Assembly (NCBI RefSeq): GCF_026262505.1
Contig: NC_067203.1
Span: forward strand, 2,852,001-2,916,000
Origin: Trichomonas vaginalis G3
Lineage: Eukaryota > Parabasalia > Trichomonadida > Trichomonadidae
DNA length: 64,000 bases
Direction of reading: 5' to 3'
The notes under the pieces were generated by a model that was given only the letters and a program-made list of their open reading frames with translations, did no database searches and was not told the DNA's origin. Position 1 is the first letter of the stretch. Each line of letters opens with the position of its first letter. Of the stretch, positions 1-64,000 are shown in pieces. Made by a program: the position numbers and the translations under genes.

Positions 1-138
1 AGAATAGCAGTCTTTGCTGAACCAAAATATTTTCATAAAGCAAAGAAAGTTGGTATAACCGAGATGGTGAAAGTTCTTGAAGCAGACAAAAAATATAACA
101 ACAAAACTGACACGATATTTCTAAAGGTAAGTTTATAA
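1..138 (+). CDS. C-terminal end of an unidentified protein, cut by the window edge
   Basis: An open frame enters from the left edge and ends at the TAA at 136-138 after 45 codons. It is lysine-rich and includes the stretch AEPKYFHKAKKVGITEMVKV. I do not recognise a family. It converges on the broken capsid gene on the other strand. It may be a real C-terminus or a decayed piece of Maverick V. Confidence 0.3.
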   Translation, partial: RIAVFAEPKYFHKAKKVGITEMVKVLEADKKYNNKTDTIFLKVSL

Positions 139-204
139 TACAATATTATATCAAAACTGGCGTACTGTCAATATTTGACGGAGAGAAGTCAGTTCAAGAA
201 CAAC

Positions 205-1812
205 TTACTGACCTGCTGCCAAAATCTGCTCGATGGAAGCTGTCGTTATGCCAATCTGAGGAGCCCCAGCAGGTTTCATCGAACGAATCTTCAAAGAGCA
301 TCTTCCGTGAAAAGTGCTATTGGTTTTGTAAACTTCTTTGCTCTCAATTCATCTGGACCGTCTCTGTCACCAGTATATTGTATTTGAACTGTACCAACAG
401 TTGAAATACCACCCATAAAGTCTTCTGAGTCAGCAAATGGAATGCCAAGCCAAAAGTTTGAACGGTCTCCATTTGTATATTGAGTTTTTGACCTCCTGTA
501 TGAGTCCATACTTTCACATATGGCATAATAGAACTTTGCATTTCAGGGTTAATGGTTGTTGTGAAGTTGTTGTTAAAGTTCATAGCATCTAATGTCAAGT
601 TGTATGACCTCATATCCTCAACTGTAGAATATTCTTCTCTTGGATAATATTTGCCATCTATGTTTATATGATATTTAATACCAGGGTTGTAGAAACAAGA
701 ATAGTCATTTATAGTTCGTCTGAACAGTACAAACATAGTATCTGCATGTTTCATTGCAGTTGTTAAGGCAATATCTGTTCTTGCACCTGGGTCAGCACTT
801 TGGTTTCCAACTTCACCTGCAAAGTCTTTGACAGATATTTGGTGTATAGGGAACATAAGTGGAACTGCAATATATTTGGCAGCTAAAGCATTTGAAATAT
901 CTGGGTCCAACATATAGACTGCAAGTCTGCTTTCTATTCTCTTGCATTCAAACTTTTCGCATGTGAACTTAACTGGGTCCCAAGCAGTTCCAGCAGCATT
1001 GAAATAATAGTTTACTTCAGTGTTGAAGTTTGAGAAACCAAAGTCTAAGTCAACTTTGTCTTTGCAAAATTCGGCGAATGACGTTTGATTTGCTCCCTTT
1101 ACGTCTGTAAGAGTGAATGGGTCTTGTGTTGGTGCAATGACTAAGTTATTTTTGCTTGGAGTAAGTTCGATAGAAATTTTTCCTGCCCAGTTTGGCAAGT
1201 ATCTTAAAAACCTGAAGATGAGGAAAGATGACAAAGGAACTCTAAGTTTCAGTTTTACTTTGGTTACTGCTGCTGCAGTTTGTCCAGAAAGGTTAACATA
1301 AACTCCTGGAACGTTAGGGTCAAGTCTTCTATTTTTCTCAATAGTTGCATACTGGTCTGTTTGTTCTCTAGCTTGTGGTTGTACTGAGTTTCTCAAAGCG
1401 AACCATTCATAGTTTGCCCATGTTACTGTTTGAACTAAGTCAGAGTTAGAATATATCTTATATCCCATGAAAACTTCTGGAGCATATTGGTATCCGACAT
1501 AGAAAATTCCATTGCAACCTTTCTTGTCAGACAACTTGGCAGAAGGTTTTATTTCAATGTCTTGTTCCACGTATAAGAAAGAGTTGTCAATAGAAATAAT
1601 ATGAAACCTGTCGCAAGCAATATCTACTGTTGTTTGAAGAACCTTCTCCAAACTCACCTACGTTTCCATAAGAAACAGCAGTTGTATATTCGTAAGTTCC
1701 AGGAAACTATTTCTGACCTTCTAATGGCATTGTCGCATTCGTTATACCATTCGGAAACATTTCCATTCATGGCATCCAAAACTGTTGGCGTTATATTCTG
1801 AGCGGCGTACAT
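205..1812 (-). pseudogene. Major capsid protein, divergent copy, frameshifted
   Basis: This is the shell protein of a Maverick virion-like particle. The long central frame (about 1650-510) matches the capsid genes of X and Y in layout. A key block, KLKLRVPLSSFLIFRFLRYL followed by PNWAGKI, aligns with KLRLRIPVRRFLPLEAIRFI followed by PAFAGNI of X. The likely start is the ATG at 1812 (MYAAQNITPTVLDAMNG). Frame breaks lie near 1660-1700, near 500 and near 300. After the last break the frame ends in KPAGAPQIGITTASIEQILA, a plausible capsid C-terminus. Upstream on the same strand is the large coiled-coil gene. The capsid family call is firm; an intact product is unlikely. Confidence 0.7.
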
Positions 1813-1878
1813 TTCATATGAGTAAAAATATAGAATAGTTGGATTTATATGTCATAATAGAACCCACTGGACCAAGCT

Positions 1879-4800
1879 TTACTTTCTTCCTGACTGAGTT
1901 TTTAACTCTTCTTTTTCCTTCATTGCCCTCGCTTGAAGTTGTTGCATCTTTGCATTATGTTCATCTAGTATGTTGCAAATTTCCCATGTCCTTTTTGCCT
2001 TTTGGCTCTGGTCGCCCATCTCAGGTAACCTATATCCTAGAAAGAGTTTGTCATAGTCTGTATTTGAGTCTTTGCGTATTGTTTGCATGACTCTTTCCTG
2101 AGTTCTGGTTCAAGCTCTTCAAACAGAGCTTGTCCATATGGAATAAGCTCGTTTCCAAATATATGTTTTTGTAGCCTTCTGGTTTTCTTTCCATGTTACC
2201 AATAATATCTTTTGTGAATGGGAAAGCTTTTACCCAATCTTTCAGTCTTGCGTCGTTTATTTCTGTAGTTGGTTTTATTTTGTCAAGGAACATGTTTTTC
2301 AATACTAACATTTCATTTGGTACTGTCCATTTGAGTTTTCTTAAATATTCATCCCTTCTCAGTTCATCGTCTGCAAAGTAAGTTTTTATGACATTTTGTA
2401 AACTTTCATTTGCAAGGTCATGTACAATAGGTTCTCTTCCTTCTCTGTCCATAACTTTCTTTCTAAACTCTTCACCAAATATACCATCTCTATGGTTCTG
2501 TGTAGTTCTTTAAGATAAATGTTCTAGAACGTCAGGTGTTATATTTCCATCAGCCATGTTCATTTCATACTGGTCCAAAATATCTGCATCTTTCATATCT
2601 TTCAATGGCATTAAAGCCGCGCTTAAAATACCAGCTATATCTCGTTCACCATTGACTTCCATTGCGTCTACAACTTCTTGGAATTGTGGTTGTAAGTTTA
2701 TGAACCACCTATCTGGATTAGCTTTATGACCCCATCTCATTGTAGTTCCATCGTCTGCAGAAACAAAAGTAGGTTTGTTTCCATCTTGGTTAGGTTCTGA
2801 ATGAACTTTAAACAATGTTTCATTTCTATATGTTTTCTTGAAATTTAACCTTTTATCTTCACCGAGTTCATCCGAAGATTGAACGTTAAATGCTCGTAAG
2901 TAAAAAGGGTTGTTGTATTTGTGTACATTTTCTTTCAGTACTTTCATTCTATGCTGAATATTTTCATCTGGTGTTGGAGTCTTTTGTATGTCGGCAAACA
3001 TTTTTCGATATTCTTCTACTATGTCAGCCGAATCTTTCTTAGACTCTTGGAAAGATTCCATATTCTCCGCATACACTTGTTGAGGGTCAAGATTTTTCGC
3101 TGTTCCAAATCTTCATCTAGTTCTGTGAAGTTAGTTTCCAAAGGAGTGACTTGTTCGTTTCCTTCAGGCTCTTCTAGCTGTTGTTGCTGAACTATTTCTT
3201 CCATGTCTGGTTGTATCTGAACTTCTTCCTGTTGAGTTTCTTGTACCTCATCTGCTGCATTTCATATATTCCGAGACCATTTTTAACAATTTCCCTATCT
3301 ACGTCATCCGCATTCATAAGCTTTTGTTCTTTCGTTCCGTCTCTATTTTTTACGCGTTTCATGACGAAAGTTGAATTGTCATTTAGCTCTGACATCAAAT
3401 ATCTCGGAGTAAATTCATCCATGTCATTTGGATGATATGCTATTAAATCATATCCCTTAGCGAGCTTGTATTTTCCAGGTTGAGATTATATCCGTTTTGG
3501 TGCTGAGCCATAAAGCTAAATAGGTTCGGGTCAGTATTTCCATCCTTGAACTTTCCAATAGCTTCTTTATATCTGTCACTAAAGTCAACAGTATCTGGAA
3601 ACCACACTCTTCTTTAAGCATTTTTAAGAATTCTTGGTTTCCTTGTTCTCTACTTCTTTTATGTCCTTGCTCTGTTTGTGGTTGTTGTTGTGCAGGGTTT
3701 TGAACTGTTGTTGCGCTGTGTTGGTTGGTGTGGTTTTGGTGCATGCCTGTGCTATGTCCATGTGACGATGTAAATGTTTTAGGTAGTCCTGGTGCAGGTG
3801 CTTCTCTTGGAGGGTTTGGTGGTATATAAGTTCCACCAGCTGGCACATATGTTCCATCTGCAGCGTAATGTCCTACCTGACTTTTCGTTTTTAAGAAAGC
3901 ATTTACTAGGTCTGTTTTGGTCTGTTGTAACTCTTTTTCTTGACTTTTCACAACAGTTGCTCTAACGGCGTCATAGGCACTTTGAACTACCTGTCTCGTT
4001 GCTGCATCTGTTATTTTCGTCATATTTTGTGCTACTTCTTTTAACTCTTTGTCGAAACCTTCAGACTTCAGTTTCTTTCCAGATGAGAAGTCGTTCACTT
4101 GTTTCACCTTACTATGAAGAGCTTCGAAGGCGTTCTTAAAGTCAGCATTCGTTAAAGCTTCATTTGAACTGTCTTCATCCGCTTGTATTTTTGTCCTATT
4201 GACCCTATGAGTTGGGCGCTTTAGCGTTGGCTTGGGCATCTAACCAGTCATTGTTAGCTTTTATATATTCTGCGCTTTTCATTGCCTTTTGCATAGCCGC
4301 GTCGTTATTTTTACTTTCTTGTGCTAAGTTTTCATACTGTACGTTTTGGTTTTGCAACTGTAAAAGTTTTTCTGCCTTTACATTTGCTTCAACTTTTTTT
4401 ATACTCATCGCTATCCATATATGTCTTCAGGGCTTTTGTTTTATCTCTTCATCTTCAGTATTTTATATTGAGTTAGTATGGTTTTTCAAATTTATGACAT
4501 CTTGTTCCATTTTTGCTACTTCTGCTGCTTTTTCTGACACTTTTTTTGCATATTCCTCTGTACTTAGTTCTTTCAGTTGTTCTTCTTTCTTCTTTTTCTC
4601 TACGTTTAACTCATTTAGTTTCTTTGTGTGTCTGTCATATTCTAGTTTCTTTTCGTTTTCACTTATTTGCTTCTGTATGTCTATGTTTGACTTTTTGACA
4701 TCTGTTATTTGATTTTTGAGTGAACTCAAATTCATTTGACTTTGAGGGTTATAGGCTGTTCCGTCTGCAGCTCCACCATAGCCTGCCATTTTCGCTAAAA

Positions 4801-4993
4801 GTGCCGCTCTTAAACCTCCACTCTGTGCACCAATAACTCGGTTTAAAAGCATAGGGTTGCTTGACATTTGTTGCAACATAGTGGGGTCATTCAGCATTTG
4901 TTGTTGCAACTGTTGTTGTGGTGTCAGTTTTACTATTGGATGTTTCAATGCTCTCTTCCTCTTACGTATATTCTTACGTAGCTTACGTGGCAT
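1879..4993 (-). pseudogene. Very large coiled-coil structural protein, many frameshifts
   Basis: Six or more consecutive open segments in changing frames read as one original gene of roughly 1000 residues, from the ATG at 4993 to the stop at 1879. The N-terminus is strongly basic (MPRKLRKNIRKRKRALKHP), then Gln-rich, then long Lys/Glu heptad-like stretches. A Gly/Pro-rich linker (about 3860-3780) and a His/Gln-rich segment follow, then more acidic and helical sequence. Breaks occur at an A7 run near 4403 and near 4210, 3600, 3200, 3080, 2500 and 2090. I do not recognise a family. The position beside the capsid gene suggests a minor virion or DNA-condensing protein, which is inference. No equivalent is seen in W, X or Y. 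Confidence 0.55.
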
Positions 4994-5157
4994 TTTAAGT
5001 GAAGTTAAAAAGCGGTTTTTGACAGATGTTTTGTTGTGACTTCTTCGTAAAGACTTTGTTGAGATTTCTTCATAAATGTTTTGTCAAGACTTCTTCATAA
5101 AGACTTTATTGAGATTTCTTCGTAAAGACTTTGTCAAGACTTCTTCATCGTAATGAG

Positions 5158-5655
5158 CGTAAATGACCCAAAAATATATTTTATGTTAGAATGTTAGATC
5201 TAACATGTTTTCTAACATGTTTTCTAACATGGTCTAAAACATACAAAATTCATGAAATTTCATACGGAATTCAATAAAAATATATTTTATGTTAGAATGT
5301 TAGATCTAACATGTTTTCTAACATGTTTTCTAACATGGTCTAAACATACAAAATTCATGAAATTTCATACGGAATTCAATAAAAATAATGTTTATGTTAG
5401 AATGTTAGATCTAACATGTTTTCTAACATGTTTTCTAACATGGTCTAAAACATACAAAATTCATGAAATTTCATACGGAATTCAATAAAAATAATGTTTA
5501 TGTTAGAATGTTAGATCTAACATGTTTTCTAACATGTTTTCTAACATGGTCTAAAACATACAAAACTCATGAAATTTCATACGGAATTCAGCAAAAATAT
5601 ATTTTATGTTAGAATGTTAGATCTAACCTCTTTTCTAACATGTTTTCTACCCTCT
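5158..5655. repeat. Tandem array, unit about 118 bp, about 4-5 copies
   Basis: Each unit carries the nested palindrome TTAGAATGTTAGATCTAACA, then ACATGTTTTCTAACATG twice, then a spacer ending in GGAATTCA. Copies are near-identical and head to tail. It is flanked by short repeats of the type GTAAAGACTTTGTCAAGACTTCTTC. Open frames here are repeat artefacts. Confidence 0.85.
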
Positions 5656-5839
5656 TGAATTTTCATGATTTCATCGTAAATGTTTTGTCAAGACTTCTTC
5701 GTAAAGACTTTGTTGAGATTTCTTCGTAAAGTTCTTCATCGTAAAGACTTTGTAAAGTCTTTCTCATGAACTTTCTTGTCAATGTTTTGTTGAGACTTTG
5801 TAAAGTTCTTCATCGTAAAGACTTTGTAAAGAAAGTTCA

Positions 5840-6926
5840 TGAAAATTCATGAGGTTAGAAAAGAGGTTAGAAAAGAGGTTAGATCTAACATTCTAACATA
5901 AACATTATTTTTGTCTGATTTTACGAAGAAGTCTTGACAAAACATTTACGATGAAGAAGTCTTGACAAAACATTTACGAAGAAGTCTTGACAAAACATTT
6001 ACGATGAAATCATGAGTTTTCTACGATGTTAGAAAACATGTTAGAAAACGTGTTAGATCTAACATTCTAACATAAACATTATTTTTGGTCATTTACGCTC
6101 ATTACGAAAAGTCTTGACAAAACATTTACGATGAAATCATGAGTTTTCTACGATGTTAGAAAACATGTTAGAAAACGTGTTAGATCTAACATTCTAACAT
6201 AAACATTATTTTTGGGTCATTTACGCTCATTACGAAGAAGTCTTGACAAAACATTTGATGAAATCATGAGTTTTCTACGATGTTAGAAAACATGTTAGAA
6301 AACGTGTTAGATCTAACATTCTAACATAAACATTATTTTTGGGTCATTTACGCTCATTACGAAGAAGTCTTGACAAAACATTACGATGAAATCATGAGTT
6401 TTCTACGATGTTAGAAAACATGTTAGAAAACGTGTTAGATCTAACATTCTAACATAAACATTATTTTTGTCTGATTTTACGAAGAAGTCTTGACAAAATT
6501 TACGATGAAGAAGTCTGACAAAGTCTTTACGAAGAAGTCTTGACAAAACATTTACGAAGAAGTCTTGACAAAACATTTACGATGAAGAAGTCTTGACAAA
6601 ACATTTACGATGAAGAAGTCTTGACAAAACATTTACGAAGAAATCATGAGTTTTCTACGATGTTAGAAAAGAGGTTAGAAAAGAGGTTAGATCTAACATT
6701 CTAACATAAACATTATTTTTGTCTGATTTTACGAAGAAGTCTTGACAAAACATTTACGATGAAGAAGTCTTGACAAAACATTTACGAAGAAATCATGAGT
6801 TTTCTACGATGTTAGAAAAGAGGTTAGAAAAGAGGTTAGATCTAACATTCTAACATAAACATTATTTTTGTCTGATTTTACGAAGAAGTCTTGACAAAAC
6901 ATTTACGATGAAGAAGTCTTGACAAA
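5840..6926. repeat. Second tandem array in the opposite orientation, unit about 120-130 bp
   Basis: About seven units contain the reverse complement of the palindrome core seen in the 5.2-5.6 kb array (GTTAGATCTAACATTCTAAC). They are separated by AAACATTATTTTTG and by multiples of TTGACAAAACATTTACGA. Arm sequences vary between units (GAGGTTAG versus CATGTTAG). With the first array this makes an imperfect 1.7-kb inverted arrangement. Confidence 0.85.
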
Positions 6927-6971
6927 ACATCCTCAGGGCTAGAGGGCACGAAGTGCCTGGAAGCCCCACTA

Positions 6972-7011
<40 letters not shown>
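6927..7011. other. GC-rich double hairpin followed by a run of 38 T
   Basis: GGGCT and AGCCC (outer arms) enclose GGCAC-GAA-GTGCC (inner hairpin), then CCACTACC and T38 at 6974-7011. It marks a sharp change from Maverick repeats to AT-rich host-like DNA. It may be an element edge or an assembly join at a homopolymer; the sequence alone cannot separate these. Confidence 0.5.
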
Positions 7012-7012
<1 letters not shown>

Positions 7013-9045
7013 TATCAAATGGAGAACAAAATGTTTCTTCATATGAAGGAAAAAAATTTTCTTGTGAAGAAATAGAGTTTTTAAAATTTTATTGAATGTA
7101 ATGAAATAAACAAATATTAAAATTATTTTTTGATAACAAGAAAATTCCCAATAGAAAATATTTGAGAGAAAGAAAAAAAAGAAAATTGAAAAATATTACT
7201 CTCCTTTACATTTCATGAGATTTTCAATTTATTTTTATAAAATTGACAATTTTATACGTTTAGATGAAAATAAGTGATTTTGCTTGAAATAAAAATTATT
7301 GTTTGTTTACAGCTATCAAATAGATTTTTGCTATTTTGATTAAAATTTGTTAATCAAATTAATAATTTTTTTCTAAATATCTTAAATATCTGGATCACTC
7401 ACTGATACGATGAATTAAACGATAAAAATAATACAAACTCAACTAAGTTTCCTGTCTTTCAACCAAAAAATATTATGCAATTTAAATTAAATTGTTTATT
7501 CAAATATAAAACAAAGATGAAATAATTACAGTTATCATAAACTTTATGAATAACTCTGTAATTGGTTCAGATTTTCGTAAAAATATTTTTATTAATATCG
7601 ATAAGAATATGTTTACCTACTATCATCACATATCTATAAACAAGAGTAGAGTGATTTTTATCATCGAAACTTTTTAAAAGCTGCAAGCTGGAAGGAAAAA
7701 TCTTGTTTTTTTTTCTGAGTTAGTTGTAGAACTATTGATGCACGAGTTATCATTGTGATGTAGAAGGATGTCAATGTACTGACTGAAGGATATGAAGTGA
7801 ATTGAATTTCATTGCATTTCAATTTGATCAAAATTTGTTGAAATGATATGAATGTGTCAACATCTGTATCACTCTCTTTCACTCCTTCCCTATTCTTTCG
7901 AGAACGAAGCTAGCTCAGCTTTCGCTGAGCGAATTGACACTTTTGATGCCCTAAACGTACATACTCTCAAATTTATCGAAAAAAATAATACTACCTAAAC
8001 TCGTATATTCTTATTTTAAATATGATATTATCCTTAGATTCCACACTAGAATATATTTAAATCAACTTTTAAAAAAGTTCGAATCCTGCGCATCTCACTT
8101 TTTAAATTTTCGAAAAGGAAAATTATATTCTCCTAAAATGAAAACAATTTTCCGAATTGACATCCTTATTCATAGATATATACTTTTAATAAAATAACAA
8201 AACTCAGTTTCATCATAACAGACTTGTCTAATATTACTGAAGGGGTGTATAGCCTATAATGTATTATTAATTAATGTCAAATAAGGAAATCCATATGTTT
8301 ACTCTATGGTACAAAAAAAAATCTGACACCTTAGGTCATCCTGAAGGCTCCACGCTCATAAATTGAGAGGGCCGTAATCCTCCTTTTTTTTAATGGCCCA
8401 TAACTCCGTGAATACCCAAAGACAAGGGGTCGGAGTATGACCAAATGAAACTGTAGCTTCAACAGCATAAAAAAAGGGTTTTTCCTCCAAGATCTAATAA
8501 ATTTCGAAAAATCGAAAGTTGCTCTTATTTGTTTTGTTTACCAATGAGCTCTTACACTGCACCATTGTTTTTCGTTATTTGCAATATTTATTTCATACTC
8601 GATAAATAACTTCTACAAATCATATATGCACATTAGGATATATTTTATTACGCATAAAGAGTAAAATTCTGAAACAATACAGAATTCTTTTGAATATTTT
8701 GTGCATATTTTAAATCATCTATAATAATTAGAGTTTGTTTCATTTTATTCTATACCAATCAATTCAAAAGATTAGACGAATTGATCGTTTTATTGTAATT
8801 TATTATAGCTTATAGTTTTTGTCATAATTTTAACAAATATCATATGTAATTTCAATAATTTCGTATTCTTGATCATATTTTTCTAATACATATACATGAT
8901 AATGCTGAAGTCATACGTTTGAGGTCAAGATTGAGAGTTATTGATATTAATCTCTTTTGAAACTAAACTTTTTGAAACAATAATCAAAAATTATTTACTT
9001 TTATTTGATTTTATAGCAATCATCATTAGATAATAAAACATTAGC
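7012..9045. other. AT-rich intergenic DNA, no supportable gene
   Basis: Two kilobases of low-complexity AT-rich sequence with only short chance frames. A clear hairpin, GCTCAGC-TTTC-GCTGAGC, lies at about 7914-7931. A GC-richer patch at about 8330-8480 has CCTTAGGTCATCCTGAAGG and GGGTCGGAGTATGACC. No RNA gene is visible. Confidence 0.6.
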
Positions 9046-10012
9046 CAGCCCTTGGGGTTGGGGCGCGATCAAATACTTGAAAATTAATTTTGGAGTCCAT
9101 AAGTGCATAGTATAATGGTTAGAATTCCCTATAATAAATCTTGTTTTGAAGTTCATTTGCCGAACACAAAACTTTTTTTCGAAATCGAAATTATTTCAAG
9201 AAAATATATCTTATTTTTTGCTTTTTAAGATAGTCATTATACACAAAATATTAGTAAACTATTTTTATTTGAATTACTAAAACTTTCAATTTTTTTATTC
9301 TCTGATATAGACTCTTATATGATGCATTATGAAATATATATGATTTTCTTCTGCTGTTAGTTATATTACAATGAATACTTAATCATCTACAAAGATTATA
9401 CATAAACTTTCGAATTCATTGTATGTTACAATCATTCTAATTTAAAATTTATGAAACTCCAAAGATGTATTTGTATAATGAATTACTAAATATTTCATAA
9501 TGTAGGTATGAATTTATCAAATTCGATATTTCAAATTTTATAATTCGTATAAAAGGATATATTTTTACATTATGCTGGGTAAAAGCATGGGAAAGTTTAA
9601 ATAGTTCTTAAGACAGTATTTGTAGTAGTGAAAATTGAAATACACTAAAATTATTGAGTCAGCTTTGGTAGATGATTAAGTATTCATTGTAATATAACTA
9701 ACAGCAGAAGAAAATCATATATATTTCATAATGCATCATATAAGAGTCTATATCAGAGAATAAAAAAATTGAAAGTTTTAGTAATTCAAATAAAAATAGT
9801 TTACTAATATTTTGTGTATAATGACTATCTTAAAAAGCAAAAAATAAGATATATTTTCTTGAAATAATTTCGATTTCGAAAAAAAGTTTTGTGTTCGGCA
9901 AATGAACTTCAAAACAAGATTTATTATAGGGAATTCTAACCATTATACTATGCACTTATGGACTCCAAAATTAATTTTCAAGTATTTGATCGCGCCCCAA
10001 CCCCAAGGGCTG
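9046..10012. mobile_element. 967-bp near-perfect palindrome (MITE-like)
   Basis: Two arms of about 345 bp (9046-9390 and 9668-10012) are reverse complements with almost no mismatch, separated by 277 bp of unrelated AT-rich sequence. The termini read CAGCCCTTGGGGTTGGGGCG. The abrupt GC-rich tip in AT-rich DNA looks like a transposon end, but no target-site duplication is apparent in the flanks. There is no transposase; frames crossing the right arm are chance. A non-autonomous DNA transposon or an arm duplication are both possible. Confidence 0.65.
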
Positions 10013-10782
10013 TTTTTTTGTGAATGTGAAGAAACAGTGTGGACTACTATTATTTTCTATCCATTGACTCGCATGATTTATATACAAAAGTTCTTGATTT
10101 TCGACTATATTAGTATTTTGAGATTATATTGCCTATACTAATAAAAAATCAGTAAAATACAATCTTCATATATTTTAAAATATTATCTATTTCATATCAA
10201 CCCATGAATGAAGATAATCGAAATCAAGAAATTTTCTAGTTCATTCAAATCAAAAACTGAACTCATCATTACAATTTTGATATTATACAAATAATATATT
10301 AATATTTATAAATGCAAAATTCAAGTTTTTTTAGGAAATTGGCAATCTACTTCTCAGATTTGTGAAACTTTTGTTTCTCTGGAATCCTTGTCTTATAAGG
10401 GATGTTTCAATTTTTTATGCGCGTGGATGGGTTTTGAGATTTTGTATCTTTCATAAAAATGAAAAAGAATGTGATAATTAGTTTCTCCTAATATTGCGAT
10501 TAGTCATGCTGCAATCAGATTTTAAAAAATTTTCTCACCGATGTAAATATGTCAATTTTTTTCCAAAATTGATTTTGGACGAAAAAAACAAGTTTTTTCA
10601 AATTAGTTATTTATTCAATTTGAGTGCTACCAATAGATCCCTCTCATCATGGAGATGATGGATCAGATGTCTGTTCATCCCAAAACCAAACCTATGAGGC
10701 TACAAGTGTGCTTTTAGGCAAAATCTTAATTGAATGCCCTCTCAAAATTGAATGCATGAACGCGGAGCCTTAAAAAAGAATA
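10013..10782. other. AT-rich intergenic DNA
   Basis: No convincing gene. The segment at about 10733-10772 (CCCTCTCAA...GCGGAGCCTT) faintly resembles, in reverse complement, the patch at 8340-8375 and may be a remnant of a dispersed repeat. Confidence 0.45.
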
Positions 10783-12394
10783 TTATATTTGTGCACCATG
10801 TGAAATAAGAAGTTCAGCGATTTCTTTACTATTATTTTCTGCTGTAATATGAAGGGCGGTTTCTCCATAATTATTTTTTTCATTGATATTTATTCCATGT
10901 GAAATAAGAAGTTCCGCTGTTTCTTTGCTATTATAACATGCTGCTTTATGAAGGACGGTTTGTCCATTATTATTTTTTTTCATTGATATTTATTCCATGT
11001 GAAATAAGAAGTTCCGCTGTTTCTTTGCTATTAAAAATTGCTGCTTCATGAAGAGCGGTTTCTCCATCATTATCTTTTTCATTGATATTTATTCCATGTG
11101 AAATAAGAAGTTCCGCTGTTTTTTTACAATCATTTCTTGTTGCATAATGAAGAGCGGTTTGTCCATTATTATCTTTTTCATTGATATTGGCACCATGTGA
11201 AATAAGAAATTCAGAAATTTCTTTACTATTATTTTCTGCTGTAATATGAAGGGCGGTTTCTCCATAATTATTTTTTTCATTGATATTTATTCCATGTGAA
11301 ATAAGAAGTTCCGCTGTTTCTTTGCTATTATAACATGCTGCTTTATGAAGGACGGTTTGTCCATTATTATTTTTTTCATTGATATTTATTCCATGTGAAA
11401 TAAGAAGTTCCGCTGTTTCTTTACTATGATTTCTTGCTGTAACATGAAGAGCTGTTTCTCAATCATTATTTTTTTCATTGATATTTGCTCCGTTTGATAG
11501 GAAATATTCACAAAGAGATGGAATATTAAACATCGCCGAATAAACAAAGCATTTGCCAATATCATTAGTTTGATCGAAATAAACTAAAAATGTTTCAAGA
11601 TTATTATATTTTTCGCAATATCTTAAATTGATCTTTATACTGTATTCATTCATCAAGAATGTAACAAAATCAATGTTGTGTGAAATAATTGCATTTTCCA
11701 TGCACCATCTATCTGGTTTTTGATATTTCAAACATTCACTCATTATCTCTTGATTTCCTCCTAAAAATGATAAGTCGAGACATTCTCGAGTTATTTCTGA
11801 GTTAAATTTCGTTCTCAATAACTTGAAACAATCAACTGCTCCGTGATAACAACATAATTCAAGTAATGAATATCTTTCGTAATGATGTGGATATAAATCG
11901 CTTTCAAATGCTTGATCTTTATCAAATCCTTCTCTTTCAGTGAATGCAATGAATGTTTCTATGTTATTATACGTAATTGCTCTGTGAATTGTATTTTTCG
12001 TTTGAATATCCAGATTTAGGGATTTAATTTGTTCGAAATTAGCAGATTTGTTTAATTTAATTCCATATTCTTTGTAAAACAGGAAATTTGAAATAAGTTC
12101 AACTCTGTTGATCTCATTGACATGATAATCATCAAATACTAGTTTCACAAGTAATAAGTATGATTTAGTATTGCGATTATTATACGGAATGATATTTAAA
12201 ATGTTTCGCATAATTGTTTGGGGAGAATATTTCTTTGAATCAATCAAGTTTGTTTTGATCATTTTGTAAATTGAGTTTAATTCTTCTTCTTTTTCCGTTT
12301 TTAACTGATACAATGCATTATATGAATCGATGTGATAATTATAGATACTTCGCAGTTCGCTGAATTTATTTGGATTAATGTCTTCGTCGGACAT
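10783..12394 (-). pseudogene. Trichomonad-type ankyrin repeat protein, interrupted
   Basis: From the ATG at 12394, about 300 residues form a helical N-terminal region of the DUF3447-like kind that precedes ankyrin repeats in trichomonad proteins (MSDEDINPNKFSELRSIYNY onward). About seven near-identical 33-residue ankyrin repeats follow (GETALHITAENNSKEIAELL, SHGINI). A TGA at 11459-11461 falls where sister repeats have a glycine codon (ND-stop-ETAL), so it is a nonsense change. A later frame shift sits at a run of eight T near 10975 where other repeats have seven. It is the only recognisable host-like gene here. The family is common in this group; the partner is unknown. Confidence 0.75.
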
Positions 12395-12876
12395 TAAGGG
12401 ATCACCACCTTAGTTTACAAAAAAATACGTTATTTACACTCTGAGTCTTCTTCTAGAGGTCTTTTTTAGATTTTGAAACAATGAAAAGATAGAACATGAT
12501 CAATGTATGCTATATTTAAGTTTATTCATAAAAATATCAATTCTATCATAGAGAAAAAGTGCATTTAAGTTCAAAAAATTGAATAGTTGTAAACTAAGAC
12601 ACTGATCCCTTAAATAATTTTTAAAAAGGAGACATTTGCAGTTTAACATATTATTATCTTTTAAACTCATTAGATGAAACAAATATTATATTAGACATGT
12701 GGAAATCAATGATCACAAAGATTAGTAGTAGGATATGACGGGTTTAGTGACTTTTTTTGTTACATCTATATATAGACGATGCATTAAAATATATTTATTT
12801 ATAAATCATTTAAAAAATTAACATTAATTTTAAAATAATTTATTTTTTTATCTTTTATAAAAGAAGCTATATATAG
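12395..12876. other. Intergenic region between ankyrin gene and AT Maverick
   Basis: AT-rich, with no supportable gene; a short minus-strand frame at 12500-12682 has no family features. The last part has TTTTTTATCTTTTATAAAAG ahead of the next ATG, like other start-proximal motifs in this element. Confidence 0.5.
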
Positions 12877-13466
12877 ATGATGTCAGATATTCCGCGATTA
12901 ATTAAACATTGTTTAAATCCTGAATGGGTTAAACTTCAATTTAAAAATGAAGATTGTGAATTATTAAATGAATATGAAAGCCAAAATAAGCTAATGAGGT
13001 ATAAATATAATGATAAAGAATATTTAATTTCATGGAATCAATGGAGTCATAATCAAAGACCTCATAAACGAGAAGAAGAAATTGAAAATAATGAAATGGA
13101 AATCATTGATGACATTAAAGAGGATGGAATTCCTAAATTTTGTAGAAAAACCTTTAGAACTAAGTTAGGAGCATATAAACGGAGAGTATTAAATCCTGAA
13201 TATCTTAAACATCAATTTAAAAAGGAAGACTGTGAATTATTAAACGTAATGAATATGAAAATGCTAAATCAAAACTGAGATATAAATATATTGGAAGTGA
13301 TGAAAGGTGTAAAGATAAAGATAAAGTTTATTCAGTTTCATATAATAACTGGCACACGTTAGGGATAAGAAAACATTTAGGAGATTATGGGAAATGTTCT
13401 GAATTCTTTAAATCTAGTATATACGAGAGAGTAAAAGAAATTAGAAATAATTATTTTCATGAATAA
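12877..13466 (+). pseudogene. Protein with an internally duplicated domain, frameshifted
   Basis: The start is ATG at 12877. Two copies of a roughly 45-residue module follow: LNPEWVKLQFKNEDCELLNE... with ...YLISWNQW, then LNPEYLKHQFKKEDCELLN... with ...VYSVSYNNW. A frame shift near 13245 separates the second module's halves; the restored frame would end at the TAA at 13464-13466. The pattern (CELL, Y, RYKY, W near the end) is reminiscent of small treble-clef or DUF723-like modules of viruses, but the zinc cysteines are not evident. Function unknown; a DNA-binding role is speculation. Confidence 0.5.
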
Positions 13467-13579
13467 AAGATTCACTACCATAATGAAATAAAAAATAAAA
13501 TAAACTTTAAAAAATAAACTTCTTACGAAAAATTAAAACTTAGTTATGTTTATTATTTTATTTTTTTATTTTGTATGAA

Positions 13580-14681
13580 ATGAGCGTCAAAACTAACAAC
13601 GTTAAAAAATTAGGATTCACAAACGAGGAAATAAAGGATATATTAGAGGAGGTAGGTTATGAAGTTAATAAATATTATTTAAGAAATTGTCAAAAATTTG
13701 CCGAGTTATTAAATGATTTAGATTATGATGGAAAAATGAATAAAGATGATGTTATAAATTTCTTATATCCCACATCTGAAGAAGAAAAACCTAAAGAACC
13801 TGATGTTTTCCCTGAATATTATGAAGAACGGATTAAAGATGATGAATACAATGAAATTGAAAGACTGAAAAAAATAAGAGATGAAATAGATGAAAAAATT
13901 AAGGAATTAAGAGAAGTTGAAAAATATAATGAAAATGAAGTAGAGGGTTTAATGAATATCCCAGCTTCAGAATCAGAAGTCAGAAATCTCATGAAGAAAG
14001 ATATAAAAATTATGTCTCAGAATCAACACAAAATTTATTAGATGGTGAAATAGACGAAACACTTTCAGAAGAAGGTACTAAATTTATTCGTAAACATAAG
14101 TTACAATTTATTGATAATGAAGAATACCCTTGTATCTTACTTTCACCACCTTAGATTCTGAAAATTCAAAAAAGCTCTTAAAAACGTGACATATGCAACT
14201 AATACGATTAAGAAAGAAGATCATGATATTTACACAAATTATTATTTAAATAAATGCACAGGTGTTGATAAAGTTTTTGATTTATTAGATAAAATATCAA
14301 AAGAAACCATTGGAACATATAAAATTTTATGTGATTGCGGTTTCATTGTTGAAGATACAATAATGTTTCATATGAAAGAACAGCACCGAAGGAAGACGAA
14401 GTGAAAGGTCTATACCATTCGTTATTAAGAACATAAAAGATATGAAAACTTATAAACATTATATTTATTCATTTATTTCAGAAAAAATGGAAGCAACCCA
14501 TAAAACATCTTCTCATCATTTTATAGCTATTCATACATTCCTTTTCAAAGTTGTGAAATTAAATAAGACAGGAATTAGATTTAATGTATCAGGGTACGCA
14601 TTCTTGAGTAAATTAAAATGTATTCGTCACGTCGCAGATGATAAAAATTTATGTGTTCTTAATTCATTTTATGGGCTTTAA
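13580..14681 (+). pseudogene. Hypothetical Maverick protein with possible zinc finger, frameshifted
   Basis: The start is the ATG at 13580, after TTTTATTTTGTATGAA, the usual start-proximal motif. Segments in shifting frames run through an acidic coiled coil (EIERLKKIRDEIDEKIKELR), a possible C2H2-like finger (CDCGFIVEDTIMFHMKEQH, about 14334-14390) and a C-terminal part ending at 14681 (CIRHVADDKNLCVLNSFYGL). The last block resembles the region just before the palm-proximal part in some Maverick polymerases, so this could be a detached polymerase N-terminus. It may be one gene or two. Confidence 0.45.
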
Positions 14682-14730
14682 AAAATAAACTTTATTTTTA
14701 TTTATTTTTTAATTTTTTATTCTTACATAA

Positions 14731-17700
14731 ATGAACAAAAACGGAACAGCTAAAATGAATGATAATCAAATTAGAGCAGAAGGTAGAAGGTTATTTAAAC
14801 GCTTCTATAACATTCCTGATGGTGTTAATCCTAAAACTCGTAGAAGCTATTTAAATGAAGCAATAGATGCATATGAAGGGTTTGACATTTCATCAGAAAG
14901 TGAGAGATTAGCGAGAATGTTAAATGTTAATATTGATTTCTATTATTGTGATCCTCAACCAGAAGACGTGGACATAAATAAGGTAGACTTTCCATTAGTG
15001 GAATCAATAATGATAGATCCAGAATTTGAAACAGTAAATATTTTATTAACACAGAGTCCATGTGGAAAACTTCACGCTGACAGAATAACAGACGTTGAAG
15101 CACTCACCGGCTATAAAGTTTGTCCATATTGTAAAGAAGAAGTTTATTCTATCCGTGATGATCCAGAAAGGAAAAACCAAAGAAGATTTTTAAAGCATTG
15201 TGAGAAATGTAAAGAAAATAATGGAAGATTAATTCAAGACGTTCAATTGCAAAAGACCAGCAACCATATGCACCACATATTACGAAACAGAAGATATATC
15301 AGTGGTTATTAGCTCACAATTTGCAGAATATTATAAACCGACAAGATATTATATTACTTTTGACTTGAAACATTAGAGACTAAAGAAGAATTACAACTTT
15401 CTGAGTGTGCAACTTTGAACGCTTACTTAAAACCATTCATGGTATCATCAACGGTTAAATTAAATGATAAAACATATACGAGGAATTTTTGCTTAACTTC
15501 GAGTGATTCTTTTATTTCTGATTGGATTGAGTTTTTATTTTCAACCTGTTCATTAGTTGAATCAAATATGAGTCAATACAATGAATTATTGAAGCCGCAA
15601 ACGGCGGGGACTTTGTCCCATACATTAAATGAAAAACAGAAGGAAGCATTTAAAGAACTTCTAGATGAGGAATTCAATAAAGTGAATATCATAGGTTTTA
15701 ATTCGGGAAAGTTTGATTTAAATTTAATTCTTCGTGATTTAAACACTGCAAAATGGAAAATAAAATCAATGCTGGGTTCATCTTCACAATTTAAGCAAAT
15801 CATTGTAAAGAAAACAAACGTTCCATATGAATTGAGATTTATTGACATCAGAAATTATATAGCGGGTGGGACATTAGACCAATTCACTCAAGATTTCGGA
15901 AACAATAAATCACGTGTTAAATCCTTTTTCCCTTATCAATTCATCACGTGGGAGAATTACGAAGAAGAATTATATAAAGAGGAACCATTCACGAAAGATT
16001 CATTTTATTCAGCATTAACTCAAGAAACTATATCAGATAGTGATTATCAAATATATCTCAATGATGCTAAAAATTTAAGAATAGATTAGAATATTTTATT
16101 CATTATTGCAATAAAGATGTTGAAATTATGATTGACCCAATCGATAAAATTATTGAAGAAACATTTGTTTATAAAATTGATATGCTTCATAATCTTTCTT
16201 TATCATCGAATGCTTCAATGATTCGTTACGCTTTAGCATATAAAGACTTTAATCCTAATGAAAAATATCCTGAGGAAGAGATAGAATCAAGTTTTGAATT
16301 AACGAAAAAGTATTGGAAATATAAAATTGAATCATATAAGAAACAAGATGAAAAAGCAGAAAGGATACTAAAAATAATGTTTCAATGGATGATTTTCAAT
16401 ACTATCACGATTTAATCCTTTCATCTAAATGCAAAATGTGTGGTAAAGCGTTTACATATGCAAATAAACCATTGGATAGAATCGATAATGAAAAACCACA
16501 TACCAAAGAAAATTGTCAGTTAATGTGTTGTTATTGCAATGTCGTAAAATCAAATAAAGATGAAGATGTTCAACGTTTAAGAATCAATTTAAGAAATTAT
16601 GCATTAAAAAATAATTTACCAATGACTTTAGATTCAGTTGAAGCTTATCACATTCTCCGTAATGGAATTACTGGTGGTTTATCAAATGTTCAACATAGAG
16701 TAAATCTTAAAGGAATCACGCACATTAATAAACTTTCATATAATCCAGAAACTAAAACTGTATCAAATGAGGACACCACCAACATTATGACTCATTTCGT
16801 TGGTGTTGATTTTAATTCATTATATCCTTCATCATTTTCATCTAATCCTCATGATTTCATTCAATATACTGACCATAAAATGTATATGCCGGGAAGATTG
16901 AATGGTGTTATCATTTGTGATACAGCAACAAAGAAAGCAAAAGCACTGGGAATAATTAAGAAGAAAAATACTTTATTCGTGGCTGAAGTAAAGGGTCACA
17001 TTGATGAAAAATACATTAATGATTACATAAACTTTTTACCGATAATAAGAAACTTAGATATTATCACAGATGAAAAAACAATTGGCAGTTTTATGTATAA
17101 TTACATGAAATCAAACAATCTACCAGTTGACCAGAAACAGAGGAAATTAACTCAGTTAGCATCAACACACAACCAATATCAACCATTTTCTTCTTATTAT
17201 CTTTGGTATCTAATAGACAGATTTCATTTTATCATCGATGATATTCAATCAATTTTAACATTTACGAAAAACACTTGTTTTAATGAATTTGCGAACGAAT
17301 TTATGAACGAAAGACAAAAGGCTGAATTAGAAGGAAATAAAGGAAAAAGTTTATTTTGCAAGATTTCGCTTAATGGATCATATGGTTACGATGCAATGAA
17401 TACACAAAATTACGCAAAGACTAAAATAATGAATGCACAGAAGGCACGCGTTGCATGTATGTCAAATAAGTTTAAAAACATAAGAGAAATAGGTGAAGAT
17501 ACATATCAAGTGATGCTTAAAGATAGATTTTATAGATGTGATACATGTTTACAAGAGGCATTCTTCACTTTAGATAACGCAAATACTGGTATTTGTTTTC
17601 ATTTATGATTTTATGTATAAATGCATGGATGTTAATCGTTTTCATTTCATTGAAGGTGATACTGATTCATCTTATTGGGCAATCGCTGGCGACCCAAATC

Positions 17701-18183
17701 TTCCTAACACTCAAGCATTTCAAGCAATTGTTACCGATAAACAATTTTATGATAAAAACATTTTCAAATTCGCACCATTTTGATTTCTTCTGTTTTGATG
17801 AGAAATTTAAACCTAAATTAAAGAATAAAGCTGAAGAAAAAGCACATGAGAAGAAGTTATTGGGTTTAGCAATTGAGAAACAAGGTGATAACATGGTTGC
17901 TTTATGCCCTAAGTGTTATACATCATTCAACGGTTCAATTGATGGAAGTGATTTTAAAAAGATTGCACAAAAAATGAAAGGTGTTAGTTTACGACAAAAT
18001 AAAATTAACACCTAAAAATTATTTGGATATAATAAATGATAAAGTTATTTTGATGGTCAGAATATTAATTTACAACTTAAAAACGGGTCAATGACTCGCT
18101 TAACAATCGGTAAGACTGCATTAACAGGAGCACACACTAAGGCTGTATGTTGTGAAAATGGATGTTGTATGCCATTTATTTAA
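14731..18183 (+). pseudogene. Family B DNA polymerase with an HNH insertion, frameshifted
   Basis: This is the replicative polymerase of the AT lineage. In order: an N-terminal region with a CPYC...H...CEKC zinc knuckle (about 15119-15215), Exo I around 15355-15385 (ITFD...ETLET, split by a shift), an Exo II-like NSGKFDLNLILRDL (about 15702), an HNH-type insertion at about 16430-16550 (CKMC, LDRIDNEKPHTKENCQLMC, CYCN), polymerase motif A DFNSLYPSS (about 16807), motif B SLNGSYGYD (about 17368) and motif C EGDTDS (about 17652). The restored C-terminus ends in GCCMPFI at 18181-18183. Breaks lie near 15270, 15373, 16090, 16300, 16385, 17600 and 18050. A GC-rich double hairpin at 15594-15619 is read through in frame. 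Confidence 0.75.
15594..15619. repeat. Double-hairpin element inside the polymerase frame
   Basis: Two adjacent perfect stems, GCCG-CAAA-CGGC and GGGAC-TTT-GTCCC, stand out in AT-rich coding DNA and encode PQTAGTLSH. The order and spacing match the intergenic double-hairpin insertions of W, X and Y. Confidence 0.55.
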
Positions 18184-18211
18184 TACAATTTAAAATTTTA
18201 TTTTTAATAAA

Positions 18212-18671
18212 ATGCCACAGAAGAGACAAAAGGAACCAAATCGATTTATACCAAATGGTTTTAACTTTCAGATTCCAAATAATCAACCACAACGAATTTT
18301 TCAAATCCCACCACAGCATCAACAGCCGCAACAACGACCACCACACCACCACCACAAGTCAACGGAGAAGAACATTCACCCCTGAAGAAAGAAATTTCAA
18401 TAATTTGATGCGTCAACAAAATCAAGGTTTGAGATTTTATCCGGGCAGTAATGGTATACATATAAGGCATCCAAATTTAGATAGAAGATATACCGCTGAG
18501 ATTCATATTTTACCTAATAATACGGTTAATTTTGCTGGATTTTATGATCATCATCAGGAAATCTGGACTCCACCATTTGATACCGTTTTAGAAGGAGGAA
18601 CCGTTAATGATGCGATTCAATATGTAAATAATGGTTTTGATACTATGATTCAAAGAGGTGGGCACCCTTAA
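18212..18671 (+). pseudogene. Small His/Gln/Pro-rich protein, frameshifted
   Basis: The ATG at 18212 follows TTTTATTTTTAATAAA, 28 bases after the polymerase stop. The first 55 codons are rich in Pro, Gln and His (PQHQQPQQRPPHHHH). A shift near 18350 leads to the longer frame (RRRTFTPEERNFNNLMRQQN ... VLEGGTVNDAIQYVNNGFDT) ending at 18671. No family recognised. Position between polymerase and integrase, with a basic middle, fits an accessory element protein. Confidence 0.45.
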
Positions 18672-18695
18672 AACATTTATTTTATTTTTATATAA

Positions 18696-20282
18696 ATGGA
18701 TAACGCAGATTTAGAAAATTTAATTGATGATTTAGTACTTAATCAAAATTTTCTTAATTATTATGAATTAAAATCATATCTCCAAAAACATAATAACAAT
18801 ATAACGGGTGATGATATGGATTATTATTATTCGTATTATAAAAATGAAATTTTGAAATATCATGATAAAATAATTTCTGAAATTAAAGACAAAATTAAAA
18901 ATAATGAATATACAAAGGGAAAAACTAAATCACAACTTAAACAGTTGAAAGATTTCAAAAATAAAGTATTAACAGAAGAAGATATTGATGAATTATATAA
19001 ATTATATAATCCTGAGCCGCAAAAGCCAAAGGAACAAAAACAAAAGAAGAAAAAGCCGAAAACAACACCAAAAGAGAAAGTAGCAAATGTTCAACAGCTA
19101 AAGGTGCAAAACGCCCAGGTCCTTCAGACCATAAATGAAGCACAAGCTTTAATTTATGATTCATTAGTTAAACCATATTCAGCCCGACTTTTAAATGAAG
19201 ATCAACTTTTGGAATTCATCCTTCAACATAAACTCGAAGCGGGAAAGTATATCAAACCTTTATATACAGCATATTTAAAACAAATGAATAGAATACATCC
19301 AGAATTAATGAAAGGAAAATCAACAACTAAAACTTCATCATCCAAAATCAAAGCAGATAAAATTAAACCACTTGCAACACCAAAACCTCCAACGACAGTA
19401 CCTCCTCCTTCAGTTAATCCTTCATCATTCACTTTATTATATCCATTTCAAACATTAAAGAAGCAAAAAGATTTTAAAAAGGATTTCAAGATATTAAATA
19501 AACCAATTGACCCGAAAATTCAACCGTTAAAGGAAAAATTTAGTCGCCCTTCATTTGCACCATATCCATATTCATACGAAATCGATCATCTGGAATATTC
19601 AAAAGGAAACGTTACTTATTTATTCCATTAACATTAACACTAGATATTTATATTGCATTCCAGTGAAAGGGAAAACAGAACAGGAAACAAGAAGAGCTAT
19701 TCAATACTTACTAGATCATGAAAGAGTAGATAATATAAGGGGTGATGGTGATAAAGGATTTCAGGCAGCTATGGTTCATTATTTCCCACAAATTAATTTT
19801 TACTTTTCATCTCTCCATATACGTTTCATAATAAAATAGTTGATGCGGTAATGAGAACTCTTAGAGATGCGTTAGGGGTTAACGGTCAGATATACTGGGA
19901 TGGAAATCATGACTCCATCATACAGCAGTTAGTATATTATTACAATAATACATGGCATAGAACTATAAACATGAAACCAGTGGAAATGAAAAATGATATT
20001 TCAAAAGAATGGGAATATATTAGAAAGCAAATGGAAAGGTTAAATGATGTTAAACGTGAACAAATTAATTCGGGGCTCATGAATTTTAAACAAGGGGATA
20101 AAGTTTTGATTCATCTCGATTATGGAAAAACTGATAAATCAATGACAAAAAGAAGACGAAGATTTGACACAATAGCTGAATTTGTTAGATATATTAACGG
20201 CAATGCATTAGTTGAAGTTGACAATAAATTAATAGAAATTCCGATTTATTTTATTACTCCATTATATTTAAATAATATTTAA
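18696..20282 (+). pseudogene. Maverick-type integrase of the AT lineage, frameshifted
   Basis: The ATG at 18696 follows TTTATTTTTATATAA. A long charged N-terminal region with a Lys/Pro-rich linker (PKEQKQKKKKPKTTPKEK) precedes the rve-type core. The first catalytic Asp is in EIDHLEY (about 19577) and the second in RGDGDKGF (about 19738). At the third position IVDAVMRTLRD has Asp instead of Glu. A C-terminal segment with MKPVEM and a KQGDKVLIHLDYGKT chromo/SH3-like strand follows. Frame changes near 19625 and 19810-19845 break it. Insertion of element DNA is the family role. Confidence 0.65.
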
Positions 20283-20301
20283 TTTTTTTATTTCGTAAGA
20301 A

Positions 20302-20574
20302 ATGAGTGACAACGAAGCATCCAAGAGTCCAGACGATGAATATAAAAAGAAACTAAACAGAATTAAATCAAAAATATGCTATTGCAAAAAGAAGCCGCAA
20401 TGCGGTGGGGCTGAAAACGATAAAGAGAGGAAAGAAATAATCGAAAAATTAGAAACTTACCGTTCAATCCTTAAACTGAGTGAAGTAAAAATAAAAGAAT
20501 TTAATAGAATAAATAAATTGATTGGAAGAGATGAATTTAATAAAGATGAATTTTTAAACTCAATCCAAATTTAA
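20302..20574 (+). CDS. Small charged protein, 90 residues
   Basis: Start ATG at 20302, after TTTTTTTATTTCGTAAGAA, 19 bases past the integrase stop. The protein is highly charged and probably helical (KERKEIIEKLETYRSILKLS). A short Cys/Lys segment (CYCKKKPQCGGAEN) is encoded partly by the GC-rich hairpin at 20394-20406 (GCCGCAATGCGGT), similar to that inside the polymerase. No family recognised. Confidence 0.5.
   Translation: MSDNEASKSPDDEYKKKLNRIKSKICYCKKKPQCGGAENDKERKEIIEKLETYRSILKLSEVKIKEFNRINKLIGRDEFNKDEFLNSIQI
20394..20413. repeat. Hairpin element inside a small coding region
   Basis: GCCGC-AAT-GCGG(T) followed by GGGGCT. It begins with the same GAAGCCGCAA as the copy in the AT polymerase at 15591. 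The second hairpin is degenerate. It encodes KKPQCGGAEN. Confidence 0.45.
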
Positions 20575-20577
20575 TTT

Positions 20578-20763
20578 TTATTCCTCTTCGACAACGTCTC
20601 TTCGAGACGTCAAACCCTTCTGGGTTCTTCTTTCCATCATTACTGCATAACCGCATCTTCTCGGTTTTCGTGGTTTGTTGTTTTTAATTCGTTCTTGCAT
20701 CATTTTTATCATTTCCTCCCTTGTTATGATTCGTGGTAAATTTTGAGCTTGTGGAGTATCCAT
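20578..20763 (-). CDS. Small basic protein, 61 residues
   Basis: The ATG at 20763 is preceded by TTTTATTTTTATATAA on the minus strand. The protein is basic (KNNKPRKPRRCGYAVMMERR). Its C-terminus (TQKGLTSRRDVVEEE) is encoded by two strong adjacent hairpins, ACGTCTC-TTC-GAGACGT and AACCC-TTCT-GGGTT (about 20589-20625), of the double-hairpin type. It converges on the 90-residue gene with a 3-base gap. Function unknown. Confidence 0.5.
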   Translation of the reverse strand: MDTPQAQNLPRIITREEMIKMMQERIKNNKPRKPRRCGYAVMMERRTQKGLTSRRDVVEEE

Positions 20764-20822
20764 TTATATAAAAATAAAATTTTATTATCAGTTATTTTAT
20801 CATCATTTTATTAAGTTCATCT

Positions 20823-20972
20823 TTAGTTAAATTTGAATGGATTCGCTAATGTTCCACCTTGAGCCACAACACTTGCCCCGGCTAATTGTGAAGAACCTGG
20901 GATAAGTACTCCATGAAATGATTTCATTGGTATCATTAATTTAGAAATAGTTGGCTTAATTAATTTTGTCAT
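20823..20972 (-). CDS. Very small protein, 49 residues
   Basis: The ATG at 20972 has TTTTATTTTTATCATAA upstream, like the neighbouring genes, which is the main reason to accept so short a frame. The product has a hydrophobic, Gly/Ala-rich C-terminal half (SFHGVLIPGSSQLAGASVVA, then QGGTLANPFKFN). Possibly a small virion or membrane-active peptide; unproven. Confidence 0.45.
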   Translation of the reverse strand: MTKLIKPTISKLMIPMKSFHGVLIPGSSQLAGASVVAQGGTLANPFKFN

Positions 20973-21031
20973 TTATGATAAAAATAAAATTACATAATTT
21001 AAATTTTTTTCTTTCTCACTTTCTCATTTTC

Positions 21032-21166
21032 TCATTTTTCATCCTGTTTTGGTTTCAGCAACTTTTCAAGTTGTTGTCTTGTCAGTAACTTTAATTTTAA
21101 CTTTGGATCAAATATTGGGTTTCCATCTTTATCTCTTCCAATAACACCATATGGTAGAATCTTCAT
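21032..21166 (-). CDS. Very small protein, 44 residues
   Basis: The ATG at 21166 is preceded by TTTTATTTTAGTATAA on the minus strand. The product is MKILPYGVIGRDKDGNPIFD followed by a basic, Leu-rich tail. No family recognised. The start motif and the run of similarly spaced tiny genes support it. Confidence 0.45.
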   Translation of the reverse strand: MKILPYGVIGRDKDGNPIFDPKLKLKLLTRQQLEKLLKPKQDEK

Positions 21167-21228
21167 TTATACTAAAATAAAAATTTAAATTATGCCGTTC
21201 TAAAGTTTGTGAAACAAACATTGAGCGT

Positions 21229-22230
21229 TCATTGAACGCGAAACCATACATAAACTGTCATATAGGGTGGCATGTAATCTTCAGCCGAGCCTGTTGGATA
21301 TGTTGTGAAAGTATGGACATGATTTCCTCCTGGTTCAGTTGGTCGAAAAGTCTTTTTTGTTGAATCGTTATAAGTTGAGATAAAACATCATGACCGGCTT
21401 CATAGTCTGAGTTGTTATAATGGGTGGTCTCTTAATGAGTGTATATGGTCGCCAGAAAAGTTTGTAGTTCCTGTATGCTTATGCGGCGGAAGGTTTGCTT
21501 CTTTAATTTTCTTTGAACCACCGGTTTGTTTTGAACTATTAGCACAGTAGAGGAAACGATCGGTTATTTGTTGCCATGTACCGAAACCGAATACATCAGC
21601 TGGATTTGTTGAATTCATGATGTATATATTGAACAATGGGGTAAATCATCTCAAAGAATTGTATTTAATCCATTATGAATATTGAATTTATTATATAATA
21701 TTGAAACTGGGTAAGAAATTAAAATTGGTCTTGTCATCAATATTAACGTATTATTTTTGAAATTGCTTTTCTAACATCTTGAAATTTTTGTGATTTCAGA
21801 CCAATTTCTTCCATCACTACTGATATTTACTAAATCACCACATCCAAAAGCAATGAAATACCCATCAATATAAAATATTAGTAAATCTATAATTTCGAGT
21901 AAGTTTTGGAGTGAATGAATAAACAATTCCCAATTTGATAAATCTGTGATAATAAATATGTCTGTTATAACTTACAGGATATGAATAGACCATTCCACCT
22001 GAAACGAGAACATAAACATTTGATCCATAACATAAAGCTTCAATGTCTCCATCAGCTTGAAAATTTGTTCAAATTGACCTTGTGGTATTGAATGATCTAT
22101 AAATTTTATCATTTTGTAGATAAAATACATTTGTTAATGTAATACCACTTACTTGTATAATCAATTTTCAAATCTGATGACATCATACTAAACATATAAT
22201 AATTTATCCCATCCTCACTAATGAAAATTT
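21229..22230 (-). pseudogene. Phage tail-fibre-like protein: beta-propeller-like remnant plus collar domain
   Basis: The C-terminal part (21229-21636) is a tail-collar-like domain: MNSTNPADVFGFGTWQQITD, RFLYCANSSKQTGGS, then after a frame shift near 21420, GGNHVHTFTTYPTGSAEDYM and the end VYVWFRVQ. Upstream (21640-22230) the sequence is badly decayed but keeps blocks such as ALCYGSNVYVLVSGGMVYSY and FGCGDLVNISSDGRNWSEI. The latter have the SSDG-NW pattern of BNR/sialidase-like repeats. The fibre of W and Y shares the collar but not this part. The presumed role is attachment to a host surface, by analogy with phage fibres. Maverick W is inserted just beyond it. Confidence 0.6.
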
Positions 22231-22239
22231 GATTGACTT

Positions 22240-22915
22240 AGTTAGTATGGTTAACTTGGGTACGGCGGCACTGTGTTCCACCTTACCCAACTTAACCTTA
22301 AATATTTACAAAACCATCTGACACATAAATGACTTCACTAATGACTTCACTAATGACTTCACTAATGACTTCACTAATGAAAAATAAACGTTCTCACTAA
22401 CGTTCCCACTAATGTTCTCATTTACAAAAGTATTGCAGCGCTTCCCATTGCTGTGCTTCACACAATAGTTCATATTCTTCAGTATCGCTGCTGTCACTCC
22501 AATCGTCAGAGTCAAAGTCACTGTCAAAATAAATGTTAGTAAGTTTTGACAAAGCTAATGAAACACGCTTACCGTTTGTATCTATTGCTTTTATATATCT
22601 CCCATTATGTTTGTTGTCATAAACGCTCAAACTAACTTTACCCTTTCTCCCTCGTATCTGATAGAATGTATTTTCACGAGGAACGAAGAACAAATTCTTG
22701 AACTCATGACTGTTGTAGTTTGTTATCTCAATAGTTTTCGTCATTTATATAAAAATAAAATATAAAAATAAACTTAAAAATTAATGATATCACCACCCTC
22801 ACACGTATGAAAACATAGCACAAAAATAAATTTAGGTGAAGTGGTGAGATCTCACCTCTTTTTTCACCTGTTTTTTTCACCCTGTTGAATTCATTGCTTT
22901 ATAACTCTCTTCCTT
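22240..22915. repeat. Left terminal inverted repeat of Maverick W
   Basis: Matches in reverse complement the end of X (48629-49319) and, directly, the start of Y (49777-50458). It contains the 108-residue TIR gene, an AGATCT palindrome (about 22821-22883), a motif ACCTTAAATATTTACAAAACC and a short tandem array of TGACTTCACTAA (about 22330-22378). The tip starts 5'-AG, as described for Polintons. Confidence 0.8.
22418..22744 (-). CDS. TIR-encoded small protein, 108 residues
   Basis: The ATG at 22744 is preceded by TTTTATTTTTATATAA. The protein starts MTKTIEITNYNSHEFKNLFF, has a beta-rich middle with GRKGKVSLSVY and TNGKRVSLALSKL, then an acidic Asp/Ser/Glu tail (SDFDSDDWSDSSDTEEYELL). The copies in X and Y are 106 residues and nearly identical except in the acidic region. 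In all three it is read toward the element tip. Being inside the TIR, a complete element should carry two copies. I do not recognise a family; a DNA-end or regulatory role is only suggested by location. Confidence 0.7.
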   Translation of the reverse strand: MTKTIEITNYNSHEFKNLFFVPRENTFYQIRGRKGKVSLSVYDNKHNGRYIKAIDTNGKRVSLALSKLTNIYFDSDFDSDDWSDSSDTEEYELLCEAQQWEALQYFCK

Positions 22916-22937
22916 GGTTTCTTTTTAGTTGCTTTCT

Positions 22938-23390
22938 TCACGTCTGTCTCCAACTTGACTGTCTTTCTTCTTCGCCGTAATGATACCAGTTACTTCCACC
23001 AGTCAATGGGTCAAATGGTCTTTCGTAAGGGTTTCCATACATTCCATAGGGACCATACGGAAGAACTACTAGTGGAGAAGAAACATTTTCTTTAGTTCCA
23101 TCGACTCTATTTAAATGCATTGTTTCACCTTTCATCTGGTCATTAAAGTCTTTTGCGTGTTTTGCAAACTCATCGTCCTTTCCTAAAGCATTTTCTGACT
23201 CAGTCGCAACCAAATTGGATGCTTTATTTATGAGCCCTATTTTATTTAATCTTAACTTCTTTGCAACCCAGCCTCCAATCTTTCCTTTATTTGCATCTAA
23301 TGTCTTCGAAACCCTTCCTCCACTCATTTTATTTACTGCGTCATAAGCTCCAAGTGCTTTTGCTCCAAATGCTAATGCTTTTGTTCCCAT
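22938..23390 (-). CDS. Small Ala/Gly-rich amphipathic protein, about 150 residues
   Basis: The frame has no ATG at its open start; the first in-frame ATG is at 23390 (MGTKALAFGAKALGAYDAVN), while a Gly/Ala-rich run (GSLAALGA) continues upstream. A lost frame near 23420 (ATG at 23427) may hold the original start. The N-terminus is hydrophobic and Ala/Gly-rich, the middle basic (GGWVAKKLRLNKIGLINKAS), the C-terminus Pro/Tyr/Gly-rich (PYGPYGMYGNPYERPFDP). This resembles small membrane-active virion proteins such as pVI-like Maverick proteins, but that is inference. Confidence 0.5.
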   Translation of the reverse strand: MGTKALAFGAKALGAYDAVNKMSGGRVSKTLDANKGKIGGWVAKKLRLNKIGLINKASNLVATESENALGKDDEFAKHAKDFNDQMKGETMHLNRVDGTKENVSSPLVVLPYGPYGMYGNPYERPFDPLTGGSNWYHYGEEERQSSWRQT

Positions 23391-23503
23391 TGCGCCTAAA
23401 GCTGCCAAGCTACCATTTACACCATATTAAAATCATCTCTCTTCAATATTATCTCATAAAGTTCTCGTTACTGGAGAAAGTCAATGAAACATAAACATTC
23501 TCA

Positions 23504-23531
23504 CGGGCTTCGCCCTCACCGCTTTGCGGTC
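23504..23531 (-). repeat. Double-hairpin insertion element, 28 bp
   Basis: On the minus strand: ACCGC-AAA-GCGGT, then GA, then GGGC-GAA-GCCC, then G, followed by TG. Same order and loop bases as the copies at 35390, 44620, 54459 and 62348. It lies in AT-rich intergenic DNA upstream of the hydrophobic protein gene. Confidence 0.75.
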
Positions 23532-23638
23532 TATCTAACTTTTCTTATATCATCTATACGCTTCAAAATGTCTGAACAATTGCTAACATCTTCTACAACA
23601 GTTATTTCATCATGAATGACCTTCAAGAACAAGCTCAT

Positions 23639-24520
23639 TTAATATGCTATTAAAATCATCTCAATAATGAGTCCATCCTTTCCATCTTTAGGTAGCACAA
23701 CATCTTTCATTGAAGAAGGTTCGACAAGTCTTATGTTAAACTTACTGACAAAGTTTGTTATACTATAATGCTTCGGCGGCGAATACATATAGTTTGAAAG
23801 ACATAATATAGATTCTTCAGCAAATTCACTTATACTGGATTTTATAACAATGTTCTCACGAGACCAAATACCACCAATTGACAATCTTGTAAGCAATCCT
23901 GCTGAACCTTCAACTGTAAACGTCGATGGTAACATTCCACGAAGGTCATCTATTGACATCGTTGAGTCACTGTATTTAAATATTTTCTTAAAGCAATCGT
24001 CATTATCTAACCATGCAATAGCTTTGAAGTTTTCATTCGAATATACATCTGCTTCATTAAATGTAAAACCTGACTTCTTTGCAGAGATGACTTTAAAATC
24101 TATTGAGTTTGTTTCAAAATTATATGCTATGGTAACTTCTGAAGGTAATGGATGTCCTTCCGCAGTCAGTTGTTCTCTCACTACCGTTTGAAGCTTTGTG
24201 TTAAAAACTTTCATGTCATCTCCTGTGTCTAGGTTCACATACACAGCAACAGGGAAACTATCTTGCTTCTTTGTTTCATCATTATATCTCAAAACATTAA
24301 AGTTCTTCAATAATATTGTTCTTCCTGCTGGAATACTTCGAACCTGTCTGATTTCAATAGCTTTCTCACCTCCTACATACTCTACCCAGTGTCTTGGATA
24401 TTCATAAGTATACTGACTTTCTTGAATTTTGGTTGGTTTCATCATAACATGTTCATAGTATATATTTATACTCTTGTCAGTTAGACTCGGTGCTATGTTC
24501 TGAATATTTCTGACTTGCAT
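23639..24520 (-). CDS. Probable virion structural protein, 293 residues
   Basis: The ATG at 24520 is chosen because it follows TTTTATCTCCATTAAAA and lies back to back with the ATPase start at 24537. The frame continues upstream without an ATG. The protein is beta-rich: VRSIPAGRTILLKNFNVLRY, then FNEADVYSNENFKAIAWLD, and a C-terminal FNIRLVEPSSMKD...GLIIEMILI. The last block resembles the end of Polinton minor capsid/penton-type jelly rolls. Reading divergently from the packaging ATPase fits a morphogenesis module. The frame is intact. Confidence 0.55.
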   Translation of the reverse strand: MQVRNIQNIAPSLTDKSINIYYEHVMMKPTKIQESQYTYEYPRHWVEYVGGEKAIEIRQVRSIPAGRTILLKNFNVLRYNDETKKQDSFPVAVYVNLDTGDDMKVFNTKLQTVVREQLTAEGHPLPSEVTIAYNFETNSIDFKVISAKKSGFTFNEADVYSNENFKAIAWLDNDDCFKKIFKYSDSTMSIDDLRGMLPSTFTVEGSAGLLTRLSIGGIWSRENIVIKSSISEFAEESILCLSNYMYSPPKHYSITNFVSKFNIRLVEPSSMKDVVLPKDGKDGLIIEMILIAY

Positions 24521-24536
24521 TTTTAATGGAGATAAA

Positions 24537-25423
24537 ATGAAGCATTTAATACATGACGTAGATGAAGACATGAATGAAACTACAGACAAACTTAACTCTT
24601 CTCTCATTCTTCCTTTCAGTAAGGACTATGAGTTCTGTTCAAATGGCGTTTATTTCTATTGTGGAAAGATGGGGTCAGGAAAGACATTTAATTTAATTCG
24701 TCATATTCTTATAACAGAACGTTTAGGAAATGACTCATATTATGACCAAATCATTATATCAGCAACTTCAGACTCTATGGACTCAACAGCGAAAACATTT
24801 ATGTCAAAAGTTCAAGCCTCTGTCGTTAAAGTTCCAGATAGCGAACTCATTGAATTTCTTCAACGTAACATTCGACGTAAGAGAAAATATTATGCCATCG
24901 TAGAGTTCATACAGTCAGGAATGCAAAAGACTTCAGAAGAGATGGAAAGAATTATTGACAAACACCACTTACGTCAATACTCAGGAGTTTACGATATGAA
25001 ACGACTTACAAACTACATTCTATCAAAACTTTCAAAATACCCCTTCAAAAAATATCCTTCAAACACTCTGCTCGTTTGCGACGACTTCGCCGGAAAAGGT
25101 TTAGTGTCAAAACCAGACTCACCATTAGCTAATATCATTACTAAAGTCAGACATTACCATTTAACTGTAGCAATACTTATGCAAACATGGAGGTTTTTAG
25201 CTTTAAACATAAAACGTCTCATAACTGACTTCGTTATCTTTCAAGGTTTCTCACGCTATGACATTGAACTCATTTGGAAACAGTCAGGTATAACATTACC
25301 TTTTGAAGAAATTTGGAAGCATATAAGTCTCTCATCTCTCCTCGTTCATACCTTGAGATTCATATCATGACTAATACCATTAAAGTCAAAAATATTCCAT
25401 GGGAACGACCAACATTGTTTTAA
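24537..25423 (+). pseudogene. DNA-packaging ATPase (FtsK/HerA, A32-like), C-terminal frameshift
   Basis: The enzyme would pump element DNA into the capsid. The Walker A is GKMGSGKTFNLIRH (about residues 43-56) and the Walker B NTLLVCDDFAGKGL (about residues 178-191). A basic stretch (RRKRKYY) lies between them. The open frame stops at 25370 after a 2-base duplication in a CT-rich run near 25335. The other frame continues YLEIHIMTNTIKVKNIPWER and ends at 25421-25423, a better C-terminus. Length near 295 residues is normal for the Maverick ATPase. It is divergent with the 293-residue gene. Confidence 0.8.
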
Positions 25424-25502
25424 AGCTTAACCTTCAATTGACTGATGGTAAACAAATTCCATGCATCTCTGTCGCCATTTCTGTTAATATTTTTGCTGTC
25501 AT

Positions 25503-25811
25503 TCATATCATCCACTTCCCATCCGTTAGCTTTTGAGGATATGCGTTAGAATAGCTGTTCTTAAATGAAGGCTTTTCACCTTTGAGAGCATAAACTCTAT
25601 AACTTTCTGCATACTTTATGTTTGAACCTCCTGAGCCATCATTGACATAAATTTTTATAGGCTTCCACCCTTTGTTCATGTTCCTGCTTCTTCCCTTAGC
25701 TCTTTTGTTCAGTAGTTCTACATCTTTATACACAGCACCTGTCTCAGTGAATTCAACAATATTTTCATTCGTTAGCTTTGCATTCAAACCCTTGTCGAGT
25801 ATATTGTTCAT
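25503..25811 (-). CDS. Conserved-looking small protein, 102 residues
   Basis: The ATG at 25811 is chosen because TTTTATATGTATGAA lies just upstream and the next gene starts divergently at 25846; the frame extends further without need. The middle is basic (NKRAKGRSRNMNKGWKPIKI), the C-terminus Tyr/Ser-rich. No catalytic signature is visible. Polintons usually encode an adenain-type protease, but this lacks a recognisable His...Cys pattern, so I do not assign it. Confidence 0.5.
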   Translation of the reverse strand: MNNILDKGLNAKLTNENIVEFTETGAVYKDVELLNKRAKGRSRNMNKGWKPIKIYVNDGSGGSNIKYAESYRVYALKGEKPSFKNSYSNAYPQKLTDGKWMI

Positions 25812-25845
25812 TTCATACATATAAAAGGTTTTTATTCTATATGAA

Positions 25846-26438
25846 ATGAGAAGCAAATCCATCTTAGCTGGTGCCGTTAATGTTCCAATTGAACAACATC
25901 AAATGTTGACTCACGAACGACAAACAATATTGTCATAAAGAACTATAGTTCAGAGTGTTTGAAAGAACCAGAACCAGAGCTGAAATCCGTGAATTTAAAC
26001 TCAGCTTCAAACGCTAACGCTACATCAGATGTTAAGTTAGAGTATCCACCACTGGACCAAATTCTTTCAAGAGAAGCCAACGACAATCCTTACACAAATG
26101 TTCAAACAAATCCTTCAGATAACGTAGACCATTACCTTCTTCAGTTATACCAAACAATTTTACTCAAAGACGATAAGAAGCTTTTGGTAAATCTTATAAG
26201 CAAGAACCAAATAATTCTAACAAAGGAGGACCTTGAAAATGTTATATCACGAATAACAGGGAAACAATGTGTCATTGACTATCTCGACCCTGAAATCGAA
26301 TGCTGTGGTCAAACGCCACCATTCATGAAAATAGGTAACATCCGCATCATTGAAACACCAGGAACTACAGGAGTTGAGTTAAGTATAAATATTCGAACGA
26401 GTATACAAAACTTTCAACAGAATATAAACTTTGCTTGA
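25846..26438 (+). pseudogene. Hypothetical Maverick protein, one frameshift
   Basis: The ATG at 25846 follows TTTTTATTCTATATGAA. The first frame (MRSKSILAGAVNVPIEQHQM) stops at about 25937. A shift brings the longer frame VIKNYSSECLKEPEPELK to the stop at 26438. The body is acidic and Asn-rich, then helical (DKKLLVNLISKNQIILTKED), with ECCGQTPPFMKIGNIRII near the end. No family recognised. It converges on the small minus-strand gene. Confidence 0.45.
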
Positions 26439-26694
26439 AATATGTTTTAGTAAATTAAAGCAATTTGTAATATCTATCCAAACTTCTTCAACAGTATCGA
26501 ACTCATCTTCATAATGCAAACCTAATCTTATTGACTTGGTGCAGTTTTCACTAACACAATATTTTTCTGTTCTCTTGACTGACATAACTAACTCATTTTG
26601 TTTCATCAAACAGCAACAACCAAAGTTCATGACCTAATACATAACATTCATACTTTATATTTTTAGCTCTGAGTTCTCTTGTAAGCTGTTGCAT
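26379..26694 (-). pseudogene. Small protein, probably frameshifted
   Basis: A frame from the ATG at 26694 (MQQLTRELRAKNIKYECYVL, GHELWLLLFDETK) runs into a second frame (MSVKRTEKYCVSENCTKSIR, LGLHYEDEFDTVEEVWID) that stays open to 26379. The 5' end overlaps the end of the penton-like gene in another frame, and the 3' end overlaps the convergent gene by 60 bases, so limits are uncertain. Function unknown. Confidence 0.35.
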
Positions 26695-27426
26695 TTAATT
26701 TTTCTAAAAAGTCAACTTCAACAGTCATTCGCACTGGTACTTCAGTTCTACAGGCTCTCCTTGAAAGTCAACAAGTCTGAATTGCATGTCTTTCAAATTA
26801 TGAGGACTAATGCGAACCCATTTACCTAAATGAGTTGCTATGACAGGAACGTTTGGAATGAACATTGAATTGACTGCATAACAGAAGGATTTATATTCTA
26901 CTGAACTTTACTTAACTCCTGAAATGCCTGTGACATTAGCTATTTTAGACTCAATGTATAAACAATTACCATAACATACGTATGGAACAGATTTCATCTC
27001 AATCGTTTTGTCAACACTTTTCAAAGGAAATGTCATATGGTATGCACCCAAAAGAAGTTGTACTCTATGACTCATTCTTGGTATCTTAAACTCCTTCACA
27101 TAACTGAACTTCAAAACTCCTGCAATAAGTTTAACATTCATTAAGTTTTCTTCGTTATCCTTGTTTATTGTAGTATTTATGAGAGCATTTAACACTCCAG
27201 CTAATGTTTCCATCTTATATTCTACATTATTGTGAAATCTTATTTCGTGCTTCTTTCCATCTATTTCAATCTCCATGAAATCTGTTTCATCTGTTATAAC
27301 GAATGAAGCGATAGTATTGAAGTCAACCATTCTGAATGCAAGCGCCTCATTCTGTAGACCTAAGTTTGTTTGTAGCTTTACTGTCCCGTATTCGTTTGGG
27401 TCTGTACTTTGCAAATAGAACAACAT
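26663..27426 (-). pseudogene. Penton-like minor capsid protein, frameshifted
   Basis: The ATG at 27426 follows TTTTAATGAGAATAAA; the 183-codon open frame starts earlier without cause. The body is beta-rich (EYGTVKLQTNLGLQNEALAF, SFVITDETDFMEIEIDGKKH). After the stop near 26908 the next frame gives VPVIATHLGKWVRISPHNLK, FRLVDFQGEPVELK, and after another shift VRMTVEVDFLEKLNATAYKR, ending at 26663. The closing LVDFQGEPV pattern resembles Polinton minor capsid (vertex) proteins. The start is divergent with the fibre gene, so a shared promoter region is likely. Confidence 0.5.
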
Positions 27427-27443
27427 TTTATTCTCATTAAAAT

Positions 27444-29848
27444 ATGAGTATAGCTGCATATGCGTATGAAGCTGATAGAGCTAAACGTTTATATTTTGGT
27501 CAATACTCTCTCACACTTACTGACAAATATATTGTTATCACTGATGGAAATACTGAGAAATACATAACATGGAAGGACTATGAAAAGTTTGACCCTATTT
27601 TAACTCCATGTACTATGCCGTTTATAAAGGACGGTGAAATTATTGAAAAAGATAATACAACCGTATATAGGTCTGTTTATGAAGCATTAGAATATATGTT
27701 GAATCATAACCCAAAAAGATTTGACCCAAGCACTACACCATGTGCAATGCCTTTTATTAAGGACGGTGAAATCGTAAGAGTTCCGGATTCAACGGTTTAT
27801 ATGCTTCTAAAGAAGGTGAGCCAAAAACTATTGATAAAGCGGTGTATGAAATAAAAGCATCAACGACGAAATTGAATTCGTTAACTTTTGACGGTGATAG
27901 TTCCGTTAATGACATAACATCAGGGAAAACGATTTTAACGAAAGAATATTTAAAATCTCATGTTAGTGAGTTCGTTGAAATTGAAAAAGAAGGTGGAATT
28001 AAGTTCGATCCACTGAATTTCATTTTCAGCTTAGCGAATGCAGGTATTAATTTTGCTGAATGGACAACTATACAGAGTGAAATAAATGCAATATGGACGT
28101 TTTTGGGGTCAAAAGCGGGAATGAGTGAGCTTGTAAATGCTGCAAGAACATTGGGTGAAACAGGAAATTTTGTAGATGGTTTTAAAAGACTTGTTTCAAA
28201 TGTTTTGACAAACACAAAGAAATTATTTAGATATACCGTACATAACGGACGGATTTTCGAACAGATAGCAACAAACCCTCCGGTTATGGCTGCGTTGATG
28301 ATGGTTAGAGATATAAAACCACGTAGCGGTGAGGGCGAAGAACATGAACAACAGGATACTGGTCGGGTTATTAGAGACATTAAAAACGTGTATCCTGAAG
28401 TTATTGATTTATTTAGAGGAGTTAATGATTCAATTTCAAAACATTCTATAACCCTCGATGAAGAGAATAAATTAACAGATTATATATTCGTCATTATTGC
28501 AGAATTAATGAAGAGAATAAATGAAAAAGGAATTGGTGATATCATTAATGTCAGCGATGTAATGATGAAAAGAAATTTTGACTCATTATTTACAGAACCG
28601 AAAACAGAATATAGTCTTTATGATGTAATTACCGAATTAATGAAAAAGATTAATGATAATAAGAGTTCTGGTGGAAGAGTTGAATTAGAAATGAATGATG
28701 TTAATGAGAAAACAGCCGAAAAAGCAGATAAAAATGAACTTTTAGTTCTAAGTGATAAAGTCAAGAACCATGTTCATTATATGACTTCAGATGAACAGAT
28801 TATAACGGACTACCATGAATATTTAACACAAACCGATGAAGAAGTGAAGACGGAAGACCCCAATGAAAGAAGATATAAATACATTCGTGCTAAAGGTTAT
28901 AACATAAGCTGTACTGTACAGTATGACACGGGTAAAGCACAAGAAACATTTAGTTATAACGATGAAATATATGCTTCATACTTCTCTGTTAATGGTGTAT
29001 TAGTTGAACCAAAATTTACATTGAGAGTTAAGGCAAAAATAACGTTTGAAGATGCTATTAAAAGTAAAGCTGACAAAGTTGAACTTGAAGCAATGAACAA
29101 AGTTTTGAGATCTCATAAACACAACATCTCCGATATAAATGAACTTCAAGCTACATTAGACAGTAAAGCTGACAAGAACCATACACATAAATCCTTCACT
29201 ACTGTTAGAGCAGACGACATAATATTGAACTATGATTTGGGTTCAAGTGCACCTTTAGAGAATCCGAGTACAAGCGTAAAAGATACACTAAACAATTTAG
29301 ATAACAGATGTATGAACATTGAAGGTCATGCCAGAAACTTTGAAGCATATGAACTACCAGCAATGTTAGATAAGAAAGCAGACAAAACAGAGCTTCAAAC
29401 ATTAAAGACTGAAATACTTCAAACATTATATCCTGTTGGTTCTTTATATACGTCAATGAACTCAACAAATCCAGCAAGTGTTTTAGGTTTTGGTGCATGG
29501 GAACAAATAGTCGACAGGTTTTTGTATTGTGCAAACTCTTCAAAGGAAACAGGTGGAAGTAAAACGATTTCAGGTGAAAATTTACCTGCACACAGTCACT
29601 ACATAGATTTAAGTACATCTCAAGCAGGTTGGCATAAGCATAGATATTGGGATTGGTCAGGAATGACAAAAGGTAAAGGATATGATGTTAAAGACGACGT
29701 TAAGTTTGCTATAAATTGTTACTGGAGTGACACTCAGGGAGAAGGAAACCATACACATTTCGTTTCAGGATATACACAAACAACGGGACAAAGTAAAGAA
29801 TACATGCCACCATTAATGACTGTATTCGCATGGTATAGAGTTCAATGA
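27444..29848 (+). pseudogene. Long fibre protein with phage tail-collar-like tip, one frameshift
   Basis: About 800 residues from ATG 27444. The N-terminal part has a duplicated block (TPCTMPFIKDGEIIEKDNTT / TPCAMPFIKDGEIVRVPDST). A 2-base insertion near 27800 shifts the frame; the rest is open from 27842. The middle is coiled-coil with fibre-type KADKNE, HKHNISD and KADKNHTH repeats. The tip (residues ~650-800) has YPVGSLYTSMNSTNPASVLG, FGAWEQIVDRFLYCANSSKE, HSHYID, HTHFVSG, MPPLMTVFAWYRVQ, typical of phage collar/short-fibre tips. Presumed receptor-binding spike of the particle. 28325-28340 copies part of the double-hairpin element in frame (RSGEGEE). Confidence 0.75.
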
Positions 29849-29888
29849 ACGCGCTTGAGCCTTGAATAAAATCTTTAACTTTACATAA

Positions 29889-30974
29889 ATGAGCTTGAAA
29901 GAAGTATTCGAACAACATCCATGGAGGTCATTTAAGAAGTTCAATGAAGCTGCAAAGAGTTGGGGATTTACTAACAGAGCTGAAGTGAAAAGGTTCTTTG
30001 ACAAAAATGTTGTACATCAAACAAAAATAAACCCTTACGACTACTTTTTACCAATTTACTCCAACACTCCTGACGCATACCAATTTGACACTCTCATTCA
30101 AAGCAGAAAAGGAGGACATAAACCATTCCTCATCTTCATTAATGTTAACACTCGTAAAGCTTTTGCGTATATAATGAAAAATAAAGGAACAAAAGAAGTT
30201 TTAAGAGTTTTGCAGACGTTCGTAGCAGAACATAGCCCAAGTACTTTAACATCAGACCAAGACAGTGCATACCTCAGCAATGAAATCACAGATTTTCTCA
30301 TTAAGCATAACATAACTCACTACACTACTGAAGACCATAACCATAACATACTCGGCATCATAAACCGCTTCATAAGAACGCTCAGAGATTTAAATCAAGA
30401 GCGAGACTTTACCGAAGAAACAATGAAACATTTTCTCGAAGTATATAATTCCTCAACACATTCTACAACAGGACATACACCAAATTCAATGACACAACAA
30501 CAAGAAGAAAAGTATATACAAAAGAAACGAAGCCAAACACAAAATATCAGAAATTCAACACAATTTACCCTCATTCCTGGTACAAAAGTTCGTGTAGTTC
30601 TTGACGACAAACCGTTGACAAAGAAACGTTTAAGGTTAAGTAGAAACTATTATATCGTAGACTCTACGCAAGGTAATGGATATCTTATAAAAGCTGCCGA
30701 CGACTCTATTGCGTTTTACCCTCGTTACAAATTAGTCGAAAGTAGTAATGGCAAACTTGCTGAAACCATTGACGAAGCAAAGCGAGGAGTGGTTATTGAA
30801 ATACTTGACTATAACATAAACGATGGCACTTATAAAGTAAGATATGAAGGAGGCGTTGAAGATGTTATACCATCTAAGAACTTGAGAGAGTCAAAGCCAA
30901 CTCATCTGGGACCATTAGAGCGGGAGTATTGGAAAGACAAAAATAAGCCAGAAAGAATAAGAAAATTCTTCTAA
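29889..30974 (+). CDS. Maverick integrase, 361 residues, intact frame
   Basis: This enzyme joins element ends to host DNA. It starts at ATG 29889, 41 bases after the fibre stop. The rve core has the first Asp at D67 (YQFDTLIQS), the second at D123 (TSDQDSAYL), and the 35-residue-spaced third position at 159 is Asn (GIINRFIRTLRD), not Glu. A C-terminal chromo/SH3-like part follows (YKVRYEGGVEDVIPSKNL). There is no N-terminal HHCC finger; instead a helical region (FKKFNEAAKSWGFTNRAEVK). The Y copy (62454-63539) is nearly identical, including the Asn. The open frame argues for a functional product, perhaps with altered chemistry. Confidence 0.85.
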   Translation: MSLKEVFEQHPWRSFKKFNEAAKSWGFTNRAEVKRFFDKNVVHQTKINPYDYFLPIYSNTPDAYQFDTLIQSRKGGHKPFLIFINVNTRKAFAYIMKNKGTKEVLRVLQTFVAEHSPSTLTSDQDSAYLSNEITDFLIKHNITHYTTEDHNHNILGIINRFIRTLRDLNQERDFTEETMKHFLEVYNSSTHSTTGHTPNSMTQQQEEKYIQKKRSQTQNIRNSTQFTLIPGTKVRVVLDDKPLTKKRLRLSRNYYIVDSTQGNGYLIKAADDSIAFYPRYKLVESSNGKLAETIDEAKRGVVIEILDYNINDGTYKVRYEGGVEDVIPSKNLRESKPTHLGPLEREYWKDKNKPERIRKFF

Positions 30975-31125
30975 ACTTTTTCATTAGATGTAAATCAGAC
31001 ATGAATGAGAACAGTCATGATATCATTAATGGTACCATTTATTTTAACATAAATGACCTAAATTTATGAATTTTCATGAATTTTATATATTAATGTTTTC
31101 ATTTATGATTTCGTAAATGTTTTCA

Positions 31126-31200
31126 GTGTCACCACGTCACCATGTCACCAGGTTAATTAACTTCTCTTAAAATTACTGACAACATGACATTTTGACAACA
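31126..31200. repeat. Left arm of the inverted repeat flanking the KilA-N cassette
   Basis: GTGTCACCACGTCACCATGT, then CACCAGGTTAATTAACTTCT, then a part ending ACATTTTGACAACA. The reverse complement lies at 34555-34629 with few differences. The three genes between encode a conserved protein, a T5orf172 protein and a KilA-N protein. Confidence 0.75.
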
Positions 31201-31287
31201 GTCATGAAATCATTAATGGTACCATTTATTTACACCAAAAATAATGTTTAGGTGAAGAGGTGAGATCTCACCTGTTTTTTCACCCTC

Positions 31288-31316
31288 GCCGCTTAGCGGC
31301 TCAGACCCTTTGGGTC
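31288..31316. repeat. Double hairpin, GC-rich
   Basis: GCCGC-TTA-GCGGC, spacer TCA, GACCC-TTT-GGGTC, followed by TCACG. Same two-stem architecture as the insertion family, abutting an AGATCT palindrome. Confidence 0.6.
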
Positions 31317-31399
31317 TCACGAATTTTCATGAATTTCCTTAAGATAGAAAAATAAAGTTAGTTTTATTTTTATTTATTTTTTTATTTTGTATAAAAGAT

Positions 31400-32338
31400 A
31401 TGATTTCAACAATCGGTACAACAACAATTCAAACTACAGCACCAAACTCGTTAGTTATGAATCCTACGTCAATGTTAGTAGAGATGAAAAGCTTTATTCC
31501 TTCTTCATATACTTTTGAAACAGAAATCCAGAAGATAAAGCAAGAACTTTTAACAAGTAATTTAGACTGTAGTGCGAAAGATGAAACAAATGAACAGTAT
31601 CTTTATGACATGCAGGATATTATTGACCATTTGCCTAAACTACCTGAAGTTCAGCAGCAAAAACTAACTATTCCTGAATTCGACGAAATTGAAGTCAAAG
31701 CAACTGACTCAGTAGAAATAAAGAAATTCATACGTAAAGTAAATTATGAATTCCTTGGTTTTCATTGCAACCATAAAGTTATGGACAAAGATTGCGACAT
31801 GGTTTATAAAAATATTTCTGACATATATAAATCGGTGGAGTTTAAGACATACGACAACTTTGTTTCATTAGTTGCTGAATGTGTTTGGGAAATAAGAGAT
31901 AAAGATAGAAGAGACAAAGTATGGAACGAACAAATAAGACCCGCTATGTTTGAGATGAAGAGAGCAATTGACGCTTTAGTTGTTTTAGCTGGTAATGTTT
32001 CAATGTATAACGCAAAAACGATGCCGCAATGTTCAAAATGTAAAGCAGCAATAAGAAAATATAACTACTCAGTCAAAGAGATAGAAAGAATGCGAAACGA
32101 CTATGCAGACTTAAAGAAAGAAGCAGAAAAGCCAGCAGAAGATAAAATGGATATGTTGACATTTCTTAATAAAAACTATCCAACAGCAGAAGATTTCCTT
32201 CTGTCTGACGTCAAGAAGAAATATAAAGAGACTTTCGGCACGATTAAAACATTCGATGTACTAAAAGAAGAAATTGAAGCTACGAAATTGTTTAGGATTT
32301 CAAATATACATCGTACAATTCATGTAAAACGCTTGTGA
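31400..32338 (+). CDS. Conserved Maverick protein, 312 residues
   Basis: ATG 31400 follows TTTTTTATTTTGTATAAAAG. Intact here and in Y (304 residues, 60899-61813); a badly damaged copy is at 41792-42336. The two intact copies differ mostly at the extreme ends (MISTIGTTTIQTTAPNSLVM versus MLATTAPNSLVM). The middle is acidic and helical, with CNHKVMDKDCDM and a CSKCKAA pair that could bind zinc. The C-terminus (LLSDVKKKYKETFG...ATKLFRISNIHRTIHVKRL) looks like a winged-helix-type module. No family recognised. Always next to the KilA-N genes, so a regulatory role is possible. Confidence 0.65.
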   Translation: MISTIGTTTIQTTAPNSLVMNPTSMLVEMKSFIPSSYTFETEIQKIKQELLTSNLDCSAKDETNEQYLYDMQDIIDHLPKLPEVQQQKLTIPEFDEIEVKATDSVEIKKFIRKVNYEFLGFHCNHKVMDKDCDMVYKNISDIYKSVEFKTYDNFVSLVAECVWEIRDKDRRDKVWNEQIRPAMFEMKRAIDALVVLAGNVSMYNAKTMPQCSKCKAAIRKYNYSVKEIERMRNDYADLKKEAEKPAEDKMDMLTFLNKNYPTAEDFLLSDVKKKYKETFGTIKTFDVLKEEIEATKLFRISNIHRTIHVKRL

Positions 32339-32431
32339 AAAAAGAGGTGAAAAAACGGGTGAGATCTCACCTCTTCACCTAAACATTATTTTTGCTGAAA
32401 AATGACCAAATTTCATGAATTTCATTAGTTA

Positions 32432-32488
32432 GAAAAATAACGCTAATTTTTTCTAAGAAAAATTTTTATTTTGTATGTAAAGACAGTA
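32432..32488 (+). promoter_or_regulatory. Start-proximal AT-rich motif, duplicated ahead of two genes
   Basis: AAATAACGCTAATTTTTTCT, then A3-5 T4-5 ATTTTGTATGTAAAGACAGTA immediately before ATG. A nearly identical ~57-bp block precedes the KilA-N gene at 33131-33188, and the 3' half precedes the Y KilA-N gene (60016-60050). Other genes show a shorter version (TTTATTTTTATATAA-ATG). Likely a core promoter with a very short leader; inference. Confidence 0.55.
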
Positions 32489-33100
32489 ATGTCAAACATT
32501 GAGTTTGAAACAGTTAGAAAGATAGACAATGACACCAAAGTGGTTAGAATTGGTGATTTAAACGTAAGATACTCAAAGAAATACAACAAATATTCTTTGT
32601 CAGACATTATATCTCCATCTGGAAAGAAAACAAACGACTGGGTTAGAAATGCTTCAACTCAGAAAATTTTGACAAGAAATCCTGAGCTTATGATATCAGT
32701 AGCATTTCATGGAACAAGAGCATATCTTATAGACAAAAGTCTTATACCAATAGTTTTGTTATGGATTGACCCAGTTGTTGGATATAACTTCATAACTTAT
32801 GGTTCATTCGATACGGAACGTTGCAGTGAAGGCTTACTTTACATCGTTCAGAAACCGAAGGACTTCAATACAAAGAGATATAAGATAGGAAGGACATATA
32901 ATATAACTCAAAGATATGACTCTACAGTCAATAGAGTCAAGGTTGTGTTTGTTAATGATATGAGAGCTGCTGAAACAGAACTGCTTGAAGTTTTTGAGAA
33001 AATGTATGGTGCTCCCACGAAAGGTAAAGAAACGTTTGAAGTAGATGAGATAGATAAAGCTATAAAATTATTTGACGAAGTTGCTGAAAAATACATGTAA
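32489..33100 (+). CDS. KilA-N-like protein with T5orf172/GIY-YIG-like C-terminus, 203 residues
   Basis: The ATG at 32489 is chosen; the frame extends six codons upstream (YVKTV) but those belong to the repeated promoter block. The N-terminal half has KilA-N-like DNA-binding features (YSLSDIISPSGKKTNDWVRN, LIPIVLLWIDPVVGYNFI). The C-terminal half matches the T5orf172/MUG113 branch of GIY-YIG-like folds: GLLYIVQKP, RYKIGRTYNITQRYD, AAETELLEVFEKMY, GKETFEVDEIDKAIKLFDEV. Such proteins are common in large DNA viruses and their relatives. Likely a DNA-binding or nicking regulator. No homologue is seen in X or Y within the window. Confidence 0.7.
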   Translation: MSNIEFETVRKIDNDTKVVRIGDLNVRYSKKYNKYSLSDIISPSGKKTNDWVRNASTQKILTRNPELMISVAFHGTRAYLIDKSLIPIVLLWIDPVVGYNFITYGSFDTERCSEGLLYIVQKPKDFNTKRYKIGRTYNITQRYDSTVNRVKVVFVNDMRAAETELLEVFEKMYGAPTKGKETFEVDEIDKAIKLFDEVAEKYM

Positions 33101-33188
33101 AGCGTTTATTTTTGGTCTTTTGTGAAAGTCAGAAAATAACGCTAATTTTTTTCTAACAAAAATTTTTATCTTGTATGTAAAGACAGTA

Positions 33189-34015
33189 ATGTCAACATCA
33201 GAGAACACAACAATTGCTATCTTTCATGAAGCCATAAATGAAGAATACGAATACATACAGTATAACAAACAATTGAGACTCATTCGTTCAGTCAAAGATG
33301 ACATGTACCAAATGCAAAGTATAATGAACGCTCTTCGTTCTACAAAGCAAGCATATCATTGGTTTGAAAACCAACAGACAAAAGAACTTTTAGAAGAATT
33401 TCCTCATATGATTGCTTCCCTCGGAAAACCGAGAGAAGAGATTCCGTACGAAAATCGCAAGAATTTGGCTCCTGGTTTGAAAGGTTATTATGTTCATAGA
33501 CTTTTAGTAAATGCTGTAGCAATGTGGGCTTCACCTCGTTATGCTTGTTATATTTTCATGATGTTAGATGAACTATATAAAGCAGAACGTGGAGAGATGG
33601 AAAAGAAACTTCAAGCAAAAGATGAAGTCATTGAATCCAAAGACAAAAGCATACAGAAAAGAATACCGCGTTCAGTACCAAAAGGAAAGGAAAAGAGTTA
33701 TAAGTATATGATTTATACTGAAGAGTTGGAGAAAGAAGAAGATAAAGATATGGTTATGTTGCATTTAGTCAGAAGAAACAACAAGAGCTTTTATGACTTA
33801 GCTAAAATATATAAATCTGACAGAAACTGGTTCTATTGTGAAAACTTACCGATTTCAATGACTCCGAATGAACAAATAAAGGAAATTGTCAAAATACTCT
33901 TCCTCAAACACACTATGACATCAAAGGTTGCACAATACTTACATTCAAAGAAGACTTAACATTACTGAAGGAAAAAATAACAGAATATTTCGACAACTTC
34001 AAAGAGGAAGAATGA
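33189..34015 (+). pseudogene. KilA-N domain protein with DUF3627-like tail, one frameshift
   Basis: ATG 33189 follows the same promoter block as the upstream gene. KilA-N core: QAYHWFENQQTKELL, then a loop, then GYYVHRLLVNAVAMWASPRY. A coiled coil (EKKLQAKDEVIESKDKSI) and a DUF3627-like tail (YKYMIYTEELEKEEDKDMVM, YKSDRNWFYCENLPISM) follow. The open frame ends at 33959, but the intact Y copy shows the true tail (THYDIKGCTILTFKEDL ... FDNFKEEE, ending 34015) is in another frame after a shift near 33890. The loop (33415-33438) is a GC-rich palindrome. Probable sequence-specific DNA-binding regulator. Confidence 0.75.
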
Positions 34016-34046
34016 AGTCACGACAACATTAACGAAGAGAGAATGA

Positions 34047-34108
34047 GGTGAAAAAGAGGTGAAAAAACGGGTGAGATCTCACCTCTTCACCTAAAATATA
34101 TTTTTGTG
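34047..34108. repeat. AGATCT-centred nested palindrome
   Basis: GGTGAAAAAACGGGTGAGATCTCACC then TCTTCACC, read as nested arms, followed by TAAAATATATTTTTG. One of about a dozen dispersed copies; others of the same GGTGA type are near 22850, 31262, 32370, 48690, 60680 and 61925, and of the GGGTAG/GTTAG type near 40580, 40765, 41675, 50395 and 60860. Confidence 0.75.
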
Positions 34109-34139
34109 CTATATTTACACTCATTTACGAAGAAGTCAT

Positions 34140-34535
34140 GAATCCTACGTCAATTATGTTCGACACTGATAACATTAACGATAACATAAACGATAACATA
34201 AACGATAACATTAACGATAACATAAATGCTCCATGTCAATTATGTTCGACACTGATAACATTAACGATAACATAAACGATAACATTAACGCTAACATAAA
34301 TGCTCCATGTCAATTATGTTCGACACTGATAACATTAACGATAACATTAACGATAACATAAACGATAACATTAACGATAACATAAATGCTCCATGTCAAT
34401 TATGTTCGACACTGATAACATTAACGATAACATTAACGATAACATAAACGATAACATTAACGATAACATAAATGCTCCATGTCAATTATGTTCGACACTG
34501 ATAACATTAACGATAACATAAACGATAACATTCAT
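34140..34535. repeat. Minisatellite with higher-order units
   Basis: 12-bp variants of GATAACATTAAC / GATAACATAAAC repeat many times and are grouped into about five blocks, each opened by TGCTCCATGTCAATTATGTT then CGACACTGATAACA. Non-coding. Confidence 0.85.
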
Positions 34536-34554
34536 TTTTGCATTAATCCTGCTG

Positions 34555-34629
34555 TGTTGTCAAAATGTCATGTTGTCATCATTTTTAAAAGAAGTTAATT
34601 AACCTGGTGACATGGTGACGTGGTGACAC
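34555..34629. repeat. Right arm of the inverted repeat flanking the KilA-N cassette
   Basis: Reverse complement of 31126-31200 (TTAATTAACCTGGTGACATG core). Ends the repeat-rich spacer before the 157-residue gene. Confidence 0.75.
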
Positions 34630-34657
34630 CATCAGTTCTTCAAAAATATATTTTTGC

Positions 34658-35131
34658 TTAAATAGCTTCAGGGTCTATTTCTTCAACCATTTCACTTCCT
34701 TCGTCAATGTCAATAGAAGCTTCTTCAACCTTTGGTAAGAATTTCTGTATAACATCTTTGTTCGTTATTGTCTTCAGAGATGAAGGATAATATTTCACAG
34801 ATGTTTCACCCTTCTTATATTCTTTCTGTTCGGAAAGATTTAAAGCAATACTGAAGAAGTCAACGTTAGAGTTCTTTATGACAGTATAATGAGTATCTTT
34901 GACATTCACGAAGAAACTCTTTTGTTTCAAAACTACTGCTAACTCTTGTGAAGTATAACGTTTGCGGTCAATGACGATAGCTAATGGTCTGACATACTGA
35001 CCAAACTTAGATTCTTTCACAAACTTCTTGTTAAAGATAACATTAACATTTGAAGCGTTACTGAACTCATTCTTGATGGCAGTAGCGAGAGCATTGTATG
35101 AAAAGAACTTGCAATCTTGCATGTGTTTCAT
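34658..35131 (-). CDS. Conserved Maverick protein, 157 residues, divergent from PolB
   Basis: The ATG at 35131 follows TTTTATTTTAA. Intact in W and Y (58429-58902), differing at few residues. The N-terminus (MKHMQDCKFFSYNALATAIK) and middle (RPLAIVIDRKRYTSQELAVV) look alpha/beta; the tail is acidic (EEASIDIDEGSEMVEEIDPE). In both elements it is back to back with PolB across about 90 bases, so the two likely share a promoter. No family recognised. Candidates include a polymerase accessory or terminal-protein-related factor, purely from position. Confidence 0.65.
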   Translation of the reverse strand: MKHMQDCKFFSYNALATAIKNEFSNASNVNVIFNKKFVKESKFGQYVRPLAIVIDRKRYTSQELAVVLKQKSFFVNVKDTHYTVIKNSNVDFFSIALNLSEQKEYKKGETSVKYYPSSLKTITNKDVIQKFLPKVEEASIDIDEGSEMVEEIDPEAI

Positions 35132-35222
35132 TAAAATAAAAATATTAAATTATTTTGAAAAATAACTTAAAAAAAATCTAATCTAATTTTTTCAAAAAAT
35201 ATTTTTTTATTTCCTACTAAAG

Positions 35223-38200
35223 ATGTATCGGAAGTTGTCTAAGTTAGAACACTCGGAAATAAAACAACTTCTTACAGAAGCTAACATAGAAGTAGCAAAA
35301 CATTACGCAACAAACAAAAAAGCACTCGCTGACATCCTCAAAGACTACAATGGTGCAATAAGTTATGATAGAATTCATGAGTTCATAAAGCCAACGCGGC
35401 GAGGACGAAGTCCATGCAAGAGCATTTCCTTTAAATGACGTTGCTATTGACTTATATCATAGACGTTCAGTACCTCATGAAGTAAGAAGAGAAATGTTTG
35501 ACATAACAAATGCAAACGTTGGTGAAACAAGAAGAAGAGACGACACACTGAAACAACAGAGAAGAGAGATGTTTAAAAGTGCTATAGAACAAGTTCGCAA
35601 AGCTAACGATGTCATTCGTTCCATTGACGACAAACCAAAAGAAGGTGAGAGATGGTTAAAGAAAGATGAAGAGAATAGGAAGAGAAATGTGAAGTCAGGC
35701 AATAGACTCATTGACTTTAACATCGAAGCTTTAGATGAACCAAACAGAGACTACTTACACAAACATTTCGGTAAGGTTTTCATGAGACTCTTAGAGAAGA
35801 TTAAAATAAACTCCCAACAAAGATGGATGGTATGTTATAAACTTGGTGGAAAGTATGAATGTTCTACGTTAAACCTCAATAATATTGGAACATTACTACA
35901 TCAGCTCTTGAAGGAGAACTTTATATCAGAGATAGAAGCAAATGCTGCAGGTATTGTTGAAATGCACTATGACTTCTTCTTGACAAACATAAAGAATCTT
36001 ACCGAAATAAAGATGTATGATTTAACAGAATATGAAGGCTTAATGATGTCAGATGTAAAGAAAGGCAAACCAAAAAAGAGACCATATAGAGATGAAAGCA
36101 CACTGACAAATGACCAGAAAGCCATTTTGGAAGTTCTTAAGCAAACAGGAAACCCAGCACTTATAGAAAGCTTTTGGAAAGATAATGGTGAAAAGAAGTT
36201 TTATAAGAAGAGAAGCGGTCAGTTCTGGAAGTATCTTTGCACATTACCTATAAATCTTGAACGCTACCAAATCTTCAATGAACTGAACAAAAGAACTGCA
36301 ACACTTATGACAGAGGACAATTGTTTCGTTTATGCTTGCATTCAGGCTGGAGTAAATGAAGAAACTATTGACCACATGAGAGAAGTCATTCGTGTTAGAG
36401 ACTTTCCTCAAAGTAAAGTACAAGAAATTTCTGATGCAACAGGTATAGCATTTAATGTTACCATTGGTTACTTCAATGACTCAAGACATAATGAAATAAA
36501 GAGATACATACCAAAAGAATGTGAAACTGTTAGAACTATTGACTTACTTCTTGTTGAAGACCACTACATGCTAAATGAAAGATTACCAATGACAACATAT
36601 TTCGTCAGAAATTACAAAGAAATTCTCAAAGCTTGTGGTGGAATGAACATTGAGAAACAAATGAAGATTTATACAAAGAGAGAAGATAAATATGTAGTTC
36701 GTTATGATAGAACAACACCGTTATGGGATGTTATGAAAACATTGTGGGAGTGCAAATATTTCGAACCTATTTCTTATGGAGAACTTTTCACATATACGAC
36801 TGACTTATATAAACAGAACCTTGCACCATTTAAAGATTTGACATATGCTCCAAAGTATTGTGTACAACTGAAGAAGAAAGCCGAGTCAAAAGAAGTAAAT
36901 AAAAATAAGTGCAAGTTCATTCCTGAGCACGTTTTCTTTGCTGACTTTGAGTGCAGTACCGATGGCTTTCATAAAGCTTTTAACATATGTTATGACAGTG
37001 AAGATGGTTCAGTGAGTGAAAGCATATGGGGTCAGAACTGTGCAACAGAATTTTTGGAACGACTTCCTGACAAGAGTTTAATATATTTCCATAACCTCAG
37101 TTATGATATAAACTTCATCTTAAGACACATAACAGAAGTGAAAGGAACTCCCATCATTAAAGGTTCACGAACAATGCAAATAACTGGCTTATATAAAGGA
37201 AGGGCAATTATTATAAAAGACTCTTACAGTGTTATAAATAAGAAGCTTAAACTATTTCCTGCTATGTTTAACTTACAAACAGGACCGAAAGAAGTATTTC
37301 CTTACAACTACTACAGCAGTGTTTTGTTAGCAAATGACAACAGAACTGGTGTCATTTCTGAAGCATGTAAGTTTATCCGGGATGCAGATACATTCATGAA
37401 AAACATAGATTCCATCAAAGGTTGCAGAATAGATGAGAACCACTTCGACTTAGAAAAGTATAGCACATTTTATTGCAAACAAGATGTAAGAATTTTAAGA
37501 GAAGGTTTTGTTAAGTTCCGCAATGACATATTGAAAGAATTTGATTTAAACGTTTATGACTACGTTAGTATTTGTTCAATTGCTAACAAATTGTTTGAGA
37601 ACAGAGTGTACTTCCCGAATGGAAATTTATATGACCTCTCAAATAAACCAAGAGAATTTATTTCGAGATGCATTCAAGGTGGAAGATGTATGCTGTCAGA
37701 TAACATTAAACAAAAGAGCGAAAAGAAACTCATTGCTGACTTCGACGCTGTTTCATTATACCCTTCAGCAATTGCAAGACTCTATACTTTAGAAGGTATA
37801 CCGAAAGTATTGAAGGAAGAAATGTTAAGCACAGAGTATCTCATGAGACATTTATTCAATGACGACCAAAAGGAACCCATTGGTGAAAAGTTTATGTCTG
37901 GCTTCTTTGTTCTCATTAAGATAACAGAGATTGGAATACATAGACACTTTCCTTTAATAGTTTGTGACCCTGAACTAAATCCAGAACTTAACGTTCCCAG
38001 AAGTTCAAACACTTGCTGTTTAATGTATGTTGACCATATAACATTACAAGACCTCATAAAATATCAAGGTGTCAAATGTGAAGTGTTGCAAGGATACTAT
38101 TACGATGGAAACAGAGATATTAGAATAAGAGATGAAGTAAAGAAGTTGTTTGAGTTAAGGTTAAAGTATAAGAAAGAAGGAAATCCTTTGCAAGAAAATA

Positions 38201-39000
38201 TAAAGCTCATTCTGAACAGTATTTATGGCAAAACTATTCTATCTCCTATTGAGTCAAAAATAACCATAGTAAATGACAAAGATGCTATAAGATATGCCAT
38301 CAGAAACTACAACCATATAGTGAAGTTCGAAGGTTTGGATGGTTCAGATAAAACTATTTTCAAGCTAACGAAAAGCATTTGCAGACACTTTAACTTCTGT
38401 CCACTTGGTGTTAACATTCTGTCTATGTCGAAGAGAATAATGTGTGAAGTATTCTGTACTGCTGAGGACTTAGGAATGGACATCTTTTATAGCGATACCG
38501 ACAGTATGCATCTCTACAATGAAGATATCCCTCGTTTAGCTGAAGAGTTTGAGAAACGTTATGGAAGAGTTCTCATTGGTAAAAACCTTGGTGAATTTCA
38601 TAGCGACTTTGCAGAAATCACACCTGGAAAACAAAGTTTAGTATACAAGTCAATATTTTGTGGAAAGAAGACTTACATAGACTTACTCACGAATGATTTA
38701 AATGAAGTTGCATTTCACTGCAGAATGAAAGGCGTGAAGCAAGATGTTATTGCTTTAACCGCTAATGAAATGTTTCCTGACTCTGTTCAGTGTTTCTATG
38801 ATGAAGATAAAGGTTTAATGGTTCCGCAAGGAACATATGACAAAGACTCTGAGTTCAGTTTAATGAAACTTTACAAAGCACTTCATGATGGTCAAGAGAT
38901 TGGATTTGACTTATGTAAGTCTTCTAGTCCTTGCTTTGCTGAAAAGTTTAACTTCTCAATAACGACTAAAACAAGCTTTATTCGTAAGTTGAAGTTCTGA
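35223..39000 (+). pseudogene. Protein-primed family B DNA polymerase (W), broken by a hairpin insertion
   Basis: Replicative polymerase of the element, about 1250 residues. ATG 35223 starts a frame stopped at 35438; the main frame is open 35494-39000. The break is a 25-bp GC-rich double-hairpin insertion at 35390-35414 absent from Y. Motifs: Exo I ADFECST (about 36940), Exo II FHNLSYDINFIL (37087), Exo III FYCKQDV (37468), polymerase A DFDAVSLYPSAI (37739), B LILNSIYGKT (38207), C YSDTDS (38488). All exonuclease and polymerase acidic residues are present. An internal ATG at 35494 could still give an N-terminally shortened enzyme retaining all catalytic motifs. Confidence 0.85.
35390..35414 (+). 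repeat. 25-bp double-hairpin insertion inside PolB
   Basis: Lies between GTTCATAAA and TGCAAGAG, which are directly joined in the Y polymerase (58140-58185, minus strand). Contains GCC-AACGC-GGC, GA, GGAC-GAA-GTCC, A. Its last 19 bases are identical to the intergenic copy at 62348-62374 (minus strand). Length 25 shifts the frame. Confidence 0.9.
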
Positions 39001-39055
39001 GGTCATTTATTTTTGTCAGCAATGAGGTCATTCGTGATAAAAATAATGAGGTCAT

Positions 39056-39547
39056 TTACAATACTGCGATGGTAGAGTTTAAGAGTTGTGCTTCAATGTA
39101 GAGACAGTCCTTATGGTCTGGAGGTAGCAAAACAGGTGCTTTATGGTCATGAGTGGAGAACATGTCTATCCAAAACTCACGATTGAAGCCAGTTAATTTA
39201 TAGTATTTAGGGTTAGGAAGTGGTGAAGTTCTTGTATGACCAATGAACTCATTTTCAACTCCCTTACTTAAGTTTGAATATAATATAGCTTGCTTTCTAT
39301 CCCAAATACCTGGAAATCTAATTTCGGAAAATTCATTTTTCCTCGGAAGCATTGCATCATAATTGAAAACATTCTTGAAATCATCACTTGGTTCAGAGAT
39401 TTGAAATCTTATACGTAATGGATTTTTTTTCTTTTTAGCTACTTCATTGAATGGTGAGAATACAATGAATTGACAGTCATGAGTTCCATCAGCATTTGCT
39501 ACAAACTCGTAATGAAAGTCTATAAGTTGTGGCTGACTACCTTCTTC
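39056..39547 (-). pseudogene. Virion structural protein, N-terminally truncated (W copy)
   Basis: The C-terminal 160 residues match the intact 285-residue protein of X. The match ends at about 39547 (KEEGSQPQLIDFHYEF side); upstream sequence is unrelated, although the frame stays open to 39604. This marks the truncation of Maverick W. It converges on PolB, 55 bases apart, without the hairpin insertion found here in X and Y. Confidence 0.75.
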
Positions 39548-40241
39548 TTTCATCATAGGCATTGAACTTTCAAAAGTTGCTCTATAATATCTCCAACCCG
39601 TCATTCTCGCGAATATTTCATTTATCTTTCGAATGAATGAAACACATTCCGGATTAATCGGTTAGTGGTTTGGCACCAAGAAGTAGCGTCATTATTAATA
39701 AATAAAAAAATCAAAAACATAAAAGATGAAAAATGAGGATTTATATTTATGAAAATATCACTATGCTGCAGGATATATTTAAGAAACTGTGGGATAAGAG
39801 TAAAAAAGAAGGAGCGAGTAAAGTTTGGAAAGCATGCAAAGAAGGGGAAAATTGGATTTTTAAGAATAAAGAGAGCATTAGTGACGTTGCTGATCAATAA
39901 CCAACAAGCTGCCCCAATAAGAGAGTTTAAATAAGGAGAAAAAGTTTTCAAAGCTTCAAAAACATACTAAGGATAAAAATATTTTAAGGGCCGTAAGCGC
40001 GAGATATCCATTAAAGATCTCATATTTATTTTCCTACGTATCATACCTCCTATTTTTATTAAGTATTCTTTCAGCAATATCCACCAACTGCGTAACCTGC
40101 TTGTGCTCCCATCGACCGGATTACCTGCTTAGTACCTATAATGACCACCTAATGAAGTTCCTGCCGTTTTGCTACTGGTGCAAAAAGTTTGCAACGGGGT
40201 TAATAATCTTTTTATGAACCAACCCGCAGCTTTCTTAATTC
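39548..40241. other. Unassigned sequence before the gap, possible remnant of another element
   Basis: Not homologous to W, X or Y. A plus-strand frame at about 39762-39899 gives LQDIFKKLWDKSKKEGASKV and WIFKNKESISDVADQ; a minus-strand stretch at 40060-40120 gives VIRSMGAQAGYAVGGYC. Both recall small Maverick virion proteins, but nothing is firm. Confidence 0.35.
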
Positions 40242-40341
40242 NNNNNNNNNNNNNNNNNNNNNNNNNNNNNNNNNNNNNNNNNNNNNNNNNNNNNNNNNNN
40301 NNNNNNNNNNNNNNNNNNNNNNNNNNNNNNNNNNNNNNNNN
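40242..40341. other. Assembly gap of 100 N
   Basis: Exactly 100 N, the usual placeholder for unknown size. The next 2 kb (40342-42336) is unusually rich in single-base indels relative to the homologous copies, so treat it as low quality. Confidence 0.99.
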
Positions 40342-40565
40342 CTTCTTAACAAATTCAAGAAGCTATATGCATACCATTTTAAAACAAATATTTTACATAT
40401 ATTAAATGCTTCAGGTTGAAAGAATACGGTGGAGCCAAAAGTGGCTCGACCTCAAAACAAGCATTTTATGAGCTTACAAAGGGTGTTATGAATGAATTCA
40501 AAGGTATTTACATACATCCTGACCTCGTTCATTTTGTTGCTAAATTCAGCAAAAATAATGTTTAG
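40342..40565 (+). pseudogene. KilA-N fragment
   Basis: From about 40414 the frame reads LKEYGGAKSGSTSKQAFYEL, TKGVMNEFKGIYIHPDLVHF, VAKFS and stops at 40563-40565 where an AGATCT-type palindrome begins. YIHPDLVHFVA is a classic KilA-N block. The N-terminal half is lost to the gap region. The loop contains the hairpin GAGCCA-AAAG-TGGCTC (40432-40447). Confidence 0.6.
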
Positions 40566-40963
40566 GGTAGATGGGTAGATATAACCCGATTTCTAACCTC
40601 TTTTCTACCCTCATGAATTTTCATGAATTTCATCGTAAATGTTTTGTCGAAACTTCTTCATCGTATATGCTTTGTCGAAACTTCTCGTAAAGTTTTTGTC
40701 AAGACTTCTTCATCGTAATGAGCGTAAATGACAAAAAAATAATGTTTAGGGTAGAAGGGTAGATATAACCCGATTTCTAACCTCTTTTCTACCCTCATGA
40801 ATTTTCAATGAATTTTCATGATTCTTCGTAAAATGTTTTGTCATGATTTCATCGTAAATGTTTTGTCGAGATTTTTATCGTTGTGGTCGACGGTTAAGCC
40901 ACAAACGAATGTCCGACGTCCCACCAAAAAATATTTTTTATTTTTATTGTAGTAAGAACAGAA
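40566..40963. other. Maverick intergenic repeats upstream of a KilA-N copy
   Basis: Two nested palindromes of the GGGTAGA...TCTACCC type with centre GTAGATATAAC (about 40555-40620, 40735-40800), short repeats of GTAAATGTTTTGTCGA type, a hairpin TTGTGG/CCACAA (about 40880-40903) and AATATTTTTTATTTTTATTG before the ATG at 40964. Confidence 0.6.
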
Positions 40964-41611
40964 ATGTCATCGAAGCAAAAACGTTCACGAACAAATCTAA
41001 TGGCGAAACATTCACAAAAGGCACTTACAACGGTATTGAAGTCTTACGTAGAGACAAGGATGGTTATATAAATGCAACCAAATATGTGTCAGCAGTTTAG
41101 GAAGGACTTTAGAAGGTTGTTGGAAAATAAGTCCTGGGAAGAGTATTTTGAAGGCATTTTGTGAAGAATATACCAACCCGCGGAAAACAGCGGGTTGCTT
41201 TTTATACAAAATTCATGCAGGAATTCCTGATGAAATCAAACAGGTTAGAGGAATGTATGTAGACCCAAGACTTGTAAACTATATAGCAATGTGGGCTTCT
41301 CCAAATATTGCATAGCAGTTGGAAAAATTATGGACTCCATAGGCACAGAAAAGTTCATGAGAAATTAGATGAAGAAGAACTTGAAGATACAGTAGAGAAT
41401 GCAAACCTTTGTTCGAAGAAGAAGTTAGAAAAAATGCATGAAAAACAAATAGAACATGAACGTGAGATATGTTCTGGTTTATAGAGACTCTCCATACGAA
41501 CTAGACCAATGGGAACAAGAAGATTTAAAGAGAGAATTTAGAGAATATGAACTCGCTAAAGTAGCATTTGAAGTGCCAGAAAAGAAGTTAAAAGTTGGGG
41601 TCGTTTTGTAA
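40964..41611 (+). pseudogene. KilA-N protein, heavily frameshifted
   Basis: ATG 40964 then a frame change into AKTFTNKSNGETFTKGTYNG, IEVLRRDKDGYINATKYV, the N-terminal KilA-N block. Further pieces: SWEEYFEG, the loop TNPRKTAGC from hairpin 41175-41196 (AACCCGC...GCGGGTT), then GIPDEIKQVRGMYVDPRLVN, YIAMWASP, a helical tail and an end near KKLKVGVVL (41611). At least six indels in 650 bases. Lying in the low-quality flank of the gap, some breaks may be sequencing errors. Confidence 0.6.
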
Positions 41612-41791
41612 AAAAATATTGTGATAAATGAACCATTTTTTTCGACAAAAAATTAATTTAGGTAGATGGGAGATATAAACCGATTCTTAACCTCTTTTTC
41701 TACCCTCATGAATTTTCATGAATTTTCCCCGAAATAAAAAATAAAGTTGGTTTTTTTTAAAAAAATATTTTTTTTATTTTTAATGTAAAAC

Positions 41792-42336
41792 ATGTTAGCA
41801 ACAACAGCACCAAACTCGTTGTCATGAACCCAACTTCAATGTTAGTAAAGAGATGAAAAAGCTTCATTCCTTCTTCATATACTTTCGAAACAAAAAATCC
41901 AGAAGATAACGCGAGAACTTCTCCAAGGAGGATTTAGATTGCACTGCAAAAGATGAAACAGATGAAGATATCTTTATGAAATGCAGGATATTATTGACCA
42001 TTTACCCAATGCCTGAAATCCAACAACAAAAGCTTACTATTCCAGAATTCGAGAAATAGAAGTCAAAGCAACTGACTCAGTAGAAATAAAGAAGTTCATA
42101 CGAAAGGTTAACTATGAGTTTCTTGATTTCATTGCAACCACAAAAGTCATGGACAAAGATTGCGATATGGATAATAAGAACATCTCTGACATATACAAAT
42201 CCTGTGGGAGTTTAAGACCTACGACAACTTTGTTTCGTTAGTTGCTGAATGTGTATGGCAGATAAGAATAAAGATAGAAGAGGTAAGATATGAATGAACA
42301 GATAAAACCCGCAATGAGTAGAGAGCAATTTAGATC
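41792..42336 (+). pseudogene. Damaged copy of the 304/312-residue Maverick protein
   Basis: Starts MLATTAPNS at 41792 after TTTTTTTATTTTTAATGTAA and follows the Y gene (60899-61813) to about its middle (near residue 180), with ten or so single-base losses or gains. It then joins abruptly to PolB at 42337. In W the equivalent distance is over 4 kb with further genes, so this is a deletion or a misassembly. Confidence 0.6.
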
Positions 42337-44548
42337 TCACATATACGACTGACTTATATAAACAGAACCTTGCACCATTTAAAGATTTGACATATGCTCC
42401 AAAGTATTGTGTACAACTGAAGAAGAAAGCCGAGTCAAAAGAAGTAAATAAAAATAAGTGCAAGTTCATTCCTGAGCACGTTTTCTTTGCTGACTTTGAG
42501 TGTAGTACCGATGGCTTTCATAAAGCTTTTAACATATGTTACGACAGTGAAGATGGTTCAGTGAGTGAAAGCATTTGGGGTCAGAACTGTGCAACAGAAT
42601 TTTTGGAACGACTTCCTGACAAGAGTTTAATATATTTCCATAACCTCAGTTATGATATAAACTTCATCTTAAGACACATGACAGAAGTGAAAGGAACTCC
42701 CATCATTAAAGGTTCACGAACAATGCAAATAACTGGCTTATATAAAGGAAGGGCAATTATTATAAAAGACTCTTACAGTGTTATAAATAAGAAGCTTAAA
42801 CTATTTCCTGCTATGTTTAACTTACAAACAGGACCGAAAGAAGTATTTCCATATAACTACTACAGCAGTGTTTTGTTAGCAAATGACAACAGAACTGGTG
42901 TCATTTCTGAAGCATGTAAGTTTATCCGGGATGCAGATACATTCATGAAAAACATAGATTCCATCAAAGGTTGCAGAATAGATGAGAACCACTTCGACTT
43001 AGAAAAGTATAGCACATTTTATTGCAAACAAGATGTAAGAATTTTAAGAGAAGGTTTTGTTAAGTTCCGCAATGACATATTGAAAGAATTTGATTTAAAC
43101 GTTTATGACTACGTTAGTATTTGTTCAATTGCTAACAAATTATTTGAGAACAGAGTGTACTTCCCGAATGGAAATTTATATGACCTCTCAAATAAACCAA
43201 GAGAATTTATTTCGAGATGCATTCAAGGTGGAAGATGTATGCTGTCAGATAACATTAAACAAAAGAGCGAAAAGAAACTCATTGCTGACTTCGACGCTGT
43301 TTCATTATATCCATCAGCTATAGCAAGACTTTATACTTTAGAAGGAATTCCAAAGTATTGAAGGATGAGATGTTAAGCACAGAGTATCTCATGAGACATT
43401 TATTCGATGATGACCAAAAGGAACCCATTGGTGAAAAGTTTATGTCTGGCTTCTTTGTTCTCATTAAGATAACAGAGATTGGAATACATAGACACTTTCC
43501 TTTAATAGTTTGTGACCCTGAACTAAATCCAGAACTTAACGTTCCCAGAAGTTCAAACACTTGCTGTTTAATGTATGTTGACCATATAACATTACAAGAC
43601 CTCATAAAATATCAAGGTGTCAAATGTGAAGTGTTGCAAGGATACTATTACGATGGAAACAGAGATATTAGAATAAGAGATGAAGTAAAGAAGTTGTTTG
43701 AGTTAAGGTTAAAGTATAAGAAAGAAGGAAATCCTTTGCAAGAAAATATAAAGCTCATTCTGAACAGTATTTATGGCAAAACTATTCTATCTCCTATTGA
43801 GTCAAAAATAACCATAGTAAATGACAAAGATGCTATAAGATATGCCATCAGAAACTACAACCATATAGTGAAGTTCGAAGGTTTGGATGGTTCAGATAAA
43901 ACTATTTTCAAGCTAACGAAAAGCATTTGCAGACACTTTAACTTCTGTCCACTTGGTGTTAATATTCTATCTATGTCGAAGAGAATAATGTGTGAAGTAT
44001 TCTGTACTGCTGAGGACTTAGGAATGGACATCTTTTATAGCGACACCGACAGTATGCATCTCTACAATGAAGATATCCCTCGTTTAGCTGAAGAGTTTGA
44101 GAAACGTTATGGAAGAGTTCTCATTGGTAAAAACCTTGGTCAATTTCATAGCGACTTTGCAGAAATAACACCTGGAAAACAAAGTTTAGCATACAAGTCA
44201 ATATTTTGTGGAAAGAAGACTTACATAGACTTACTCACGAATGATTTAAATGAAGTTGCATTTCACTGCAGAATGAAAGGCGTGAAGCAAGATGTTATTG
44301 CTTTAACCGCTAATGAAATGTTTCCTGACTCTGTTCAGTGTTTCTATGATGAAGATAAAGGTTTAATGGTTCCGCAAGGAACATATGACAAAGACTCTGA
44401 GTTCAGTTTAATGAAACTTTACAAAGCACTTTATGACGGTCAAGAGATTGGATTTGACTTATGTAAGTCTGCTACACCTGCATTTGAAGAGAAGTTTAAC
44501 TTTTCTATTCAGACTAAGACTTCATTCATAAGAAAGCTTAAGTTCTGA
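42337..44548 (+). pseudogene. PolB (X), N-terminally truncated with one frameshift
   Basis: Identity with the W polymerase starts at CACATATACGACTGAC (42337) and runs to the stop at 44548, covering all exonuclease and polymerase motifs (ADFECST, FHNLSYDINF, FYCKQDV, DFDAVSLYPSAI, LNSIYGKT, YSDTDS). A one-base loss near 43356 splits the frame. Differs from W near the C-terminus (SATPAFEEKFNFSIQTKTSF versus SSSPCFAEKFNFSITTKTSF). Together with the missing 5' third it is not functional as assembled. Confidence 0.8.
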
Positions 44549-44619
44549 GGTCATTTATTTTTGTCAGCAATGAGGTCATTTATTTTTGTCAGCAATGAGG
44601 TCATTCGTGATAAAAATAA

Positions 44620-44643
44620 AACTAGCGGCAAGGGCGAAGCCCA
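44620..44643 (+). repeat. Double-hairpin insertion, 24 bp, X copy
   Basis: Between GTGATAAAAATAA and TGTGGTCATTTAC. W at the same place (39033-39058) reads GTGATAAAAATAA-TGAGGTCATTTAC with nothing inserted. Contains CTAGCGGC (first stem partly lost) and GGGC-GAA-GCCC, A. Confidence 0.85.
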
Positions 44644-44652
44644 TGTGGTCAT

Positions 44653-45510
44653 TTACAATACTGCGATGGTAGAGTTTAAGAGTTGTGCTTCAATGTAGAG
44701 ACAGTCCTTATGGTCTGGAGGTAAGAACACTGGGCAGTTATGGTCATGAGTGGAGAACATGTCTATCCAAAACTCACGATTGAAGCCAGTTAATTTATAG
44801 TATTTAGGGTTAGGAAGTGGTGAAGTTCTTGTATGACCAATGAACTCATTTTCAACTCCCTTACTTAAGTTTGAATATAATATAGCTTGCTTTCTATCCC
44901 AAATGCCAGGTGTTACAATCTTTGAAAATTCATTTTTCCTCGGAAGCATTGCATCATAATTGAAAACATTCTTGAAATCATCACTTGGTTCAGAGATTTG
45001 AAATCTTATACGTAATGGATTTTCTTTCTCTTTAGCGACTTCATTGAATGGTGAGAATATAACAAACTGACAGTCATGAGTTCCATCTTCATTTTCATTA
45101 AATTCATAATGAAAGTCTATAAGTTGTGGCTGACTACCTTCTTCTTTCAGTTGTGCAAGAAACTCACGTAAAGGCTGTAAAGTTTGTACTTCAATATTGA
45201 ACTTTTTCTCGAACATCTCATTAAATGAAATCATACATTGCAACAATGTTGTATCGTCTTTAAAGTATTTGTATATGTGAATGTTTTGGGCGCTTAAAGA
45301 CTGTTCGTCATTTTCTATCTCGACTTGAAGTATAAAGTCAACCTTTCTGAAAGCACGTGTTATATACATAGATGTTATGCCAATGTACTTCTCTTCATTT
45401 ATGTTCACAATCCAGTCTGTTGGAAACTTAAACGTTACTCTGTTCCCCTTTATTTTGACGTCAGGGTTTTCACTACTGAACGCAACAGATAAAGGTATTT
45501 GTCTATACAT
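44653..45510 (-). CDS. Probable virion structural protein, 285 residues
   Basis: Intact; ATG 45510. Beta-rich throughout: MYRQIPLSVAFSSENPDVKI, TDWIVNINEEKYIGITSMYI, then ILYSNLSKGVENEFIGHTRT followed by SPLPNPKYYKLTG. The last block resembles the (Y/H)SNLV...VG...LLR signature of Polinton accessory structural proteins (PY-like). It converges on PolB and is divergent from the small basic/acidic gene at 45807. Copies: W (truncated) and Y (one frameshift). Exact virion role is inferred. Confidence 0.55.
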   Translation of the reverse strand: MYRQIPLSVAFSSENPDVKIKGNRVTFKFPTDWIVNINEEKYIGITSMYITRAFRKVDFILQVEIENDEQSLSAQNIHIYKYFKDDTTLLQCMISFNEMFEKKFNIEVQTLQPLREFLAQLKEEGSQPQLIDFHYEFNENEDGTHDCQFVIFSPFNEVAKEKENPLRIRFQISEPSDDFKNVFNYDAMLPRKNEFSKIVTPGIWDRKQAILYSNLSKGVENEFIGHTRTSPLPNPKYYKLTGFNREFWIDMFSTHDHNCPVFLPPDHKDCLYIEAQLLNSTIAVL

Positions 45511-45534
45511 TTAATTCGGATAAAAATAAACCAT

Positions 45535-45807
45535 TTACTCTTTCTTCACTTCAGCTTCTTTAGCTTTTTGTTCTTCCTTTGCTTTTGCTTCTTCTCTAGC
45601 TTTCTTCGCCAGCAAACGTGGGTTCTTTTGTCTTCCAGCAGCTAATGCAGCTAGTTGTTTTTCACTAAGTTTTCTCTTTGGTCTCTCTGGCTTTTGTTCT
45701 TGTTTTTGTTCCTTCAGTTCGGATAAAATTTGCTCGCGAATTTCTTTCTTCAATGCTTCAACATCTATGACCCCTTGGGTCTTGTCCGTAGGGCTTGTCT
45801 GAGTCAT
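45535..45807 (-). CDS. Small highly charged helical protein, 90 residues
   Basis: The ATG at 45807 (MTQTSPTDKTQGVIDVEALK) is chosen; upstream in-frame codons overlap the leader shared with the divergent gene. Lys/Glu/Ala-rich helix throughout (RPKRKLSEKQLAALAAGRQK, AKKAREEA). The Y copy lacks one AKEEQ-type repeat. GACCC-AAG-GGGTC at the start codes for TQGV and is palindromic. Looks like a small nucleic-acid-binding or core protein; not recognised. Confidence 0.55.
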   Translation of the reverse strand: MTQTSPTDKTQGVIDVEALKKEIREQILSELKEQKQEQKPERPKRKLSEKQLAALAAGRQKNPRLLAKKAREEAKAKEEQKAKEAEVKKE

Positions 45808-45852
45808 TTGACTGCAGATAAAAAACAAAATTAAAACTTTAACCGATGTAAA

Positions 45853-46287
45853 ATGAGCTTGTCAAAATCAGAGCGAGAGTCTATTATATTAAATGACGCA
45901 AGAGGAATACAACATCCTTTCTATTACGTAAGTCAGAGTAAAGATGGTAAAATATATGTAAGAAAAAGAAAGGTTCCATTAGCGAATGCAGAAAGCGACA
46001 ACATTAAGGTGTATGGCAAGGGTGAAGTCCACGAAGCCCATATAAAACCTTCTATTCAAACTGAAAAGTCAATAGAACCAGAAGAAAAGAAGCCAGATGT
46101 CTTTCAATAACGAACCAAGAGCTTATTGCAAAGTTCGTGAATTTCATTGAAAAACAAACCGAGTCAAAGAACCCTGACCCACCAGTGAAAGAAGTTGAGA
46201 CAAAAGAGAATGTACAGTTCATTGAAAATGTCAAGAAACAACTTCCACCACGAATGCCAAGAAGAAGAGTGAGAATAATGAAGTAAA
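45853..46287 (+). pseudogene. Small basic protein, one frameshift (X copy)
   Basis: ATG 45853 (MSLSKSERESIILNDARGIQ). The frame stops at 46110; Y shows the continuation SITNQELIAKFVNFIEKQTE...PRRRVRIMK, here in another frame to 46287. X has lost one T of a TT at about 46099. The segment YGKGEVHEAHIK is encoded by a degenerate relative of the double-hairpin element. C-terminus Arg-rich. It sits between the charged protein and the capsid gene. Function unknown. Confidence 0.55.
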
Positions 46288-46313
46288 TAGATATTTTTAT
46301 CTGAAGTAAATAC

Positions 46314-47889
46314 ATGCAGAACGAACAGCTAAACGAATTTACTCCAGCAGAGCATATTCATCAGATTCGCTCATATTTCGATATCATAGACAATGCAGTT
46401 CAAATTGGTGACACTAATAGAAAATATTCTGACGCAAAGATTCCATCACAACCTGGAACTGCTAAAGATAACACATGGGTAACATTCAATCTCTCACCTC
46501 CTGGTGAAAATATGTTGGACCTTTACAATACATTCATTACGTATAAAATGGAAGGTCAATTTATTGTAGATAAAGAAATTGGTTCAGGTTCCAATAAAAC
46601 AAACCCACCAGGATTTTGGATTGGTTTCGATGACGCTTTCTATGCAGTTGCTGGATATCAAATCCTTGCAAATGGTCGTATCGTATATTCTCAAGACAAC
46701 GCAAGAGAAGAAGCATATATAACTTCAAACTCACAAACTACCGAACAAATAAAGAAAGTAGATGTTTTCTCAAAGACTCGACATGAAGATGTATGGAGTC
46801 ATTCGGGAACATGCAGAACAGGACAAATTGTTAGTGGTCCAATTACAGCAGGAAAATCATTTGATTTTAAGCTTCGTTTAAGAATTCCTGTTAGAAGATT
46901 CCTTCCATTAGAAGCTATTCGATTTATTCCAGCTTTTGCAGGAAACATTCAGCTTAAAGTAAAGTTCAGTAGCGACGCCTTACAATGCACATCTATATCT
47001 GTAAATGATATCATTGCTTTCAATCCAACTCTTAAAGTTGCATTTGCTTCAGATTCAAATCCACCGACAAATAAATTTGTTCCATGGAATGAACCATTCA
47101 CTATGATAACGAAGGCAGTAGAAGCTAGTGGAACAGTTACTATTACAACTGTAACCCAGCAACTATTTCGAACAAAGATGGATTTTAATGAATGTTTCAT
47201 TCATCCAAAGTCATTCTCTTTAGACCCTAACATTTATACAGAACTTGTAGAACATTATACAAACGAGGCTTTATGTTTTCCTGTTAAAGTTATGGATTGG
47301 ATTCCTATGGACGGTTCATTCTCAAAGAATACAGATAGTTCAAGTGCAACATTTACAGCAGCTTATACGCCTATTAATGTTAAAAGTATTTGGGCACTAT
47401 TTAGAAAGAAAGACAACTATTATGTTAATTTTGAGAACCCTAAGTTTAAATATCTTCAGCTTTCCATGGGAGCTTATGGAAATATGCCTGCAGAACCTGA
47501 AAAATCATATGGACCTGTATTTTATGAAATGGTTGCGAACGCTTGCAATACAAACAATGATATGATTGGATTTAATGAAGATGTTATGAGGTCATTGGTG
47601 GATGATGGTAGTGTGGAACATAAATGGGATAGCTATGACAACACACATTTCTTATGTGGTTTTCCAACAGAAGTGGACTTTTGCTTCCAGCAAGGTCAAA
47701 CATCTACTGCTCCAATAACATACAAATTGTCTGTTAAAGGACCTATTGAACTAGCAACTGAAAACGTACCAAAGCCACTTATTGGATTTATGAGGGATTG
47801 TTGCTTTGCCATTCAGGTAAGACAGTCAGGCATCCCATAATAATAAGATTAGATGACTATAACTTAGCACGGACGACAGTGAGGAATAA
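46314..47889 (+). pseudogene. Major capsid protein (X), frameshift in the last 20 codons
   Basis: 508 open codons from ATG 46314, against about 524 in the full gene. Double jelly-roll landmarks: PPGENMLDLYNTFITYKMEG, GFWIGFDDAFYAVAGYQILA, FDFKLRLRIPVRRFLPLEAI, FIPAFAGNIQLKVKFSS, ESFSLDP-like FSLDPNIYTELVEHYTNEAL, VFYEMVANACNTNNDM, and CCFAIQVRQSGIP. The Y sequence shows the tail continues IIKLDDYNLATDDSEE; X lost one C at about 47838 and another base near 47870, giving an early stop at 47840. With only the tail altered, the product might still fold. Main shell component of the Maverick particle. Confidence 0.8.
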
Positions 47890-47919
47890 AGGATGAACGT
47901 TTATTTTTAAAGCTTATAA

Positions 47920-48360
47920 ATGAGTTCTTCATCAAGCTCTCGCGAACCTTCACCATCTATGAAACAAACTTTACCAAACGATTATGGAGCACCTATTGAA
48001 TATTTCTTACGAGCTGCACAATGGCAAAGAGCAGTCTCACCAAGGTTAGGTGTTCCACCAGCTCCTGTCAAAAATAGCATTTGGTCAAGTCCTTATATAA
48101 AATATGGTCTCCCACTAGGTTTGCTAGCTACAGCAGGAGCAGTTATGATGTTGAAAAGAAATAAAGCAAATGTTGTAAATAATACTGAAGTAGCTGAAGT
48201 TAAACAAACTCCAACGCCTTCACAAGCAAAACCTTCAATGACTCCTGAACCTATGGAAGTACAAACTCCTGTTCAAAAGTCAACTCCTAAACCGACTCCA
48301 ACATTTAAACCAGAACCTACTCCTCAAATAAATCATAAAACTCCTGCGTTTCCTTACTGA
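47920..48360 (+). CDS. Pro-rich single-pass membrane protein, 146 residues
   Basis: ATG 47920 follows TTTATTTTTAAAGCTTATAA. N-terminus Ser-rich (MSSSSSSREPSPSMKQTLPN), then a conserved segment, then one membrane span (YIKYGLPLGLLATAGAVMML, about residues 46-65), a basic stop (KRNKAN) and a long Pro/Thr/Lys-rich tail (KPTPTFKPEPTPQINHKTPA). Y has a 10-residue longer tail (156). Adjacent to the capsid gene in X, Y and the Z fragment, so probably an inner or accessory virion membrane protein. Confidence 0.6.
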   Translation: MSSSSSSREPSPSMKQTLPNDYGAPIEYFLRAAQWQRAVSPRLGVPPAPVKNSIWSSPYIKYGLPLGLLATAGAVMMLKRNKANVVNNTEVAEVKQTPTPSQAKPSMTPEPMEVQTPVQKSTPKPTPTFKPEPTPQINHKTPAFPY

Positions 48361-48408
48361 AAAAATAACGTTATTTTTATTTAATATTAAAATTTTTATT
48401 TGATTGAA

Positions 48409-48645
48409 ATGACAAATAAAGTCACTGAAGCAATGAAACAAAAGTTTTTGGTAGAATACATTAAATCAGGAACTATTCCAGAAGGTTTTTACATTCATAC
48501 TATGAAGGATGGTAGAGTTCAGTTTAGAAAGATAAAGCAACCATTAGATAAAGAAGGAATTTTGAGAAAGATTAAACTTCATGAGGACAACATTGCTGAA
48601 CTTAAGAAGAAGTTAGAAGAGTTGGAGAAAGGAAGAGAGTTATAA
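48409..48645 (+). CDS. Small protein with coiled-coil end, 78 residues
   Basis: ATG 48409 follows TTTTTATTTGATTGAA. Sequence MTNKVTEAMKQKFLVEYIKS, a middle with GFYIHTMKDGRVQFRKIKQP, and a heptad-like end (IAELKKKLEELEKGREL). Identical in Y. The last codons overlap the inner edge of the TIR. The YIHTMKDGRVQFRK strand is similar in style to FYYVSQSKDGKIYVRKRK of the 45853 gene, so the two may be paralogues. Function unknown. Confidence 0.6.
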   Translation: MTNKVTEAMKQKFLVEYIKSGTIPEGFYIHTMKDGRVQFRKIKQPLDKEGILRKIKLHEDNIAELKKKLEELEKGREL

Positions 48646-49319
48646 AGCAATGAATTCAACAGGGTGAAAAAACAGGTGAAAAAAGAGGTGAGATCTCACC
48701 ACTTCACCTAAATTTATTTTTGTGCTATGTTTTCATACGTGTGAGGGTGGTGATATCATTAATTTTTAAGTTTATTTTTATATAAATGACGAAAACTATT
48801 GAGATAACAAACTACAACGGTCATGAGTTCAAGAATTTGTTCTTCGTTCCTCGTGAAAATACATTCTATCAGATACGAGGGAGAAAGGGTAAAGTTAGTT
48901 TGAGCGTTTATGAAGGAATGAAGAATGGAAAGTTTATACAAGCATACGATACAAACGGTAAACGTGTTTCATTAGCTTTGTCAAAACTTACTAACATTTA
49001 TTTTGACAGTGATTTTGACCTATATGAAGAAGAAAGTGAGTCAGAAGATTATGAGCTGTTATGTGAAGCACAGCAATGGGAGGAGTTGCAATACTTTTGT
49101 AAGTGAGAACGTTTATTTTTACATTAATGAAGTCGTTTGTGAAAACGTTTATTTTTTCATTAGTGAGGTGAAGTGGTTGGCGGCTTTATAAATATTTAAG
49201 GTTAAGTTAGTGTTGTCGTTTGTGTTGTAAAATATATGTTAATGGTTTTGTAAATATTTAAGGTTAAGTGGTGTACGGAGGCGCGCAGTGCCTCAGTACA
49301 CGACTTATGTATACTAACT
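48629..49319. repeat. Right terminal inverted repeat of Maverick X
   Basis: Pairs with W left TIR and Y left TIR. Contains the AGATCT palindrome (about 48661-48725), the TIR gene, two direct copies of AAATATTTAAGGTTAAG and, near the tip, a long GC-rich hairpin (GTGTAC, GAGGC ... GCCTC, GTACAC at about 49271-49301). Ends ATACTAACT. Confidence 0.85.
48786..49106 (+). CDS. TIR-encoded small protein, 106 residues
   Basis: Same gene as 22418-22744 (W) and 49980-50300 (Y); ATG after TTTATTTTTATATAA. Compared with W, differences cluster in the middle (YEGMKNGKFIQAYD versus YDNKHNGRYIKAID) and the acidic tail. X and Y copies are identical at protein level. Transcribed toward the element end. Confidence 0.7.
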   Translation: MTKTIEITNYNGHEFKNLFFVPRENTFYQIRGRKGKVSLSVYEGMKNGKFIQAYDTNGKRVSLALSKLTNIYFDSDFDLYEEESESEDYELLCEAQQWEELQYFCK

Positions 49320-49776
49320 AAGGTGTTGGAGTTTGTTTAACTTCAGCTACTTCAGTATTATTTACAACATTTGCTTTATTTCTTTTCAACATCATAACTG
49401 CTCCTGCTGTAGCTAGCAAACCTAGTGGGAGACCATATTTTATATAAGGACTTGACCAAATGCTATTTTTGACAGGAGCTGGTGGAACACCTAACCTTGG
49501 TGAGACTGCTCTTTGCCATTGTGCAGCTCGTAAGAAATATTCAATAGGTGCGCCATAATCGTTTGGTAAAGTTTGTTTCATAGATGGTGAAGGTTCACGA
49601 GAGCTTGATGAAGAACTCATTTATAAGCTTTAAAAATAAACGTTCATCCTTTATTCCTCACTGTCGTCCGTAGCTAAGTTATAGTCATCTAATTTTATTA
49701 TGGGGATGCCTGACTGTCTTACCTGAATGGCAAAGCAACAATCCCTCATAAATCCAATAAGTGGCTTTGGTACGTT
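49320..49776 (-). pseudogene. 457-bp fragment of a third Maverick (Z): Pro-rich protein start and capsid end
   Basis: Homologous to 50893-51352 of Y on the same strand. Contains the first 100 codons of the Pro-rich membrane protein (49620 down to 49320, cut at ...VKQTPTP) and the last ~35 capsid codons (about 49653-49776, cut at VPKPLIGF side). Both cuts are exact Maverick tips: X ends at 49319 and Y begins at 49777. It is the target DNA of two separate insertions. Confidence 0.8.
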
Positions 49777-50458
49777 AGTTAGTATGGGTTAGTCGTGTAC
49801 TGAGGCACTGCGCGCCTCCGTATACCACTTAACCTTAAATATTTACAAAACCATTAACGTATATTTTACAACACAAACGACAACACTAACTTAACATTAA
49901 ATATTTACAAAGCCGCCAACCACTTCACTTCACTAACGTTTTCACAAACGACTTCACTAATGTAAAAAAATAAACGTTCTCACTTACAAAAGTATTGCAG
50001 CTCCTCCCATTGCTGTGCTTCACATAACAGCTCATAATCTTCTGACTCACTTTCTTCTTCATATAGGTCAAAGTCACTGTCAAAATAAATGTTAGTAAGT
50101 TTTGACAAAGCTAATGAAACACGTTTACCGTTTGTATCGTATGCTTGTATAAACTTTCCATTCTTCATTCCTTCATAAACGCTCAAACTAACTTTACCCT
50201 TTCTCCCTCGTATCTGATAGAATGTATTTTCACGAGGAACGAAGAACAAATTCTTGAACTCATGACCGTTGTAGTTTGTTATCTCAATAGTTTTCGTCAT
50301 TTATATAAAAATAAACTTAAAAATTAATGATATCACCACCCTCACACGTATGAAAACATAGCACAAAAAATAAATTTAGGGTAGAAGGTTAGATCTAACC
50401 CGATATCTAACCTCTTTTTTCACCCTGTTGAATTCATTGCTTTATAACTCTCTTCCTT
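49777..50458. repeat. Terminal inverted repeat of Maverick Y
   Basis: Near-identical inverted copy of 48629-49319. The AGATCT palindrome (about 50366-50425) is of the GGGTAGAAGGTTAG type on its left arm but keeps the CACCCTG right flank of the X/W type, a mosaic. Confidence 0.85.
49980..50300 (-). CDS. TIR-encoded small protein, 106 residues (Y)
   Basis: Protein identical to the X copy at 48786-49106. Start motif TTTATTTTTATATAA before the ATG at 50300. Confidence 0.7.
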   Translation of the reverse strand: MTKTIEITNYNGHEFKNLFFVPRENTFYQIRGRKGKVSLSVYEGMKNGKFIQAYDTNGKRVSLALSKLTNIYFDSDFDLYEEESESEDYELLCEAQQWEELQYFCK

Positions 50459-50678
50459 TCTCCAACTCTTCTAACTTCTTCTTAAGTTCAGCAATGTTGT
50501 CCTCATGAAGTTTAATCTTTCTCAAAATTCCTTCTTTATCTAATGGTTGCTTTATCTTTCTAAACTGAACTCTACCATCCTTCATAGTATGAATGTAAAA
50601 ACCTTCTGGAATAGTTCCTGATTTAATGTATTCTACCAAAAACTTTTGTTTCATTGCTTCAGTGACTTTATTTGTCAT
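50442..50678 (-). CDS. Small protein with coiled-coil end, 78 residues (Y)
   Basis: Identical to the X protein at 48409-48645. The ATG at 50678 follows AATTTTTATTTGATTGAA. It lies between the TIR gene and the Pro-rich membrane gene. Confidence 0.6.
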   Translation of the reverse strand: MTNKVTEAMKQKFLVEYIKSGTIPEGFYIHTMKDGRVQFRKIKQPLDKEGILRKIKLHEDNIAELKKKLEELEKGREL

Positions 50679-50726
50679 TTCAATCAAATAAAAATTTTAA
50701 TATTAAATAAAAATAACGTTATTTTT

Positions 50727-51197
50727 TCAGTAAGGAAACGCAGGAGTTTTACGATTTATTTGAGGAGTAGGTTCTGGTTTAAATGTTGGAGTCGGTTTAG
50801 GAGTTGACTTTTGAACAGGAGTTTGTACTTCCATAGGTTCAGGAGTCATTGAAGGTTTTGTTTGTGAAGGCGTTGGTTTTGACGTTGGTTTTGGCGAAGG
50901 TGTTGGAGTTTGTTTAACTTCAGCTACTTCAGTATTATTTACAACATTTGCTTTATTTCTTTTCAACATCATAACTGCTCCTGCTGTAGCTAGCAAACCT
51001 AGTGGGAGACCATATTTTATATAAGGACTTGACCAAATGCTATTTTTGACAGGAGCTGGTGGAACACCTAACCTTGGTGAGACTGCTCTTTGCCATTGTG
51101 CAGCTCGTAAGAAATATTCAATAGGTGCGCCATAATCGTTTGGTAAAGTTTGTTTCATAGATGGTGAAGGTTCGCGAGAGCTTGATGAAGAACTCAT
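50727..51197 (-). CDS. Pro-rich single-pass membrane protein, 156 residues (Y)
   Basis: As 47920-48360 but with an extra SPKPTSKPTPSQ-type repeat in the Pro-rich tail. Same N-terminus and membrane span. Intact. The site corresponding to the X insertion in Z falls at its codon ~100 (ACACCTTCGCC). Confidence 0.6.
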   Translation of the reverse strand: MSSSSSSREPSPSMKQTLPNDYGAPIEYFLRAAQWQRAVSPRLGVPPAPVKNSIWSSPYIKYGLPLGLLATAGAVMMLKRNKANVVNNTEVAEVKQTPTPSPKPTSKPTPSQTKPSMTPEPMEVQTPVQKSTPKPTPTFKPEPTPQINRKTPAFPY

Positions 51198-51227
51198 TTA
51201 TAAGCTTTAAAAATAAACGTTCATCCT

Positions 51228-52799
51228 TTATTCCTCACTGTCGTCCGTGGCTAAGTTATAGTCATCTAATTTTATTATGGGGATGCCTGACTGTCTTACC
51301 TGAATGGCAAAGCAACAATCCCTCATAAATCCAATAAGTGGCTTTGGTACGTTTTCAGTTGCTAGTTCAATAGGTCCTTTAACAGACAATTTGTATGTTA
51401 TTGGAGCAGTAGATGTTTGACCTTGCTGGAAGCAAAAGTCCACTTCTGTTGGAAAACCACATAAGAAATGTGTGTTGTCATAGCTATCCCATTTATGTTC
51501 CACACTACCATCATCCACCAATGACCTCATAACATCTTCATTAAATCCAATCATATCATTGTTTGTATTGCAAGCGTTCGCAACCATTTCATAAAATACA
51601 GGTCCATATGATTTTTCAGGTTCTGCAGGCATATTTCCATAAGCTCCCATGGAAAGCTGAAGATATTTAAACTTAGGGTTCTCAAAAATTAACATAATAG
51701 TTGTCTTTCTTTCTAAATAGTGCCCAAATACTTTTAACATTAATAGGCGTATAAGCTGCTGTAAATGTTGCACTTGAACTATCTGTATTCTTTGAGAATG
51801 AACCGTCCATAGGAATCCAATCCATAACTTTAACAGGAAAACATAAAGCCTCGTTTGTATAATGTTCTACAAGTTCTGTATAAATGTTAGGGTCTAAAGA
51901 GAATGACTTTGGATGAATGAAACATTCATTAAAATCCATTTTGTTCGAATAGTTGCTGGGTTACAGTTGTAATAGTAACTGTTCCACTAGCTTCTACTGC
52001 CTTTGTTATCATAGTGAATTGTTCATTCCATGGAACAAATTTATTTGTCGGTGGATTTGAATCTGAAGCAAATGCAACTTTAAGAGTTGGTTGGAAAGCA
52101 ATGATATCATTTACAGATATCGATGTGCATTGTAAGGCGTCGCTACTGAACTTTACTTTAAGCTGAATGTTACCAGCAAATGCAGGAATAAATCTTATAG
52201 CTTCTAATGGTAAAAACTTTCTAACAGGAATTCTTAAACGAAGCTTAAAATCAAATGATTTTCCTGCTGTAATTGGACCACTAACAATTTGTCCTGTTCT
52301 GCATGTTCCGAATGACTCCATACATCTTCATGTCGGGTCTTTGAGAAAACATCTACTTTCTTTATTTGTTCGGTAGTTTGTGAGTTTGAAGTATATATGC
52401 TTCTTCTCTTGCGTTGTCTGAGAATATACGATACGACCATTTGCAAGGATTTGATATCCAGCAACTGCATAGAAAGCGTCATCGAAACCAATCCAAAATC
52501 CTGGTGGGTTTGTTTTATTGGAACCTGAACCAATTTTCTTTATCTACAATAAATTGACCTTCCATCTTATACGTAATGAATGTATTGTAAAGGTCCAACA
52601 TATTTTCACCAGGAGGTGAGAGATTGAATGTTACCCATGTGTTATCTTTAGCAGTTCCAGGTTGTGATGGAATCTTTGCGTCAGAATATTTTCTATTAGT
52701 GTCACCAATTTGAACTGCATTGTCTATGATATCGAAATATGAGCGAATCTGATGAATATGCTCTGCTGGAGTAAATTCGTTTAGCTGTTCGTTCTGCAT
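51228..52799 (-). pseudogene. Major capsid protein (Y), several frameshifts
   Basis: Same capsid as X, from ATG 52799 to the stop at 51228 (tail IIKLDDYNLATDDSEE present). Frame breaks near 52535, 52390, 52310, 51935 and 51690 leave pieces of 60-180 codons. Landmarks such as KLRLRIPVRKFLPLEAIRFI and FSLDPNIYTELVEHY are all present. The 3' part, intact here, is damaged in X. Confidence 0.8.
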
Positions 52800-52826
52800 G
52801 TATTTACTTCAGATAAAAATATCTAT

Positions 52827-53260
52827 TTACTTCATTATTCTCACTCTTCTTCTTGGAATTCGTGGTGGAAGTTGTTTCGTGACATTTTCAATGAACTGTA
52901 CATTCTCTTTTCTCTCAACTTCTTTCACTGGTGGGTCAGGGTTCTTTGACTCGGTTTGTTTTTCAATGAAATTCACGAACTTTGCAATAAGCTCTTGGTT
53001 CGTTATTGAAAGAACATCTGGCTTCTTTTCTTCTGGTTCTATTGACTTTTCAGTTTGAACAGAAGATTTTATATGGGCTTCGTGGACTTCACCCTTGCCA
53101 TACACCTTAATGTTGTCGCTTTCTGCATTCGCTAATGGAACCTTTCTTTTCTTACGTATATTTTACCATCTTTACTCTGACTACGTAATAGAAAGGATGT
53201 TGTATTCCTCTTTGCGTCATTTAATATAATAGACTCTCGCTCTGATTTTGACAAGCTCAT
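52827..53260 (-). pseudogene. Small basic protein, one frameshift (Y copy)
   Basis: Counterpart of 45853-46287. ATG 53260 (MSLSKSERESIILNDA). An A is missing from the A-run near 53155 (GTAAGAAAAG where X has one more A), shifting the frame. The C-terminal part, broken in X, is open here to PRRRVRIMK at 52827. Confidence 0.55.
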
Positions 53261-53307
53261 TTTACAATCGGTTAAAGTTTTTAATTTTGTTTTTTATCTG
53301 CAGTCAA

Positions 53308-53568
53308 ATGACTCAGACAAGCCCTACGGACAAGACCCAAGGGGTCATAGATGTTGAAGCATTGAAGAAAGAAATTCGCGAGCAAATTTTATCCGAACTG
53401 AAGGAACAAAAACAAGAACAAAAGCCAGAGAGACCAAAGAGAAAACTTAGTGAAAAACAACTTGCTGCATTAGCTGCTGGAAGACAAAAGAACCCAAGAC
53501 TACTGGCGAAAAAAGCTAGAGAAGAAGCTGAAGCAAAAGCTAAAGAAGCTGAAGTGAAGAAAGAGTAA
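53308..53568 (+). CDS. Small highly charged helical protein (Y), 86 residues
   Basis: Counterpart of 45535-45807; ATG 53308, MTQTSPTDKTQGVIDVEALK. A short deletion removes part of the Lys/Glu/Ala repeat (AREEAEAKAKEAEVKKE). The divergent partner is the small basic protein gene. Confidence 0.55.
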   Translation: MTQTSPTDKTQGVIDVEALKKEIREQILSELKEQKQEQKPERPKRKLSEKQLAALAAGRQKNPRLLAKKAREEAEAKAKEAEVKKE

Positions 53569-53592
53569 ATGGTTTATTTTTATTGGAACTAA

Positions 53593-54449
53593 ATGTATAG
53601 ACAAATACCTTTATCTGTTGCGTTCAGTAGTGAAAACCCTGACGTCAAAATAAAGGGGAACAGAGTAACGTTTAAGTTTCCAACAGACTGGATTGTGAAC
53701 ATAAATGAAGAGAAGTACATTGGCATAACATCTATGTATATAACACGTGCTTTCAGAAAGGTTGACTTTATACTTCAAGTCGAGATAGAAAATGACGAAC
53801 AGTCTTTAAGCGCCCAAAACATTCACATATACAAATACTTTAAAGACGATACAACATTGTTGCAATGTATGATTTCATTTAATGAGATGTTCGAGAAAAA
53901 GTTTAACATTGAAGTACAAACTTTACAGCCTTTACGTGAGTTTCTTGCACAACTGAAAGAAGAAGGTAGTCAGCCACAACTTATAGACTTTCATTATGAA
54001 TTTAATGAAAATGAAGATGGAACACATGACTGTCAGTTTGTTGTATTCTCACCATTCAATGAAGTCGCTAAAAGAAAGAAAATCCATTACGTATAAGATT
54101 TCAAATCTCTGAACCCAGTGAAGATTTCAAGAATGTTTTCAATTATGATGCAATGCTTCCGAGGAAAAATGAATTTTCAAAGATTGTAACACCTGGCATT
54201 TGGGATAGAAAGCAAGCTATATTATATTCAAACTTAAGTAAGGGAGTTGAAAATGAGTTCATTGGTCATACAAGAACTTCACCACTTCCTAACCCTAAAT
54301 ACTATAAATTAACTGGCTTCAATCGTGAGTTTTGGATAGACATGTTCTCCACTCATGACCATAACTGCCCAGTGTTCTTACCTCCAGACCATAAGGACTG
54401 TCTCTACATTGAAGCACAACTCTTAAACTCTACCATCGCAGTATTGTAA
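53593..54449 (+). pseudogene. Virion structural protein (Y), one frameshift
   Basis: Counterpart of the intact X gene 44653-45510. ATG 53593. A one-base loss in the A/G run near 54070 (GCTAAAAGAAAG versus GCTAAAGAGAAAG) ends the first frame at 54096; the remainder (MLPRKNEFSKIVTPGIWDRK onward) is open to 54449. It converges on PolB with a hairpin insertion between. Confidence 0.65.
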
Positions 54450-54458
54450 ATGACCACA

Positions 54459-54484
54459 TGGGCTTCGCCCTTGCCGCTAGCGGC
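54459..54484 (-). repeat. Double-hairpin insertion, 26 bp, Y copy
   Basis: Same site as 44620-44643 in X and empty in W. Here both stems are complete: GCCGC-TA-GCGGC, AA, GGGC-GAA-GCCC, A (minus strand), followed by TG. Confidence 0.85.
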
Positions 54485-54529
54485 TTATTTTATCACGAAT
54501 GACCTCATTGCTGACAAAAATAAATGACC

Positions 54530-57500
54530 TCAGAACTTCAACTTACGAATAAAGCTTGTTTTAGTCGTTATTGAGAAGTTAAACTTTTCAGCAAAGCAAG
54601 GACTAGAAGACTTACATAAGTCAAATCCAATCTCTTGACCATCATGAAGTGCTTTGTAAAGTTTCATTAAACTGAACTCAGAGTCTTTGTCATATGTTCC
54701 TTGCGGAACCATTAAACCTTTATCTTCATCATAGAAACACTGAACAGAGTCAGGAAACATTTCATTAGCGGTTAAAGCAATAACATCTTGCTTCACGCCT
54801 TTCATTCTGCAGTGAAATGCAACTTCATTTAAATCATTCGTGAGTAAGTCTATGTAAGTCTTCTTTCCACAAAATATTGACTTGTATGCTAAACTTTGTT
54901 TTCCAGGTGTTATTTCTGCGAAGTCGCTATGAAACTGACCAAGGTTTTTACCAATGAGAACTCTTCCATAACGTTTCTCAAACTCTTCAGCTAAACGAGG
55001 GATATCTTCATTGTAGAGATGCATACTGTCGGTGTCGCTATAAAGATGTCCATTCCTAAGTCCTCAGCAGTACAGAATACTTCACACATTATTCTCTTCG
55101 ACATAGACAGAATGTTAACACCAAGTGGACAGAAGTTAAAGTGTCTGCAAATGCTTTTCGTTAGCTTGAAAATAGTTTTATCTGAACCATCCAAACCTTC
55201 GAACTTCACTATATGGTTGTAGTTTCTGATGGCATAATAGCATCTTTGATCTACTATGGTTATTTTTGACTCAATAGGAGATAGAATAGTTTTGCCATAA
55301 ATACTGTTCAGAATGAGCTTTATATTTTCTTGCAAAGGATTTCCTTCTTTCTTATACTTTAACCTTAACTCAAACAACTTCTTTACTTCATCTCTTATTC
55401 TAATATCTCTGTTTCCATCGTAATAGTATCCTTGCAACACTTCACATTTGACACCTTGATATTTTATGAGGTCTTGTAATGTTATATGGTCAACATACAT
55501 TAAACAGCAAGTGTTTGAACTTCTGGGAACGTTAAGTTCTGGATTTAGTTCAGGGTCACAAACTATTAAAGGAAAGTGTCTATGTATTCCAATCTCTGTT
55601 ATCTTAATGAGAACAAAGAAGCCAGACATAAACTTTTCACCAATGGGTTCCTTTTGGTCGTCATCGAATAAATGTCTCATGAGATACTCTGTGCTTAACA
55701 TCTCATCCTTCAATACTTTTGGAATTCCTTCTAAAGTATACAATCTTGCAATATGCTGATGGATATAATGAAACAGCGTCGAAGTCAGCAATGAGTTTCT
55801 TTTCGCTCTTTTGTTTCATGTTATCTGACAGCATACATCTTCCACCTTGAATGCATCTCGAAATAAATTCTCTTGGTTTATTTGAGAGGTCATATAAAAT
55901 TTCCATTCGGAAGTACACTCTGTTCTCAAATAATTTGTTAGCAATTGAACAAATACTAACGTAGTCATAAACGTTTAAATCAAATTCTTTTAATATGTCA
56001 TTGCGGAACTTAACAAAACCTTCTCTTAAAATTCTTACATCTTGTTTGCAATAGAATGTGCTATACTTTTCTAAGTCGAAATGGTTTTCATCTATTCTGC
56101 AACCTTTGATGGAATCTATGTTTTTCATGAATGTATCTGCATCCCGGATAAACTTACATGCTTCAGAAATGACACCAGTTCTGTTGTCATTTGCTAACAA
56201 AACACTGCTGTAGTAGTTGTATGGAAATACTTCTTTCGGTCCTGTTTGTAAGTTAAACATAGCAGGAAATAGTTTAAGTTTCTTATTTATAACACTGTAA
56301 GAGTCTTTTATAATAATTGCCCTTCCTTTATATAAGCCAGTTATTTGCATTGTTCGTGAACCTTTAATGATGGGAGTTCCTTTCACTTCTGTCATGTGTC
56401 TTAAGATGAAGTTTATATCATAGCTGAGGTTATGGAAATATATTAAACTCTTGTCAGGAAGTCGTTCCAAAAATTCTGTTGCACAGTTTTGACCCCATAT
56501 GCTTTCACTCACTGAACCATCTTCACTGTCAAAACAGATGTTAAAAGCTTTATGAAAGCCATCGGTACTGCACTCAAAGTCAGCAAAGAAAACATGCTCA
56601 GGAATGAACTTGCACTTATTTTTATTTACTTCTTTTGACTCGGCTTTCTTCTTCAGTTGTACACAATACTTTGGAGCATATGACAAATCTTTAAATGGTG
56701 CAAGGTTCTGTTTATATAAGTCAGTCGTATATGTGAAAAGTTCTCCATAAGAAATAGGCTCGAAATATTTGCACTCCCACAATGTTTTCATAACATCCCA
56801 TAGCGGTGTAGTTCTATCCATGCGAACTACATATTATCTTCTCTCTTTGTATAAATCTTCATCTGTTTTTCAATGTTCATTCCACCACACTCCTTCAAGA
56901 TTTCTATATAGTTGCGAATGAAATATGTTGTCATTGGTAATCTTTCATTTAGCATGTAGTGGTCTTCAACAAGAAGTAAGTCAATAGTTCGAACAGTTTC
57001 ACATTCTTTTGGTACGTATCTCTTTATTTCATTATGTCTTGAGTCATTGAAGTAACCAATGGTAACATTGAATGTTATACCTGTTGCGTCAGAAATTTCT
57101 TGTACTTTACTTTGAGGAAAGTCTCTAACACGAATGACTTCTCTCATGTGGTCAATAGTTTCTTCATTTACTCCAGCCTGAATGCAAGCATAAACGAAAC
57201 ATTGTCTTCTGTCATAAGTGCTGCAGTTCTTTTTTCAGTTCATTGAAGATTTGGTAGCGTTCAAGATTTATAGGTAATGTGCAAAGATACTTCCAGAACT
57301 GACCGCTTCTCTTCTTATAAAACTTCTTTTCACCATTATCTTTCCAAAAGCTTTCTATAAGTGCTGGGTTTTCCTGTTTGCTTAAGAGCTTCCAAAATGG
57401 CTTTCTGGTCATTTGTCAGTGTGCTTTCATCTCTATATGGTCGCTCTGTGGCTTTCCTTTCTTAACATCTGACATCGTTAAGCCTTCATATTCTGTTAAA

Positions 57501-58339
57501 TCATACATCTTTATTTCGGTAAGATTCTTTATGTTTGTCAAGAAGAAGTCATAGTGCATTTCAACAATACCTGCAGCATTTGCTTCTATCTCTGATATAA
57601 AGTTCTCCTTCAAGAGCTGATGTAGTAATGTTCCAATATTATTGAGGTTTAACGTAGAACATTCATACTTTCCACCAAGTTATAACATACCATCCATCTC
57701 TGTTGGGAGTTTATTTTAATTTTCTCTAAGAGTCTCATGAAAACCTTACCGAAATGTTTGTGTAAATATTCTCTGTTTGGTTCATCTAAAGCTTCGATGT
57801 TAAAGTCAATGAGTCTATTTGCCTGACTTCACATTTCTCTTCCTATTCTCTTCATCTTCTTTAACCATCTCTCACCTTCTTTTGGTTTGTCGTCAATGGA
57901 ACGAATGACATCGTTAGCTTTGCGAACTTGTTCTATAGCACTTTTAAACATCTCTCTTCTCTGTTGTTTCAGTGTGTCGTCTCTCTTCGTGTTTCACCAA
58001 CGTTTGCATTGTTATGTCAAACATTTCTTGACGAACATCATGCGAAAGAGCTTTACGAGTATGACCAACGTTCGCATTTGTTATGTCAAACATCTCTCTT
58101 CTTACTTCATGAGGTACTGAACGTCTATGATATAAGTCAATAGCAACGTCATTTAAAGGAAATGCTCTTGCATTTATGAACTCATGAATTCTATCATAAG
58201 TTATTTCACCATTGTAGTCATTGAGGATGTCAGCGAGTGCTTTTTTGTTTGTCGCGTAATGTTTTGCAACATCTATGTTAGCTTCTGTAAGAAGCTGTTT
58301 TATTTCCGAGTGTTCTAACTTAGACAACTTCCGATACAT
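54530..58339 (-). pseudogene. PolB (Y), many frameshifts
   Basis: Full-length counterpart of the W polymerase from ATG 58339 to the stop at 54530. Frame breaks near 57970, 57830, 57690, 57445, 57400, 57215, 56825, 55770, 55250 and 55000. All catalytic motifs can still be seen in pieces (ADFECST about 56575, DFDAVSLYPSA about 55775, YSDTDS region about 55030, the last split). No hairpin insertion at the W site, which gives the empty-site reference. Near the N-terminus a roughly 72-bp duplication repeats REMFDITNANVG / QEMFDITMQTLV with a linker TRKALSHDV. Confidence 0.8.
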
Positions 58340-58428
58340 CTTTAGTAGGAAATAAAAAAATTTCTTAGAAAAAAATTAGATTAGATTTTTTAAGGCTAGT
58401 TTTAAAATATTTCGAACTTTTTATTATA

Positions 58429-58902
58429 ATGAAACACATGCAAGATTGTAAGTTCTTTTCATACAATGCTCTCGCTAATGCCATCAAGAATGAGTTCAAT
58501 GGTGCTTCAAATGTTAATGTTATCTTTAACAAGAAGTTTGTGAAAGAATCTAAGTTTGGTCAGTATGTCAGACCATTAGCTATTGTCATTGACCGCAAAC
58601 GTTATACTTCACAAGAGTTAGCAGTAGTTTTGAAACAAAAGGGTTTCTTCGTGAATGTCAAAGATACACACTATACTATTATAAAGAACTCTAACATTGA
58701 CTTCTTCAGTATTGCTATGAATCTTTCCGAACAGAAAGAATATAAGAAGGGTGAAACAAATGTGAAATATTATCCTTCATCTCTGAAGACAATAACGAAC
58801 AAAGATGTTATACATAAGCTCCTACCAAAGGTTGAAGAAGCTTCTATTGACATTGACGAAGGAAGTGAAATGGTTGAAGAAATAGACCCTGAAGCTATTT
58901 AA
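58429..58902 (+). CDS. Conserved Maverick protein, 157 residues (Y)
   Basis: Near-identical to 34658-35131 of W and also divergent from PolB across 89 bases. Intact. Changes are conservative (ANAIKNEFNGAS versus ATAIKNEFSNAS). ATG 58429 follows CTTTTTATTATA. Confidence 0.65.
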   Translation: MKHMQDCKFFSYNALANAIKNEFNGASNVNVIFNKKFVKESKFGQYVRPLAIVIDRKRYTSQELAVVLKQKGFFVNVKDTHYTIIKNSNIDFFSIAMNLSEQKEYKKGETNVKYYPSSLKTITNKDVIHKLLPKVEEASIDIDEGSEMVEEIDPEAI

Positions 58903-58920
58903 GCAAAAATATATTTTTGG

Positions 58921-59136
58921 TTAGTCTTCATATGGATATTTTACAACAATTCCCCAATGTATAAACTTTTCATACGCTTTTTCATAAGCTTTATATACCT
59001 TCAGAAATTTTGCATAATCTTTAGAAGCATTTAGATATTGTTTAAATGCTTTGTATGTCTTCAGAAATTTTGCATAATCTTTTACATGTTGTTCGTTCTC
59101 TTCTTCTGTCATGAGTTCCGAATATTCTAAATTCAT
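58921..59136 (-). CDS. Small protein with an internal repeat, 71 residues
   Basis: ATG 59136 (MNLEYSELMTEEENEQHVKD). Two helical repeats, KDYAKFLKTYKAFKQYL and KDYAKFLKVYKAYEKAY, also visible as direct DNA repeats (CAGAAATTTTGCATAATCTT). Ends FIHWGIVVKYPYED. It lies where W has its minisatellite, between KilA-N and the 157-residue gene. No family recognised. Confidence 0.5.
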   Translation of the reverse strand: MNLEYSELMTEEENEQHVKDYAKFLKTYKAFKQYLNASKDYAKFLKVYKAYEKAYEKFIHWGIVVKYPYED

Positions 59137-59190
59137 GTTCTTTCATATGAGATAAAATTTTATAAAAAAATAAAATTAGCTTAGATTTTT

Positions 59191-60015
59191 TTATTCTTCC
59201 TCTTTGAAGTTGTCAAAATACTCTGTTATTTTTTCTTTCAGTAGCGGTAAGTCTTCTTTGAAGGTAAGTATTGTACAACCTTTCATATCATAGTGTGTTT
59301 GAGGTAAAGTATCTTGAACTATCTGTTTAACATCTTCATTCGGTGTCATTGAAATCGGTAAGTTTTCGCGATAGAACCAATTTCTGTTAGATTTGTAAAT
59401 CTTAGCAAGGTCGTAAAAGCTCTTGTTGTTTCTTCTGACTAAATGCAACATAACCATATCTCTGTCTTCTTCATTTTCCATCTCTTCAGTATAAATCATA
59501 TACTTATAGCTTTTTTCCTTTCCTTTTGGTACCAAACGTGGTATTCTTTTCTGTATGTTTTTGTCTTTTGCTTCAATGACTTCATCTTTTGCTTGAAGTT
59601 TCTTTTCCATCTCTTCACGTTCTTGTCTATGAATTTCGTCAAGAAGTCTGTAAATATACCAAGCATAACGAGGCGAAGCCCACATTGCAACAGCATTTAC
59701 TAATAGTCTATGTACATACCAACCTCTCAAACCATTTGGCAAATTTTTACGATTTTCATGAGTTTTAAGCGACCCCGAAAAAAGTCGGTCTCGCTGTGCT
59801 TCGCTCAAAAGTTCTTGTGTGCTTTGGTTTTTGAACCAATCGTCTGTATGTTTGGTATCTGGAGCAAAACATGCTGTCAAAATACTTTGCATTTGGTACA
59901 TGTCATCTTTGACCGAACGAATGAGACGTAACTGTTTGTTATACTGAACCCACTCGTATTCTTCACTTATGGCTTCATGAACGATAGCAGTTGTTGTGTT
60001 CTCTGTTGTTGTCAT
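59191..60015 (-). CDS. KilA-N domain protein with DUF3627-like tail, 274 residues, intact
   Basis: The ATG at 60015 is chosen because the preceding in-frame codons (YVKTV) are the repeated promoter block. KilA-N core: DDWFKNQSTQELLSE, a loop SEAQRDRLFSGSLK, then GLRGWYVHRLLVNAVAMWAS. Coiled coil EKKLQAKDEVIEAKDKNI and tail YKYMIYTEEMENEEDRDMVM ... NFKEEE. The loop DNA (59768-59795) is an imperfect GC-rich palindrome. This intact copy shows how the W gene ends. Predicted DNA-binding regulator. Confidence 0.8.
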   Translation of the reverse strand: MTTTENTTTAIVHEAISEEYEWVQYNKQLRLIRSVKDDMYQMQSILTACFAPDTKHTDDWFKNQSTQELLSEAQRDRLFSGSLKTHENRKNLPNGLRGWYVHRLLVNAVAMWASPRYAWYIYRLLDEIHRQEREEMEKKLQAKDEVIEAKDKNIQKRIPRLVPKGKEKSYKYMIYTEEMENEEDRDMVMLHLVRRNNKSFYDLAKIYKSNRNWFYRENLPISMTPNEDVKQIVQDTLPQTHYDMKGCTILTFKEDLPLLKEKITEYFDNFKEEE

Positions 60016-60050
60016 TACTGTCTTTACATACAAAATAAAAAAATAAAAAA
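60016..60050 (-). promoter_or_regulatory. Start-proximal motif of the Y KilA-N gene
   Basis: Minus strand: TTTTTTATTTTGTATGTAAA then GACAGTA directly before ATG, the same 3' block as before the two W genes at 32489 and 33189. Supports a conserved core promoter and a short leader. Confidence 0.55.
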
Positions 60051-60108
60051 AAATAAAATTAGCGTTATTTTCTATCTTGTATAAAAGATATGATTTCAGG
60101 GATTTTTT

Positions 60109-60440
60109 TGACGAAGTGTTAAAGTTCTCTTCGTCAAAATTTCACGATTTTCATAAGCGTTTTACATGGTAAACGTCATTTTTTTGACGAAGTGTTAAAG
60201 TTCTCTTCGTCAAAATTTCACGATTTTCATAAGCGTTTTACATGGTAAACGTCATTTTTTTGACGAAGTGTTAAAGTTCTCTTCGTCAAAATTTCACGAT
60301 TTTCATAAGCGTTTTACATGGTAAACGTCATTTTTTTGACGAAGTGTTAAAGTTCTCTTCGTCAAAATTTCACGATTTTCATAAGCGTTTTACATGGTAA
60401 ACGTCATTTTTTTGACGAAGTGTCAAAGTTCTCTTCGTAA
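60109..60440. repeat. 76-bp tandem repeat, about 4.3 copies
   Basis: TTGACGAAGTG starts recur at 60109, 60185, 60261, 60337 and 60413, exactly 76 apart. Each unit has an inverted repeat TTGACGAAG...CTTCGTCAA and the sequence ATAAGCGTTTTACATGGTAA, which equals the 3' end of the 304-residue gene at 60899. The array was seeded from that gene end. Just upstream, AAAAGATATGATTTCAG is a remnant of the W-type start of the same gene. Confidence 0.9.
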
Positions 60441-60898
60441 AAAAATACAGTTATATCATGAAATTTGGTCATTTTTTTCAGCAAAAATATATTTTAGGTG
60501 AAGAACTGAAGTGTGCCTATGTGCCCATGTGTGCCTAGGTCATTTTAACTTCTCTGAAAAATGGTGACAACAAGACATTTTGACAACAATACAGGAAATA
60601 GACTTCTTCGTATATGTTTTGTCAAGACTTCTTCGTCAATGAGCGTAAATCAGACAAAAATATATTTTAGGTGAAGTGGTGAGATCTCACCTGTTTTCTC
60701 ACCTCTTTTCTCACCTCTTTTCTCACAAGCGTTTTACATGGTAAACGCTATTTTTTAAATTTTGTGAAAACTCAACGGTTTGACACAAGCTATATGCCAT
60801 TTTACTCAGAAATTTGTTGCTGAATTCAGCAAAAATATATTTTAGGGTAGAAGGTTAGATCTAACCTCTTTTCTAACCTCTTTTCTACCCCAGTTATT
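60441..60898. other. Intergenic repeats downstream of the 304-residue gene
   Basis: Left arm of a ~110-bp inverted repeat (about 60500-60610; partner 62094-62203), two AGATCT palindromes (about 60655-60727 and 60828-60895) and a KilA-N-like remnant (KFVAEFS, about 60808-60830). No gene. Confidence 0.65.
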
Positions 60899-61813
60899 TT
60901 ATAAGCGTTTTACATGGTAAACATTGTGAATTCGTGAAATCCTAAACAGTTTTGTGGCTTCGATTTCCTCTGTCAGTACATCGAATGTTTTAACAATGCC
61001 GAAGGTTTCTTTATATTTCTTCTTGACATCTGAAAGAAGGAAATCGTCAGCAGTTGGATAGTTTTTGTTCAGAAATGCTAACATGTCCATTTTATCTTCT
61101 GCTGGTTTCTCTGCTTCTTTCTTTAAGTCAGCATAGTCGTTTCTCATACGTTCTATCTCTTTGACGGAGTAGTTATATTTCCTCATTGCTGCTTTACATT
61201 TTGAACATTGTGGGTTCATTTTTGCGTTATATTCTGAAACCTTACCTGCTAAAACAACTAAGGCGTCAATGGTTTTCTTTAACTCAAAAGTTGCGGGTCT
61301 TATTTGTTCGTTCCATACTTTACCTCTTCTATCTTCATCTCTTATCTGCCATACACATTCAGCAACTAACGAAACAAAGTTGTCGTAGGTCTTAAACTCC
61401 TCCGATTTATATATGTCAGAGATGTTCTTATATACCATATCGCAGTCTTTGTCCATGACTTTGTGGTTGCAATGAAATCCAAGGAACTCATAGTTAACCT
61501 TACGTATGAACTTCTTGGTTTCAACTGAGTCAGTTGCTTTGACTTCTATTTCATCGAATTCTGGAATAGTGAGCTTTTGTTGTTGGATTTCAGGAAGTTT
61601 AGGTAGATGGTCAATAATATCCTGCATTTCATAAAGATATTCTTCATTTGTTTCATCTTTTGCAGTGCAATCTAAATCTCCTTGGAGAAGTTCTTGCTTT
61701 ATCTTCTGGATTGTTGTTTCGAAAGTATATGAAGAAGGAATGAAGCTTTTCATCTCTACTAACATAGATGTTGGGTTCATGACTAAAGAGTTTGGTGCTG
61801 TTGTTGCTAACAT
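60899..61813 (-). CDS. Conserved Maverick protein, 304 residues (Y)
   Basis: Intact homologue of 31400-32338 (W). ATG 61813 after TTTTTATTTTTATTGTAAGAAC. CNHKVMDKDCDMVYKN and CSKCKAAMRKYNYSVKEIER conserved; C-terminus FRISRIHNVYHVKRL. Flanked on both sides by AGATCT palindromes and by an inverted-repeat pair, as the KilA-N cassette is in W. Function unknown. Confidence 0.65.
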   Translation of the reverse strand: MLATTAPNSLVMNPTSMLVEMKSFIPSSYTFETTIQKIKQELLQGDLDCTAKDETNEEYLYEMQDIIDHLPKLPEIQQQKLTIPEFDEIEVKATDSVETKKFIRKVNYEFLGFHCNHKVMDKDCDMVYKNISDIYKSEEFKTYDNFVSLVAECVWQIRDEDRRGKVWNEQIRPATFELKKTIDALVVLAGKVSEYNAKMNPQCSKCKAAMRKYNYSVKEIERMRNDYADLKKEAEKPAEDKMDMLAFLNKNYPTADDFLLSDVKKKYKETFGIVKTFDVLTEEIEATKLFRISRIHNVYHVKRL

Positions 61814-62453
61814 GTTCTTACAATAAAAATAAAAAATATTTTTTTTTAAAAACTAACTTTATTTTTTATTTCGGGAAAATTCATGAAAATTCAACGGGTG
61901 AAAAAACAGGTGAGAAAACGGGTGAGATCTCACCTCTTCACCTAAAATATATTTTTGAGTGTAAATTCATGAGTTTTGGGTGAAAAAACATTTACGATGA
62001 AGTCTTGACAAAACATTTACGATGAAGTCATGACAAAACATTTACGAAGAAGTCTTGACAAAACATTTACGAAGAAGTCTTGACAAAACATTTACGAAGA
62101 AGTTTATTTCCTGGACTGTTGTCAAAATGTCGTGTTGTCACACTTTTTCAGAGAAGTTAAAATGACCGAGGCACATGGGCACATAGGCACACTTCAGTTC
62201 TTCAAAACATATACGATGAAGTCTATTTCCTGGACTGTTGTCAAAATGTCTTGTTGTCACACTTTTTCAGAGAAGTTAAAATGACCTGGTGACCTGGTGA
62301 CCTGGTGACACCTAAAAAACATCTACCCTAAACATTATTTTTGGTCATGGACTTCGTCCTCGCCGCTTTGCGTCTTTATGTTAAAATAAATGGTACCATT
62401 AATGATATCATGACTGTTCTCATTCATGTCTGATTTACATCTAATGAAAAAGT
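61814..62453. other. Intergenic repeats between integrase and the 304-residue gene
   Basis: AGATCT palindrome (about 61890-61956), five or so copies of TTGACAAAACATTTACGA (about 61985-62100), the right arm of the inverted repeat (62094-62203), a second direct partial copy of that arm (about 62213-62312), three tandem CCTGGTGA, and the hairpin insertion at 62348-62374. No gene. Confidence 0.7.
62348..62374 (-). repeat. Double-hairpin insertion, 27 bp, downstream of the Y integrase
   Basis: Minus strand: between ATTTTAACATAAA and TGACC. W at the same place (about 31041-31060) reads ATTTTAACATAAATGACC without it. Contains GC-AAA-GC, GGC, GA, GGAC-GAA-GTCC, A. Confidence 0.9.
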
Positions 62454-63539
62454 TTAGAAGAATTTTCTTATTCTTTCTGGCATATTTTTGTCTTTCCAGT
62501 ACTCCCGCTCTAATGGTCCCAGATGTGTTGGCTTCGACTCTCTCAAGTTCTTAGATGGTATAACATCTTCAACGCCTCCTTCATATCTTACTTTATAAGT
62601 GTCATCGTTTGTGTTATAGCCAAGTATTTCAATAACCACTCCTCGCTTTGCTTCGTCAATGGTTTCAGCAAGTTTGCCATTACTACTTTCGACTAATTTA
62701 TGTCGAGGGTAAAATGCTATGGAGTCGTCAGCAGCTTTTATAAGATATCCATTACCTTGAGTAGAGTCTACGATATAATAATTTCGACTTAACCTTAAAC
62801 GTTTCTTTGTCAACGGTTTGTCGTCAAGAACTACACGAACTTTTGTACCAGGAATGAGTGTAAATTGTGTTGAATTTCTGATATTTTGTGTTTGGCTTCG
62901 TTTCTTTTGTATATACTTTTCTTCTTGTTGTTGTGTCATTGAATTTGGTGTATGTCCTGTTGTAGAATGTGTTGAGGAATTATATACTTCGAGAAAATGT
63001 TTCATTGTTTCTTCGGTAAAGTCTCGCTCTTGATTTAAATCTCTGAGAGTCCTTATGAAGCGGTTTATGATGCCGAGTATGTTATGGTTATGGTCTTCAG
63101 TAGTGTAGTGAGTTATGTTATGCTTAATGAGAAATTCTGTGATTTCATTGCTGAGGTATGCTGAATCCTGGTCTGATGTTAAAGTACTTGGGTTATGTTC
63201 TGCTACAAACTTTTGTAAAACTCTTAACACTTCACGAGTTCCTTTGTTCTTCATTGGATATGCATATGCTTTACGAGTGTTAACATTTATGAAGATGAGG
63301 AATGGTTTATGTCCTCCTTTTCTGCTTTGAATGAGAGTGTCAAATTGGTATGCGTCGGGAGTGTTGGAGTAAATTGGTAAAAAGTAGTCGTAAGGATTTA
63401 TTTTTGTTTGATGTACAACATTTTTGTTAAAGAACCTTTTCACTTCAGCTCTGTTAGTAAATCCCGAACTCTTTGCAGCTTCATTGAATTTCTTAAAAGA
63501 CCTCCATGGATGTTGTTCGAATACTTCTTTCAAGCTCAT
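62454..63539 (-). CDS. Maverick integrase, 361 residues (Y), intact
   Basis: Nearly identical to 29889-30974 of W: D67, D123 and Asn159 at the usual Glu position are all the same. Differences are scattered (AYAYPMKNKGTREVLRVLQK versus AFAYIMKNKGTKEVLRVLQT). ATG 63539 lies 40 bases from the fibre stop, as in W, so the fibre-integrase order is conserved. Two open copies imply selection or recent spread. Confidence 0.85.
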   Translation of the reverse strand: MSLKEVFEQHPWRSFKKFNEAAKSSGFTNRAEVKRFFNKNVVHQTKINPYDYFLPIYSNTPDAYQFDTLIQSRKGGHKPFLIFINVNTRKAYAYPMKNKGTREVLRVLQKFVAEHNPSTLTSDQDSAYLSNEITEFLIKHNITHYTTEDHNHNILGIINRFIRTLRDLNQERDFTEETMKHFLEVYNSSTHSTTGHTPNSMTQQQEEKYIQKKRSQTQNIRNSTQFTLIPGTKVRVVLDDKPLTKKRLRLSRNYYIVDSTQGNGYLIKAADDSIAFYPRHKLVESSNGKLAETIDEAKRGVVIEILGYNTNDDTYKVRYEGGVEDVIPSKNLRESKPTHLGPLEREYWKDKNMPERIRKFF

Positions 63540-63579
63540 TTATGTAAAGTTAAAGATTTTATTCTAGGCTCAAGCGCGT

Positions 63580-64000
63580 TCATTGAACGCGGTACCATGC
63601 GAATATAGTCACAAATGGTGGCATATAATCTTCACCCGAGCCTGTTGGATTTGTTGTGAAAGTGTGTGAATGATTTCCTGTGGTTCCACAGAAAATACCT
63701 GTGCTTGAATCTACTGGGTCACTTGAAATATCATATCTATGCATTCCCTGTCTATCCGAACCTGCTGCAGGATTTGTATAACCTCTTTTTGTTATTGAAT
63801 GTGAATGACTACCTGTTGTGTTTGTAGTTCCTGTATGAGTGTGCGGTGGAAGGTTTGCTTCAGTAATTTTCTTCGAACCTCCTGTTTGCTTTGAAGAGTT
63901 CGCACAGTATAAGAATTTATCTACAATCTGCTCCCACATACCAAAACCTAAAACTGTTTCTGGATTTGTTGAATTCATTGACGTATAAATAGAGCCTATA
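63580..64000 (-). CDS. Fibre protein tip with phage collar-like domain, cut by the window edge (Y)
   Basis: C-terminal 140 codons of the fibre. SIYTSMNSTNPETVLGFGMW, EQIVDKFLYCANSSKQTGGS, HTHTGTTNTTGSHSHSITK, GNHSHTFTTNPTGSGEDYMP, ends VTIFAWYRVQ. The histidine pairs (HTH, HSH) fit metal-coordinating fibre tips. The tip sequence between the conserved blocks differs strongly from W (TKRGYTNPAAGSDRQGMHRY versus STSQAGWHKHRYWDWSGMTK), as expected for a receptor-binding part. Confidence 0.75.
   Translation of the reverse strand, partial: IGSIYTSMNSTNPETVLGFGMWEQIVDKFLYCANSSKQTGGSKKITEANLPPHTHTGTTNTTGSHSHSITKRGYTNPAAGSDRQGMHRYDISSDPVDSSTGIFCGTTGNHSHTFTTNPTGSGEDYMPPFVTIFAWYRVQ

Follow-up and report, generated by a model that had tools for sequence, protein, structure and literature searches.

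The window analysed here is a stretch of 64,000 nucleotides, part of a 27.7-Mb contig in the 180.85-Mb Trichomonas vaginalis genome. It holds genes of Maverick (Polinton) elements: PolB (DNA_pol_B_2), an rve integrase, an A32-type ATPase, KilA-N and T5orf172. The Maverick copies X and Y (partial), at 42337-56835, form large inverted repeats that are 95-100% complementary; a further copy is referred to as W. The window also includes 100 N and a tandem array of ~99-base units at 10775-11613, and at 9046-10012 it has a perfect inverted repeat of 348 bases whose arms are 271 bases apart. The second PolB lineage (16385-17608) has a cysteine-rich stretch, CKMCGKAF...CQLMCCYC, that by eye resembles an HNH-type insertion. 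Among the protein relatives, one Maverick-type PolB (P0005) is labelled as belonging to an Enterococcus lemanii MAG, and is probably trichomonad DNA that was binned with the bacterium.

Short GC-rich double hairpins occur at several places in this DNA. A preliminary description, made from the letters of the window, had listed five copies of one two-stem plan, and all five were recovered at their coordinates with that plan. The insert in the PolB site of W (35390..35414, plus strand) is a 25-bp damaged form of a 27-mer, with stem 1 two bases short, and is out of frame. The insert at a second site, siteT (23504..23531, minus strand), is of the kind we call type I and lies within a small Maverick ORF that is frameshifted in this copy. 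The spacer between PolB and the structural genes is filled in X (44620..44643, plus strand; stem 1 truncated) and in Y (54459..54484, minus strand; an intact double hairpin), and the fifth copy lies downstream of the integrase gene of Y (62348..62374, minus strand). Stem 1 is damaged at 35390, 44620 and 62348. Three of these sites had been reported to have empty counterparts in a sister Maverick, and all three pairs align exactly: PolB, filled in W and empty in Y (junction 58173..58174, minus strand); the PolB/structural spacer, filled in X and Y and empty in W (junction 39045..39046, plus strand); and the integrase-downstream site, filled in Y and empty in W (junction 31052..31053, plus strand).

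Beyond the five copies, the window holds a short double hairpin at 15594-15619 (plus strand), in frame in the second PolB lineage at a site, f, that has a long form in L204, L209 and L210, and another double hairpin at 31288-31317 (plus strand), in the spacer that follows the integrase gene of W, an empty relative of the site being in L017. Scrambled elements occupy a site named GGTGC at 46008-46040 (plus strand) and, as an inverted copy, at 53074-53106 (minus strand). Site d is empty in the window (junction 15463/15464, plus strand) and is filled by a 63-bp insert in L196, L197, L206 and others. A strict scan for adjacent GC-rich hairpin pairs passed two of the five copies noted before (23504 and 54459) and the new one at 15594, three in all for the window; 10 dinucleotide shuffles gave none. 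Folding as single-stranded DNA predicted two separate hairpins for each of the seven short units folded.

The two-hairpin plan of 24-28 bp given in the preliminary description is real, but it covers only part of a family that runs to two-hairpin forms of 24-30 bp and four-hairpin forms of 60-63 bp. In the short unit the two GC-rich hairpins are separated by 0-2 bases, often GA, and their loops measure about 2-4 bases. In the long unit two extra hairpins sit in the loop of stem 1. Over 318 kb, a search that presupposed no particular sequence turned up adjacent GC-rich hairpins of 14 kinds, some being variants of one another. In an indel screen of 158 stretches (356 kb), picked largely for their hairpins, 32 of 161 distinct inserts of 18-90 bases had at least two hairpins, and 29 of those had a GC fraction of at least 0.5; in an earlier screen two hairpins were seen in none of 65 inserts with GC below 0.45, and in 15 of the 33 whose GC was 0.55 or more. 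Across ten element types, 88 of 90 stem cells are paired, a figure that is partly circular because the types had been chosen as hairpins; more informative is the variety of pair 3 of stem 2 between types (A-T, G-C, T-A or C-G).

Exact filled and empty counterparts were found at 11 sites, written here with a caret at the insertion point. The 27-bp insert of the PolB pair (TTCATAA^ATGC) is identical to that of the siteT pair (TTTATGA^ATGAG). The 26-bp insert of the spacer pair (AAAAATA^ATGWGG) is identical to that of L009_210 (CAAAAATA^ATGTTT), and the 25-bp insert of a repeat-unit spacer (AAAAATAA^ATGACC) has a core of the spacer type, so that a 25/26-mer, GCCGCTAGCGGCAAGGGCGAAGCCC, is common to three spacer sites with empties at each. 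Because the spacer and repeat-unit sites are in repeats related to each other, they may be non-independent, possibly spread by repeat duplication. The integrase site (AACATAA^ATGACC) takes an insert of 27 or 62 bp, site a (TTTCATAA^ATGACAG) and site d (TAA^RTGATAAAAC) take 63 bp each, and the remaining inserts are of 24 bp at a site in an ORF (CAATTCAA^ACAACW), 29 bp at L009_268 (CACCCTCA^TGAATT) and 30 bp at L018 (CAGAAAAA^TATTG). The long unit is thus found at site a, site d and the integrase site, with empties at each.

An A precedes the insert at all 11 sites and TG follows it at nine (by chance, about 1e-9, rising to 5e-7 when a slide of one base is permitted), which defines a target step A^(A)TG. 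The form TAA^[AGCC...GYCC]^ATG describes the flanks best; placement is usually ambiguous by one base (A). Of the earlier reading of the target, ATAA or ATAAA followed by TG in constant orientation, the TG and the orientation hold at nine sites; two sites lack TG, and one of these is L018, whose orientation was assigned afterwards. That no target duplication is visible holds throughout, since at most one ambiguous base could be duplicated at any of the 11. One further locus, L005, which measures 57-67 bp and has AT-rich parts and a repeat of 4 bases, is off the A^(A)TG rule and was excluded from the 11.

The stem-2 core GAGGRCGAAGYCC has 852+842 = 1,694 matches in the 180.85-Mb genome and 0+0 with the reversed control. 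One hundred of these, all on one contig (97 outside the window and three inside), were listed and assigned to sites: PolB 43, siteT 41, GGTGC 10, integrase-downstream 5 and PolB spacer 1. No core copy outside Mavericks was found among these 100 of 1,694. Since all the listed copies fall at five Maverick sites, copy number comes mainly from Maverick amplification, and the independent insertions perhaps number a dozen or two, far from 1,694. The long-form word GGACTCTTTGAGTCCTGA occurs 251 times; the 20 loci examined comprise site d 11, site a 4, site f 3, the integrase site 1 and site e 1, Maverick residence not being claimed for site e. The long form was further found at siteT (L074) and the integrase site (L052). 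Site finding by regular expression, and by exact patterns for PolB, siteT and the integrase site, misses degenerate copies.

The PolB site was matched at 668 places, of which 100 were listed: 86 are filled and 14 exactly empty. The filled lengths are 27 bp in 78, 26 in 5, 25 in 2 and 28 in 1. The description of the PolB insertion as 25 bp long and gene-breaking is therefore true of the window copy but not as a rule, for the insert is 27 bp and in frame in 78 of the 86; the window copy and seven others are out of frame. No partial insert was seen among the 100 listed places, where lengths are 0 or 25-28 bases. For siteT, 867 places were matched, and the 100 listed divide into 14 empty, 75 type I, 8 with the PolB-type unit (one of them two bases short), 2 without hairpin 2 and 1 chimera; the flank trees described below omit siteT rows in which the pattern had matched falsely (two such strings). 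Type I has 472 exact copies, and all 100 listed have the siteT base. Its left flank at siteT is changed, reading TTAGATA instead of TTTATGA, and simple insertion does not explain this. The 27-mer followed by ATG and a base other than the C of PolB has 64 exact copies, of which 20 were examined: 16 are at siteT and four at PolB with an altered flank, so that within this sample the 27-mer has two sites. The integrase site has 87 places, classed by length as 27 bp in 63, 26 in 16, 21 in 1, 28 in 1 and empty in 6, the matched text being listed for 69 of them.

These alleles bear on whether the units move at all. One reading is that an old conserved Maverick hairpin is immobile and that empty sites are precise deletions, and it gains something from the orthologous positions of most copies and from losses of one hairpin. 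The outgroups contradict it. At PolB the 9-residue insert is absent from 4/4 aligned homologs (TVAG_498260, P0001, P0003 and P0004, the last two aligning loosely there; 4 of 19 homologs were aligned, over the first 80-105 residues). At site a 6/6 aligned homologs read VPFINDS and have no insert, three of them being only 38-52% identical in the search table; these were six of nine found, with P0046, P0049 and P0050 left out. The empty state is thus ancestral at both coding sites tested. The deletions that are observed leave remnants, with no partial form among the 100 listed PolB places, and an identical unit occurs at unrelated sites. We regard deletion as very improbable. Trees of the flanks gave 9 changes for the right and 4 for the left flank at PolB (59 rows), and 19 for the left and 12 for the right at siteT (64 rows), with alleles interleaved; the flanks are short and recombination is likely, so the trees were not used for counting gains and losses.

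The preliminary description had named two outcomes that would speak against mobility: empty forms that are deletions at a conserved hairpin, and copies confined to orthologous sites. Neither holds, given the ancestral empties at PolB (4/4) and site a (6/6), the 27-mer at both PolB and siteT and the 25/26-mer at three spacer sites, with exact empties present. From these presences and absences we infer movement, which was not observed as such, and we consider it likely that the units are non-autonomous, very small mobile elements living in T. vaginalis Mavericks. Counted against this are the small number of sites (about a dozen), the lack of core copies outside Mavericks among the 100 sampled, a sample biased towards hairpins, the two of 11 sites without TG, the sites in related repeats, the changed left flank of type I at siteT and the lack of a transposase linked to the units.

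No dedicated mover would be called for if, while Mavericks replicate or recombine, polymerase template switching or microhomology copying placed a hairpin unit from one site into another, with ends set by the base of the hairpin. One to three junction bases (A, ATG) are shared, as such copying would have it, and hairpins have been exchanged within one site: in L214 (site d), in L005 (7966 versus L006 and L008) and at C1:8103396 (integrase site), the integrase site alternating between GAGGACGAAGTCC and GGGGCATAGCCC and the L005 site between GACC-TTC-GGTC and a larger hairpin. The chimera and the half-losses at siteT fit as well, as do the allele pairs, all four combinations of siteT and PolB being present: empty/empty 1, empty/filled 6, type I/empty 9 and type I/filled 37, and further 27-mer/filled 5, half/filled 2 and chimera/filled 1 (listed places only, with the filled PolB list reaching ~21.84 Mb and 39 of 100 siteT places without a partner). 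Template switching is harder to reconcile with unit ends that are constant at many sites despite differing flanks, and with an orientation to A^(A)TG that is constant at 9/11 sites; we think it rather unlikely. The unit-like ends, fixed orientation, A^(A)TG target and absence of duplication together favour site-specific joining of a folded strand.

In genes, the canonical inserts respect the reading frame. The coding sites with exact empties are PolB, siteT, a, d and the 24-bp ORF site, with canonical lengths of 27, 27, 63, 63 and 24, a multiple of three at 5/5; at six sites taken as non-coding the inserts are of 25, 26, 26, 27, 29 and 30. The encoded peptides are usually KPQ-like and charged (KPQRGEDEVH and relatives), and the annotated protein TVAG_383450 carries the long form. 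Such whole-codon lengths and charged peptides would be expected if gene conversion spread the hairpins among Mavericks and a function, whether in mRNA stability or processing or through a useful peptide, preserved them. Empty alleles persist, however, and stem changes within a site mostly break pairs: at PolB 45 copies show 0 compensated and 2 broken changes, and at siteT 34 type I copies show 1 compensated (the chimera), 6 wobble and 3 broken. We read this as a fold that matters for moving, not for staying, and hold retention for function to be highly doubtful.

The unit lies in the sense strand at 10/10 sites whose ORFs point one way (chance 0.001; a post hoc observation): PolB, siteT, a, d, e, f, the 24-bp site, GGTGC, integrase-downstream and 31288. 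The count used overlapping or neighbouring ORFs and excluded sites with convergent or unclear ones (spacer, repeat-unit, L018, L009_210, L009_268, L010_2305, L009_4180 and L005); site a has a shorter ORF on the opposite strand as well. In one Maverick PolB and siteT lie on opposite strands, so that the unit goes with the gene rather than with the element's axis. Both observations would suit an RNA route, in which the unit is excised or copied with Maverick transcripts, joined by reverse splicing or ligation and returned via reverse transcription and recombination. Reverse transcriptase matches do occur, at seven places in the genome, none tied to the units, and such a route was suggested in PMC2800124 for elements of Allomyces. 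The sense bias may instead reflect selection on the inserted peptide or on a target that contains ATG; moreover, two of the ten ORFs (site e and GGTGC) are short, unverified ones, and the strand count passed over no fewer than eight other sites. We judge the RNA route unlikely. As a separate observation, five of the reverse transcriptase matches have the same score (C1:12934094, C1:13415077, C3:1459120, C3:16637632 and C6:18888), and four of these are within open frames 1,850-1,896 residues long; the five form a small retroelement-like gene family.

Joining of single-stranded DNA is ranked first among the mechanisms, with template switching and the RNA route close behind and deletion last. In DNA, C-GAA-G loops have exceptional stability, and single strands are exposed when PolB replicates from a protein primer. 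The unit would move as a folded single strand of Maverick DNA, and a trans-acting nickase would join it at A^(A)TG while Maverick DNA is single-stranded. It would enter as one piece at the step between A and (A)TG, always in one orientation relative to the target and with at most one base of possible duplication; amplification of the Maverick could then turn each insertion into hundreds of copies, and within genes inserts would persist where they add whole codons. A single-strand or HUH step is a possibility that we put forward tentatively, and that the nickase is HUH-like is a first guess, itself more doubtful than not. Insertion between A and T, oriented to the target, is a property of transposons of the IS200/IS605 type and of Helitrons.

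The genome was searched for enzymes of these kinds. Y1 transposase (PF01797) gave 0 genome matches, while 5 of 14 control genomes were positive. Matches to reverse transcriptase and to a Helitron-type Rep do exist, none of them tied to the units. The Helitron-type HUH Rep (PF14214, Helitron_like_N) had five genome matches, one in an open frame of 1,791 residues, and no control genome was positive. Two of the Helitron_like_N matches (C4:20041336-20041686 and C4:30700797-30700961) lie ~4 kb from 27-mer copies, at C4:20037394 (PolB site) and C4:30704548 (siteT), respectively; Helitron-type sequence may lie in or beside Mavericks.

The nearest known kind is the mitochondrial double-hairpin elements (DHE/RHE) of fungi and sponges. 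These share the short GC-rich tandem hairpins, the multi-hairpin forms and the occasional in-frame inserts in genes (PMC2800124); no target duplication is reported there for the Allomyces double-hairpin elements, and it was because duplications are lacking that an RNA route was suggested for them. The T. vaginalis units likewise have two adjacent GC-rich hairpins as the repeated unit. They differ in residence, lying on nuclear contigs of 20-40 Mb, with 100/100 listed core copies at Maverick sites, and so being nuclear and, as far as sampled, confined to Mavericks; in the one strict A^(A)TG step; and in having many exact empty sites within one genome. The GC clusters of yeast mitochondria (GC42), according to PMC4478555, are alike in presence and absence at homologous sites and in merger and shuffling of hairpins per site, but have putative AG or ACT target duplications, as against at most one base here. 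Rickettsia palindromic elements (RPE) are also palindromic inserts in frame within protein genes, according to PMC10969869, and in-frame insertion is seen here at five coding sites with empties. RPE are ~150 bp and bacterial, in contrast to units of 24-63 bp in a eukaryotic virus-like element, and this length sets the units apart from RPE; the long-form word GGACTCTTTGAGTCCTGAAGGTC had 0 exact matches in genome_contigs. Helitrons, too, lack duplication and have a hairpin near one end, and PMC6544945 gives their ends as 5' TC and 3' CTRR, with the hairpin shortly upstream of the 3' end. The units have no such TC and CTRR ends, as they start with (A)GNCG and finish with GNCC(A) or similar. Unlike Helitrons and IS200/IS605, hairpins fill the whole unit, in a genome without Y1 transposase. 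Nor do the units have the terminal inverted repeats and target duplication of two bases or more that are hallmarks of MITEs.

Other origins were tried and rejected. Rfam had 0 matches in the window at gathering scores, and for seven long-form loci at E up to 5 it gave three matches, none credible (under half of, or far below, the gathering score). The long-form junction strands CTGA and GAA resemble a hammerhead core; a hammerhead or other known ribozyme for the four-hairpin form was rejected, there being no such Rfam match. In viral_contigs, GCGGCGAGGACGAAGTCCATG had 0 matches and GGACTCTTTGAGTCCTGA one, in unrelated surroundings, and no relatives of the PolB were found there. A bacterial origin found no match through GGACTCTTTGAGTCCTGAAGGTC, as above, and a bacterial or viral one via GAGGGCGAAGCCCRTG yielded 57 matches, none with stem 1 by eye. 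No prior description of hairpin units in Trichomonas Mavericks appeared in the titles and abstracts of the open-licence papers searched, though an earlier one is possible.

We propose, with reserve, that the units represent a new class of mobile elements outside organelles: hairpin-only units of 24-63 bp, joined by a candidate activity at A^(A)TG in the sense strand of genes, that may parasitise or serve Mavericks and add whole-codon peptides. They would be unusually small candidate mobile elements, of two to four hairpins, and of a kind known mainly from mitochondria. The literature consulted leaves the movement of mitochondrial double-hairpin elements unsettled. T. vaginalis Mavericks offer a site present in hundreds of copies and in both allelic states, together with a defined target step and a listable set of candidate enzymes, so that the mechanism becomes testable, and in them the genes of a virus-like element gain short, charged, in-frame peptides in one step.
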